The notes below the pieces were generated by a model. It saw nothing but the letters and a program-made list of their open reading frames with translations, was not told the DNA's origin and ran no database searches. From Actinomycetota bacterium (GTDB lineage Bacteria; Actinomycetota; Actinomycetes; S36-B12; UBA10799), in contig CAUJDH010000043.1 of assembly GCA_963169225.1 (NCBI GenBank), forward strand, positions 1-39,505: a DNA stretch of 39,505 nucleotides, read 5' to 3'. Positions 1-39,505 of the stretch are shown here, in pieces (position 1 is the first letter of the stretch; every line of letters starts with the position of its first letter). The position numbers were made by a program, and so were the translations under genes.

Positions 1-82
1 AAATAGCTATAAGACCTAGAAAAATAAAGATCATTTTGCGCAGATCCGTGGTACTGAATGCAGTCGCGAGTGCTGTGAACAT
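1..82 (-). CDS. secY: Protein translocase subunit SecY, N-terminal fragment (cut by window edge)
   Basis: The first 27 codons of a gene running off the left edge are visible, too short for the ORF track. The reading starts MFTALATAFSTTDLRKMIFI, which matches the start of SecY: a short amphipathic helix, a D-L-R-K/R motif, then the first membrane segment. SecY is the channel of the Sec translocon. The gene lies 9 bp after rplO, its usual place at the end of the spc operon. A GAGGT near the end of rplO is the likely ribosome binding site. The identification rests on the N-terminus and on position. Confidence 0.9.
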   Translation of the reverse strand, partial: MFTALATAFSTTDLRKMIFIFLGLIAI

Positions 83-91
83 TTGGCTAGT

Positions 92-550
92 TTATACCTC
101 TGTAGCCGAACCGCCGGCAGCTTCGATCTTGGATTTTGCACTTTCCGAGAAAGCGTTAGCCGAGACGTTCACCTTGACAGAAATATCGCCTGAACCGAGC
201 ACCTTGACGGGCTTGCCCTTGCGGACAGCTCCCGCTGCCACGAGGTCAGCAACGCTGACGTCGCCGCCATTCGGGAACAGCTTGTCAAGCGCAGCTACGC
301 TCACAACTTGGTAGGCAACCTTGTTTGGGCTCTTGAAGCCACGAAGCTTGGGCAGACGCATGTGCAGTGGAGTCTGACCACCTTCGAAACCTGCGGGTAC
401 CTGGTAACGAGCCTTCGTTCCCTTGGTACCGCGACCTGCAGTCTTGCCACGCTTACCTGCCTCACCACGGCCTACACGGACCTTGGACTTTTTGGCTCCT
501 TCGGCGGGACGTAGATGATGAACCTTGAGTGGATTTGAACTGTCAGTCAT
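92..550 (-). CDS. rplO: 50S ribosomal protein L15
   Basis: This is a late-assembly protein of the large subunit. The 152-residue product has the typical Gly/Arg/Lys-rich N-terminal extension ([15 protein letters not shown]) that threads into 23S rRNA, followed by the [14 protein letters not shown] core motif and a small globular C-terminal domain. The length is normal for the family. It starts 2 bp after rpmD and precedes secY, so it is the penultimate visible gene of the spc operon. Translation is probably coupled to rpmD. Confidence 0.98.
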
Positions 551-552
551 AT

Positions 553-735
553 CTAGTCGACCTCCTCAACACGAATCAAGTGCGAAACCGCACGAATCAT
601 TCCACGGACCTCTGGGGTGTCTTGACGAACCGACGAGGCGCCGATTCGCTTGAGACCCAAGGACTTCAGTGTGGCGCGCTGCGAAGCAGTGCCACCAATC
701 GCGGACTTAGTTTGGGTAACTTTGACGTCGCTCAT
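553..735 (-). CDS. rpmD: 50S ribosomal protein L30
   Basis: A small (60 aa) large-subunit protein. The sequence [10 protein letters not shown] near the start and L-G-L-K-R-I followed by V-R-G-M-I near the end are the conserved L30 features. It is 2 bp downstream of rpsE and 2 bp upstream of rplO, the standard spc-operon position. The length is that of the short bacterial form; nothing is unusual. Confidence 0.97.
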
Positions 736-737
736 GC

Positions 738-1370
738 TTAGGCCACCCCTCCAGCAACGGCTGCAGCCTCAGCTTCAGCCTTCTTCTGGTCAGCCTTGGC
801 TGCCTCACCGGCAGCTTGCGAACGCAACAGCGCTGCCGGAGCAACCTGATCCAACGGCAGACCACGACGGGCGGCTACCTCTTCTGGACGCTCGAGCATC
901 TGTAGCGCGGCAACAGTCGCGTGAACGATGTTGATTGCGTTGTCCGAACCCAGCGACTTCGACAGAACGTCGTGGATTCCGGCGCACTCAAGCACGGCAC
1001 GCACAGGTCCACCGGCGATCACACCGGTACCGGGTGAGGCTGGGCGCAGCAACACGATGCCGGCTGCCTTCTCGCCCAAGACCGGGTGAGGAATCGTTCC
1101 CTGAATACGGGGAACCGAGAAGAAGCTCTTCTTGGCTTCTTCTACACCCTTAGCGATAGCAGCGGGGACCTCTTTGGCCTTGCCGTAGCCAACACCTACG
1201 TGACCATCGCCATCACCGACAACAACCAAAGCGGTAAAGCTGAACCGACGTCCACCCTTGACCACCTTGGAGACACGGTTGATCGCAACAACGCGCTCAA
1301 TGTGGTTACTCTTCTCAGCACCACCGCGACCTTTGTTACCGTCGCGGCGCTCCTGGCGCTGTCCTGCCAT
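738..1370 (-). CDS. rpsE: 30S ribosomal protein S5
   Basis: S5 sits at the mRNA entry side of the small subunit and helps decoding fidelity. The product is 210 aa. It has a basic N-terminal extension (about 35 aa, rich in R/G/K), then the double-stranded-RNA-binding-like domain ([10 protein letters not shown]) and the C-terminal domain with [13 protein letters not shown]. An Ala/Glu/Lys-rich tail of about 30 residues makes it longer than the E. coli protein, as is common in actinobacteria. It lies between rplR and rpmD; the 49-bp gap to rplR is one of the larger ones in the operon. Confidence 0.98.
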
Positions 1371-1419
1371 GTTTCCTCTTCCCTCTAAAAGTAAATCTGT
1401 TTAAGGATCTAGCCCGTGG

Positions 1420-1800
1420 CTAGAAGTCCAAGCCTGCCTCGCGAGCAGCATCAGCTACTGCAGCGATACGACCGTGGTACTTGAATCCACCGCGGTCGAA
1501 CACGACGGCTTCTACACCGGCATCCTTCGCACGCTTCGCAACCAACTCGCCAACCTTCGTCGACTTTGCGGTCTTGTCTCCATCCAAGGAACGAACATCT
1601 GACTCCAGCGTAGACGCCGAGGCCAAAGTCTTTCCGGCGGTGTCGTCGATCACCTGTGCCTCGATGTGGCGTGCCGAACGGAACACCACCAAACGAGGAC
1701 GCGAGGCGGTACCCGAAACGTTCTTGCGAACGCGCTGGTGACGACGGATCCGGGATGTTGACTTCTTGGTGCCGGAACCAATCTTCTGTGAGACTGCCAT
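1420..1800 (-). CDS. rplR: 50S ribosomal protein L18
   Basis: L18 binds 5S rRNA in the central protuberance together with L5. The 126-residue product has a basic N-terminus, then R-P-R-L-V-V-F-R-S and H-I-E-A-Q-V-I-D-D, and ends [12 protein letters not shown] followed by A-R-E-A-G-L-D-F, the classic L18 C-terminal signature. It starts 2 bp after rplF. Length and position are ordinary. Confidence 0.98.
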
Positions 1801-1802
1801 GG

Positions 1803-2342
1803 CTACTTACCTGCCTTTCCGGCCTTGCGGCGAATGTGCTCGCCTTCGTACTTAACACCCTTGGCTTTGTAGGGGTCAGGCTTGCGGAGCTTGCGGATGT
1901 TAGCTGCAACCTCGCCCACCTTCTGCTTGTCGATTCCCTCAACCGAGAACTTGGTCGGCGACTCGACAACGAACTTGATGCCCTCTGGTGCATCAACCTG
2001 GATCGGGTGGCTGTAGCCGAGGCTCAGCTCAAGTCCCGCACCCTTGTTCTGTACGCGGTAACCAGTACCGGAAACCTCAAGCTTCTTGACGTAGCCCTCG
2101 GAGACACCGACCACCATGTTGTTGACCAAGGTGCGCGACAGACCATGGAGGGCCTTGTTACGACGCTCGTCATTCGGGCGTGAAACCTGGATCGAACCAT
2201 CTTCGTTGGCCTCGACCGTAATCGGCTCGGACACCGTGAGGTTCAAAGTTCCCTTGGGGCCAGTGACAGTAACGTCCTGACCTGCAATATCAACCTTTAC
2301 GCCGCTGGGAAGGGCGATTGGCAGACGTCCAATACGTGACAT
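1803..2342 (-). CDS. rplF: 50S ribosomal protein L6
   Basis: L6 binds 23S rRNA near the GTPase-associated region. The product is 179 aa with the two duplicated L6 folds. It begins M-S-R-I-G-R-L-P-I and has the C-terminal motif [11 protein letters not shown] followed by E-x-I-R-R-K-A-G-K, diagnostic for bacterial L6. It lies 9 bp after rpsH and 2 bp before rplR in the spc operon. Confidence 0.98.
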
Positions 2343-2351
2343 GTCTTCCCC

Positions 2352-2750
2352 TTACCAAACGTAGGCGAGGACTTCCCCACCCACGCCTTTCTGCTCAGCT
2401 TGGCGGTCAGTTAGCAGTCCCGACGAGGTCGAGATGATCGCGATTCCGAGTCCACCCAGAACCTTCGGCATGCCGGTGCTCTTTGCGTATACACGCAGAC
2501 CTGGCTTGCTCACACGGCGAAGTCCGGCAATCGAACGCTCACGGGTGGGGCCGTACTTCATCTCCACCTTGAGGGTCTTGCCAACCTCAGCTTCTTCAAC
2601 ACTCACACCAGCGATGTAGCCCTGCTCGACGAGGATGTTTGCGATTCCCTCTTTGAGCTTGGAATACGGCATAGGCACGTCATCGTGGTATGCGGTGTTC
2701 GCGTTGCGCAGACGCGTCAGCATGTCTGCGATCGGATCGGTCATTGTCAT
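2352..2750 (-). CDS. rpsH: 30S ribosomal protein S8
   Basis: S8 is a primary 16S rRNA binder. In E. coli it also represses the spc operon; that role is not tested here. The 132-residue product starts [17 protein letters not shown] and ends with the G-G-E-V-L-A-Y-V-W signature. The conserved S-T-S-S-G-L-L-T-D segment is present. ATG 2750 and ATG 2744 are both possible starts; the former is kept. A 113-bp gap separates it from rpsN, the longest spacer inside the spc block. Confidence 0.97.
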
Positions 2751-2863
2751 TTGGCCATCGGCCTCTCTCGCTGCGGTTTCCTTGTCTGGCTCCGTTGAGC
2801 CGGAAGGACCTTCAGCGTCTAGTCGCTTGAAGTATGTATGGGAAGTTGTGGGGATGCCCCGGG

Positions 2864-3049
2864 TTACCAGGACGACTTGGTGACGCCAGGAAGCTCACCG
2901 CGGTGAGCCATCTCGCGCAAGCAAATGCGGCACAAGCCGAACTTGCGGTACACCGAGTGCGGACGTCCACAGCGTTGGCAACGGGTGTAAGCGCGAACCT
3001 TGAACTTCGGCTTACGATTCGACTTCTCAATCAGAGCTTTTTTAGCCAT
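2864..3049 (-). CDS. rpsN: 30S ribosomal protein S14, zinc-binding (type Z) form
   Basis: The product is only 61 aa and carries two CxxC pairs (C-Q-R-C and C-R-I-C) that bind one zinc ion, so it is the C+ or type Z S14. The start M-A-K-K-A-L-I-E-K and the [18 protein letters not shown] core are typical. This is the housekeeping copy in its usual site between rplE and rpsH. Many actinobacteria also have a longer zinc-free paralogue elsewhere for zinc starvation; none is in this window. Confidence 0.97.
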
Positions 3050-3051
3050 TT

Positions 3052-3615
3052 TTAGTTCTCCTTGAATGGGAAGCCGAGCTTACGCAGAAGCGCACGTCCC
3101 TCGTCGTCGTTGCTGGCAGTGGTCACGACCGTGATGTCCATTCCGCGGGTGCGGTCGATCTTGTCTGGATCGATCTCGGGGAACATGACCTGCTCGTTGA
3201 TGCCGAATGTGTAGTTGCCGTTGCCATCGAACTGCTTAGGCGATAGACCACGGAAGTCACGGATACGCGGAAGTGCGATCGACAGCAGACGATCCAGGAA
3301 CTCCCACATGTGGTCGCCACGAAGCGTCGAGTGGGCGCCAATTGGCTGTCCCTCACGCAGCTTGAACTGAGCGATCGACTTGCGAGCGCGGGTCACGACT
3401 GGCTTCTGACCAGTGATCGTGGCCAAGTCGCGCACGGCACCGTCAATCAGCTTGGAGTCGCGAGCTGCGTCACCAACACCAGTGTTGACAACAACCTTCA
3501 CAACACCCGGAACCTGCATCGCGTTCTCAAGCTCAAGTTCAGTCTTAAGTGCGTCGCGGATCTCCGTGTTGTAACGCTCTTTCAGCCTTGGTACGGCTGG
3601 TGCCTCAACAGTCAT
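3052..3615 (-). CDS. rplE: 50S ribosomal protein L5
   Basis: L5 binds 5S rRNA and contacts the P-site tRNA. The product is 187 aa with P-R-L-K-E-R-Y near the N-terminus, the V-V-V-N-T-G-V-G motif, [15 protein letters not shown] and the [12 protein letters not shown]-terminal element. The length is normal. It overlaps the end of rplX by 1 bp, pointing to translational coupling. Confidence 0.98.
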
Positions 3616-3917
3616 TAGTCTTCCTTCTTCTTACTCTTCGACTTCTTGTCCGAGTCGTCCTTCTTATCGGACTTCTTGGAGTCGGAGTCGATCAGCTTCA
3701 CATTCGAGATGTGTAGCGGTGCCTCGCGCTTGACGATGCCACCTTGCTGGTTGTCCTTCTCTTGGCCGGCCTTGGTGTGACGCGTAACAGCGTTCACGCC
3801 CTCAACGAGCACACGATTTTCTTCAGGAATGGTCTTGATGACCTTGCCCTTGAGACCCTTGTCCTTGCCAGCGATGACGAGAACTTGGTCTCCGGTGCGG
3901 ATCTTGGTCTTAGCCAT
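3615..3917 (-). CDS. rplX: 50S ribosomal protein L24 with charged C-terminal tail
   Basis: L24 starts assembly of the large subunit. The KOW motif is visible near residues 8-30 ([18 protein letters not shown]), followed by the T-R-H-T-K segment and [15 protein letters not shown]. The last 23 or so residues are an almost pure Ser/Lys/Asp run, apparently a disordered tail beyond the folded core. It is adjacent to rplN with no gap and overlaps rplE by 1 bp. Confidence 0.97.
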
Positions 3918-4286
3918 TTAGAGCACCTCCGGAGCAAGCGAAACGATCTTCATGAAGCGCTTATCACGAAGCTCGCGACCAACCGGTCCGAAGATACGCG
4001 TACCGCGTGGCTCGCCGTCACCCTTGAGAATCACAGCAGCGTTCTCGTCAAAGCGAATGTACGAACCGTCGGGACGACGGGTCTCCTTCTTGGTGCGAAC
4101 GATGACTGCCTGGACGACTTCACCCTTTTTGACGTTGCCGCCAGGGATCGCATCCTTGACCGTTGCCACAATCTTGTCGCCGATTCCGGCGTAGCGACGG
4201 CCAGAGCCACCGAGCACACGAATGCACAGCAGTTCTTTAGCACCAGTGTTATCAGCCACTGGGAGGCGTGATTCTTGCTGGATCAC
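3918..4286 (-). CDS. rplN: 50S ribosomal protein L14
   Basis: L14 forms part of the intersubunit bridge to 16S rRNA. The product is 122 aa, the universal length. It starts M-I-Q-Q-E-S-R-L-x-V-A-D-N-T-G-A-K and ends with F-G-P-V-G-R-E-L-R followed by [12 protein letters not shown], both highly conserved. The start overlaps the rpsQ stop by 4 bp. By the E. coli convention it is the first gene of the spc operon, but no promoter is evident between it and rpsQ. Confidence 0.98.
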
Positions 4287-4576
4287 TTGGCCTTCTCCAA
4301 AATCTCTACTACGCGCCAGCGCTTTGTCGCTGACAACGGACGGGTCTCCATAAGAAGAACGCGGTCGCCTACGCCACAGCTGTTCTCCTCGTCATGTGCC
4401 TTGAGGCGGCTCGTGCGACGAACAACCTTGCCGTACATGGCGTGCTTGAAGCGGTCTTCAACGGCGACGACGACGGTCTTGTCCATCTTGTCGCTGACAA
4501 CGAGTCCTTCACGAACCTTGCGGTAGCCGCGCTCGTCGGTGGTTGCCTTAGCCTCGGTCTGAGTTGATTCGCTCAT
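4283..4576 (-). CDS. rpsQ: 30S ribosomal protein S17
   Basis: S17 is an early 16S rRNA binder with an OB fold. The 97-aa product has an acidic, poorly conserved N-terminus (about 18 aa), then the S17 core: [19 protein letters not shown], and the later A-H-D-E segment and [13 protein letters not shown]. It overlaps rplN by 4 bp and follows rpmC by 2 bp. Confidence 0.97.
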
Positions 4577-4578
4577 GC

Positions 4579-4842
4579 TTAGGCTCCCTTCTCGTCTTCG
4601 TCTGTTGATGCGTCTGCTTCGACTCCGTCAGCCTCGATAATGCCGAGCTCGCGCTCACGCATGATCGTGTACAGACGGGCGATCTCGCGGCGAACCTGAC
4701 GCAAACGTGCGTGGTTGTCCAACTGGCCGGTAGCCGACTGGAACCGCAGATTGAACAGTTCTTCTTTGTTCTCTGTCAGCCGAGTTTGCAGTGCAAAATC
4801 GTCCAGCTCACGGAGTTCAGTGGTCGTGGTCATTGCAGCCAT
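4579..4842 (-). CDS. rpmC: 50S ribosomal protein L29
   Basis: L29 lies at the peptide tunnel exit with L23. The 87-aa product has the family's two long helices: [10 protein letters not shown], then [13 protein letters not shown] and [11 protein letters not shown]. An acidic tail of roughly 20 residues makes it longer than the 63-aa E. coli protein. ATG 4842 overlaps the last base of rplP; ATG 4833 (M-T-T-T-T) is another possible start. Confidence 0.96.
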
Positions 4843-5261
4843 TAGTCTTCAGCCACCTCTCGTCGTACGATCCGGCACTTCATCGGCAGCTTGTGCATGG
4901 CGCGGGTTAGCGCTTCACGAGCGGTCTTCTCGTCCGGGTAGCTCAGTTCGAACATGACGCGGCCTGGCTTGACGTTGGCCACCCACCACTCGGGAGATCC
5001 CTTACCGGAACCCATGCGAGTTTCTGCTGGCTTCTTGGTCAGTGGGCGATCCGGGTAGATCGTGATCCAGACCTTTCCGCCTCGCTTGATATGACGGGTC
5101 ATGGCAATACGAGCGGCCTCAATCTGACGGTTCGTCACATATGCCGGCTCGAGTGCCTGGAGTCCCCAGTCACCAAAGTTCACATTGGTACCGCCCTTAG
5201 CTGCACCAGTCCGCTTGGGGTGATGCTGCTTGCGGTACTTGACCTTGCGTGGAATCAACAT
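4842..5261 (-). CDS. rplP: 50S ribosomal protein L16
   Basis: L16 is needed for A-site tRNA binding. The product is 139 aa, beginning [13 protein letters not shown], the standard start. It contains [21 protein letters not shown] and [13 protein letters not shown]; the last segment bears the Arg/Gly region near the peptidyl transferase centre. It follows rpsC by 3 bp and overlaps rpmC by 1 bp. Confidence 0.98.
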
Positions 5262-5264
5262 GTC

Positions 5265-6170
5265 TTATGCACCTGCCTCAGTTGCTGCTGCTTCTGCTGC
5301 AGCGGTTGCTTCGCCAGCCGGAGCCTCGACTGCTGCGGCAGCTTCCTTAGCTACACCAGGAGCCTCGGCCGCTACCTCGCGGGAATCTGCACCGCGACCA
5401 CCTGAGCCACGATTGTCGCCACGGTCATCACGACGCGGGCCACGGCCACGGCCGTCACGACGGCGTCCGCCACCCATGCTGGCTTGACGGTTCTTACGCT
5501 CAGCCTGCTGCTTCTCTCGCTCCTTCTTGTCAGTCGACACCTCGCCGTGGTAAACCCACACCTTGACGCCAATGCGACCGAAGGTGGTGTGCGACTCGAA
5601 GAAGCCGTAATCAATGTCTGCGCGGAGCGTGTGCAATGGCACGCGACCCTCGCGGTAGAACTCGGTACGCGACATTTCGGCGCCACCCAGACGACCCGAC
5701 ACCTGGATTCGGATGCCCTGTGCACCACCGCGCATTGCCGACTGCATCGCCTTGCGCATTGCGCGACGGAACGACACCCGGCTTGCGAGCTGCTCGGCAA
5801 CACCTTGTGCGACGAGCTGCGCGTCAACCTCGGGGTTCTTGACCTCGATGATGTTGAGCTGCACTTGCTTGCCGGTGAGGTTCTCAAGGTCGGCGCGAAT
5901 ACGCTCAGCCTCGGCGCCACGGCGACCGATCACGATGCCTGGACGGGCGGTGTAAAGGTCGATGCGAACACGCTCACGCGTACGCTCGATCTCTACCTTG
6001 GAGATGCCTGCGCGCTCCATGCCCTGGGACATGAGCTTGCGGATCTCTACATCCTCTTTGACGTAGTCGCTGTAACGCTGACCTGGCTTGGAGCTGTCAG
6101 CGAACCAACGTGACGCGAAGTCAGTCGAGATGCCGAGGCGGAAGCCATGCGGATTGATCTTTTGACCCAT
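5265..6170 (-). CDS. rpsC: 30S ribosomal protein S3 with long low-complexity tail
   Basis: S3 lies at the mRNA entry tunnel. The first 210 or so residues are standard S3: [14 protein letters not shown], the KH domain with P-G-I-V-I-G-R-R-G (a GxxG-type loop), and the C-terminal domain with [12 protein letters not shown]. After the [13 protein letters not shown] core, the protein runs on for about 80 residues, first Arg/Gly/Asp-rich, then Ala/Glu-rich, to a total of 301 aa (E. coli S3 is 233). The tail is probably disordered; such tails are known in actinobacteria, but this one is long. Confidence 0.98.
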
Positions 6171-6178
6171 GGTTCTAC

Positions 6179-6532
6179 CTACTTCCCTGCCTCAGCGAGC
6201 TCTGGCTCGCCGACGACTATCGTGATGTGGCTTGTACGCTTACGGATCCTCGACGCACGGCCCTGGGCACGCGGACGGAATCGCTTCATGGTGGGACCCT
6301 CGTCGACGCGAGCCTCGAGCACGAGAAGGTCATCCTCGTTGAGTCCGTCGTTGTTGACCGCGTTGGCAATCGCGCTGTCGAGCACCTTGCCTACTGGTTC
6401 GCTAGCACCCTGCGGCGCGAACCGCAGAATTGCCTGCGCTTCTGCCACTGGCAACCCACGAACGAGGTCCACCACACGGCGAGCCTTCATGGGGGTGACG
6501 CGGACGAACCGCGCTTGAGCCCTGGCTTCCAT
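6179..6532 (-). CDS. rplV: 50S ribosomal protein L22
   Basis: L22 lines the nascent-peptide tunnel with its beta-hairpin. The 117-aa product shows the core [20 protein letters not shown] and the hairpin region [15 protein letters not shown], followed by [12 protein letters not shown]. An AGGTAGGGA upstream of ATG 6532 serves as ribosome binding site. The 67-bp spacer to rpsS holds nothing else I can identify. Confidence 0.97.
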
Positions 6533-6599
6533 CGCTATCCCTACCTGTCTTGTTTCTTGAGTCTTCTAAAAACTGTTGTCTTGTTTGTGTCCAAGCGCT

Positions 6600-6881
6600 T
6601 TAGCCGCGCTTGGCCTTACGGTCGTCCTTGATGTGACCTTTGAAGGTACGAGTTGGGGCAAACTCGCCCAACTTGTGACCGACCATGTTCTCGGAGATGA
6701 ACACCGGAACGTGCTTACGACCATCGTGAACGGCGAGGGTGTGACCCAACATTGCCGGCACGATCATCGAACGGCGCGACCATGTCTTGATGACATTGTG
6801 CGTGCCCTTCTCGTTCTGAGCATCAACCTTCTTCATGAGGCTGTCGTCCACAAAGGGACCCTTTTTCAAGCTACGTGGCAT
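6600..6881 (-). CDS. rpsS: 30S ribosomal protein S19
   Basis: S19 sits in the head of the small subunit next to S13. The product is 93 aa, beginning [12 protein letters not shown] and containing [15 protein letters not shown] and [13 protein letters not shown], the most conserved S19 segments. It follows rplB by 10 bp. Confidence 0.98.
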
Positions 6882-6891
6882 CTTCTATTCC

Positions 6892-7728
6892 CTACCGCTT
6901 CTTACCGGTCTTACGACGGCGAACGATGTACTTGCTGCTGGCCTTGTTCTTATTACGGGTACGACCCTCTGGCTTACCGTTCGGGTTCACCGGATGGCGA
7001 CCACCAGAAGTCTTACCTTCACCACCACCGTGCGGGTGATCGACCGGGTTCATCACAACACCGCGAACGGTTGGGCGCTTGCCCTTCCAACGCATACGTC
7101 CTGCTTTACCCCAGTTGATGTTCGATTGAGAGGCGTTTCCGACCTCACCAATCGTGGCGCGGCAACGAAGATCAACATTGCGGATCTCACCAGATGGCAA
7201 ACGCAGCTGGGCGTAGGGACCATCCTTAGCGACGAGCTGGATGCTCGAGCCGGCCGAACGAGCCAGCTTGGCACCGCCACCAGGGCGAAGCTCGACGGAG
7301 TGGATCACGGTACCGGTCGGGATGTTGCGCATCGGCAGGTTATTACCTGGCTTGATGTCAGCATTCGGTCCGGTCTCAACGATCATTCCCTGCTTCAGAC
7401 CTTGCGGGGCGATGATGTAACGCTTATCGCCATCGAAGTAGTGAAGCAGCGCAATGTAGGCGGTGCGGTTGGGGTCGTACTCAATATGTGCGACCTTGGC
7501 CTGTACGCCGTCCTTGTCATTGCGACGGAAGTCGATCACGCGATAAGCGCGCTTGTGTCCGCCACCTTGGTGCCTGGTCATGATGCGGCCGGAGTTGTTA
7601 CGGCCGCCCTTCTTAGGCAGAGGGCGTACAAGCGACTTCTCTGGCGTCGAACGTGTGACCTCGGCAAAGTCCGAGACGCTCGAGCCACGACGACCTGGCG
7701 TCGTCGGCTTATACTTTCGGGTTCCCAT
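6892..7728 (-). CDS. rplB: 50S ribosomal protein L2
   Basis: L2 is essential for subunit association and peptidyl transferase activity. The product is 278 aa, the usual size. It has the SH3-like RNA-binding domain and the C-terminal signature [12 protein letters not shown], which contains the invariant His near the catalytic centre, and ends in a basic tail (R-R-R-K-T-G-K-K-R). It lies between rplW and rpsS in the S10 operon. A 299-aa ORF on the opposite strand is a shadow of this gene. Confidence 0.99.
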
Positions 7729-7757
7729 GATTAGTCCTTAAGATCAATCCAGACGCG

Positions 7758-8060
7758 CTATGCGACCGGACCTCCGAAGATGTCGATTCTCTCGCCCTGT
7801 TGCACAGTGACAACAGCGCGCTTGCTGGAGGCACGTGAGCCGTATCCGTGACGGGTACGGACTCGCTTGCCTTTGCGGTTGAGGGTGTTGACGCCGGTTA
7901 CGTGAACGCCAAATGCCTCTTCGACCGCGATCTTGATTTGGGTCTTATTGGCATCCGGGTGCACGACGAACGTGTACTTGTTCTCGTCGAGGAGTGCATA
8001 GCTCTTCTCAGAGACGACCGGTGCGAGCAGGATGTCGCGTGGGTTGGCTACCTTCGCCAT
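7758..8060 (-). CDS. rplW: 50S ribosomal protein L23
   Basis: L23 is at the tunnel exit and docks trigger factor and SRP. The product is 100 aa with [15 protein letters not shown] at the N-terminus and the [16 protein letters not shown] motif. [13 protein letters not shown] follows. It starts 2 bp after rplD. Confidence 0.98.
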
Positions 8061-8062
8061 GA

Positions 8063-8728
8063 TTACTCACCATCCTTTTCGTCAGTCTTCTTCGCCTTGG
8101 CAACACCAGCACGGTTGACGAATGTCTCGAGTGCGTCGGCGGTGAACACCACATCGTCGTTCACTAGAACGTCGTAGCTGTTGAGCTGCTCTGGGGCGAG
8201 AATGTGAACACCGTCAATGTTGCGAACGGACTTCCACGTCGTGGTGTCGGCCAGTTCGGCGACCAGCAGAACCTTCGGGTTCTCACTCACAGCTGCCAGT
8301 GCGGCAACTGCTGCCTTGGTCGAAGGTGTCTCACCGTCGACAACGCTCTTGATCACGTGAACGCGATCGTTGCGTGCGCGATCGGTAAGGGCTCCACGGA
8401 GAGCGGCAGCCTTCATCTTCTTAGGCGTGCGCTGTTCATAGTTGCGCGGCACTGGACCGTGTACGACTCCACCGCCAGCAAACTGTGGGGCGCGAGTCGA
8501 ACCCTGACGGGCGCGGCCGGTTCCCTTTTGCTTGTATGGCTTGGCGCCACCACCACGGACTTCGGCGCGAGTCTTAGTCTTGGCCGTACCCTGGCGAGCA
8601 GCAGCAAGCTGAGCAACAACGACTTGGTGGATCAACGGAACGTTAACCTGCACGTCGAAGATCGACTCCGGCAACTCGACGCTGCCGTCCTTCTTGCCAG
8701 CTGCGGTAAGCACATCAACTTTAGCCAT
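8063..8728 (-). CDS. rplD: 50S ribosomal protein L4
   Basis: L4 reaches into the peptide tunnel through a long loop. In E. coli it also autoregulates the S10 operon. The 221-aa product has the tunnel loop [20 protein letters not shown] and a G-P-V-P-R-N-Y segment. The C-terminal half ([13 protein letters not shown]) is the Rossmann-like fold. Its start overlaps the stop of rplC by 1 bp (TAATG), a sign of coupled translation. Confidence 0.98.
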
Positions 8729-9375
8729 TATGCGCTCCTCTTCACTGCGTTACGAACCATGACGATTCCGCCCTTGGGGCCAGGAACTGCGCCCTTGACC
8801 AGGAGCAGACCCTTGTCCGCGTCGACGGCCACAATCTCGAGGTTCTGAACCGTGTGACGGGCTTGACCCATACGACCGGCCATGCGAGTTCCCTTGAACA
8901 CGCGACCTGGGGTGGCACATGCGCCAATCGAACCTGGCTTGCGGTGAATCTTGTGGGCACCGTGACCGGCAGGACCACCGTGGAAGCCGTGACGCTTCAT
9001 GACGCCGGCATAACCGCGTCCCTTGGTGGTTCCGGTGACGTCGACCTCTTGGCCAGCCTCGAACAAGTCGGGACCAAGAGTCTGGCCTACCTCGTACTCG
9101 GAAGCATCGTCAGTGCGAATCTCTGCTACAAAGCGCTTGGGTGCAGTACCGGCTTTAGCGAAGTGTCCAGCCATCGGCTGGGTGACCTTGCGCGTCGCGA
9201 TCTCGCCAAACCCGATCTGAACTGCCGAGTAGCCGTCAACCTCTGGCGTGCGAACCTGCGTCACTGCGCATGGTCCAGCCTCGATCACGGTTACCGGCAC
9301 AACGCGGTTTGCGTCATCCCAGACCTGAGTCATGCCGAGCTTGCGGCCCAACACGCCCTTTACGTTCTTAGTCAT
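8728..9375 (-). CDS. rplC: 50S ribosomal protein L3
   Basis: L3 is an early-assembly large-subunit protein whose central extension nears the peptidyl transferase centre. The product is 215 aa with [11 protein letters not shown] near the start, and the [20 protein letters not shown] extension with G-R-M-G downstream. The C-terminus [11 protein letters not shown] is typical. It follows rpsJ by 17 bp. Confidence 0.98.
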
Positions 9376-9392
9376 CTCAAAAGTCCTACTCG

Positions 9393-9701
9393 CTAGAGCT
9401 TGATCTCGATATCGACACCAGCTGGAAGATCCAGGTGCATCAAGGAATCAACCGTCTTAGGGGTTGGGTCCAGGATGTCGATAAGTCGTTTGTGCGTGCG
9501 CATCTCGAAGTGCTCACGGCTGTCCTTGTACTTGTGCGGAGAACGAATAACGCAGTACACGTTCTTCTCGGTTGGCAGCGGCACAGGCCCTGCAATTTGC
9601 GCACCAGTCTTAGTGACCGTATCGACGATCTTCTTCGCCGAAGTATCGATCACTTCGTGGTCATAGGCCTTGAGCCTAATGCGGATCTTCTGTCCCGCCA
9701 T
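9393..9701 (-). CDS. rpsJ: 30S ribosomal protein S10 (NusE)
   Basis: S10 is a small-subunit head protein and also the NusE transcription antitermination factor. The product is 102 aa with [10 protein letters not shown] and the loop [10 protein letters not shown], then [18 protein letters not shown] about 10 nt upstream of ATG is a good ribosome binding site. It is the first gene of the S10 operon, separated from tuf by two hairpins. Confidence 0.98.
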
Positions 9702-9753
9702 GGCTTCTCTGTCCTCCGCTGTCGGTATTGCTTCTCTTGGTTTGAAGTTCTTC

Positions 9754-9778
9754 CGAGTCAGACCTGATGTCCGACTCG
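9754..9778 (-). terminator. Hairpin between tuf and rpsJ (second stem; terminator or S10 leader element)
   Basis: On the minus strand CGAGTCGGAC, a 5-nt loop and GTCTGACTCG form a 10-bp stem with a single G-U pair. It lies 53 nt upstream of rpsJ and 26 nt after the larger tuf hairpin. No U-run follows. It may be a tandem terminator for tuf or a structure in the 5' untranslated region of the S10 operon. Sequence alone does not decide between these. Confidence 0.6.
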
Positions 9779-9803
9779 AGGAGCTCCCTGGGGAGACCCT
9801 GTT

Positions 9804-9841
9804 GGTTGGGTGCTAGTCATAGTGGCGACTAGCACCCAACC
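9804..9841 (-). terminator. Strong hairpin just after tuf, likely str-operon terminator
   Basis: GGTTGGGTGCTAGTC and GACTAGCACCCAACC form a perfect 15-bp inverted repeat around an 8-nt loop. The structure begins 7 nt past the tuf stop codon. There is no U-tract on the minus-strand side, so it resembles the U-less hairpins reported at actinobacterial gene ends more than an E. coli-type terminator. It could instead give partial read-through or protect the 3' end of the tuf mRNA. Confidence 0.75.
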
Positions 9842-9848
9842 CAAGGTG

Positions 9849-11039
<1,191 letters not shown>

Positions 11040-11172
11040 GAGTAGCCTCCTATGAGCTGTCGTTTCTTACGTTCCCACTTGACCTTCAAGTGAGCTTTTC
11101 TTACTTGTTTATTTGTTTCGGTCTTGCACTCAATCCCCAGCCTGACTGCGACTAGAACTTGAGAAGTTTTAC

Positions 11173-13305
11173 TTAGTCACCACGAACTTTCGCGATGATC
11201 TCTTCGGCGACATTGTTCGGAACCTGTGCGTAGGAATCGAACTGCATCGAGAAGCTTGCGCGTCCCTGCGTACGAGACCTGAGGTCACCGACGTAACCGA
11301 ACATCTCTGACAACGGAACGATGGCCTTGACCACGCGTGCACCGCTGCGCTCATCCATGGACTGGATCTGACCACGGCGAGAGTTGAGGTCACCAATGAC
11401 ATCACCCATGAAGTCTTCGGGAGTGAAGACCTCTACTGCCATCATTGGCTCGAGGAGTGCTGGGCCAGCCTTGCGGGCACCTTCTTTGAAGGCCATGGTT
11501 CCAGCGATCTTGAACGCCATTTCCGAAGAGTCAACATCGTGGAACGCACCGTCAAGCAGTGTGACCTTGACATCGACCATCGGGTATCCGGCGAGCACGC
11601 CAGTCTCCATTGCGGCACGGGCACCAGCATCGACCGATGGGATGTATTCGCGAGGAATGCGACCACCGGTGACCTTGTTCTCGAACTCGTAACCGGTCTC
11701 GCTGCGCTCGTCGTCTTCTTCACTTGCGCCAGGAACTGGTGGGTTTGGCTCGATAGCCATAATCACCTTGGCGAACTGACCGGAACCACCAGTCTGCTTC
11801 TTGTGGGTGTAGTCGATCTTCTCGACCGGCTTGGTGAGCGTCTCGCGGTAAGCCACCTGTGGCTTACCAACGTTGGCCTCAACGTTGAACTCACGGCGCA
11901 TACGGTCAACAAGCACGTCCAAGTGAAGCTCACCCATACCGGCGATGATCGTCTGTCCGGTCTCCTCGTCCGAGTGGACGCGGAAAGTTGGGTCTTCGTC
12001 CGAGAGACGCTGGATAGCGGTCGAGAGCTTCTCTTGGTCACTCTTAGTCTTTGGCTCGATGGCGACCTCGATAACCGGAGCCGGGAAGGTCATTGACTCG
12101 AGGATGATCGGATCGGACGGATCACACAGCGTCTCGCCAGTGGTGGTGTCCTTGAGACCCATCACAGCAACGATCTCACCAGCACCTACCGACTCGATCT
12201 CTTCACGCTTATTGGCATGCATTCGGTAGATCTTGCCGATGCGTTCCTTGCGGCCCTTGACTGAGTTAAGAACCGAGGAACCAGCAGTGAGTACACCCGA
12301 GTAGAGGCGAACGAAGGTGAGCTTACCCAAGTGCGGATCAGCAGCGATCTTGAAAGCAAGGATCGACAGTGGCTCATCATCGCTTGGCTGACGCTCAATA
12401 GCAGTCTCTTCATCACCTGGCTTGTGGCCGGTAATCGCGTCGATATCAAGCGGCGACGGCAGGTAGTCAACAACTGCGTCGAGTAGCGGCTGGACACCCT
12501 TGTTCTTGAATGCGGTACCAGTGAGAATTGGGTTTACCGAACCTGCGATGGTGGCGCGGCGGATCGCGGCCTTAAGTTCGTCCACGGTGGGCTCTTCGCC
12601 TTCGAGGAACTTCTCCATCATTTCGTCATCGTTCTCGGAGATCATTTCGATCAAGGCTTCGCGGTACTCCGCGGCTTGGTCGGCAAGATCAGCGGGAATC
12701 TCTTCGACCTCGTAGTCTTCGCCCATTGCAGTCTCGCCGCGCCAGACGAGGGCACGCATACCGACAAGATCAACCACGCCAACGAAATCAGCCTCGGCAC
12801 CAATTGGCAGCTGGGTAACCAGCGCATTGGCTCCGAGGCGTTCTTTGATGGTGTCGACAACCATGAAGAAGTCAGCACCCGTGCGATCGAGCTTGTTGAC
12901 AAAACACATACGAGGAACGTTGTACTTATCGGCCTGGCGCCACACAGTCTCGGACTGTGGTTCCACACCGGCAACACCATCGAACACGGCTACAGCACCG
13001 TCGAGCACGCGCAGCGAGCGCTCCACCTCAACAGTGAAGTCAACGTGGCCTGGAGTGTCAATGATGTTGATCTGGTGATCTTTCCAGTGGCAAGTGGTAG
13101 CGGCAGAAGTAATCGTGATGCCACGCTCCTGCTCTTGCTCCATCCAGTCCATCGTCGCGCCACCATCATGAACTTCACCGATCTTGTAGGTAATACCGGT
13201 GTAGAACAGAATGCGCTCGGTGGTGGTGGTTTTGCCCGCGTCAATGTGCGCCATGATTCCGATGTTGCGGACCATAGCGAGATCAGTTGCGGATCCGTTA
13301 GCCAC
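11173..13305 (-). CDS. fusA: Translation elongation factor G
   Basis: EF-G drives ribosome translocation and, with RRF, recycling. The product is 710 aa with the G1 motif A-H-I-D-A-G-K-T-T, the switch-II D-T-P-G-H and G4 N-K-L-D, then domains II-V; R-G-Q-I-Q-S-M in the C-terminal part is typical. It starts at GTG 13305 after AGGAG. The length is normal, and this is the canonical str-operon copy. It follows rpsG by 63 bp and precedes tuf. Confidence 0.99.
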
Positions 13306-13368
13306 TGGTACTCCTGGTTCTTATTTCTTAGATTGGGGAAAAGGGGGAAAGTTTGTTGTTGGCTGCTA

Positions 13369-13839
13369 CTACCAGCGGTAGTGAGCGAACGCCTTGTTAG
13401 CGTCGGCCATCTTGTGGGTGTCTTCGCGCTTCTTGACCGCAGCTCCCAGACCATTGCTGGCATCTAGGATCTCGTTCATCAGACGCTCGGTCATCGTCTT
13501 CTCGCGACGGGCGCGAGAGTAGTCAGTGAGCCAACGCAATGCGAGGGTGGTCGCGCGAGCTGGCTTGACCTCAACCGGAACCTGGTAGGTGGCGCCACCA
13601 ACGCGGCGGCTCTTAACCTCGATGGTCGGACGGATGTTGTCCAGTGCGCGCTTGAGGGTTGCTACCGGATCGCCTTCGCTCTTCTCACGGACACCTTCGA
13701 GGGCGCCGTAAACGATGGCTTCAGCGGTCGACTTCTTGCCGTCCAGCAGAACCTTGTTCACGAGCTGAGTCACGATCGGGGATTGGTAAACCGGATCAAC
13801 AATGATGGGGCGCTTGGGCGCGGGGCCTTTACGAGGCAT
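13369..13839 (-). CDS. rpsG: 30S ribosomal protein S7
   Basis: S7 starts assembly of the small-subunit head and, in E. coli, represses the str operon. The product is 156 aa, the standard bacterial length. It begins [10 protein letters not shown] and has [23 protein letters not shown], the S7 signature, and ends A-F-A-H-Y-R-W. It lies 2 bp after rpsL. Confidence 0.99.
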
Positions 13840-13841
13840 TC

Positions 13842-14213
13842 TTATTTCTCCTTCTTCGCGCCGTAACGACTACGTGATTGCTTGCGGTCCTTGACACCCT
13901 GGGTGTCGAGCGAACCGCGAACGATCTTGTAACGAACACCTGGGAGGTCCTTCACACGACCGCCACGCACGAGCACGATCGAGTGCTCCTGCAAGTTGTG
14001 GCCAACGCCGGGAATGTATGCCGTGACCTCAATGCCGCTCGAGAGCTTCACACGAGCGACCTTACGAAGAGCCGAGTTCGGCTTCTTAGGCGTCGTTGTG
14101 TAGACACGCGTGCAAACGCCGCGGCGCTGGGGGCTTCCCTTGAGCGCGGGCGTCTTGTTCTTTGAGACCTTGTCATGCCGGCCCTTGCGGACTAGCTGCT
14201 GAATGGTTGGCAC
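13842..14213 (-). CDS. rpsL: 30S ribosomal protein S12
   Basis: S12 controls decoding fidelity at the A site. I place the start at GTG 14213 ([12 protein letters not shown]), giving 123 aa, the family length. A GGAG lies 5-6 nt upstream. The ORF track extends it 44 codons further, but that part matches no S12 and covers the operon leader. The streptomycin-sensitive residues are present: the Lys in T-T-P-K-K-P-N-S and the Lys in G-G-R-V-K-D-L-P-G. It is the first gene of the str operon. Confidence 0.97.
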
Positions 14214-14402
14214 CGATTCTCCGTACTGTTGGTTATATAAGTCTTTCCCGTTTTGTGCAGGCCCCAAACAATCTAAAGATCCCCCGACCCCCGCGGATGG
14301 GCGTGTCGCCCTGCTTCCGCACACCGAAGACATGGCTTTCGCCAAAACTCGTAGGTGGATTGTGTCTTTCGATTGGCCGGGATGTCCCAGGCACGGTTTA
14401 AA

Positions 14403-14431
14403 ACATTACCTGACCCAATTTTGGTGGTCAA
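14403..14431 (-). promoter_or_regulatory. Promoter of the str operon (rpsL-rpsG-fusA-tuf)
   Basis: On the minus strand there is a -35 box TTGACC, exactly 17 bp, then a -10 box TAATGT, which fits the actinobacterial TANNNT pattern. The predicted transcription start near 14396 leaves a leader of about 180 nt before rpsL. The leader contains a small GNRA-capped stem (TGGC-GAAA-GCCA) and GC-rich segments. The rest of the 14214-14635 interval holds two hairpins and no convincing gene. Confidence 0.75.
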
Positions 14432-14534
14432 TGCAGGGTCCCCGCTTTTAGCGTCAAACGGGCGTGATTGTCCTCACGAACCTCGGCGAGTCGCGTTATA
14501 TCCATTTGCTTTCATCGGACTACACCCAAGTCGT

Positions 14535-14569
14535 GGTGCATTTCTGTACTTATAGACAAGAAATGCACC
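14535..14569. terminator. 11-bp perfect inverted repeat upstream of the str promoter
   Basis: GGTGCATTTCT and AGAAATGCACC are perfectly complementary around a 13-nt loop. Neither side has a strong U-run, although CTTTT occurs shortly after the stem on the + side. It could end transcripts of the DUF4190 gene (minus strand) before they run into the str promoter. An operator role is also possible. Confidence 0.5.
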
Positions 14570-14592
14570 GCAACTTTTAGGGGTTATACCTG

Positions 14593-14617
14593 GCACCTCG
14601 TTATCCGGACGAGGTGC
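14593..14617 (-). terminator. Hairpin after the DUF4190 gene
   Basis: GCACCTCG and CGAGGTGC form an 8-bp perfect stem with a 9-nt loop, 18 nt downstream of the stop of the minus-strand DUF4190-type gene. The U-run (GTTTTGTGT) lies on the + side, which is the wrong side for that gene, so this may be a U-less terminator. It stands in tandem with the 11-bp repeat just beyond it. Confidence 0.5.
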
Positions 14618-14635
14618 AGGGTTTTGTGTAGAGGA

Positions 14636-15256
14636 TTATGCGGAGTACGGGGTTGGTGTGGGGGTCAGGATCTGGTGTTGTAGGTCGGGATTTGAAGCCA
14701 CGATGACAATCATGACGATGCTGAAAATGATGAACAGGACCCATAGAACAATGTTGATCCAAGACAGAATCTTGGCTGCTGTCACCATTCCAGAACCAGT
14801 CGACCAACCGTTACTTGCCTTGATCTCCTTATCGGCTTTCGATGCCAAGATCAGCGCAATGACTGCCGTAATAACTGGACACACGATCCAAGAAACGATC
14901 GCGAGGATTAAGGCAATCAATGCATTTTGGTTAGTGGCCGGCATTGGCGGTGCCGGAGGCGGAGCTTGATGCCCACCGGGAGCTGCAGCAGGCATTCCAA
15001 CTGGTGGCGCCTGGGGAATCGGTTGACCACCAACTGGTGGCGGAGGTGACTGTGGGCCACCAGTAACACCGTCGGAACCGGGCACTGGCGGAGCAACCGG
15101 CGGAGGAGGTGGTGTCGGTGGCTGAGATGGAGGCACTGGTGGTGTCGGCGGTTGCGGTTTCGGCGGCTGCGGCGGAGTCCCTGGTGGCGTCGGCGGCTGT
15201 GGGGGAACCTGCCCAGCCTGATTGGGATCGTTGGGATTCACAGAATTGTCAGACAT
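14636..15256 (-). CDS. Proline-rich DUF4190-type membrane protein
   Basis: The 206-aa product has two parts. Residues 1 to about 110 are a Pro/Gly-rich cytoplasmic or flexible region with repeated P-P-x-P-P runs. Residues about 110-190 hold two hydrophobic segments (starting A-L-I-A-L-I-L-A-I and I-V-L-W-V-L-F-I-I-F) separated by the small polar loop A-S-K-A-D-K-E-I-K-A-S-N-G-W. This layout is that of DUF4190 proteins, common in actinobacteria and of unknown function. AGGGTGA lies upstream of the ATG. It is a lone gene, divergent from the mod operon. The family call rests on layout and the K-A-D-x-E-I loop. Confidence 0.75.
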   Translation of the reverse strand: MSDNSVNPNDPNQAGQVPPQPPTPPGTPPQPPKPQPPTPPVPPSQPPTPPPPPVAPPVPGSDGVTGGPQSPPPPVGGQPIPQAPPVGMPAAAPGGHQAPPPAPPMPATNQNALIALILAIVSWIVCPVITAVIALILASKADKEIKASNGWSTGSGMVTAAKILSWINIVLWVLFIIFSIVMIVIVASNPDLQHQILTPTPTPYSA

Positions 15257-15383
15257 GTATTCACCCTACTCGGAGTTGGTCGTGAGTTTCATCTCGTACC
15301 TAATCAGACGAATCCGCGCACCATTACTTTTTGGTCTACTCCGGTTGCGCTATAAACCTTTCAAAATTGCGCATACTCGGTGA

Positions 15384-15389
15384 TATCTT
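15384..15389 (+). promoter_or_regulatory. Candidate -10 box for a leaderless mod operon transcript
   Basis: TATCTT (TANNNT type) ends 7 nt before the A of the ATG at 15397. A transcript starting there would be leaderless, which fits the absence of any Shine-Dalgarno sequence upstream of this gene. No clear -35 box is visible. The A/T-rich stretch around it could also hold the binding site of the encoded HTH-Mop regulator. Confidence 0.45.
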
Positions 15390-15396
15390 ATATTTT

Positions 15397-15789
15397 ATGA
15401 CGCAAATTCGGATAAAAGATGCTGCTGCTTTGCTCGGCGTTAGCGATGACACGATTCGACGCTGGATCGATCAGGGTGAACTCCACGCGACGACAGATGC
15501 CAGCAACGTCAAGGTGGTCGACGGCAAAGGGCTTGCGACTCTCGCTCAAGCCCACGCCCACCCAGCCGAGGATCCTTTGGGCATTGAGAGTTCGGCACGT
15601 AATCGGTTCGTTGGACTTGTCACCAAAGTTACTTCGGACAAAGTCATGTCCCAAGTGGAACTACAGTGCGGCCCTTTCCGGGTGGTGTCGCTGATGTCAA
15701 CCGAGGCGGTTAATGAACTTGGCCTCGAAGTCGGATCCATAGGTGTAGCGGCTATCAAATCAACCCATGTAGTGGTGGAGACCAAATGA
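15397..15789 (+). CDS. Molybdate-sensing HTH-Mop (TOBE) regulator
   Basis: The 130-aa protein starts at ATG 15397 (M-T-Q-I-R-I-K-D-A-A); the ORF-track start 22 codons upstream is not supported. Residues 1-60 form a MerR/excisionase-type helix-turn-helix (A-A-A-L-L-G-V-S-D-D-T-I-R-R-W). Residues about 66-130 are a single Mop/TOBE molybdate-binding domain beginning S-A-R-N-R-F-V-G-L-V, with I-K-S-T-H-V-V-V at the end. Its stop overlaps the modA start by 4 bp, so it heads the modABC operon and probably controls it according to molybdate. It differs from E. coli ModE, which has a winged helix and two Mop domains. DNA binding and ligand are inferred. Confidence 0.85.
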   Translation: MTQIRIKDAAALLGVSDDTIRRWIDQGELHATTDASNVKVVDGKGLATLAQAHAHPAEDPLGIESSARNRFVGLVTKVTSDKVMSQVELQCGPFRVVSLMSTEAVNELGLEVGSIGVAAIKSTHVVVETK

Positions 15790-16565
15790 CGAAACTAGCG
15801 TTCAAGATTGCAGCTTTATTCTCTGCCTTGGCCTTGGCACTTACTGCGTGCTCAAGTTCGAACGACAACAATACTGCCGGCTCACCAAGTCAACAAACCC
15901 TCAATGTGTACGCAGCTGCTTCCCTCAAGGGAGTGTTCACTGAACTTGAGTCCGAGTTCGAGAAGGAAAACCCTGGTGTCGATGTTGCCTTCAACTTTGC
16001 TGGATCATCGGATCTGGTTACGCAAATCACCGAGGGCGCACCTGCAACCGTGTTCGCTTCGGCAGATACCAAGAACATGACGAAGCTCCAAGATGCCAAG
16101 CGCGTAGAAGGCACTCCGAAGCAATTCGCCAAGAACACATTGCAAATTGCCGTCCCACCAGCTAATCGTGCAGGCATCTCAAACTTGCAAGACGTAACGA
16201 AGTCGAACGTGCGACGAGTGATTTGTGCGGTTCCTGTCCCTTGCGGGAATGCCACGGAACAACTGGCCAAGAACGCCCAGTTGAACTTCAAACCAGCCAG
16301 CGAAGAACAATCGGTGACCGACGTACTCAACAAGGTAATCGCCGATGAGGCCGATGCTGGAATCGTTTACGTTACGGATGTCAAAGGCGCAGGGGACAAA
16401 GTCGCAGGTATAGAGATCCCGACAAACGTGAACGTTATCAACGACTATCCGATCACTCTGGTTCAAGGAAGCTCCGACCAAGAGTTGGGCCAGAAGTTCA
16501 TTGATCTGGTGCTGAGCGACAAGGGACAACAAGTACTACATGAGGCCGGCTTCCTGGCCCCGTGA
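15786..16565 (+). CDS. modA: Molybdate ABC transporter, substrate-binding lipoprotein
   Basis: ModA captures molybdate outside the membrane for ModBC. The 259-aa product has a lipoprotein signal peptide with lipobox L-T-A-C (Cys 22). The mature part shows the ModA landmarks Y-A-A-A-S-L-K-G (oxyanion-binding Ser), F-N-F-A-G-S-S-D-L and [11 protein letters not shown], and the C-terminal [10 protein letters not shown] that completes the pocket. The start ATG overlaps the regulator's stop by 4 bp, and the stop overlaps modB by 4 bp, indicating coupled translation. Tungstate may also be bound. Confidence 0.95.
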
Positions 16566-17350
16566 GAAGGTTCCAAGTTGCCGGGATTCCAGGGTGGGTA
16601 TTTTTACCCGCAACCCTAGGGGTGGCTTTTTTGGTCATCCCTTTGGTGGCGATGCTCTCACGCGTCACTTGGGCTGAATTCCCTGCACTGATCAGTTCCG
16701 ACTCGTCACTTGCCGCACTCAAACTCAGCCTGGTCACGGCTGCCTGCAGCACATTGATCTGTCTGATCTTGGGTGTGCCAATTGCGTTAGTTCTGGCTCG
16801 AACACAGCTACCTGGCCGGGCATTCTTGCGAGTATTAGTGCTGCTGCCACTGGTATTACCGCCAGTGGTGAGCGGAATCGCCTTGCTCTATACATTCGGC
16901 CGACGAGGTCTGATCGGTGAACATCTTGATGTGCTGGGAATTCAGATAGCTTTCTCTTCTATCGCGGTGATCTTGGCACAGGCTTTTGTCTCATTGCCAT
17001 TCCTTGTCATCACCATTGAAGGGTCGTTACGCACCTCTGGCGAGAAGTACGAGGCGGTGGCCGCCACTCTGGGAGCACCACCGACAACTGTCCTGCGCCG
17101 GGTCACGCTACCGCTGATCTTGCCAGGACTTTTTGCCGGACTCGTCTTAGCGTTTGCTCGGGCATTGGGAGAATTTGGCGCCACGCTCACATTCGCTGGC
17201 AGTATCGAAGGCGTCACTCGCACTCTGCCGCTGGAGATCTATCTGCAACGAGAAACCGATGCAGCAGCAGCGATCGCTTTGTCGGTTGTCCTGATGCTGG
17301 TGGCCGCAGTCGTGATCTTGCTATCGCGCCAACGAGAAGGGGCCTACTGA
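16562..17350 (+). CDS. modB: Molybdate ABC transporter, permease
   Basis: ModB forms the membrane channel. The 262-aa product has about five or six hydrophobic segments and the cytoplasmic coupling (EAA) loop [18 protein letters not shown], followed by [15 protein letters not shown], the hallmark of ModB/CysT-type permeases. Translation starts at GTG 16562 inside a GTGA overlap with modA. The stop overlaps modC by 1 bp. Confidence 0.95.
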
Positions 17351-18117
17351 TGCTTCGACTTCGCGCACAGATTGCCGAACGAAACTTTGATGTTGATCTT
17401 GAGATCACTGATTTCGCGGTCAATGCCACTCAACATATCGTAATCATGGGACCCAACGGCTCAGGCAAATCCACCATCATCGAGCTACTAGCTGGAACTT
17501 TGGTTCCAGACGATGGTTTCATCCGAGTCGGCCATGATGTCCTTGTTGATCTAGATGCTCAAGGCAAGGGCAAATTCGTACCTCCCCATGAACGCTCCAA
17601 TGGATTACTCGCCCAAGACCCTCTTCTATTCCCTCATTTAAGTGTCCTCGACAATGTGGCGTTTGCACCAAGATCGGCAGGCAAGTCCGTCAATGATGCT
17701 CACCTAACCGCACAACGATTTTTGGATCTGGTGGACTGTGCCCAGTTTGCGGATCGTAAACCACACGAACTCTCAGGCGGGCAAGCCCAACGCGTCGCCA
17801 TTGCTCGCACATTGGCCGCGCATCCAAAAATGATCTTGCTTGACGAACCGATGGCAGCGCTCGATTTTGATTCAGTGCCGGACCTACTTGCGCTGTTCAA
17901 GCGGATCTTGAAGGAACGACTGTCTGTTATGGTCACGCACGACCTCATGGACGCTGCGACATTTGCGGACTACATCGTGATCATGGATCGAGGCCACATT
18001 GCTGAAGCCGGTCCGATCGGCGAGGTGTTAGCGAACCCGCAGTCTCCTTTCGGTTTGAAGCTTGCAGGATACGCTCAGCTACGTCAACGGATCGAGCAAG
18101 ACAACGCGGACAGTTGA
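17350..18117 (+). CDS. modC: Molybdate ABC transporter, ATPase (no Mop domain)
   Basis: The ATPase subunit has Walker A G-P-N-G-S-G-K-S-T, signature L-S-G-G-Q-A-Q-R, Walker B M-I-L-L-D-E-P and the switch His in V-T-H-D. It is 255 aa and ends soon after the nucleotide-binding domain. The C-terminal Mop/TOBE domain found in the about 350-aa E. coli ModC is therefore missing. The operon's first gene encodes a Mop domain instead. The last 39 bp overlap the 3' end of moeA on the opposite strand. Confidence 0.93.
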   Translation: MLRLRAQIAERNFDVDLEITDFAVNATQHIVIMGPNGSGKSTIIELLAGTLVPDDGFIRVGHDVLVDLDAQGKGKFVPPHERSNGLLAQDPLLFPHLSVLDNVAFAPRSAGKSVNDAHLTAQRFLDLVDCAQFADRKPHELSGGQAQRVAIARTLAAHPKMILLDEPMAALDFDSVPDLLALFKRILKERLSVMVTHDLMDAATFADYIVIMDRGHIAEAGPIGEVLANPQSPFGLKLAGYAQLRQRIEQDNADS

Positions 18118-19329
18118 TCCGGCCGATAAGACATCACCCAGGTCGGAGCCAGGTGCATCAAGGTGCATCCCAGGAATCCGGATAAGACAGTTCGCAGCCG
18201 CAGCAACCGAAACTCGATGAGAACCATGGACGTGAGGAGTCTCGACAGTCATAGTGTTCCAATCGAGCGTGGCCGGAAGGTAACGCGTGCGATGTGGCGC
18301 GCGCTTGAGGTCAGCAGTGATCTTGGCTGGCGCCTCAGGAGATTGGTAATGCTTGTGCCCGCCCATCTTACGAATCAATGGTCGGACGAAAAGTTCAAAC
18401 GAGACAAAGGCACTCACGGGATTCCCTGGCAGGCACACCACCGGAGTCTCATCGATAACTCCGTAGCCTTGCGGTTTTCCTGGCTGGATGTCAACGCCAG
18501 TGAAGATACCGCCGCCTAATTTGTTGAACACGTCCTTGACGACTTCGTACGACCCGGCACTCACTCCGCCTGAAGTTACGATGAGGTCACTGCGCTGCGC
18601 GAGTTCTCGAAGTTGAGCCACCGCTTCATCGATATCGTCGGTGAGGGTGATCCTCTCCGAAACGACACCACCTGCCCGTTTAACAAGTTCGCGTCCCTGA
18701 TGACTGTTGGAATCGTAGATGCCACCAGGGGGCAGCTCGATTCCTACGGGGTAGAGCTCATCACCAGTTGCAACTACGCCGACATGAGCTGGCCCCCACA
18801 TAAATACTTGGTCGTGCCCAGACGCGGCTAGTAAACCGATCCGACCGGGCGAAGTGACGTCACCATCCACTCCCACCGAGTCGCCCTTGCGTAAGTCTTC
18901 TCCCGCTTCACGGATCTCCGCTCCCACCGTGACCGACTTGGTGATCGTCACCTGATCAGTGCCGCGGTTGGTCCACTCGACTCGTACAACTGCGTCCGAG
19001 CCGGGCGGGATCGGAGCGCCTGTCATGATGCGCATGGCAGTGCCAGGGGTCAGTGCTACATCACCTGGGCTTCCTGCCGGAACATCGCCAGTTACCTGCA
19101 GAGTCACCGGTACGTTCCGAGTGTCTTCGGCTCGGACCGCATACCCGTCCATTGCCGAGTTGCGAAAAGATGGAAGATCAACTTTGCTCACGTAGGTCTC
19201 AGCTAAGGGCTGGCCATAATTGTCGGCAAGTACTGATCGAACCTTCCGAAGTGGCTGATCGCAAAGATCGAGTATGCGCTGCCGATACTCTTGCTCACTC
19301 ATCAGCGCACCGGACTTTTCACTGCTCAT
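18079..19329 (-). CDS. moeA: Molybdopterin molybdenumtransferase MoeA
   Basis: MoeA inserts molybdate into adenylylated molybdopterin. The product is 416 aa, the normal length. It carries S-A-M-D-G-Y-A-V-R in domain I, R-I-M-T-G-A-P-I-P-P-G-S-D-A-V, the MPT-binding T-S-G-G-V-S-A-G and L-P-G-N-P-V-S-A-F. Domain IV is at the C-terminus. It is divergent from mobA with only 47 bp between them and converges with modC, overlapping it by 39 bp. A downstream Met (M-S-E-Q-E-Y) is an alternative start. Confidence 0.96.
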   Translation of the reverse strand: MSSEKSGALMSEQEYRQRILDLCDQPLRKVRSVLADNYGQPLAETYVSKVDLPSFRNSAMDGYAVRAEDTRNVPVTLQVTGDVPAGSPGDVALTPGTAMRIMTGAPIPPGSDAVVRVEWTNRGTDQVTITKSVTVGAEIREAGEDLRKGDSVGVDGDVTSPGRIGLLAASGHDQVFMWGPAHVGVVATGDELYPVGIELPPGGIYDSNSHQGRELVKRAGGVVSERITLTDDIDEAVAQLRELAQRSDLIVTSGGVSAGSYEVVKDVFNKLGGGIFTGVDIQPGKPQGYGVIDETPVVCLPGNPVSAFVSFELFVRPLIRKMGGHKHYQSPEAPAKITADLKRAPHRTRYLPATLDWNTMTVETPHVHGSHRVSVAAAANCLIRIPGMHLDAPGSDLGDVLSAGSTVRVVLLDPLT

Positions 19330-19376
19330 CTCAGTAGTATTGCGCTATCAACTACCTGATCCAAGCTGAGGTGACA

Positions 19377-20033
19377 ATGGCCAATCTCGAGTCGAGCCAA
19401 GGTTCGCTGCCGTTCGATGCCATCGTGCTCGCCGGCGGCCGCTCCACCCGACTTGGTCGTAACAAGCTCAATGAATCACTCGGAAACCGGACAATCCTTG
19501 AGCGGGTTGTCATGTCGCTGGAGTTGGCGGACACGGTAGTGGTTGTAGGTACCGAACAAACCGCAGACCTATCTCAACTGATGATTACCACTGGTCGCTC
19601 CACCGAGAAGTTGATCATAACCAGTGAAGATCCTCCAGGTTCTGGACCAGCAATGGGAATCGCGGCAGGCATCGCCGCCCTAGGACAATCCGAGCCCTAT
19701 AAGCACACCGTTATTCTCGGCGGCGACATGCCTTTCGTCTCCACTGCGATCCCCTCGCTTCTCACTGCCTTATCTACACATCGAGTCGCCGTCCTTGTCG
19801 ATAACGACAATCAGATGCAATATCTCGCAAGTGCTTGGAACCACGAATCGCTTATCCGTGCGGCGAGCAATGTGCGGCAGGGAGATTCGGTCCGCTCACT
19901 ATTTGCCGGAATCGAAATAGCCCAAGTTCTTGACCGACATCAGGCCAGTATCGACATCGATACCGAAGCTGACCTTGGCCGAGCTATTGCGAAACTTGAT
20001 GCTGCTCCACCAAAGCCTCCACCTTCGTCTTGA
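19377..20033 (+). CDS. mobA: Molybdenum cofactor guanylyltransferase MobA
   Basis: MobA joins GMP to molybdopterin to form MGD, the form needed by NarG. The nucleotide-binding motif V-L-A-G-G-R-S-T-R-L-G-R-N-K is near residue 15, and I-L-G-G-D-M-P-F-V is the metal-binding Asp motif. A GAGG 5 nt before ATG 19377 favours this start over GTG 19371. The product is 218 aa. Its last 50 bp overlap the DUF6457 gene on the opposite strand. To my knowledge related actinobacterial MobA proteins can carry DUF6457 as a fused domain; here it is separate. Confidence 0.9.
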   Translation: MANLESSQGSLPFDAIVLAGGRSTRLGRNKLNESLGNRTILERVVMSLELADTVVVVGTEQTADLSQLMITTGRSTEKLIITSEDPPGSGPAMGIAAGIAALGQSEPYKHTVILGGDMPFVSTAIPSLLTALSTHRVAVLVDNDNQMQYLASAWNHESLIRAASNVRQGDSVRSLFAGIEIAQVLDRHQASIDIDTEADLGRAIAKLDAAPPKPPPSS

Positions 20034-20226
20034 GGGAAGCTGGATCCTGACCTAGACCCACGGCAATGCCCAATAAATAGAGGGTGAGCGGTGCTGCTGG
20101 CCGGGATACATTGTGTGCGACTTCGCGAGTCACATCTAATAAGCCTTTGGCGTCACCCACTTCTTGAATACCCAGTTCGCTAGACAACTTGTTCAACCAG
20201 GCCGTCATCGGATCCTCATGAGTCAT
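19984..20226 (-). CDS. DUF6457-type small protein at the end of the nar operon
   Basis: The 80-aa product is a predicted small helical protein (M-T-A-W-L-N-K-L-S-S-E-L-G-I, then R-E-V-A-H-N-V-S-R-P-A-A-P-L-T and Y-L-L-G-I-A-V-G-L-G). The R-P-A-A-P-L-T-x-Y-L-L-G block resembles DUF6457, an actinobacterial domain found near or fused to MobA. It has a strong AAGGAGG ribosome binding site and begins 37 bp after narI on the same strand, so it is probably the last gene of narKGHJI. It overlaps mobA tail-to-tail by 50 bp. A helper role in MGD synthesis or delivery to NarG is inferred from context. Confidence 0.75.
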   Translation of the reverse strand: MTHEDPMTAWLNKLSSELGIQEVGDAKGLLDVTREVAHNVSRPAAPLTLYLLGIAVGLGQDPASLKTKVEALVEQHQVSQ

Positions 20227-20263
20227 GCCATGTCCTCCTTAGATTGGCCAGGATCGACCAACA

Positions 20264-21025
20264 CTAGCGCTTGCTCGTCTTTTGACCGGGAAGCTCGGAC
20301 TTCTCCCAACCACGAGGGGTCAAAGCTGCACCGGGCTCAGTCTCAGCGTCACGCGTTCTATAAACGATGTACGGACGCCAGAGGTAAAACACTGGCGCAC
20401 TGAACACATGCACCAATCGGGTATAAGGCCAGATTAAGAACAAAAACATAGCCGACAGAGCATGTAACTGGAATAGCAACGGAGCAGCAGCGATATCCGA
20501 GATCTGCGGATTGAAGTAGAAGATCGAGCGAAACCAGATCGACACTGACTCGCGGTAGTTATAACCGCCCTCGATCAGCTGCCAATAGACGGTGACCGAT
20601 AGTCCCAAGAAAATGACGACACCAAGAACAGCGAACATGAACTTATCGTTCGGTGTTGTCGCCAACCGGATAGCTGGTGTCTTGAGACGACGTACTGCGA
20701 GACCGACCAAGCCGATCAACATCACTAAGCCCGCCGCAAGCCCACCGATCAGGGCGAATGCGTGATAGACGTTCTCATGAATTCCAAGAGCTTCTGTCCA
20801 GGTCTGAGGAATAACGAGTCCGACAAAGTGCCCCACGATGACACCCAAAAGTCCGAAGTGGAACATCGGACTAGCCCAGCGCAAAGTGCGGCGTTCGTAC
20901 CATTCACTCGAACGCGCAGTCCAGCCAAATTTGTCGTGCTTCCAACGCCAAATATGACCGACGACGAAAGACGTAAGGCATATATAGGGGAACACCCCAA
21001 ACAAGAAAATATCGAGACCGCTCAT
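20264..21025 (-). CDS. narI: Respiratory nitrate reductase, gamma subunit (cytochrome b)
   Basis: NarI anchors NarGH to the membrane and oxidises quinol. The product is 253 aa with five hydrophobic helices. The four heme ligands sit where E. coli has them: His 56 and His 66 (M-F-H-F-G-L-L-G-V-I-V-G-H), His 188 (F-Q-L-H-A-L) and His 206 (R-L-V-H-V-F). So two b-type hemes are expected. It overlaps the end of narJ by 4 bp. Confidence 0.97.
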   Translation of the reverse strand: MSGLDIFLFGVFPYICLTSFVVGHIWRWKHDKFGWTARSSEWYERRTLRWASPMFHFGLLGVIVGHFVGLVIPQTWTEALGIHENVYHAFALIGGLAAGLVMLIGLVGLAVRRLKTPAIRLATTPNDKFMFAVLGVVIFLGLSVTVYWQLIEGGYNYRESVSIWFRSIFYFNPQISDIAAAPLLFQLHALSAMFLFLIWPYTRLVHVFSAPVFYLWRPYIVYRTRDAETEPGAALTPRGWEKSELPGQKTSKR

Positions 21026-21687
21026 GATCGTGCTCCTGCCACAGAGTCGTTGTTGTCATAAGGTTTCATGATCAACGGCAATGGATCGATACCTACGAGC
21101 TCAGTAGGCGGCCCACCCGCGATGAGCGCCTCGGCAGCCTTTCGCTGCACTGTCGTAATCTCGGGCATCGCATTGACTAGTGCTCGCACAACATAAACCT
21201 GCGGGGACTCAAAACGCTCCAGCGCTGAGATCAACACCTCCAGTCCCTGTCGATGTTCGTCAAGGAGTCCTTCTGCCGCAATAGCTGCATCACCACCATG
21301 TGCAGCCGCCTCCAACAACATGGGCAAGAAGTCGGGCAGTTCCCCCGAATCCATATCAAAACCGAGGATCTTATAAGTCTCTTGGAAGCGCCATAACGCT
21401 GCACCGCGTCGTCTAGTGTCACCATTGAGGTAGTAGCTCAAATACAGGCATGCACGTCGACGCACATCGAAAGTCCGCACATACTCAGCTTGCAAATCAA
21501 GCAATTCCCGACCTTCGGTTGCTGCAAAGAACTTGGCGAACTCACTCGATAGCTCCGGAGGTAGCTGGTTACTAGCCTCAACCAATTGGTCACGCTCAGC
21601 CTCAAACTGCTCGTCCGGGTATGCAAGCAGCCTGGAGCACAGAACGTTCAGCAACGCTCGCTTCTCTGCTGACAGGGCGGCCGTCAT
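21022..21687 (-). CDS. narJ: Nitrate reductase assembly chaperone NarJ
   Basis: NarJ is a cytoplasmic redox-enzyme maturation chaperone that holds NarG until Mo-bisMGD and FeS insertion are done. The 221-aa product has the helical TorD/NarJ fold, with L-L-A-Y-P-D-E near the start, Y-V-R-T-F-D-V-R-R-R-A-C-L-Y-L-S-Y-Y-L-N and D-F-L-P-M-L-L-E, typical of actinobacterial NarJ. It overlaps narH and narI by 4 bp each. Confidence 0.95.
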   Translation of the reverse strand: MTAALSAEKRALLNVLCSRLLAYPDEQFEAERDQLVEASNQLPPELSSEFAKFFAATEGRELLDLQAEYVRTFDVRRRACLYLSYYLNGDTRRRGAALWRFQETYKILGFDMDSGELPDFLPMLLEAAAHGGDAAIAAEGLLDEHRQGLEVLISALERFESPQVYVVRALVNAMPEITTVQRKAAEALIAGGPPTELVGIDPLPLIMKPYDNNDSVAGARS

Positions 21688-23255
21688 TGCTTGTAGTCCA
21701 AGTCTTCGTAGGACTCAGCTTCGAGCCGCTGCTTGGTGAGGTGGAAACTCTCGATAGTCACGGGGATCGGTGCGTCCCCCTGCACTCCTCGGTCACCTGG
21801 CTCCGAATCGAAACTGACCGAACAGCCAGGTAGTTCGTCCAATAGCGAGTTCGCCGCAGCTTCATAAGCCGGTGGGATCACATAGCGGTCCTCGTATTTG
21901 GCGATGGCCAGCAATCTGTGCATCGATTCGATCTCTGCCACCGTCATGTCGACGGCTTCTGCGATGGACTCATCTACCGGCTGACCCAAATTGACGTTGC
22001 GCATATGAGCACGCATCGCGGCCAGCTTGCGTAATACATCGTTTACCGGCTCAACATCACCAGCAGTAAACAGCTCGGCCAAATATTCGATCGGGATGCG
22101 CATGGCTTCAATAGCGCCAAACAGGTTGCCAATATCCTCACCATCATGGCCGGTTTCAGTCAGCGCATCGACCACTGGAGAAAGCGGCGGGATGTACCAG
22201 ACCATCGGCATGGTTCGGTACTCCGGATGCAATGGCAGTGCCACGTTGTATTTGCAAGCCAACTCGTATACCGGTGAATTTTTGGCGGCCTCCAACCAAT
22301 CAGGAGCTATGCCATCGGCCAGTGCCTGACGTTGCACTTCAGGGTCGTGTGGATCCAGCAAGATCGACTTCTGCGCATTCATCAGATCGTGTTCGTTCTC
22401 GACAGTCGCAGCCTCAGCGACACGGTCCGCGTCGTAGAGAAACAAGCCCAAGTAGCGCAGGCGACCCACACAAGTCTCGGAACACACTGTGGGCTGACCG
22501 ACCTCAAGACGTGGATAACACATGGTGCACTTCTCGGCTTTGCCCGTCGTGTGGTTGAAGTAGACCTTCTTGTAGGGACAGCCGGACACACACATGCGCC
22601 AACCTCGGCATTGGTCTTGGTCAACTAAAACGATGCCGTCTTCAGCCCGCTTGTACATGGCACCTGAAGGACATGAAGCAACACAAGCCGGGTTAAGGCA
22701 GTGTTCGCAGATTCGCGGCAAGTAGAACATGAACGATTCTTCGAACTCGAACTTGACCTTGTCGCCGATCTTCTGCACGATCGGATCCTCGTGACCGGTC
22801 TCAGTCGTACCACCAAGGTCATCGTCCCAGTTGGCGGACCATTGAATTGACATGTCCTTACCGGTCACCAACGACTTGGGCCTGGCAACCGGGAAATCAT
22901 CCGAACCAGCCGGCGCACTCACCAAGCTGTCGTAGTCGTAGGTCCAAGGTTCGTAGTAATCCTCCATGTCCGGAAGATTGGGATTCGCGAAGATCGATAG
23001 TAACTTCTTGGCGCGCCCACCTGCCTTGAGACGCAGCCGTCCACGGCGGTCCAGCTTCCAACCGCCCTTCCACTTCTCTTGATCTTCATAGCGACGAGGG
23101 AAACCCAGACCCGGCCTGGTCTCTACGTTGTTGAACCACACATACTCAACACCGGTTCGGTTGGTCCAAGTTTGCTTACACGTCACCGAACATGTGTGAC
23201 ACCCGATGCATTTGTCGAGGTTCATCACCATGCCCATTTGTGCCATGACTCTCAT
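21684..23255 (-). CDS. narH: Respiratory nitrate reductase, beta subunit
   Basis: NarH passes electrons from NarI hemes to NarG through four FeS clusters. The product is 523 aa. The first cluster motif is C16-x2-C19-x2-C22-x3-C26 (K-C-I-G-C-H-T-C-S-V-T-C), spaced as in E. coli NarH. C-E-H-C...C...C-P and a third group, C-R-G-W-R-M-C-V-S-G-C-P, follow. In that third group Trp replaces one Cys, the normal NarH arrangement for a 3Fe-4S cluster. It starts at ATG 23255, sharing one base with the narG stop (TAATG). Confidence 0.97.
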   Translation of the reverse strand: MRVMAQMGMVMNLDKCIGCHTCSVTCKQTWTNRTGVEYVWFNNVETRPGLGFPRRYEDQEKWKGGWKLDRRGRLRLKAGGRAKKLLSIFANPNLPDMEDYYEPWTYDYDSLVSAPAGSDDFPVARPKSLVTGKDMSIQWSANWDDDLGGTTETGHEDPIVQKIGDKVKFEFEESFMFYLPRICEHCLNPACVASCPSGAMYKRAEDGIVLVDQDQCRGWRMCVSGCPYKKVYFNHTTGKAEKCTMCYPRLEVGQPTVCSETCVGRLRYLGLFLYDADRVAEAATVENEHDLMNAQKSILLDPHDPEVQRQALADGIAPDWLEAAKNSPVYELACKYNVALPLHPEYRTMPMVWYIPPLSPVVDALTETGHDGEDIGNLFGAIEAMRIPIEYLAELFTAGDVEPVNDVLRKLAAMRAHMRNVNLGQPVDESIAEAVDMTVAEIESMHRLLAIAKYEDRYVIPPAYEAAANSLLDELPGCSVSFDSEPGDRGVQGDAPIPVTIESFHLTKQRLEAESYEDLDYKQ

Positions 23256-26200
23256 TAGAATTCAACCTCCTGCGAACGACGGCGAATAACTGTGATCTCG
23301 TCCCGTTGGTTACCCGTCGGACCGATGTAGTTGAACGCATAGGACAGCTGCGCGTAGCCACCGATGAAGTGCGAAGGCTTCATCAAGACTCGAGTCAACG
23401 AATTGTGAATGCCACCGCGCTTGCCACTCTTCTCAGCCTTAGGAACGTTGATCAAGCGATCCTTCGCGTGATACATGTACACGGTTCCCTCAGGCATACG
23501 GTGCGAGACGATTGCACGCGCAACCACTACACCGTTGCGGTTGCTTGACTCGATCCAATCGTTGTCTTTGATACCTGCCTTGGCGGCGTCTTCTTTGGAC
23601 ATCCAAATCTCAGGGCCACCGCGACTAAGCGCAAGCATGAACAAGTTGTCCTGATACTCAGAGTGGATCGACCACTTTGAGTGTGGTGTCAGGTAGCGCA
23701 CGGTCACCTCGACGTTGTCACTCTCGCCTGTTCCTGGGGAACCGAAGATGCGACGCATCTGCAGTGGCGGACGGTAGGCCGGCAAGTTCTCACCGAGCTC
23801 GGCCATCCAATCATGATCGAGAAAGTAGTGCTGGCGACCGGTCAGAGTGTGCCAAGGCTTGAGCCGCTCGACGTTAATGGTGAACGGTGAGTACCGCCTG
23901 CCACCGTGTTCACTGCCAGACCATTCGTGCGAGGTGATCACCGGTTGCGGCCTGGACTGAGTATCAGCAAACCGAATCTGCTTGCCCTCATGATCTCGCG
24001 CCAAATCAGCGAGCTCGTGACCTGTGCGCTTCTCCAGGAACTCGAATCCCTCGACCGCCACGCGCCCGTTCGTCGTACCGGACAGCGCCAAGATCGTCTC
24101 GCAGGCTTGTTCGGCAGTCATCAGGAGTGGGCGGCCGTCAGCCACACCGCCTTGAACTGTGCCGTTGATGTCCTTGAGTCGTTCGACCTCTTGAACCGGT
24201 TTGACCGTGATGCCCTTAACTTGCGTACCGAGCTTCTCAACGTTGGGACCGAGTGCCGTGAGCTTGGCCGCGACTGCTCCATAGTCACGCTCAACAACCA
24301 CCATGTTCGGCATAGTGACGCCTGGCTTCGGCTCACACTCGCCTTCCTTCCAGTCCAGTGCAACCCCGCCAGGCTGAGCTGTTTCGCCAGGAGTGTCATG
24401 CTGCAGTGGTACAGCAACCAGATCTTTACGCACTCCAAGGTGATGCTTGGCGTGACGACTAAACACCTTGGCCAGTTCGACAAAAGTGTCGTAGTCAGAC
24501 TTGGTCTCCCACGGCGGCTTGATAGCCGGGGTGAAAGCATGAATAAACGGGTGCATATCCGTCGTTGATAGGTCTTCCTTCTCGTACCAAGTAGCTGCCG
24601 GCAGCAGCACATCCGAGAAGATTCCCGTCGAGGTCATCCGGAAGTCAAGCGAAACCAATAAGTCCAGCTTGCCGATCGGTGCATCGTCGCGCCATTTGAT
24701 CGTCTTAGAGCGAAGCTCTGGAGGAGTCTCGTCGGCGGCCAATTGATTGTTGGTCCCCAGCAGATGCTTGAGGAAGTACTCGTTGCCCTTGCTGGAAGAT
24801 CCGAGCAGATTCGCGCGCCAAACGGTCAATACTCGTGGCCAGTTCTCTTCTGCATCTGGATCGTCGATAGCAAACTCAAGCTCGCCACTCTTGAGTTGAT
24901 CAACGACATATGCTGGCACTTCTTGACCGGCGGCTTCCGCTTGATCACAAATATCTAACGGGTTCCGGTTGAATTGCGGGTAGCTCGGTGTCCATCCCAT
25001 GCGCACGGCCTTTGCCAAGCAATCACCAATGGACATGTCCTTGAACAAACCCTGCCCAAGTGGACTGGCAAGCTCGTCAGCTGACAGATTGTCGTAACGG
25101 AACTGGTCAGTATGCGTGTACCAGTAGGAGGTTCCCGCCATTTGGCGTGGTGGCCTCGCCCAGTCGGCGGCACCAGCTAGCTGGCCCCAACCGGTTACCG
25201 GACGACACTTTTCTTGACCCACGTAGTGCGCCCAACCACCACCGTTGACACCTTGGCATCCAGTCAAGGTGACGAGCGCGATGATCGCTCGGTAAGTCTC
25301 ATCCGAGTGGAACCAGTGGTTGGTACCGGCTCCCAAAGTGATCATGGATCGCCCACCGGACTTCTCGGCATTGTCGGCAAACTCACGGGCTACTTTGATG
25401 ATCGACTTGGCCGGGACAGAAGTGATTTCCTCTTGCCAAGCTGGTGTATATGGCTGACTAACATCCTCGTACGACTCGGGCCAATCACCGGGCAGACCGT
25501 CGCGTTTGACGCCATAAGTTGCGAGTAAAAGGTCGTACACGGTGGTGACCAGTTTGCCCGCGACCTCGGTGACAGGGACACCGCGTCGCATAGTGCTGCC
25601 ACCCTCGTTCTCACCGTCATTGATATCGAAACGAGGCATGTTGATCAATGCTGTGGCGTCACCTTTGATCCCCAATTGCGGATCGATTTCACCCAAATCG
25701 AGGTTCCATTTGCCAACTCCGCTGTCAGTGAAGCGGAAGCCCAGCGAACCGTTAGGAACCGCAGGTTGGCCAGTCGTTTCATCCAAGACAACGGTCTTGA
25801 ATTTGGAGCCTTCGGAGTCATCGCCGAGGTCGGCGGCAGTGACGAACTTGTCCGGAACAAACATCCCCGGTTCAGTCTCGCGCAATGTAACGAGGTTTGG
25901 TAAATCCGAGTACTGCTTCGAGTATTCGACAAAACGAGGAACCTGACGGTCGAGGTAGAACTCCTTGAGAATCACATGACCCATCGCCATTGCCATAGCG
26001 CCGTCGGTACCAGGTGCTGCTGGTAACCACGTGTCAGCGAACTTGGTGTTGTCGGCATAGTCCGGGCTGACAACGACAATCTTGGAACCGTTATAACGTG
26101 ACTCTGTCATGAAGTGCGCGTCAGGCGTACGTGTCATGGGGATGTTCGACCCCCACATGATCATGTAGCTCGAGTTCCACCAGTCAGCGCTCTCGGGAAC

Positions 26201-26959
26201 ATCCGTCTGGTCGCCCCAGATCTGCGGCGAAGCTACGGGGAGATCGGCGTACCAGTCATAGAACGAGATCATGGAGCCGCCGAGCAGACTCGTGTACCGC
26301 GCTCCAATGGCATGCGAAGCAATAGACATTGCCGGGATAGGAGAAAAACCACCGATACGATCCGGGCCGTATTTTTTGATGGCGTTAACCTGTGCGGCCG
26401 CCACGATTTCAAGTGACTCTTCCCACGAAGTTCGTACTAGACCACCGAGACCACGGACGGATTGGTAGTGCCGACGCTTCTGTGGGTCCTCAGAGATCTC
26501 AGCAAATGCGAGTACTGGGTCACCCAACCTTGCTTTGGCCTCGCGGTACATAGCAAGGAGCTCACTACGGGCGTAGGGGTACCGCACTCGAGTCGGCGAG
26601 TAGGTGTACCAACTGAATGAAGCACCACGTGGACATCCACGTGGTTCGTATTCGGGCGAATCCGGACCGACAGACGGGTAGTCAGTCTCTTGGGTCTCCC
26701 AGGTGATGATTCCATCTTTGACATACACCTTCCAAGAACACGAACCCGTACAGTTCACGCCGTGGGTGGAGCGCACTACTTTGTCGTGACTCCAACGCTC
26801 ACGATAGAAGTTGTCGGCCTGTCGCCCACCATGTTTGTAGATATAACGGGTGTCGCCACTCACCTCTTGACGACTAACAAACTTGCGAGTCTTGAGCAAC
26901 GCCTCGGTGAGGCTACCGTCTACCTCGCCTGTTCCGCGATCTGCAGTGGTTTGGCTCAT
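23255..26959 (-). CDS. narG: Respiratory nitrate reductase, alpha (molybdenum) subunit
   Basis: NarG reduces nitrate to nitrite at a Mo-bisMGD centre. The product is 1234 aa, the family size. The FS0 cluster ligands His 66, Cys 70 and Cys 74 are visible (T-H-G-V-N-C-T-G-S-C), and S-F-Y-D-W-Y-A-D-L-P contains the Asp that coordinates molybdenum. There is no twin-arginine signal at the N-terminus, so the active site faces the cytoplasm. It overlaps narK by 4 bp and narH by 1 bp. Confidence 0.98.
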   Translation of the reverse strand: MSQTTADRGTGEVDGSLTEALLKTRKFVSRQEVSGDTRYIYKHGGRQADNFYRERWSHDKVVRSTHGVNCTGSCSWKVYVKDGIITWETQETDYPSVGPDSPEYEPRGCPRGASFSWYTYSPTRVRYPYARSELLAMYREAKARLGDPVLAFAEISEDPQKRRHYQSVRGLGGLVRTSWEESLEIVAAAQVNAIKKYGPDRIGGFSPIPAMSIASHAIGARYTSLLGGSMISFYDWYADLPVASPQIWGDQTDVPESADWWNSSYMIMWGSNIPMTRTPDAHFMTESRYNGSKIVVVSPDYADNTKFADTWLPAAPGTDGAMAMAMGHVILKEFYLDRQVPRFVEYSKQYSDLPNLVTLRETEPGMFVPDKFVTAADLGDDSEGSKFKTVVLDETTGQPAVPNGSLGFRFTDSGVGKWNLDLGEIDPQLGIKGDATALINMPRFDINDGENEGGSTMRRGVPVTEVAGKLVTTVYDLLLATYGVKRDGLPGDWPESYEDVSQPYTPAWQEEITSVPAKSIIKVAREFADNAEKSGGRSMITLGAGTNHWFHSDETYRAIIALVTLTGCQGVNGGGWAHYVGQEKCRPVTGWGQLAGAADWARPPRQMAGTSYWYTHTDQFRYDNLSADELASPLGQGLFKDMSIGDCLAKAVRMGWTPSYPQFNRNPLDICDQAEAAGQEVPAYVVDQLKSGELEFAIDDPDAEENWPRVLTVWRANLLGSSSKGNEYFLKHLLGTNNQLAADETPPELRSKTIKWRDDAPIGKLDLLVSLDFRMTSTGIFSDVLLPAATWYEKEDLSTTDMHPFIHAFTPAIKPPWETKSDYDTFVELAKVFSRHAKHHLGVRKDLVAVPLQHDTPGETAQPGGVALDWKEGECEPKPGVTMPNMVVVERDYGAVAAKLTALGPNVEKLGTQVKGITVKPVQEVERLKDINGTVQGGVADGRPLLMTAEQACETILALSGTTNGRVAVEGFEFLEKRTGHELADLARDHEGKQIRFADTQSRPQPVITSHEWSGSEHGGRRYSPFTINVERLKPWHTLTGRQHYFLDHDWMAELGENLPAYRPPLQMRRIFGSPGTGESDNVEVTVRYLTPHSKWSIHSEYQDNLFMLALSRGGPEIWMSKEDAAKAGIKDNDWIESSNRNGVVVARAIVSHRMPEGTVYMYHAKDRLINVPKAEKSGKRGGIHNSLTRVLMKPSHFIGGYAQLSYAFNYIGPTGNQRDEITVIRRRSQEVEF

Positions 26960-28191
26960 GCTTTCACCGCCTCCCCGGTTGTAGCTACGTACACGGATCG
27001 AATCTTGGTCAGAAGGAACAGCAACACAAGACCTGCCACTATGGCCAACAAAACAAAACCGATCGAATAGCTACCGGTTGCACCGTAGATCGCGCCCATC
27101 AGCAACGGTGGCACGAATCCACCTAGGCCGCCGGCTGCACCAACCACACCAGTTACCGAACCCACCATCTCGGCAGGGGCAACTTTGGCAACGAGCGCGA
27201 AGGTAGCTCCAGATCCGGCGCCAAGTGCAGCTGCCATCACCAAGAAGCAGATAGTCGACAGTGGCATAAGCGGAGGAATGGTGGCTTGACCGAGAGCGCC
27301 TGCAACCACCGCGATAAGACAGGCAGTAAGCACCACGATAGGACCGAGCTTGTCAGATAGGAATCCGCCGACAGGTCTCATGATCACCGCGAGGATGACG
27401 AACCCGGCCATACGGTTTGCCGCATCTGCAGCGGTCAAAGAGTAGTCCGTCTGCAAATAAGTCGGAAGGTAAACCGAAAAGGCCACATAACCACCGAACA
27501 AAGTTGCGTACAGCGCGCAGGCTTGCCAAGTGGTGCCGAGCTTAACTGTTTTGCCAAGCCTTTCGCCCAGTGTCGAGGTTGGGGCGACTCGACCCGGAGC
27601 ATCACGCAGCAGCAGCCATGCGACTACAGCATAAATAGCTAATGCGATGGCACAGATGATGAATGGGAAAGCGCTGCCACCTGCCTTCACTAGATGGACG
27701 GTCGTCAACGCTGAGATTGCGGTACCGCCCATACCCACACCGAAGATGCCGATCGCCGTGCCACGCTTTTCCGGCGGATACCAGTTGTTGACGTAGGGAA
27801 CACCGACTGCGAAAACGGTGCCACCGATGCCCAAGAAAAAGCCACCTATGATCAAAGATGCGTAGGAGTCTTGACCAAGAAACCCGAGGAACAAAACGGG
27901 GATTATGGTGAGCACGGAGACCACCGGGAACATAATTCGGCCACCGTACTTGTCGGTGAGTGCACCGACCGGAATACGCCCTAGCGAACCGACGATCACT
28001 GGCACTGCTACGAAGGCCGATACCTGGAACGCGGAGAGACTAAGCTTCTCGGCAAATTGAGAACCCAGTGGACTCAAAAGCGCCCAGGCCCAGAAGTTGA
28101 CCGCAAAACCAATGGTGGCCAAAGTCAACATCAGGGCAGGACTGCCACCTTTAGCGCTCTTCTGCTCTGTCACTGAATTCGCTGAAGCCAT
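26956..28191 (-). CDS. narK: Nitrate/nitrite transporter, NarK family (MFS)
   Basis: NarK imports nitrate and/or exports nitrite. The 411-aa product has about 12 membrane segments, the MFS loop motif G-A-L-T-D-K-Y-G-G-R after TM2 and the glycine-rich nitrate-signature segments (G-I-F-G-V-G-M-G-G-T-A and G-A-G-S-G-A-T-F-A-L-V). GGAGAGG precedes the ATG. It is the first gene of narKGHJI. With a cytoplasmic NarG and no nitrite reductase nearby, a nitrate/nitrite exchange role is likely but not proven. Confidence 0.95.
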   Translation of the reverse strand: MASANSVTEQKSAKGGSPALMLTLATIGFAVNFWAWALLSPLGSQFAEKLSLSAFQVSAFVAVPVIVGSLGRIPVGALTDKYGGRIMFPVVSVLTIIPVLFLGFLGQDSYASLIIGGFFLGIGGTVFAVGVPYVNNWYPPEKRGTAIGIFGVGMGGTAISALTTVHLVKAGGSAFPFIICAIALAIYAVVAWLLLRDAPGRVAPTSTLGERLGKTVKLGTTWQACALYATLFGGYVAFSVYLPTYLQTDYSLTAADAANRMAGFVILAVIMRPVGGFLSDKLGPIVVLTACLIAVVAGALGQATIPPLMPLSTICFLVMAAALGAGSGATFALVAKVAPAEMVGSVTGVVGAAGGLGGFVPPLLMGAIYGATGSYSIGFVLLAIVAGLVLLFLLTKIRSVYVATTGEAVKA

Positions 28192-28213
28192 CTCTGACTA
28201 CCTCTCCGTGGGT

Positions 28214-28236
28214 GGATGCTATTTGGGCGTGCATCC
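28214..28236 (-). promoter_or_regulatory. Inverted repeat in the narK leader
   Basis: GGATGC and GCATCC are perfect 6-bp arms around an 11-nt loop, lying 23 nt upstream of the narK start. It may form a small hairpin in the narK 5' untranslated region or be part of an operator. Nothing else supports either role. Confidence 0.35.
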
Positions 28237-28240
28237 GATC

Positions 28241-28255
28241 ACAGCTTCTAGCTGT
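28241..28255. promoter_or_regulatory. 15-bp palindrome between narK and moaA (candidate operator)
   Basis: ACAGCT-TCT-AGCTGT is a perfect palindrome with a 3-bp centre in the 154-bp divergent spacer between narK (-) and moaA (+). It is placed to affect both operons. It does not match the FNR consensus (TTGAT-N4-ATCAA). The regulator is unknown; control by oxygen, nitrate or nitrogen is plausible from the neighbours. Confidence 0.5.
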
Positions 28256-28345
28256 AACCTAGTCGATTGCTATTCTGTTTTAGTACTGACATGTCCGTAA
28301 TAAACAAACCCTATCCTCTCAATCAATCAGGCGGGCGGTGAGACC

Positions 28346-29350
28346 ATGTCAATAGAAAGAAAACAGCTCGCTGACCACTACGGACGAGTAGCCACTGACC
28401 TACGTGTATCGGTCACGGACCGCTGCAATTTGCGCTGCACGTACTGCATGCCTGAGCAAGGACTCGACTGGCTGGCAAAAGATTCGATCCTGACCGATGA
28501 AGAGATCGTGCGCTTGATCGCTATCGGCGTTCGAGACCTTGGAGTTACGGATGTTCGTTTTACCGGAGGCGAACCTCTGATCCGCCCGAGCATCGTGAAG
28601 CTCGTAGAACAGGTGGCACAGCTCCCACAAGCCCCTCGGGTGGCTATGACGACCAACGGGATTGGCCTTGAGCTGGTGGCCCCAAGCCTGGCAGAAGCTG
28701 GCCTAAATCGCATCAATGTTTCACTAGACACGCTACGGGCTGACCGGTTCTCGGCACTCACCAAACGAGACCGACTCGCGGATGTACTCGCTGGCCTGGA
28801 GGCTGCTAAACAAGCGGGACTCAACCCCGTCAAAATCAACAGTGTGCTCATGCGCGGCATCAACGAAGATGAAGCTCCAGATTTGCTCCGGTTCGCGATC
28901 GCTAATGATTATCAATTGCGGTTTATCGAACAGATGCCGCTGGATCCGATGCATCAATGGTCGCGCGAAAATATGGTGCCTGCCGACGAGATTCTTGATT
29001 CACTTCGCCAACATTTTGCGCTAACTCCAGCCGATGATGAGCGAGGAGCAGCTCCGGCGGAACTCTGGAATGTCGATGGCTCCAATCACTCAGTTGGAGT
29101 AATCGCGTCGGTCACCCAACCGTTCTGTGGGGCATGCGACAGAACACGTATTACCGCAGACGGCATGGTTCGCAACTGTCTGTTTGCCAGACGCGAAGGA
29201 GATCTCAAGACCCTCATGCGCGCAGGTGCGACTGACGACCAGATCGCTGAGGCTTGGCTCAACGAGATGAGCGCGAAGGCGCCTAGCCACGGAATCGATC
29301 AGCCAAATTTCTTACAGCCGCAACGACCGATGTCAGCTATCGGCGGCTAG
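28346..29350 (+). CDS. moaA: GTP 3',8-cyclase MoaA
   Basis: MoaA is the radical-SAM enzyme that starts molybdopterin synthesis from GTP. The product is 334 aa. The SAM cluster motif is C27-x3-C31-x2-C34 (D-R-C-N-L-R-C-T-Y-C), followed by F-T-G-G-E-P-L-I-R. The second cluster is in the C-terminal third (F-C-G-A-C-D-R-T-R and a later N-C-L-F). It ends in the conserved G-G needed for activity. GGTGAG lies before ATG 28346. moaD follows after 7 bp. Confidence 0.97.
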   Translation: MSIERKQLADHYGRVATDLRVSVTDRCNLRCTYCMPEQGLDWLAKDSILTDEEIVRLIAIGVRDLGVTDVRFTGGEPLIRPSIVKLVEQVAQLPQAPRVAMTTNGIGLELVAPSLAEAGLNRINVSLDTLRADRFSALTKRDRLADVLAGLEAAKQAGLNPVKINSVLMRGINEDEAPDLLRFAIANDYQLRFIEQMPLDPMHQWSRENMVPADEILDSLRQHFALTPADDERGAAPAELWNVDGSNHSVGVIASVTQPFCGACDRTRITADGMVRNCLFARREGDLKTLMRAGATDDQIAEAWLNEMSAKAPSHGIDQPNFLQPQRPMSAIGG

Positions 29351-29357
29351 GTATTTT

Positions 29358-29606
29358 ATGAGTAACCAAAACTTCACTGCTCGCTACTTCGGTTCGGCAA
29401 GTGCGGCAGCGGTAAATCAAGAAACCCGCACCGAGACAACTGTCGCCGAATTCAAACGAGCTGCTGGATCGCACCACGGCCCCGAGTTGGTCAAAATTCT
29501 TGAGGTCGCCTCGATCTTGGTAAATGGTCAGGCCACCCAAAACGATGATCTTGTGATTCCGATAGGGGCAACAATCGACGTGTTACCACCTTTCGCCGGA
29601 GGCTAA
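29358..29606 (+). CDS. moaD: Molybdopterin synthase sulfur-carrier subunit MoaD
   Basis: MoaD donates sulfur, as a C-terminal thiocarboxylate, to precursor Z within the MoaD-MoaE complex. The 82-aa product has the ubiquitin-like pattern, including I-L-x-x-A-S-I-L-V-N-G-Q and D-V-L-P-P-F-A-G-G at the end; the terminal Gly-Gly is intact. It lacks a Shine-Dalgarno sequence and starts 7 bp after moaA, so it is probably translated by coupling. The activating enzyme (MoeB/MoeZ type) is not in this window. Confidence 0.94.
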   Translation: MSNQNFTARYFGSASAAAVNQETRTETTVAEFKRAAGSHHGPELVKILEVASILVNGQATQNDDLVIPIGATIDVLPPFAGG

Positions 29607-29635
29607 CCTTCACGAGATGCGACAACTCGAAATGT

Positions 29636-30079
29636 TCAAGGGCTATTGACCCACTCAGAAGCACCGTCGGCAAAGTCTTGCTTCTTCCAAATAGGCAACT
29701 GCGCTTTGACCACCTCGACCAAATTGGCAATCATCTCGAACGCCACTCCTCTATGTGCTGATGAAACCGCAGCCACTAACGCAATATCCCCCACTTCTAG
29801 GTTGCCGATACGGTGACTGATCGCAATGCGACCAACACCTGGCGCCCGAGAGGCCGCCAAAGCAAGTTCGTGCAATACGTCATCAGCCGAAGGATGCGAG
29901 GAGTATTCGAGTCGATCAACCTTTCGTCCGCCATCGTGATTCCGCACCACGCCAAGGAACGTTGCCACTGCGCCGAACTCGCCGTCTGAAACGAATTCGA
30001 CGTGATCGTCCAACCCGATTGGCTTGTCAGACACATTGGTTCTGATCCGTTCCTGTTCTGGTTCAGTTGTGGCGTTCAT
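29636..30079 (-). CDS. moaE: Molybdopterin synthase catalytic subunit MoaE
   Basis: MoaE adds the dithiolene sulfurs to precursor Z. The product shows G-A-V-A-T-F-L-G-V-V-R-N-H-D-G-G, then L-E-Y-S-S-H-P-S-A and the catalytic Lys region A-Q-L-P-I-W-K-K-Q. GGAGGTGACC places the start at ATG 30079 (147 aa) rather than the GTG at 30085 in the ORF track. It overlaps mog by 17 bp and is the last gene of moaC-mog-moaE, converging on moaD with 29 bp between. Confidence 0.95.
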   Translation of the reverse strand: MNATTEPEQERIRTNVSDKPIGLDDHVEFVSDGEFGAVATFLGVVRNHDGGRKVDRLEYSSHPSADDVLHELALAASRAPGVGRIAISHRIGNLEVGDIALVAAVSSAHRGVAFEMIANLVEVVKAQLPIWKKQDFADGASEWVNSP

Positions 30080-30590
30080 GGTCACCTCCGCCTATTTGAT
30101 CAATAGCGTGAGGCAAAATCGAAGCCAACAATTGAACACTCTCAATCGCTGCCTTCTTCGAACCAGGAACATTGATGATCAAAGTGTTCTCGGCAATGCC
30201 AGCAATTCCGCGCGATAGCGCAGCATTCGGCACGGAATCCCAGACTTTCACCCGAAGAAAGTCGGCGATTCCGGGAACCTCGCGATCGACTACCTGAGCG
30301 GTGAATTCAGGGGTCTGATCTTGCGGCGTGAGTCCGGTGCCACCGCAGGTGATAACCACGTCGATTCCTTGAACTACCGCCTGTTTGAGTGTTGTTTTGA
30401 CTGATTCACCATCGGGGACAACCTGCACTTGATCAACAACGAATCCGACTCTCGCCAATTCCGCTGCTGCAGCTGGGCCAGCGGTGTCCTCATAAGTCCC
30501 CTCAGCAACGCGAGTAGAGACCGTTATCACTCGAGCTGTCCGACCATCAGCCGAAGCCTGACTCGCAAGCTTCGACGACTCAATACTCAC
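30063..30590 (-). CDS. mog: Molybdopterin adenylyltransferase (Mog/MoaB family)
   Basis: This enzyme adenylylates molybdopterin before MoeA inserts molybdenum. V-I-T-C-G-G-T-G-L-T-P-Q-D followed by T-P-E is the MPT-binding signature, and S-R-G-I-A-G-I then I-I-N-V-P-G-S-K-K-A complete the fold. I prefer GTG 30590, whose GTGA overlaps the moaC stop by 4 bp after an AGGA, over the TTG 30608 in the track. The product is then 175 aa. MoaB and Mog are hard to tell apart by sequence; only one member is present. Confidence 0.92.
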   Translation of the reverse strand: MSIESSKLASQASADGRTARVITVSTRVAEGTYEDTAGPAAAAELARVGFVVDQVQVVPDGESVKTTLKQAVVQGIDVVITCGGTGLTPQDQTPEFTAQVVDREVPGIADFLRVKVWDSVPNAALSRGIAGIAENTLIINVPGSKKAAIESVQLLASILPHAIDQIGGGDHERHN

Positions 30591-31027
30591 GCTCGAGTCC
30601 TTTGCCAATCGCCGGTCTTACCGCCCTTTTTCTCGAGTACTCGAACATTTTCTATGGTGGCTTCGGGATCAGTGCCCTTGATCATGTCAATGACAGTAAG
30701 TCCAGCAGCGCAAACCGCGGTGAGCGCCTCCATCTCGACCCCTGTTCGATCAGCTGTCTTGACGGCCACGGCGATTTCTACTTTGTCGTCCTTGGTCCAT
30801 AGTTCGACTTTGACTCCGCCAATAGCAATCGGATGGCACAACGGGATGATGTCTGGGGTGTGCTTGACCGCCATGATCGCAGCGATTCGTGCAGCCGCCA
30901 AAACGTCACCTTTTGCGGTTTGGCCGGAGTCGATTTGTTCGATCACTTGGGCGGTAGTCAGTACTGAACCTTGCGCGATTGCACTTCGAGCGGACTTGTC
31001 TTTGCCAGTTACATCAACCATCTGCAT
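30587..31027 (-). CDS. moaC: Cyclic pyranopterin monophosphate synthase MoaC
   Basis: MoaC converts the MoaA product to cPMP. The 146-aa protein has M-V-D-V-T-G-K, I-I-P-L-C-H-P-I-A-I, G-V-E-M-E-A-L-T-A-V and I-D-M-I-K-G, which include the active-site His, Glu, Asp and Lys. The usual first 10 or so residues (L-T-H-I-D-type segment) are absent: an in-frame stop lies four codons upstream of ATG 31027. An AGGA precedes the ATG. It starts the moaC-mog-moaE operon. Confidence 0.96.
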   Translation of the reverse strand: MQMVDVTGKDKSARSAIAQGSVLTTAQVIEQIDSGQTAKGDVLAAARIAAIMAVKHTPDIIPLCHPIAIGGVKVELWTKDDKVEIAVAVKTADRTGVEMEALTAVCAAGLTVIDMIKGTDPEATIENVRVLEKKGGKTGDWQRTRA

Positions 31028-31085
31028 GAGTTGATCCTAACCGGATTGCCACTCCCTGGCGATGCGTGCCGCCTACCCGATCACA

Positions 31086-31847
31086 TTACTCAGATACGGT
31101 AGTAACGCTCGATTCTTTGGCACCGATGCGAGTGCTGCGATAGATCAGGCCGTAAGCGAGCATCACCCATGAGGTGAAGACTCCCCACACGAGCCACGTG
31201 ATGAGCGACCCACCAAAGCCCCCTACGAAGAACCCAGTAGCTGCGGTCAACAGCATGAGGACCCAGATGATTACGAACAAGATGATCGATGTCATCAACC
31301 AGTGACCCCAACGATCCTTGATTGCCGCGAAGTTAGCTTTGACCGGATTCGGTTTGCCGTCAGCCGCTGCGAGCGGCACAAACACGAACACAATGAGGAT
31401 CACGACGGCAGCCCAAGGGAACACGATCAAGGCGATCAGCGTTACCAGCCAGAGCCCCATTGACCACAGCGCAAACCCAGTGAACTTGCTGTTGTCTTGG
31501 TTATAGATCCCAGAGATGCCTGGCTTGCCAACCGTTCCCTCAAGCGCGACTCGATTGATGTAGTAGAACGACCACAGGAATGCGGCAAGCGAGATCACCG
31601 CGATAATGATGAATCCGATGTTCATGCCAATAGTCGCACCCGTGGCAACGAGAATCGCTTGCACAAGAGCGTTGATCACAATCGCGATAACGAGTGCCCA
31701 GAAGTTGCGGAAGAATCGACCGACGGCCGAGATCAAAGCTGAGAACTTGAACTCTTTGCGCTTTGCTTCGGGAGCGCTCACAGCTGCGGTTTCTGCCGCA
31801 GCAGCCGACTCGTTAGCTGCTGGGACGTCTGGCGTTGAGGTACTCAT
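31086..31847 (-). CDS. Polytopic membrane protein of unknown function
   Basis: The 253-aa product has an Ala/Glu-rich cytoplasmic N-terminus (about 40 aa) and then six or more hydrophobic segments, with a loop V-G-K-P-G-I-S-G-I-Y-N-Q-D between the second and third and A-I-K-D-R-W-G-H-W-L before the fifth. I do not recognise the family with confidence; the layout recalls small Ala/Val/Ile-rich transport-like or DUF4013-like proteins. It lies 1 bp after the lipoprotein gene, as the third gene of the metallophosphoesterase operon. Function is unknown. Confidence 0.75.
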   Translation of the reverse strand: MSTSTPDVPAANESAAAAETAAVSAPEAKRKEFKFSALISAVGRFFRNFWALVIAIVINALVQAILVATGATIGMNIGFIIIAVISLAAFLWSFYYINRVALEGTVGKPGISGIYNQDNSKFTGFALWSMGLWLVTLIALIVFPWAAVVILIVFVFVPLAAADGKPNPVKANFAAIKDRWGHWLMTSIILFVIIWVLMLLTAATGFFVGGFGGSLITWLVWGVFTSWVMLAYGLIYRSTRIGAKESSVTTVSE

Positions 31848-31848
31848 G

Positions 31849-32274
31849 TCACTTCACCGCACCTTCGTCAAGTAGCTTTTGGGCCGGACCGGTGTAGATC
31901 GTCTTGTCCCCGACCTTCACCACCATGTTGATCTCCAAGATCCCGTCCGCAGCAGCGGTGGGAGTACCGCCTGGTGACATGGTGTGGGTTTCGTTCACCG
32001 GGACAGTTCCGGTCGAGATGATCGGTTGACCGTCAACAGTCTCACCTTTGCATTCAGTGGACTTGTCGTCTTTCTGCGTGCACACCACGCCAGCAAGAAC
32101 GTTGACCTTCTTAGCGATCAAGATGTTGTCAGTAGCGATCTGCATAGTGTTAGCAGCGGCACCAGACACTGGGCCGAGTGATGCGACCTGGCTGCAACCG
32201 GCCAAGGCTCCGACGGCAAGTGCGGCTGCACCTGCTCCGGCAATTGCGCGTTTGACTATTTGGGAACGAATCAT
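31849..32274 (-). CDS. Small secreted lipoprotein of unknown function
   Basis: The 141-aa product has a lipoprotein signal peptide with a basic start (M-I-R-S-Q-I-V-K-R), an Ala-rich core and lipobox L-A-G-C. The mature part of about 115 residues contains two Cys in V-V-C-T-Q-K and T-E-C-K-G, a possible disulfide, and ends Y-T-G-P-A-Q-K-L-L-D-E-G-A-V-K. DUF4333-like lipoproteins are a possible comparison, but I cannot assign it. Its ATG overlaps the metallophosphoesterase stop by 4 bp, so both are made together and both act outside the membrane. Confidence 0.8.
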   Translation of the reverse strand: MIRSQIVKRAIAGAGAAALAVGALAGCSQVASLGPVSGAAANTMQIATDNILIAKKVNVLAGVVCTQKDDKSTECKGETVDGQPIISTGTVPVNETHTMSPGGTPTAAADGILEINMVVKVGDKTIYTGPAQKLLDEGAVK

Positions 32275-34061
32275 TTTGGTTGGCTCCGATCGAACGCGAG
32301 AATTCGAGCTTTGGCAGTCGCCTGATCCTTCTGCAAAGTCGCGTCGCTAATGCCGCTCAAGTCGAACGGTGCAGGAAGCAACAGCTCGGTGTTGCGATCC
32401 AGTGGTGACCCCAACATCTTGGCCGGGTTGGCGATCCAGTCGTTAGCACCCATTTCGCGCGAGAGCGAGGCCAAGCCAGCCACCGAGAAGTCACCGTTCT
32501 TCCACGTCGCATCCGAGGCGTGATCCAAAGTTGTCGCAAAGATCGACATAGTTCCGTCACGGTTGTCGACAAGCTCAATCAGTTGCTGCTGTTGCGGGTA
32601 GTCGACACAAGAGGCGCTAGTGATCTCCCAGAAACCGCCAGTGCCATTGGGCTTCTTATGTGCGGTAATCGTGTTGATGTGAGTGTGACCATTGACCCAC
32701 GCGACCATGTTTGGGAACTCCTGAAGCATGGCGATGAACTCTTCTGCATGCACCAGCGGCGTTCCGCCGAAGACAGGCTGCGCGGGGTTCTCGAGCGTGA
32801 AACTGTTGTGATGACTGAGCACCATCGCCAGTTTCTTCTCGTCGCGAGCCTTGCCTAGTTCCTCTTTGAGCCAGTCAAACTGATCTTGCGGGACAGCTCC
32901 GTCTGCACCGGTGACTTGGTTACAGGTGTCGAGACCGAACAGGCGCACGTTGGAGGACAGGTCGGCCTTCCAGTACGTCGTTACATTGTCGAGATTGTCC
33001 TGCGTGAATCCGTGACCGACCGGACCTGGCTTGTCTGGGGAACCTAAGTGGGCCGCAATGAATGTGGCCTGGTCGTATAGCTTGCGCTCACCGTCAGCCG
33101 TTACTTGCTCCATGTCAGAGTTGCGCTGCCATTGGGTGAGGATCCGGTTGGTGAACTGGGTGAACGGGCTGGCGTCCGTTCCCATACCGCGCAGGTAAGA
33201 ACCAGCGAGCGCCTGCCATTGAGCGGCTTTACGATCACCGATGGCATATGCGTGGAATCCAGCATCGGCCGGAATAACACCGTTGATCAAAGTGTCGTGG
33301 TTGCCGAAAACCGTAAACCATGGAACCGCGAGTCCAGGGGACTCGACCTTTTGCGATACGACCTTTTCAAGCAGACCTGGGATCGTTGGGAAGCCGTACC
33401 AACCGTAGTTGTCTTGCGAGGGATCATCGGGATGGTAGGCAAAAGTGTTAGCCCACTTCTGCACACCCTGATACTCGCCAGCAGCACCCGAGTTCGGCGT
33501 ATAGGTGCCGCCATCGAGAACACCCATGTACCACTGAAGTTCTTTGCTCGAGATCTGGTCAGTGTTATCACCGGTGGTAACTGCACCTGCCATAGCAGCC
33601 CCGGTAACAGGCGACTCCTTAGCCGCATTCATCGCAACGGTCATCTGGGTCAAGGTATTGACCTGCATCGTCTCTTGTGGACGAGCAACACCGGCCCACA
33701 TGTTCGCATCCTGACCAGCCATCACATCAACGCGAGCTGGGGTTTGCGAATCAATCATGTGGATGTCAGTGAAGTGACCCATATAGACGAGCGACCGACG
33801 AGTGGAGGTTCGAGCACTATTGGCAACTTTGCCCAAGAGGTCGTAACGCGGGATATAAGCCTCACCAGGTGCGGCAACGAGTTTGCGATATTGCTTGTGA
33901 ACCGGCGCAGTCATCCTAATGGTTTGCTGCAAAGTAGTCGGAATATCCGCGGGCTTGGCTGGGGCCGCCACCGCCTGAGCCAGAAGATTGTGAGGGACGG
34001 CAAATGCTGTGGCCGCCGCACCCGTTGCTGCGAGAAAACCTCGCCTACTTAAAGTACTCAG
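32271..34061 (-). CDS. Tat-exported calcineurin-like metallophosphoesterase (PPA1498/TIGR03767-like), CTG start
   Basis: The core has metal-binding motifs of calcineurin-like phosphoesterases: G-H-F-T-D-I-H near the start, T-T-G-D-N-T-D, F-G-N-H-D-T-L, L-S-H-H-N-S and N-G-H-T-H-I-N. Size and layout fit an actinobacterial family I know as TIGR03767. The ORF-track start (GTG 33971) cuts off the export signal. The frame stays open upstream and encodes L-S-T-L-S-R-R-G-F-L-A-A-T-G, a twin-arginine motif, plus an Ala-rich core. The only start codon that fits is CTG 34061, preceded by GGGAGAAG; an in-frame stop lies further up. The substrate is unknown. It heads an operon with a lipoprotein and a membrane protein. 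Confidence 0.85.
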   Translation of the reverse strand: MSTLSRRGFLAATGAAATAFAVPHNLLAQAVAAPAKPADIPTTLQQTIRMTAPVHKQYRKLVAAPGEAYIPRYDLLGKVANSARTSTRRSLVYMGHFTDIHMIDSQTPARVDVMAGQDANMWAGVARPQETMQVNTLTQMTVAMNAAKESPVTGAAMAGAVTTGDNTDQISSKELQWYMGVLDGGTYTPNSGAAGEYQGVQKWANTFAYHPDDPSQDNYGWYGFPTIPGLLEKVVSQKVESPGLAVPWFTVFGNHDTLINGVIPADAGFHAYAIGDRKAAQWQALAGSYLRGMGTDASPFTQFTNRILTQWQRNSDMEQVTADGERKLYDQATFIAAHLGSPDKPGPVGHGFTQDNLDNVTTYWKADLSSNVRLFGLDTCNQVTGADGAVPQDQFDWLKEELGKARDEKKLAMVLSHHNSFTLENPAQPVFGGTPLVHAEEFIAMLQEFPNMVAWVNGHTHINTITAHKKPNGTGGFWEITSASCVDYPQQQQLIELVDNRDGTMSIFATTLDHASDATWKNGDFSVAGLASLSREMGANDWIANPAKMLGSPLDRNTELLLPAPFDLSGISDATLQKDQATAKARILAFDRSQPK

Positions 34062-34175
34062 GATCTTCTCCCAACACTCGGTGGCATATCGAAACTCAAG
34101 CTACCACCTCTACGTACCGAGATTCTTGCTACGAGACTGTCATGATTACCCCAGAGCTACAGTCAACGAACTAGG

Positions 34176-35981
34176 ATGAACAACCACATGAGAACCACGA
34201 TCGGAACATTTCTCACCCGAGCCACTGGTGATGGCTTGGTGTCGTGGGTTCCCTTCGTTTGGATCACTTTCCTTGGTGCACTTGACGGACTTCTATCGAG
34301 ATACTCCGAAAACAGCATTCATCCGGTAGCCCTCGCAGGCGTTATTTCGTTTAGTTCGCTTGTCATGTTTGCGTGCCTTTACGCCTGGTGGTTTCTGGTG
34401 TTGAGACACCTCAAGGGGCGCCCTCGCATCGTGGTCACACTGATCTCTTTTGGGGTCGTCGGACTCATTCGCGGACTTGTCATTGCTGAACTCATCAGCT
34501 GGGTTGTGCTGCGACACGGAGATGCTGCGTCTTTTCCAAACTTTGGAATGAGAACCGCTTTCTACGTCGTGGTCATGATCCTCGCCTTGTCATTGGGTAC
34601 CTATATCGTTCAAGTCTCGCGGGACAACCGCAGCAAGGTCAGCCAGGTAGCGAGTGAACAAGAAAGTGTTCAACTTGCCATTGATTCGGTAGAGGATTCC
34701 ATCACCGAGGAGTACAAACTTGTTGGTGTTGAGATCCAAGAAGTACTGAGCTCGGAGATCAGAGAGTTCGATCAACTAAGCCCTGAACAAGCAGCGCAGG
34801 AGACTCAGCGCGTGATCTCAGAAGTTGTGCGTCCGCTGAATGATGAACTTGCCTACGACCGCCCGACTGTGACACTGCCGCAGGTCAACCCCAACGACTA
34901 CCGCGTCACATGGAGCTCGTTGTGGAGCAGAGAACGAGTTGAGACCAATATTGCTCCGCTAACAACTGTGGCGGTGTACGCCCTCTACATCTATTCGTCG
35001 ATCACTATGATCTACAACTACTACAAACCACTGGCCGTATTGCTCACTCTTCCTGCGCTTTGGATTGGCCTGTGGTGCGCTCGGTTTTTGTTCCGCAAGT
35101 ATTGCCCAAGGGTTGGCCTGCTCTGGCGTTTAGTGTTGTCGACCTTGCTGCTGTCGATTGTGATTGCGCCTTCCGCCCTCATATTCGAGTTGATCCTTAA
35201 ATACCCAGATACGGGTGGGCCTGCATTTGTCTATTGGGTCACAGCAATCACCATTGTTTGGCTAGTTGCTATAGCGAACACACAGCTTCGAAGCATGCGA
35301 CAAGCGGATCGTTCCCTCGAAGAAATCGACAAGCAACTAGTTTGGTGCCTGGTTCGAGGACGTATGACACAACTACATGAGGCTGAGAGAATTGCTCGCG
35401 TTCTGCATGGCCCTATCCAATCTGAATTGATCGCCTACAGACATCAACTAAATAGTTCAACCAGGGAAACCGAACAGCCTGCCAATTACGCGAACGGTGT
35501 TGATCAACAAACTCAAGCTCTCGTATCCACTCTCACCAAACTCTTGGATACGAACACGGTAGTAGCGCAGTCAGAATTCGATCTTCGAAAAAGGGTTACT
35601 TCTGTCTCAACCGTGTGGACAGGGATAGCCGACGTAACGATTGAGGCCAACGAAACTACTCTGATCGCACTGGAACAAGATGTCATTGCATCGGACACTC
35701 TACTGAGAATTGTTGAAGAATCGGTTTCAAATTTGATCCGAACCTCCGGCGCAACAACGATCATGATCAACATCCGGCTCGATAGCGATCAAACGATTGT
35801 CGTCGAATTGAATGCAGACGTCCAGCTAGACAAATCCACAACCAGTGAAAAATTAGTTCAAGATCAACTTCGCGATTGCACCATCAACTGGACAAACACC
35901 CAGAAGGGAAACTGCACCACCTTCACTTTGACCCTGCCCGTCGCGCCCAACGCCATCACGCCAAACAGTCTTGGGTCGTAG
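34176..35981 (+). CDS. Polytopic sensor with degenerate histidine-kinase module (kinase A)
   Basis: The 601-aa product has two membrane blocks: four segments in residues about 20-145, a soluble Glu/Gln-rich, coiled-coil-like stretch (about 150-250), then a second block of roughly four (about 263-372). A C-terminal kinase-like part follows. His 411 lies in I-A-R-V-L-H-G-P-I-Q, resembling the H-box of NarX/DesK-type kinases but with Gly after His instead of Asp/Glu. An N-box Asn is present (Asn 519, E-E-S-V-S-N), but the G1 Asp is replaced by Ala (about residue 547, aligned to kinase B). It is probably a pseudokinase or phosphatase-biased partner. ATG 34188 is an alternative start. Convergent with the response regulator. 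Confidence 0.8.
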   Translation: MNNHMRTTIGTFLTRATGDGLVSWVPFVWITFLGALDGLLSRYSENSIHPVALAGVISFSSLVMFACLYAWWFLVLRHLKGRPRIVVTLISFGVVGLIRGLVIAELISWVVLRHGDAASFPNFGMRTAFYVVVMILALSLGTYIVQVSRDNRSKVSQVASEQESVQLAIDSVEDSITEEYKLVGVEIQEVLSSEIREFDQLSPEQAAQETQRVISEVVRPLNDELAYDRPTVTLPQVNPNDYRVTWSSLWSRERVETNIAPLTTVAVYALYIYSSITMIYNYYKPLAVLLTLPALWIGLWCARFLFRKYCPRVGLLWRLVLSTLLLSIVIAPSALIFELILKYPDTGGPAFVYWVTAITIVWLVAIANTQLRSMRQADRSLEEIDKQLVWCLVRGRMTQLHEAERIARVLHGPIQSELIAYRHQLNSSTRETEQPANYANGVDQQTQALVSTLTKLLDTNTVVAQSEFDLRKRVTSVSTVWTGIADVTIEANETTLIALEQDVIASDTLLRIVEESVSNLIRTSGATTIMINIRLDSDQTIVVELNADVQLDKSTTSEKLVQDQLRDCTINWTNTQKGNCTTFTLTLPVAPNAITPNSLGS

Positions 35982-36006
35982 TCGCGTAGCAACGACAATT
36001 GCTCCG

Positions 36007-36672
36007 TCACTCACTACTTGCGCCCTCACCCCGACTCGGTAAGCCGAAGGCATCAACGTAAAGACGCACAGCTTCGGTGCGCTGATTCAAATCGCCCCGC
36101 TCATCGAGTTTCAGCTTGCGATAGATCATTCCCACCATCTTCTCGACTGCGCTGACTGAGCGACTGCTGATTCGCGCGATCTCCGGAACCTTGTATCCCT
36201 GCGCCAACATACGCAAGGTACGAAGCTGTCCCGAGGTAAGCAAGGCAAGTTCATTCGAAACAGCTAGTGCGTGACGAATACCACTGCCTTCGATTGCTCT
36301 GTCGAGGGAATCAATCAGGATGTTCGAATCGGTTACCGTCCGCTTGTCGACTACAGGAACGTTCGGAGGAAAAGATCCATCAACGAGCCCTGCCGCAGCC
36401 AAGTCCGGAAAATTGGTGAGGACAACACATGCGACTTCTGGAAATCGATCAGACAAAATATGGACAAGATCAACACCAGAAACACTTTGGCCTAGATCAA
36501 GATCGACAATTGCAACGTCAATCGCGACCTCCTCCAAAATCGCCAATGACTCTTGAGCATTCGACGCCAATTCCACCGAAAAACCTTTGGACGTGAGAAT
36601 TTCACCCACCAAGGTTCGGATCACAGGCTCGTCATCGACGACGAGTACATACCTAGAGAATGCGGCGTTCAT
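36007..36672 (-). CDS. NarL/LuxR-type response regulator
   Basis: The 221-aa product has a receiver domain (residues 1 to about 125) with acidic pocket V-V-D-D-E (Asp 13-Asp 14), phosphoacceptor Asp 57 in A-I-V-D-L-D-L, a switch Thr in V-V-L-T-N and the Lys in V-V-D-K-R. The C-terminal GerE/LuxR helix-turn-helix is seen in L-T-S-G-Q-L-R-T-L-R-M-L-A-Q-G followed by S-A-V-E-K-M-V. All catalytic residues are intact. It lies between the two kinase-like genes: its stop is 25 bp from the stop of kinase A, and it is divergent from kinase B. Its targets are unknown; the repeats next to it are candidates. Confidence 0.93.
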   Translation of the reverse strand: MNAAFSRYVLVVDDEPVIRTLVGEILTSKGFSVELASNAQESLAILEEVAIDVAIVDLDLGQSVSGVDLVHILSDRFPEVACVVLTNFPDLAAAGLVDGSFPPNVPVVDKRTVTDSNILIDSLDRAIEGSGIRHALAVSNELALLTSGQLRTLRMLAQGYKVPEIARISSRSVSAVEKMVGMIYRKLKLDERGDLNQRTEAVRLYVDAFGLPSRGEGASSE

Positions 36673-36678
36673 TCCCCT

Positions 36679-36684
36679 TTTATA
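36679..36684 (-). promoter_or_regulatory. Candidate -10 box of the response-regulator gene (leaderless)
   Basis: On the minus strand TATAAA is followed by six bases and then the ATG of the response regulator, so the predicted transcription start falls on the A of the start codon. The only Shine-Dalgarno-like run (GGGGA) is too close to the ATG to work normally. No clear -35 box is visible, which would fit an activated promoter. Confidence 0.45.
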
Positions 36685-36751
36685 CCTGACTAATTGGCAT
36701 TCGAGGCCCGGCTTTGTAATTCAACCATCGAATCGGTGGTTTTCCAGAAGG

Positions 36752-36849
36752 GGGCAGGAAGCCCAAAAGTCGTTAGCCAACCATTCTCAACCATTGGAGG
36801 GCAGGAAGTAGTCAAAAACAACCAAAGCCGACCATCCTGCCACTGGAGG
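36752..36849. repeat. Imperfect 47-49 bp direct repeats in the regulator/kinase-B spacer
   Basis: GGGCAGGAAG occurs at 36752 and again at 36799 (47 bp apart). CCATTGGAGG at 36791 recurs as CCACTGGAGG at 36840 (49 bp apart). Between the anchors the units share partial similarity (AAAA-rich, then A-C-C-A-T-T/C-C-T). GGCAGGA (36800) and TCCTGCC (36835) also form a 7-bp inverted pair. The spacing is about 4.5 helical turns. The set lies between two divergent genes and may be binding sites for the response regulator. Confidence 0.5.
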
Positions 36850-36863
36850 AGTGCATCCGTAAG

Positions 36864-36968
36864 ATGGAACTCAACAACTCACCCTACGAACGGTATAGCT
36901 TTGCCCCAGCCTCCACCGGACTCTCCTACTCGATCAGGATTCAAGCGAGCTTTGCGACTGAGTACTAG
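36864..36968 (+). CDS. Possible 34-aa upstream ORF or true 5' end of kinase B
   Basis: An ATG preceded by GGAGGA (13 nt away) opens a 34-codon frame, M-E-L-N-N-S-P-Y-E-R-Y-S-F-A, ending at TAG 36968, 8 nt before the first in-frame ATG of kinase B (36976). It is not in the kinase frame and overlaps the kinase's upstream coding extension. It could be a coupling leader peptide. Alternatively, a one-base error or +1 shift at CCCC (36904-36907) would join it to the kinase. It is the only good ribosome binding site in this spacer. Confidence 0.4.
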   Translation: MELNNSPYERYSFAPASTGLSYSIRIQASFATEY

Positions 36969-38679
36969 TGATGCGATGCTCTCCGGTGCACTCGTTGCAT
37001 GGATCGCGGTTTTTGGTACAGGCATCACGTCAATTCCTTATCTGGGAGATTTTGGAACCTGGTTCAAAGCGGCTCTTACGGGCACGCTGTCCATCATTTT
37101 GATGTTCGTCGCACTGTACTTAACGTGGTTCTTGGTACTTCGACGCATCAAGCAATCCAAGTGGCGAGTGGCGGCAACTTTGCTTGCCTATCTATGTGTA
37201 AGCGCGCTCCGCGGGCTGATCTTGAGCTGGCTACTCATCGCCTTAACGGGAGAAAGAATCCCAACGGACGCGACCCTGTATCGAGTGTCTGCAAACACCA
37301 CTTGGATGTTCATGTTTCTGGTGTTGGGTGTCTATGTCGTGGCGATCACCCGGCAACAGCGCGCCAAACTCGCAGAAGCGATAGCAAAACGAAGCCAGGT
37401 CGAGGCGGTACTCGATTCGATGCGGATCAGCAATCTTGATTTCCAGCTAAAAACCCTGGAGCAGGTACATGACAAAATCAATCAAGAAATAGTCAACCGC
37501 CAAGCAGGTCCCCAACTGTCATCACGCACGCTAGAAACGCTGGCATCTGAAGTCATATCTCCAGTGAGCCACGAACTTGCCAGACGCACATCCCACTACG
37601 ACATCCCCCAAATCAGCAGCGACGATTACGTTGTTCCGCTGCGTCGATTCCTGCTACAGATCAACCTGCCACGGTTCATCCAACCGTCTTTCTCGGTAGT
37701 CATCTTGATCATTTCGTGGGCGGGAACTGGTCTCAGCGTTTTTGGCTTCCCGGACTTCTTGCAGATGTATCTCGTGTTTATGCCGATCTTATTCGCGCTT
37801 CTTCTTGGCATGAAGGCCTTCTTCAACAGGTTCTTGTCTCTGCCAAACCTGCTCGCTCTCTTCCTGGCCTTGCTATTCACGATTGTGTCCACATTATGTG
37901 CGCTATCGATAACAGCAAAGGTCTTTCCTCAATTAGGAAGTCGTCTCGACGTCCAAGTAGCGATTGTTATCCAGGCAACCGAATTCATCTTATTTGTGGC
38001 TACTGCTTTTGCTGTTCGCCGTCAGGGCGATATCAGCGATCGAAACTTCCGCACGTACTCGCGCAAGCTGGACTGGCTGGAGGCGCGTGCCCGGCTGGAA
38101 TCGTGGAGTCTCGACAACAGATTGGCACAAGTCTTGCATGGGCCAGCACAGGCTGAGCTCTATGCGACCGGTGAAACTTGGAAGGATTTGCCCGAATCCG
38201 AGGTAGATGTCGACGAATATCTGGACAACTATTCCGACTCATTCCGACAGCAGTTGCTGAGCGTCTTGGGTCCGAACAGTAACAACAATCTCGAGGGTGT
38301 TGTCAGGTCGACGATCAATTTTTGGAGCCACACCTGCGCCATCACATTTGATCAAGATACCGCCGCGGCGAACCTACTCAAACACGATGCCGCTGCCTCT
38401 GACGTTCTCGAGGGCATAATCCAAGAGACTGTCTCCAACACAGTGGTTCACGGTCGCGCGAACGACATTCACATCCGCTTGACTTCGCCACAAGATGATC
38501 TTGTGGCACTCACGGTCAGCGACAACGGCCAAACTGATCTTCGAGCCGAGCCGCAAGACTCACAAGGCGCAGCCCAACTACAGGCTTGCACCCTCGACTG
38601 GAAGCACACTTGCAGTCACGGTCAGAACACTCTGACTGCCTCGATCCCGATAGAGCTAACGAACCCGCATTTTGAATGA
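36901..38679 (+). CDS. Polytopic sensor histidine kinase-like protein (kinase B)
   Basis: A paralogue of kinase A with the same plan: four membrane segments, a coiled-coil-like linker, about four more, then a kinase-like C-terminus. The H-box is L-A-Q-V-L-H-G-P-A-Q (His 413 if TTG 36901 is the start). The N-box is E-T-V-S-N-T-V-V-H-G (Asn 513) and the G1 Asp is kept (V-S-D-N-G-Q, Asp 541), so ATP binding looks possible. A classic G2 box is not visible. Both paralogues end with a C-T-x-x-W element near the last 25 residues. The start is uncertain: TTG 36694 (track), TTG 36901 or ATG 36976; similarity to kinase A begins before 36976. The last 24 bp overlap the TIG gene. Confidence 0.8.
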   Translation: MPQPPPDSPTRSGFKRALRLSTSDAMLSGALVAWIAVFGTGITSIPYLGDFGTWFKAALTGTLSIILMFVALYLTWFLVLRRIKQSKWRVAATLLAYLCVSALRGLILSWLLIALTGERIPTDATLYRVSANTTWMFMFLVLGVYVVAITRQQRAKLAEAIAKRSQVEAVLDSMRISNLDFQLKTLEQVHDKINQEIVNRQAGPQLSSRTLETLASEVISPVSHELARRTSHYDIPQISSDDYVVPLRRFLLQINLPRFIQPSFSVVILIISWAGTGLSVFGFPDFLQMYLVFMPILFALLLGMKAFFNRFLSLPNLLALFLALLFTIVSTLCALSITAKVFPQLGSRLDVQVAIVIQATEFILFVATAFAVRRQGDISDRNFRTYSRKLDWLEARARLESWSLDNRLAQVLHGPAQAELYATGETWKDLPESEVDVDEYLDNYSDSFRQQLLSVLGPNSNNNLEGVVRSTINFWSHTCAITFDQDTAAANLLKHDAAASDVLEGIIQETVSNTVVHGRANDIHIRLTSPQDDLVALTVSDNGQTDLRAEPQDSQGAAQLQACTLDWKHTCSHGQNTLTASIPIELTNPHFE

Positions 38680-39505
38680 GCTGGAAGCTATCGGACCTTT
38701 GCCTTTGGCGTTAGCTGCTCGAACCTTGACCAGGAACGTAAGCGTTCCCATGTACTCCCCGCGACTGCGTAGGCCTAGTGCACGAGTCAACTGTTTACGC
38801 GTGAGCGTGTAGCTGGTCTTGGACCTAGGTAGGTTGCGCAAGATGATCACCTTGCTCCGGCCCCGCAGTTGAACAGTCAGAATGTACTTGGTGACCGGGC
38901 GCTTAACCGAAGTGTCCTTCGGCTTCGACCATGACACCTTGAACTTGCTCGCTGTCGGCTTGCCCTTCACCTTCATCTTCGCAGGCTTCTGGTTAGGCTT
39001 GACCGTATCGCTTACCGGCTCGGCATAGGTGAACGCGTTCTTTACCGTCACCGTTCCGTGGTCTGTATTCGTGACCACTTGGTCCGCTTTGCCAACCGAA
39101 CCTGAAGGTGCCTTACAAGTGATCTTGGCACTTGAGACCACTGTCACTGGTGCACATGCCTTGCCACCAATCATGACCGTGACACCGCCAGCGAAGTTCG
39201 AACCGTTGATAGTGACTGTTTCACCTCCAGCTGTTGAACCCGTCTTGGGTGACACACCCGACACCGCGGGCGCGGTGACATAAGTGAACGCATCTGCGAG
39301 AGTGATGGTGCCATTATCAATATTGGTCACGGTCACGTCATACGTGCCATCCGTTTGCGCCGGTGTCTTACAAGTGATCGTGGTGCCACCGTCAGCGACC
39401 TGAACATCAGTACATTCTTGATCACCGATCATCACCACAGCACCATCACCAAAATCGGTGCCAGTGATCGTGATGGTGGACCCACCAGTGTTGTTACCGC
39501 CATCA
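38656..39505 (-). CDS. TIG/IPT-repeat and FN3-like surface protein, C-terminal part (5' cut by window edge)
   Basis: The frame stays open past the track's start (39438) to the right edge, so the gene is incomplete at its 5' end. Two Ig-like TIG/IPT repeats are visible, each with a G-S-T/G-G-E-T-V/I-T-I-x-G-x-x-F-G/A pattern, V-M-I-G-x-x-x-C, I-T-C-K and A-F-T-Y at its end. They are followed by a fibronectin-III-like domain (F-K-V-S-W-S-K-P-K then Y-I-L-T-V) and a basic C-terminus. No LPXTG motif or C-terminal membrane anchor is seen. It is probably secreted or surface-bound. Its 3' end overlaps kinase B by 24 bp. Confidence 0.85.
   Translation of the reverse strand, partial: DGGNNTGGSTITITGTDFGDGAVVMIGDQECTDVQVADGGTTITCKTPAQTDGTYDVTVTNIDNGTITLADAFTYVTAPAVSGVSPKTGSTAGGETVTINGSNFAGGVTVMIGGKACAPVTVVSSAKITCKAPSGSVGKADQVVTNTDHGTVTVKNAFTYAEPVSDTVKPNQKPAKMKVKGKPTASKFKVSWSKPKDTSVKRPVTKYILTVQLRGRSKVIILRNLPRSKTSYTLTRKQLTRALGLRSRGEYMGTLTFLVKVRAANAKGKGPIASSSFKMRVR

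Follow-up and report, generated by a model that had tools for sequence, protein, structure and literature searches.

A probable pseudokinase among duplicated DesK-like sensor histidine kinases of an actinobacterial genome

Kinase A, a sensor histidine kinase homologue of 601 amino acids (34176–35981, forward strand; translation and structure model), is, judged from its sequence, very probably a pseudokinase that has no useful ATP binding and no autokinase activity by itself. The gene lies in a window of 39,505 bases, the whole stretch of DNA that was analyzed, which is contig C43 of a 1.9-Mb genome in 109 contigs. The pseudokinase reading is based on a selective loss of the ATP site that is unmatched among 84 members of the kinase family. 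Two marks of a pseudo-histidine kinase were found: the nucleotide-binding motifs are lost and, in the predicted model, the kinase fold is otherwise kept.

To our knowledge, few pseudokinases of two-component systems have been well studied. Pseudokinases are already known in bacteria (PhyT and DivL), and kinase A is probably a clear new case within an uncharacterized kinase family. The degenerate kinase A can be compared with its intact sister and with about 80 relatives from the same family, a natural contrast suited to asking where constraint persists in a sensor kinase after ATP binding is lost.

Organization of the Locus

Kinase A adjoins a response regulator (36007–36672, reverse strand) that consists of a receiver and a LuxR-type DNA-binding domain and in which the phosphorylation residues D13, D14, D57, T86, and K110 are all present. 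A second family member, kinase B, is encoded on the other side of the regulator (36694–38679, forward strand, with a putative start; the TTG at 36901 was used in the analysis). Kinase A is convergent with the regulator and lies outside its operon, kinase B is divergent from it, and the two kinase genes are separated by 0.7 kb. In nearly all of the approximately 80 loci that were read, a kinase of this family adjoins a single regulator, which it mostly follows immediately downstream and to which it is sometimes convergent (L164–L166). Two of these loci carry two regulator–kinase pairs; a single regulator between two kinases occurs in the window alone. Scans for promoters and terminators gave results at chance level.

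The upstream part of the window (18079–31027) encodes a molybdopterin oxidoreductase of 1,234 residues that resembles nitrate reductases, together with MoeA-, MoaA-, and MoaC-type genes for the molybdenum cofactor. Kinase B is adjoined by a gene for a TIG/fn3 protein (38656–39504, reverse strand), the C-terminal domain of which is shared with a 1,938-residue Fn3-repeat protein on contig C101 (locus L140, 4094–9913, forward strand) that is located between two regulator–kinase pairs. A link of these sensor systems to surface proteins is possible in this genome; a family-wide tie to large Fn3/TIG surface proteins was rejected, as the association was found at two loci of the same genome and was absent from most of 19 wider loci of relatives. 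Locus L048 contains a receiver frame (1492–1887) that belongs to the same family of regulators; it lies behind an IS3-type transposase and is truncated by the end of the contig, so the genome contains at least one further copy of the system.

Selective Loss of the ATP Site

An earlier note on this DNA had claimed that the G1 Asp is replaced by Ala in kinase A and that the phospho-acceptor His and the N-box Asn remain, and each of these readings holds. The H-box (H411-G-P-I-Q415, 35406–35420, forward strand; L410-H411-G412 in the translation) contains the phospho-acceptor His and the conserved Gln, with H411, G412, P413, and Q415 all retained, and N519 is present in the N-box (35730–35747, forward strand). 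In the G1 box (35814–35822, forward strand), A547-D548-V549 replaces D-N/D-G, and A547 (within N546-A547-D548-V549) is located opposite Asp610 of kinase B. The earlier note had overlooked further losses in the ATP site: the G1 Gly is replaced by V549, the His-Gly that the family has in the N-box by T523-S524, and the G2 glycine pair by K559 and V561 (K559-L-V561 instead of G-x-G, 35850–35858, forward strand).

The assignment of A547 to the G1 Asp column is supported by a gap-free alignment from the N-box to the G2 box with the closest paralogue (L002, LIDNGRSD) and by a family profile that aligns this column to the DNG/DDG boxes of the solved structures of DevS, DosT, VraS, and DesK. In the AlphaFold models, the strand that precedes G1 ends at A547 in kinase A (residues 540–547) and at D541 in kinase B (residues 534–541; D541 of the model is D610 of the long frame). 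The neighboring D548 was rejected as a shifted G1 Asp, since it occupies the second position of the motif, where the family has Asp (40/84) or Asn (38/84), and the models agree. A local frameshift or sequencing artefact was likewise rejected: the coding frame of kinase A is open and collinear with the closest paralogue, and the other two frames carry stops and no motif.

The degree of degeneration was assessed against a set of 84 kinases drawn from the window, the rest of the genome, and further genomes of the same order; the named relatives of the family are mostly found in actinobacterial metagenome-assembled genomes. Conservation is high in the H-box (His in 84/84, Gly at H+1 in 82/84, Gln at H+4 in 83/84), the N-box (His in 79/84, Gly in 77/84), and at the G2 glycines (first 80/84, second 82/84). 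The G1 Asp is absent from 18 out of 84 members, mostly replaced by Asn or Ser, and its change is therefore weak evidence by itself; it was rejected as a sole criterion and does not reliably mark a pseudokinase within this family.

Six nucleotide-site residues were scored (the N-box Asn and His, the G1 Asp and Gly, and the two G2 glycines). Kinase A retains one of them, the N-box Asn, which is the lowest number among the 84 kinases; one other member retains three, four members retain four, 19 retain five, and 59 out of 84 retain all six. At 24 columns conserved in the family, kinase A has lost 6 out of 9 within the ATP site versus 2 out of 15 elsewhere (hypergeometric P = about 0.013 for at least six ATP-site losses given eight losses among 24), and the 13 positions retained outside the ATP site include all of those in the DHp. 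The other 83 members have at most two losses among the same nine ATP-site columns. The claim that kinase A cannot bind ATP well is thereby strongly supported at the sequence level, with five out of six nucleotide-site residues and six out of nine ATP-site columns lost.

Kinase B retains the N-box and an intact G1 box (D610-N-G, 38521–38529, forward strand; family alignment and AlphaFold model), and its H-box His is H482 (38137–38139, forward strand; translation). Its G2 box reads S623-Q-G625 instead of G-x-G (38560–38568, forward strand; family alignment), with the first Gly changed and the second present; the first G2 Gly is missing in kinase A, kinase B, and only two others among the 84 members. 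Four further kinases (L159, L160, L161, and L207) have lost both the G1 Asp and the G1 Gly but retain G2 and an adjoining regulator, and may represent additional, milder pseudokinases.

Predicted Fold and Family Identity

The AlphaFold model of kinase A, based on 28 sequences, has a mean pLDDT of 84 and a value of about 91 in the CA core. Its helices fit two membrane blocks, each of four spans, on either side of a long cytoplasmic helical hairpin, followed by the DHp (35373–35546, forward strand; model helices 348–431 and 435–457, with matches to the DesK fold) and the degenerate CA domain, which is complete in the model despite the motif losses. The best matches among solved folds are the DesK DHp-CA and then the ATP-binding domains of DosS and VraS, and kinases A and B share the same predicted fold. 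As far as prediction can say, kinase A belongs to the DesK-like sensor kinases but has an emptied ATP site, and it is not a misfolded remnant. A Pfam match of kinase A to pAdhesive_8 was below the cut-off and was taken as spurious.

The DesK-like DHp-CA fold predicted for kinase A is that of the HisKA_3 kinases, but the HisKA_3 DxxxQ motif (an acidic residue after the His and Gln at H+5) is absent across the family, kinases A and B included, and the Pfam searches gave no HisKA_3 or DHp match and only weak matches to HATPase_c. The kinases with the H-G-P-x-Q motif appear to constitute an undescribed family of DesK-like histidine kinases.

Phylogeny of the Kinases and the Regulator

In the phylogenetic tree, the sister of kinase A is a kinase on contig C101 (37% identity, support 100/99) in which the ATP site is intact, with all six nucleotide-site residues, and which is accompanied by a regulator of its own; the sister of kinase B is a kinase of another genus (support 100/98). 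The family is duplicated within the genome, and kinases A and B are 22–26% identical overall, with 27% for the DHp region. The branch of the CA core is longer in kinase A (1.20) than in its sister (0.67), and the use of bases at the codon positions in kinase A is like that of its paralogues. No orthologue of kinase A was found in a single-protein scan of genome contigs (the genus consists of one genome), and searches of the order and of a sample of the class identified, outside its own genome, only relatives with at most about 26–29% identity. Tree tests of the regulator reject neither a descent together with kinase A nor a descent together with kinase B, and mirror-tree correlations did not separate true from wrong kinase–regulator pairs.

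Potential Role of Kinase A and Alternative Explanations

Kinase A would represent a duplicated sensor histidine kinase of the DesK-like family, the CA domain of which folds without useful ATP binding, so that it would not autophosphorylate as a homodimer. It retains the membrane sensor and an intact DHp with the phospho-acceptor His, and would dock through this DHp on the adjoining regulator and alter the phosphorylation state of the regulator in response to its own signal, whether by holding the regulator, by taking phosphate from it or by passing phosphate to it; kinase B would supply the phosphate from ATP. This explanation as a whole, with a pseudokinase acting on the adjoining regulator and kinase B as the phosphate source, is favored with modest confidence. 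The convergent position of kinase A outside the operon of the regulator weighs against it, as do the tree and mirror-tree comparisons, which tie neither kinase to the regulator by descent. An action of the DHp on the adjoining regulator would be the most likely use of kinase A, although we regard this part as evenly poised, and the target and direction of the effect are guessed from the neighborhood and from the precedents of PhyT and DivL. More tentatively, the locus might encode a three-protein switch: a paralogous active kinase would serve the regulator, and kinase A, a duplicated sensor deprived of its ATP-driven activity, would add a second input to this regulator by accepting phosphate, by relaying it or by sequestering the regulator. 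The family concerned, with its HGPxQ phospho-acceptor motif and two membrane blocks, is apparently undescribed.

The earlier note had proposed that kinase A might pair with kinase B and be phosphorylated by it. In such a heterodimer, the CA domain of kinase B would phosphorylate H411 of kinase A or its own His, and the sensor of kinase A would tune the pair. The short distance between the genes, the shared predicted fold, the His and DHp residues retained in kinase A, and the G1 D-N-G, N-box, and single G2 Gly of kinase B are compatible with this proposal, but beyond the neighborhood it finds no support: the two kinases are not sisters and are only 27% identical in the very region that would have to pair. 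As the nearest relative of kinase A is the C101 kinase, a heterodimer of these two is at least as plausible as one with kinase B, and the A–B heterodimer is considered unlikely.

Since no orthologue was found and the CA core branch is longer, kinase A could instead be a young gene en route to loss, that is, a functionless decaying duplicate with a frame that is open by chance. The faster change of its CA core compared with its sister, its occurrence in a single genome, and the duplication of the family within that genome would fit such a decay. The 601 codons without a stop, the base use at codon positions, and the conserved positions outside the ATP site, 13 out of 15 of which are retained including the whole DHp set, argue against it and make decay improbable.

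A dedicated phosphatase of the adjoining regulator would be a special case of the favored explanation; the earlier note had also raised a phosphatase role. Q415 is located one turn after the His, where the attacking water is positioned by a Gln in HisKA_3 or a Thr/Asn in HisKA kinases (PMC5231405, PMC3510030), and judged by sequence the Gln at H+4 may serve in this role despite the missing DxxxQ motif, which was defined in NarX (PMC3510030, PMC5231405). However, the acidic residue of that motif is a Gly in 82 out of 84 family members, the Gln is at H+4 compared with H+5 in DesK, and PhyP, long proposed to be a phosphatase, was inactive as a phosphatase in vitro and turned out to be a phosphotransferase (PMC5898713); this special case is about as improbable as decay.

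Least probable is an active kinase A with an unusual mode of ATP binding. The 17 other members without the G1 Asp mostly have an adjoining regulator, so that the family may be able to dispense with this Asp, and the unorthodox RcsD of Salmonella, which lacks the conserved kinase-domain His, is reported to autophosphorylate (PMC3762810). However, the relatives without the G1 Asp still have the G2 glycines and, in most cases, the N-box His, whereas in kinase A all of these residues are missing at once.

Comparison with Known Systems

The DesK/HisKA_3 kinases, which also include VraS, DevS, and DosT, provide the nearest solved fold and the nearest CA sequences to the family and, as in the window, have a LuxR-type regulator as partner. 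They differ in carrying H-D-x-x-x-Q where the family has H-G-P-x-Q and in having a Pfam DHp match, which the family lacks; kinase A additionally lacks the ATP site.

The pseudokinase PhyT (formerly PhyP) of Sphingomonas melonis has a degenerate ATPase domain and a working His, is encoded at the locus of its regulator, and both passes phosphate through its His and restrains the regulator (PMC5898713). Kinase A resembles PhyT in the membrane sensor, the phospho-acceptor His, the degenerate ATPase domain, and the gene position at a regulator locus. The HRxxN motif of PhyT is absent from the DHp of kinase A, which has HGPIQ, and PhyT, from an alphaproteobacterium, differs from the actinobacterial kinase A with its DesK-like fold and the paralogous kinase next door.

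DivL of Caulobacter crescentus binds ATP weakly and senses a phosphorylated regulator (PMC4211667). It is similar to kinase A as proposed here in that a kinase-derived protein with poor ATP binding uses its regulator-docking surface, but DivL has a Tyr at the site of the phospho-acceptor His, whereas kinase A retains H411. The enterobacterial RcsD is, likewise, an unorthodox kinase-like protein that stands beside a true kinase on one regulator; it has an HPt domain but no conserved His in its kinase domain (PMC3762810), whereas kinase A retains the His and has no HPt.
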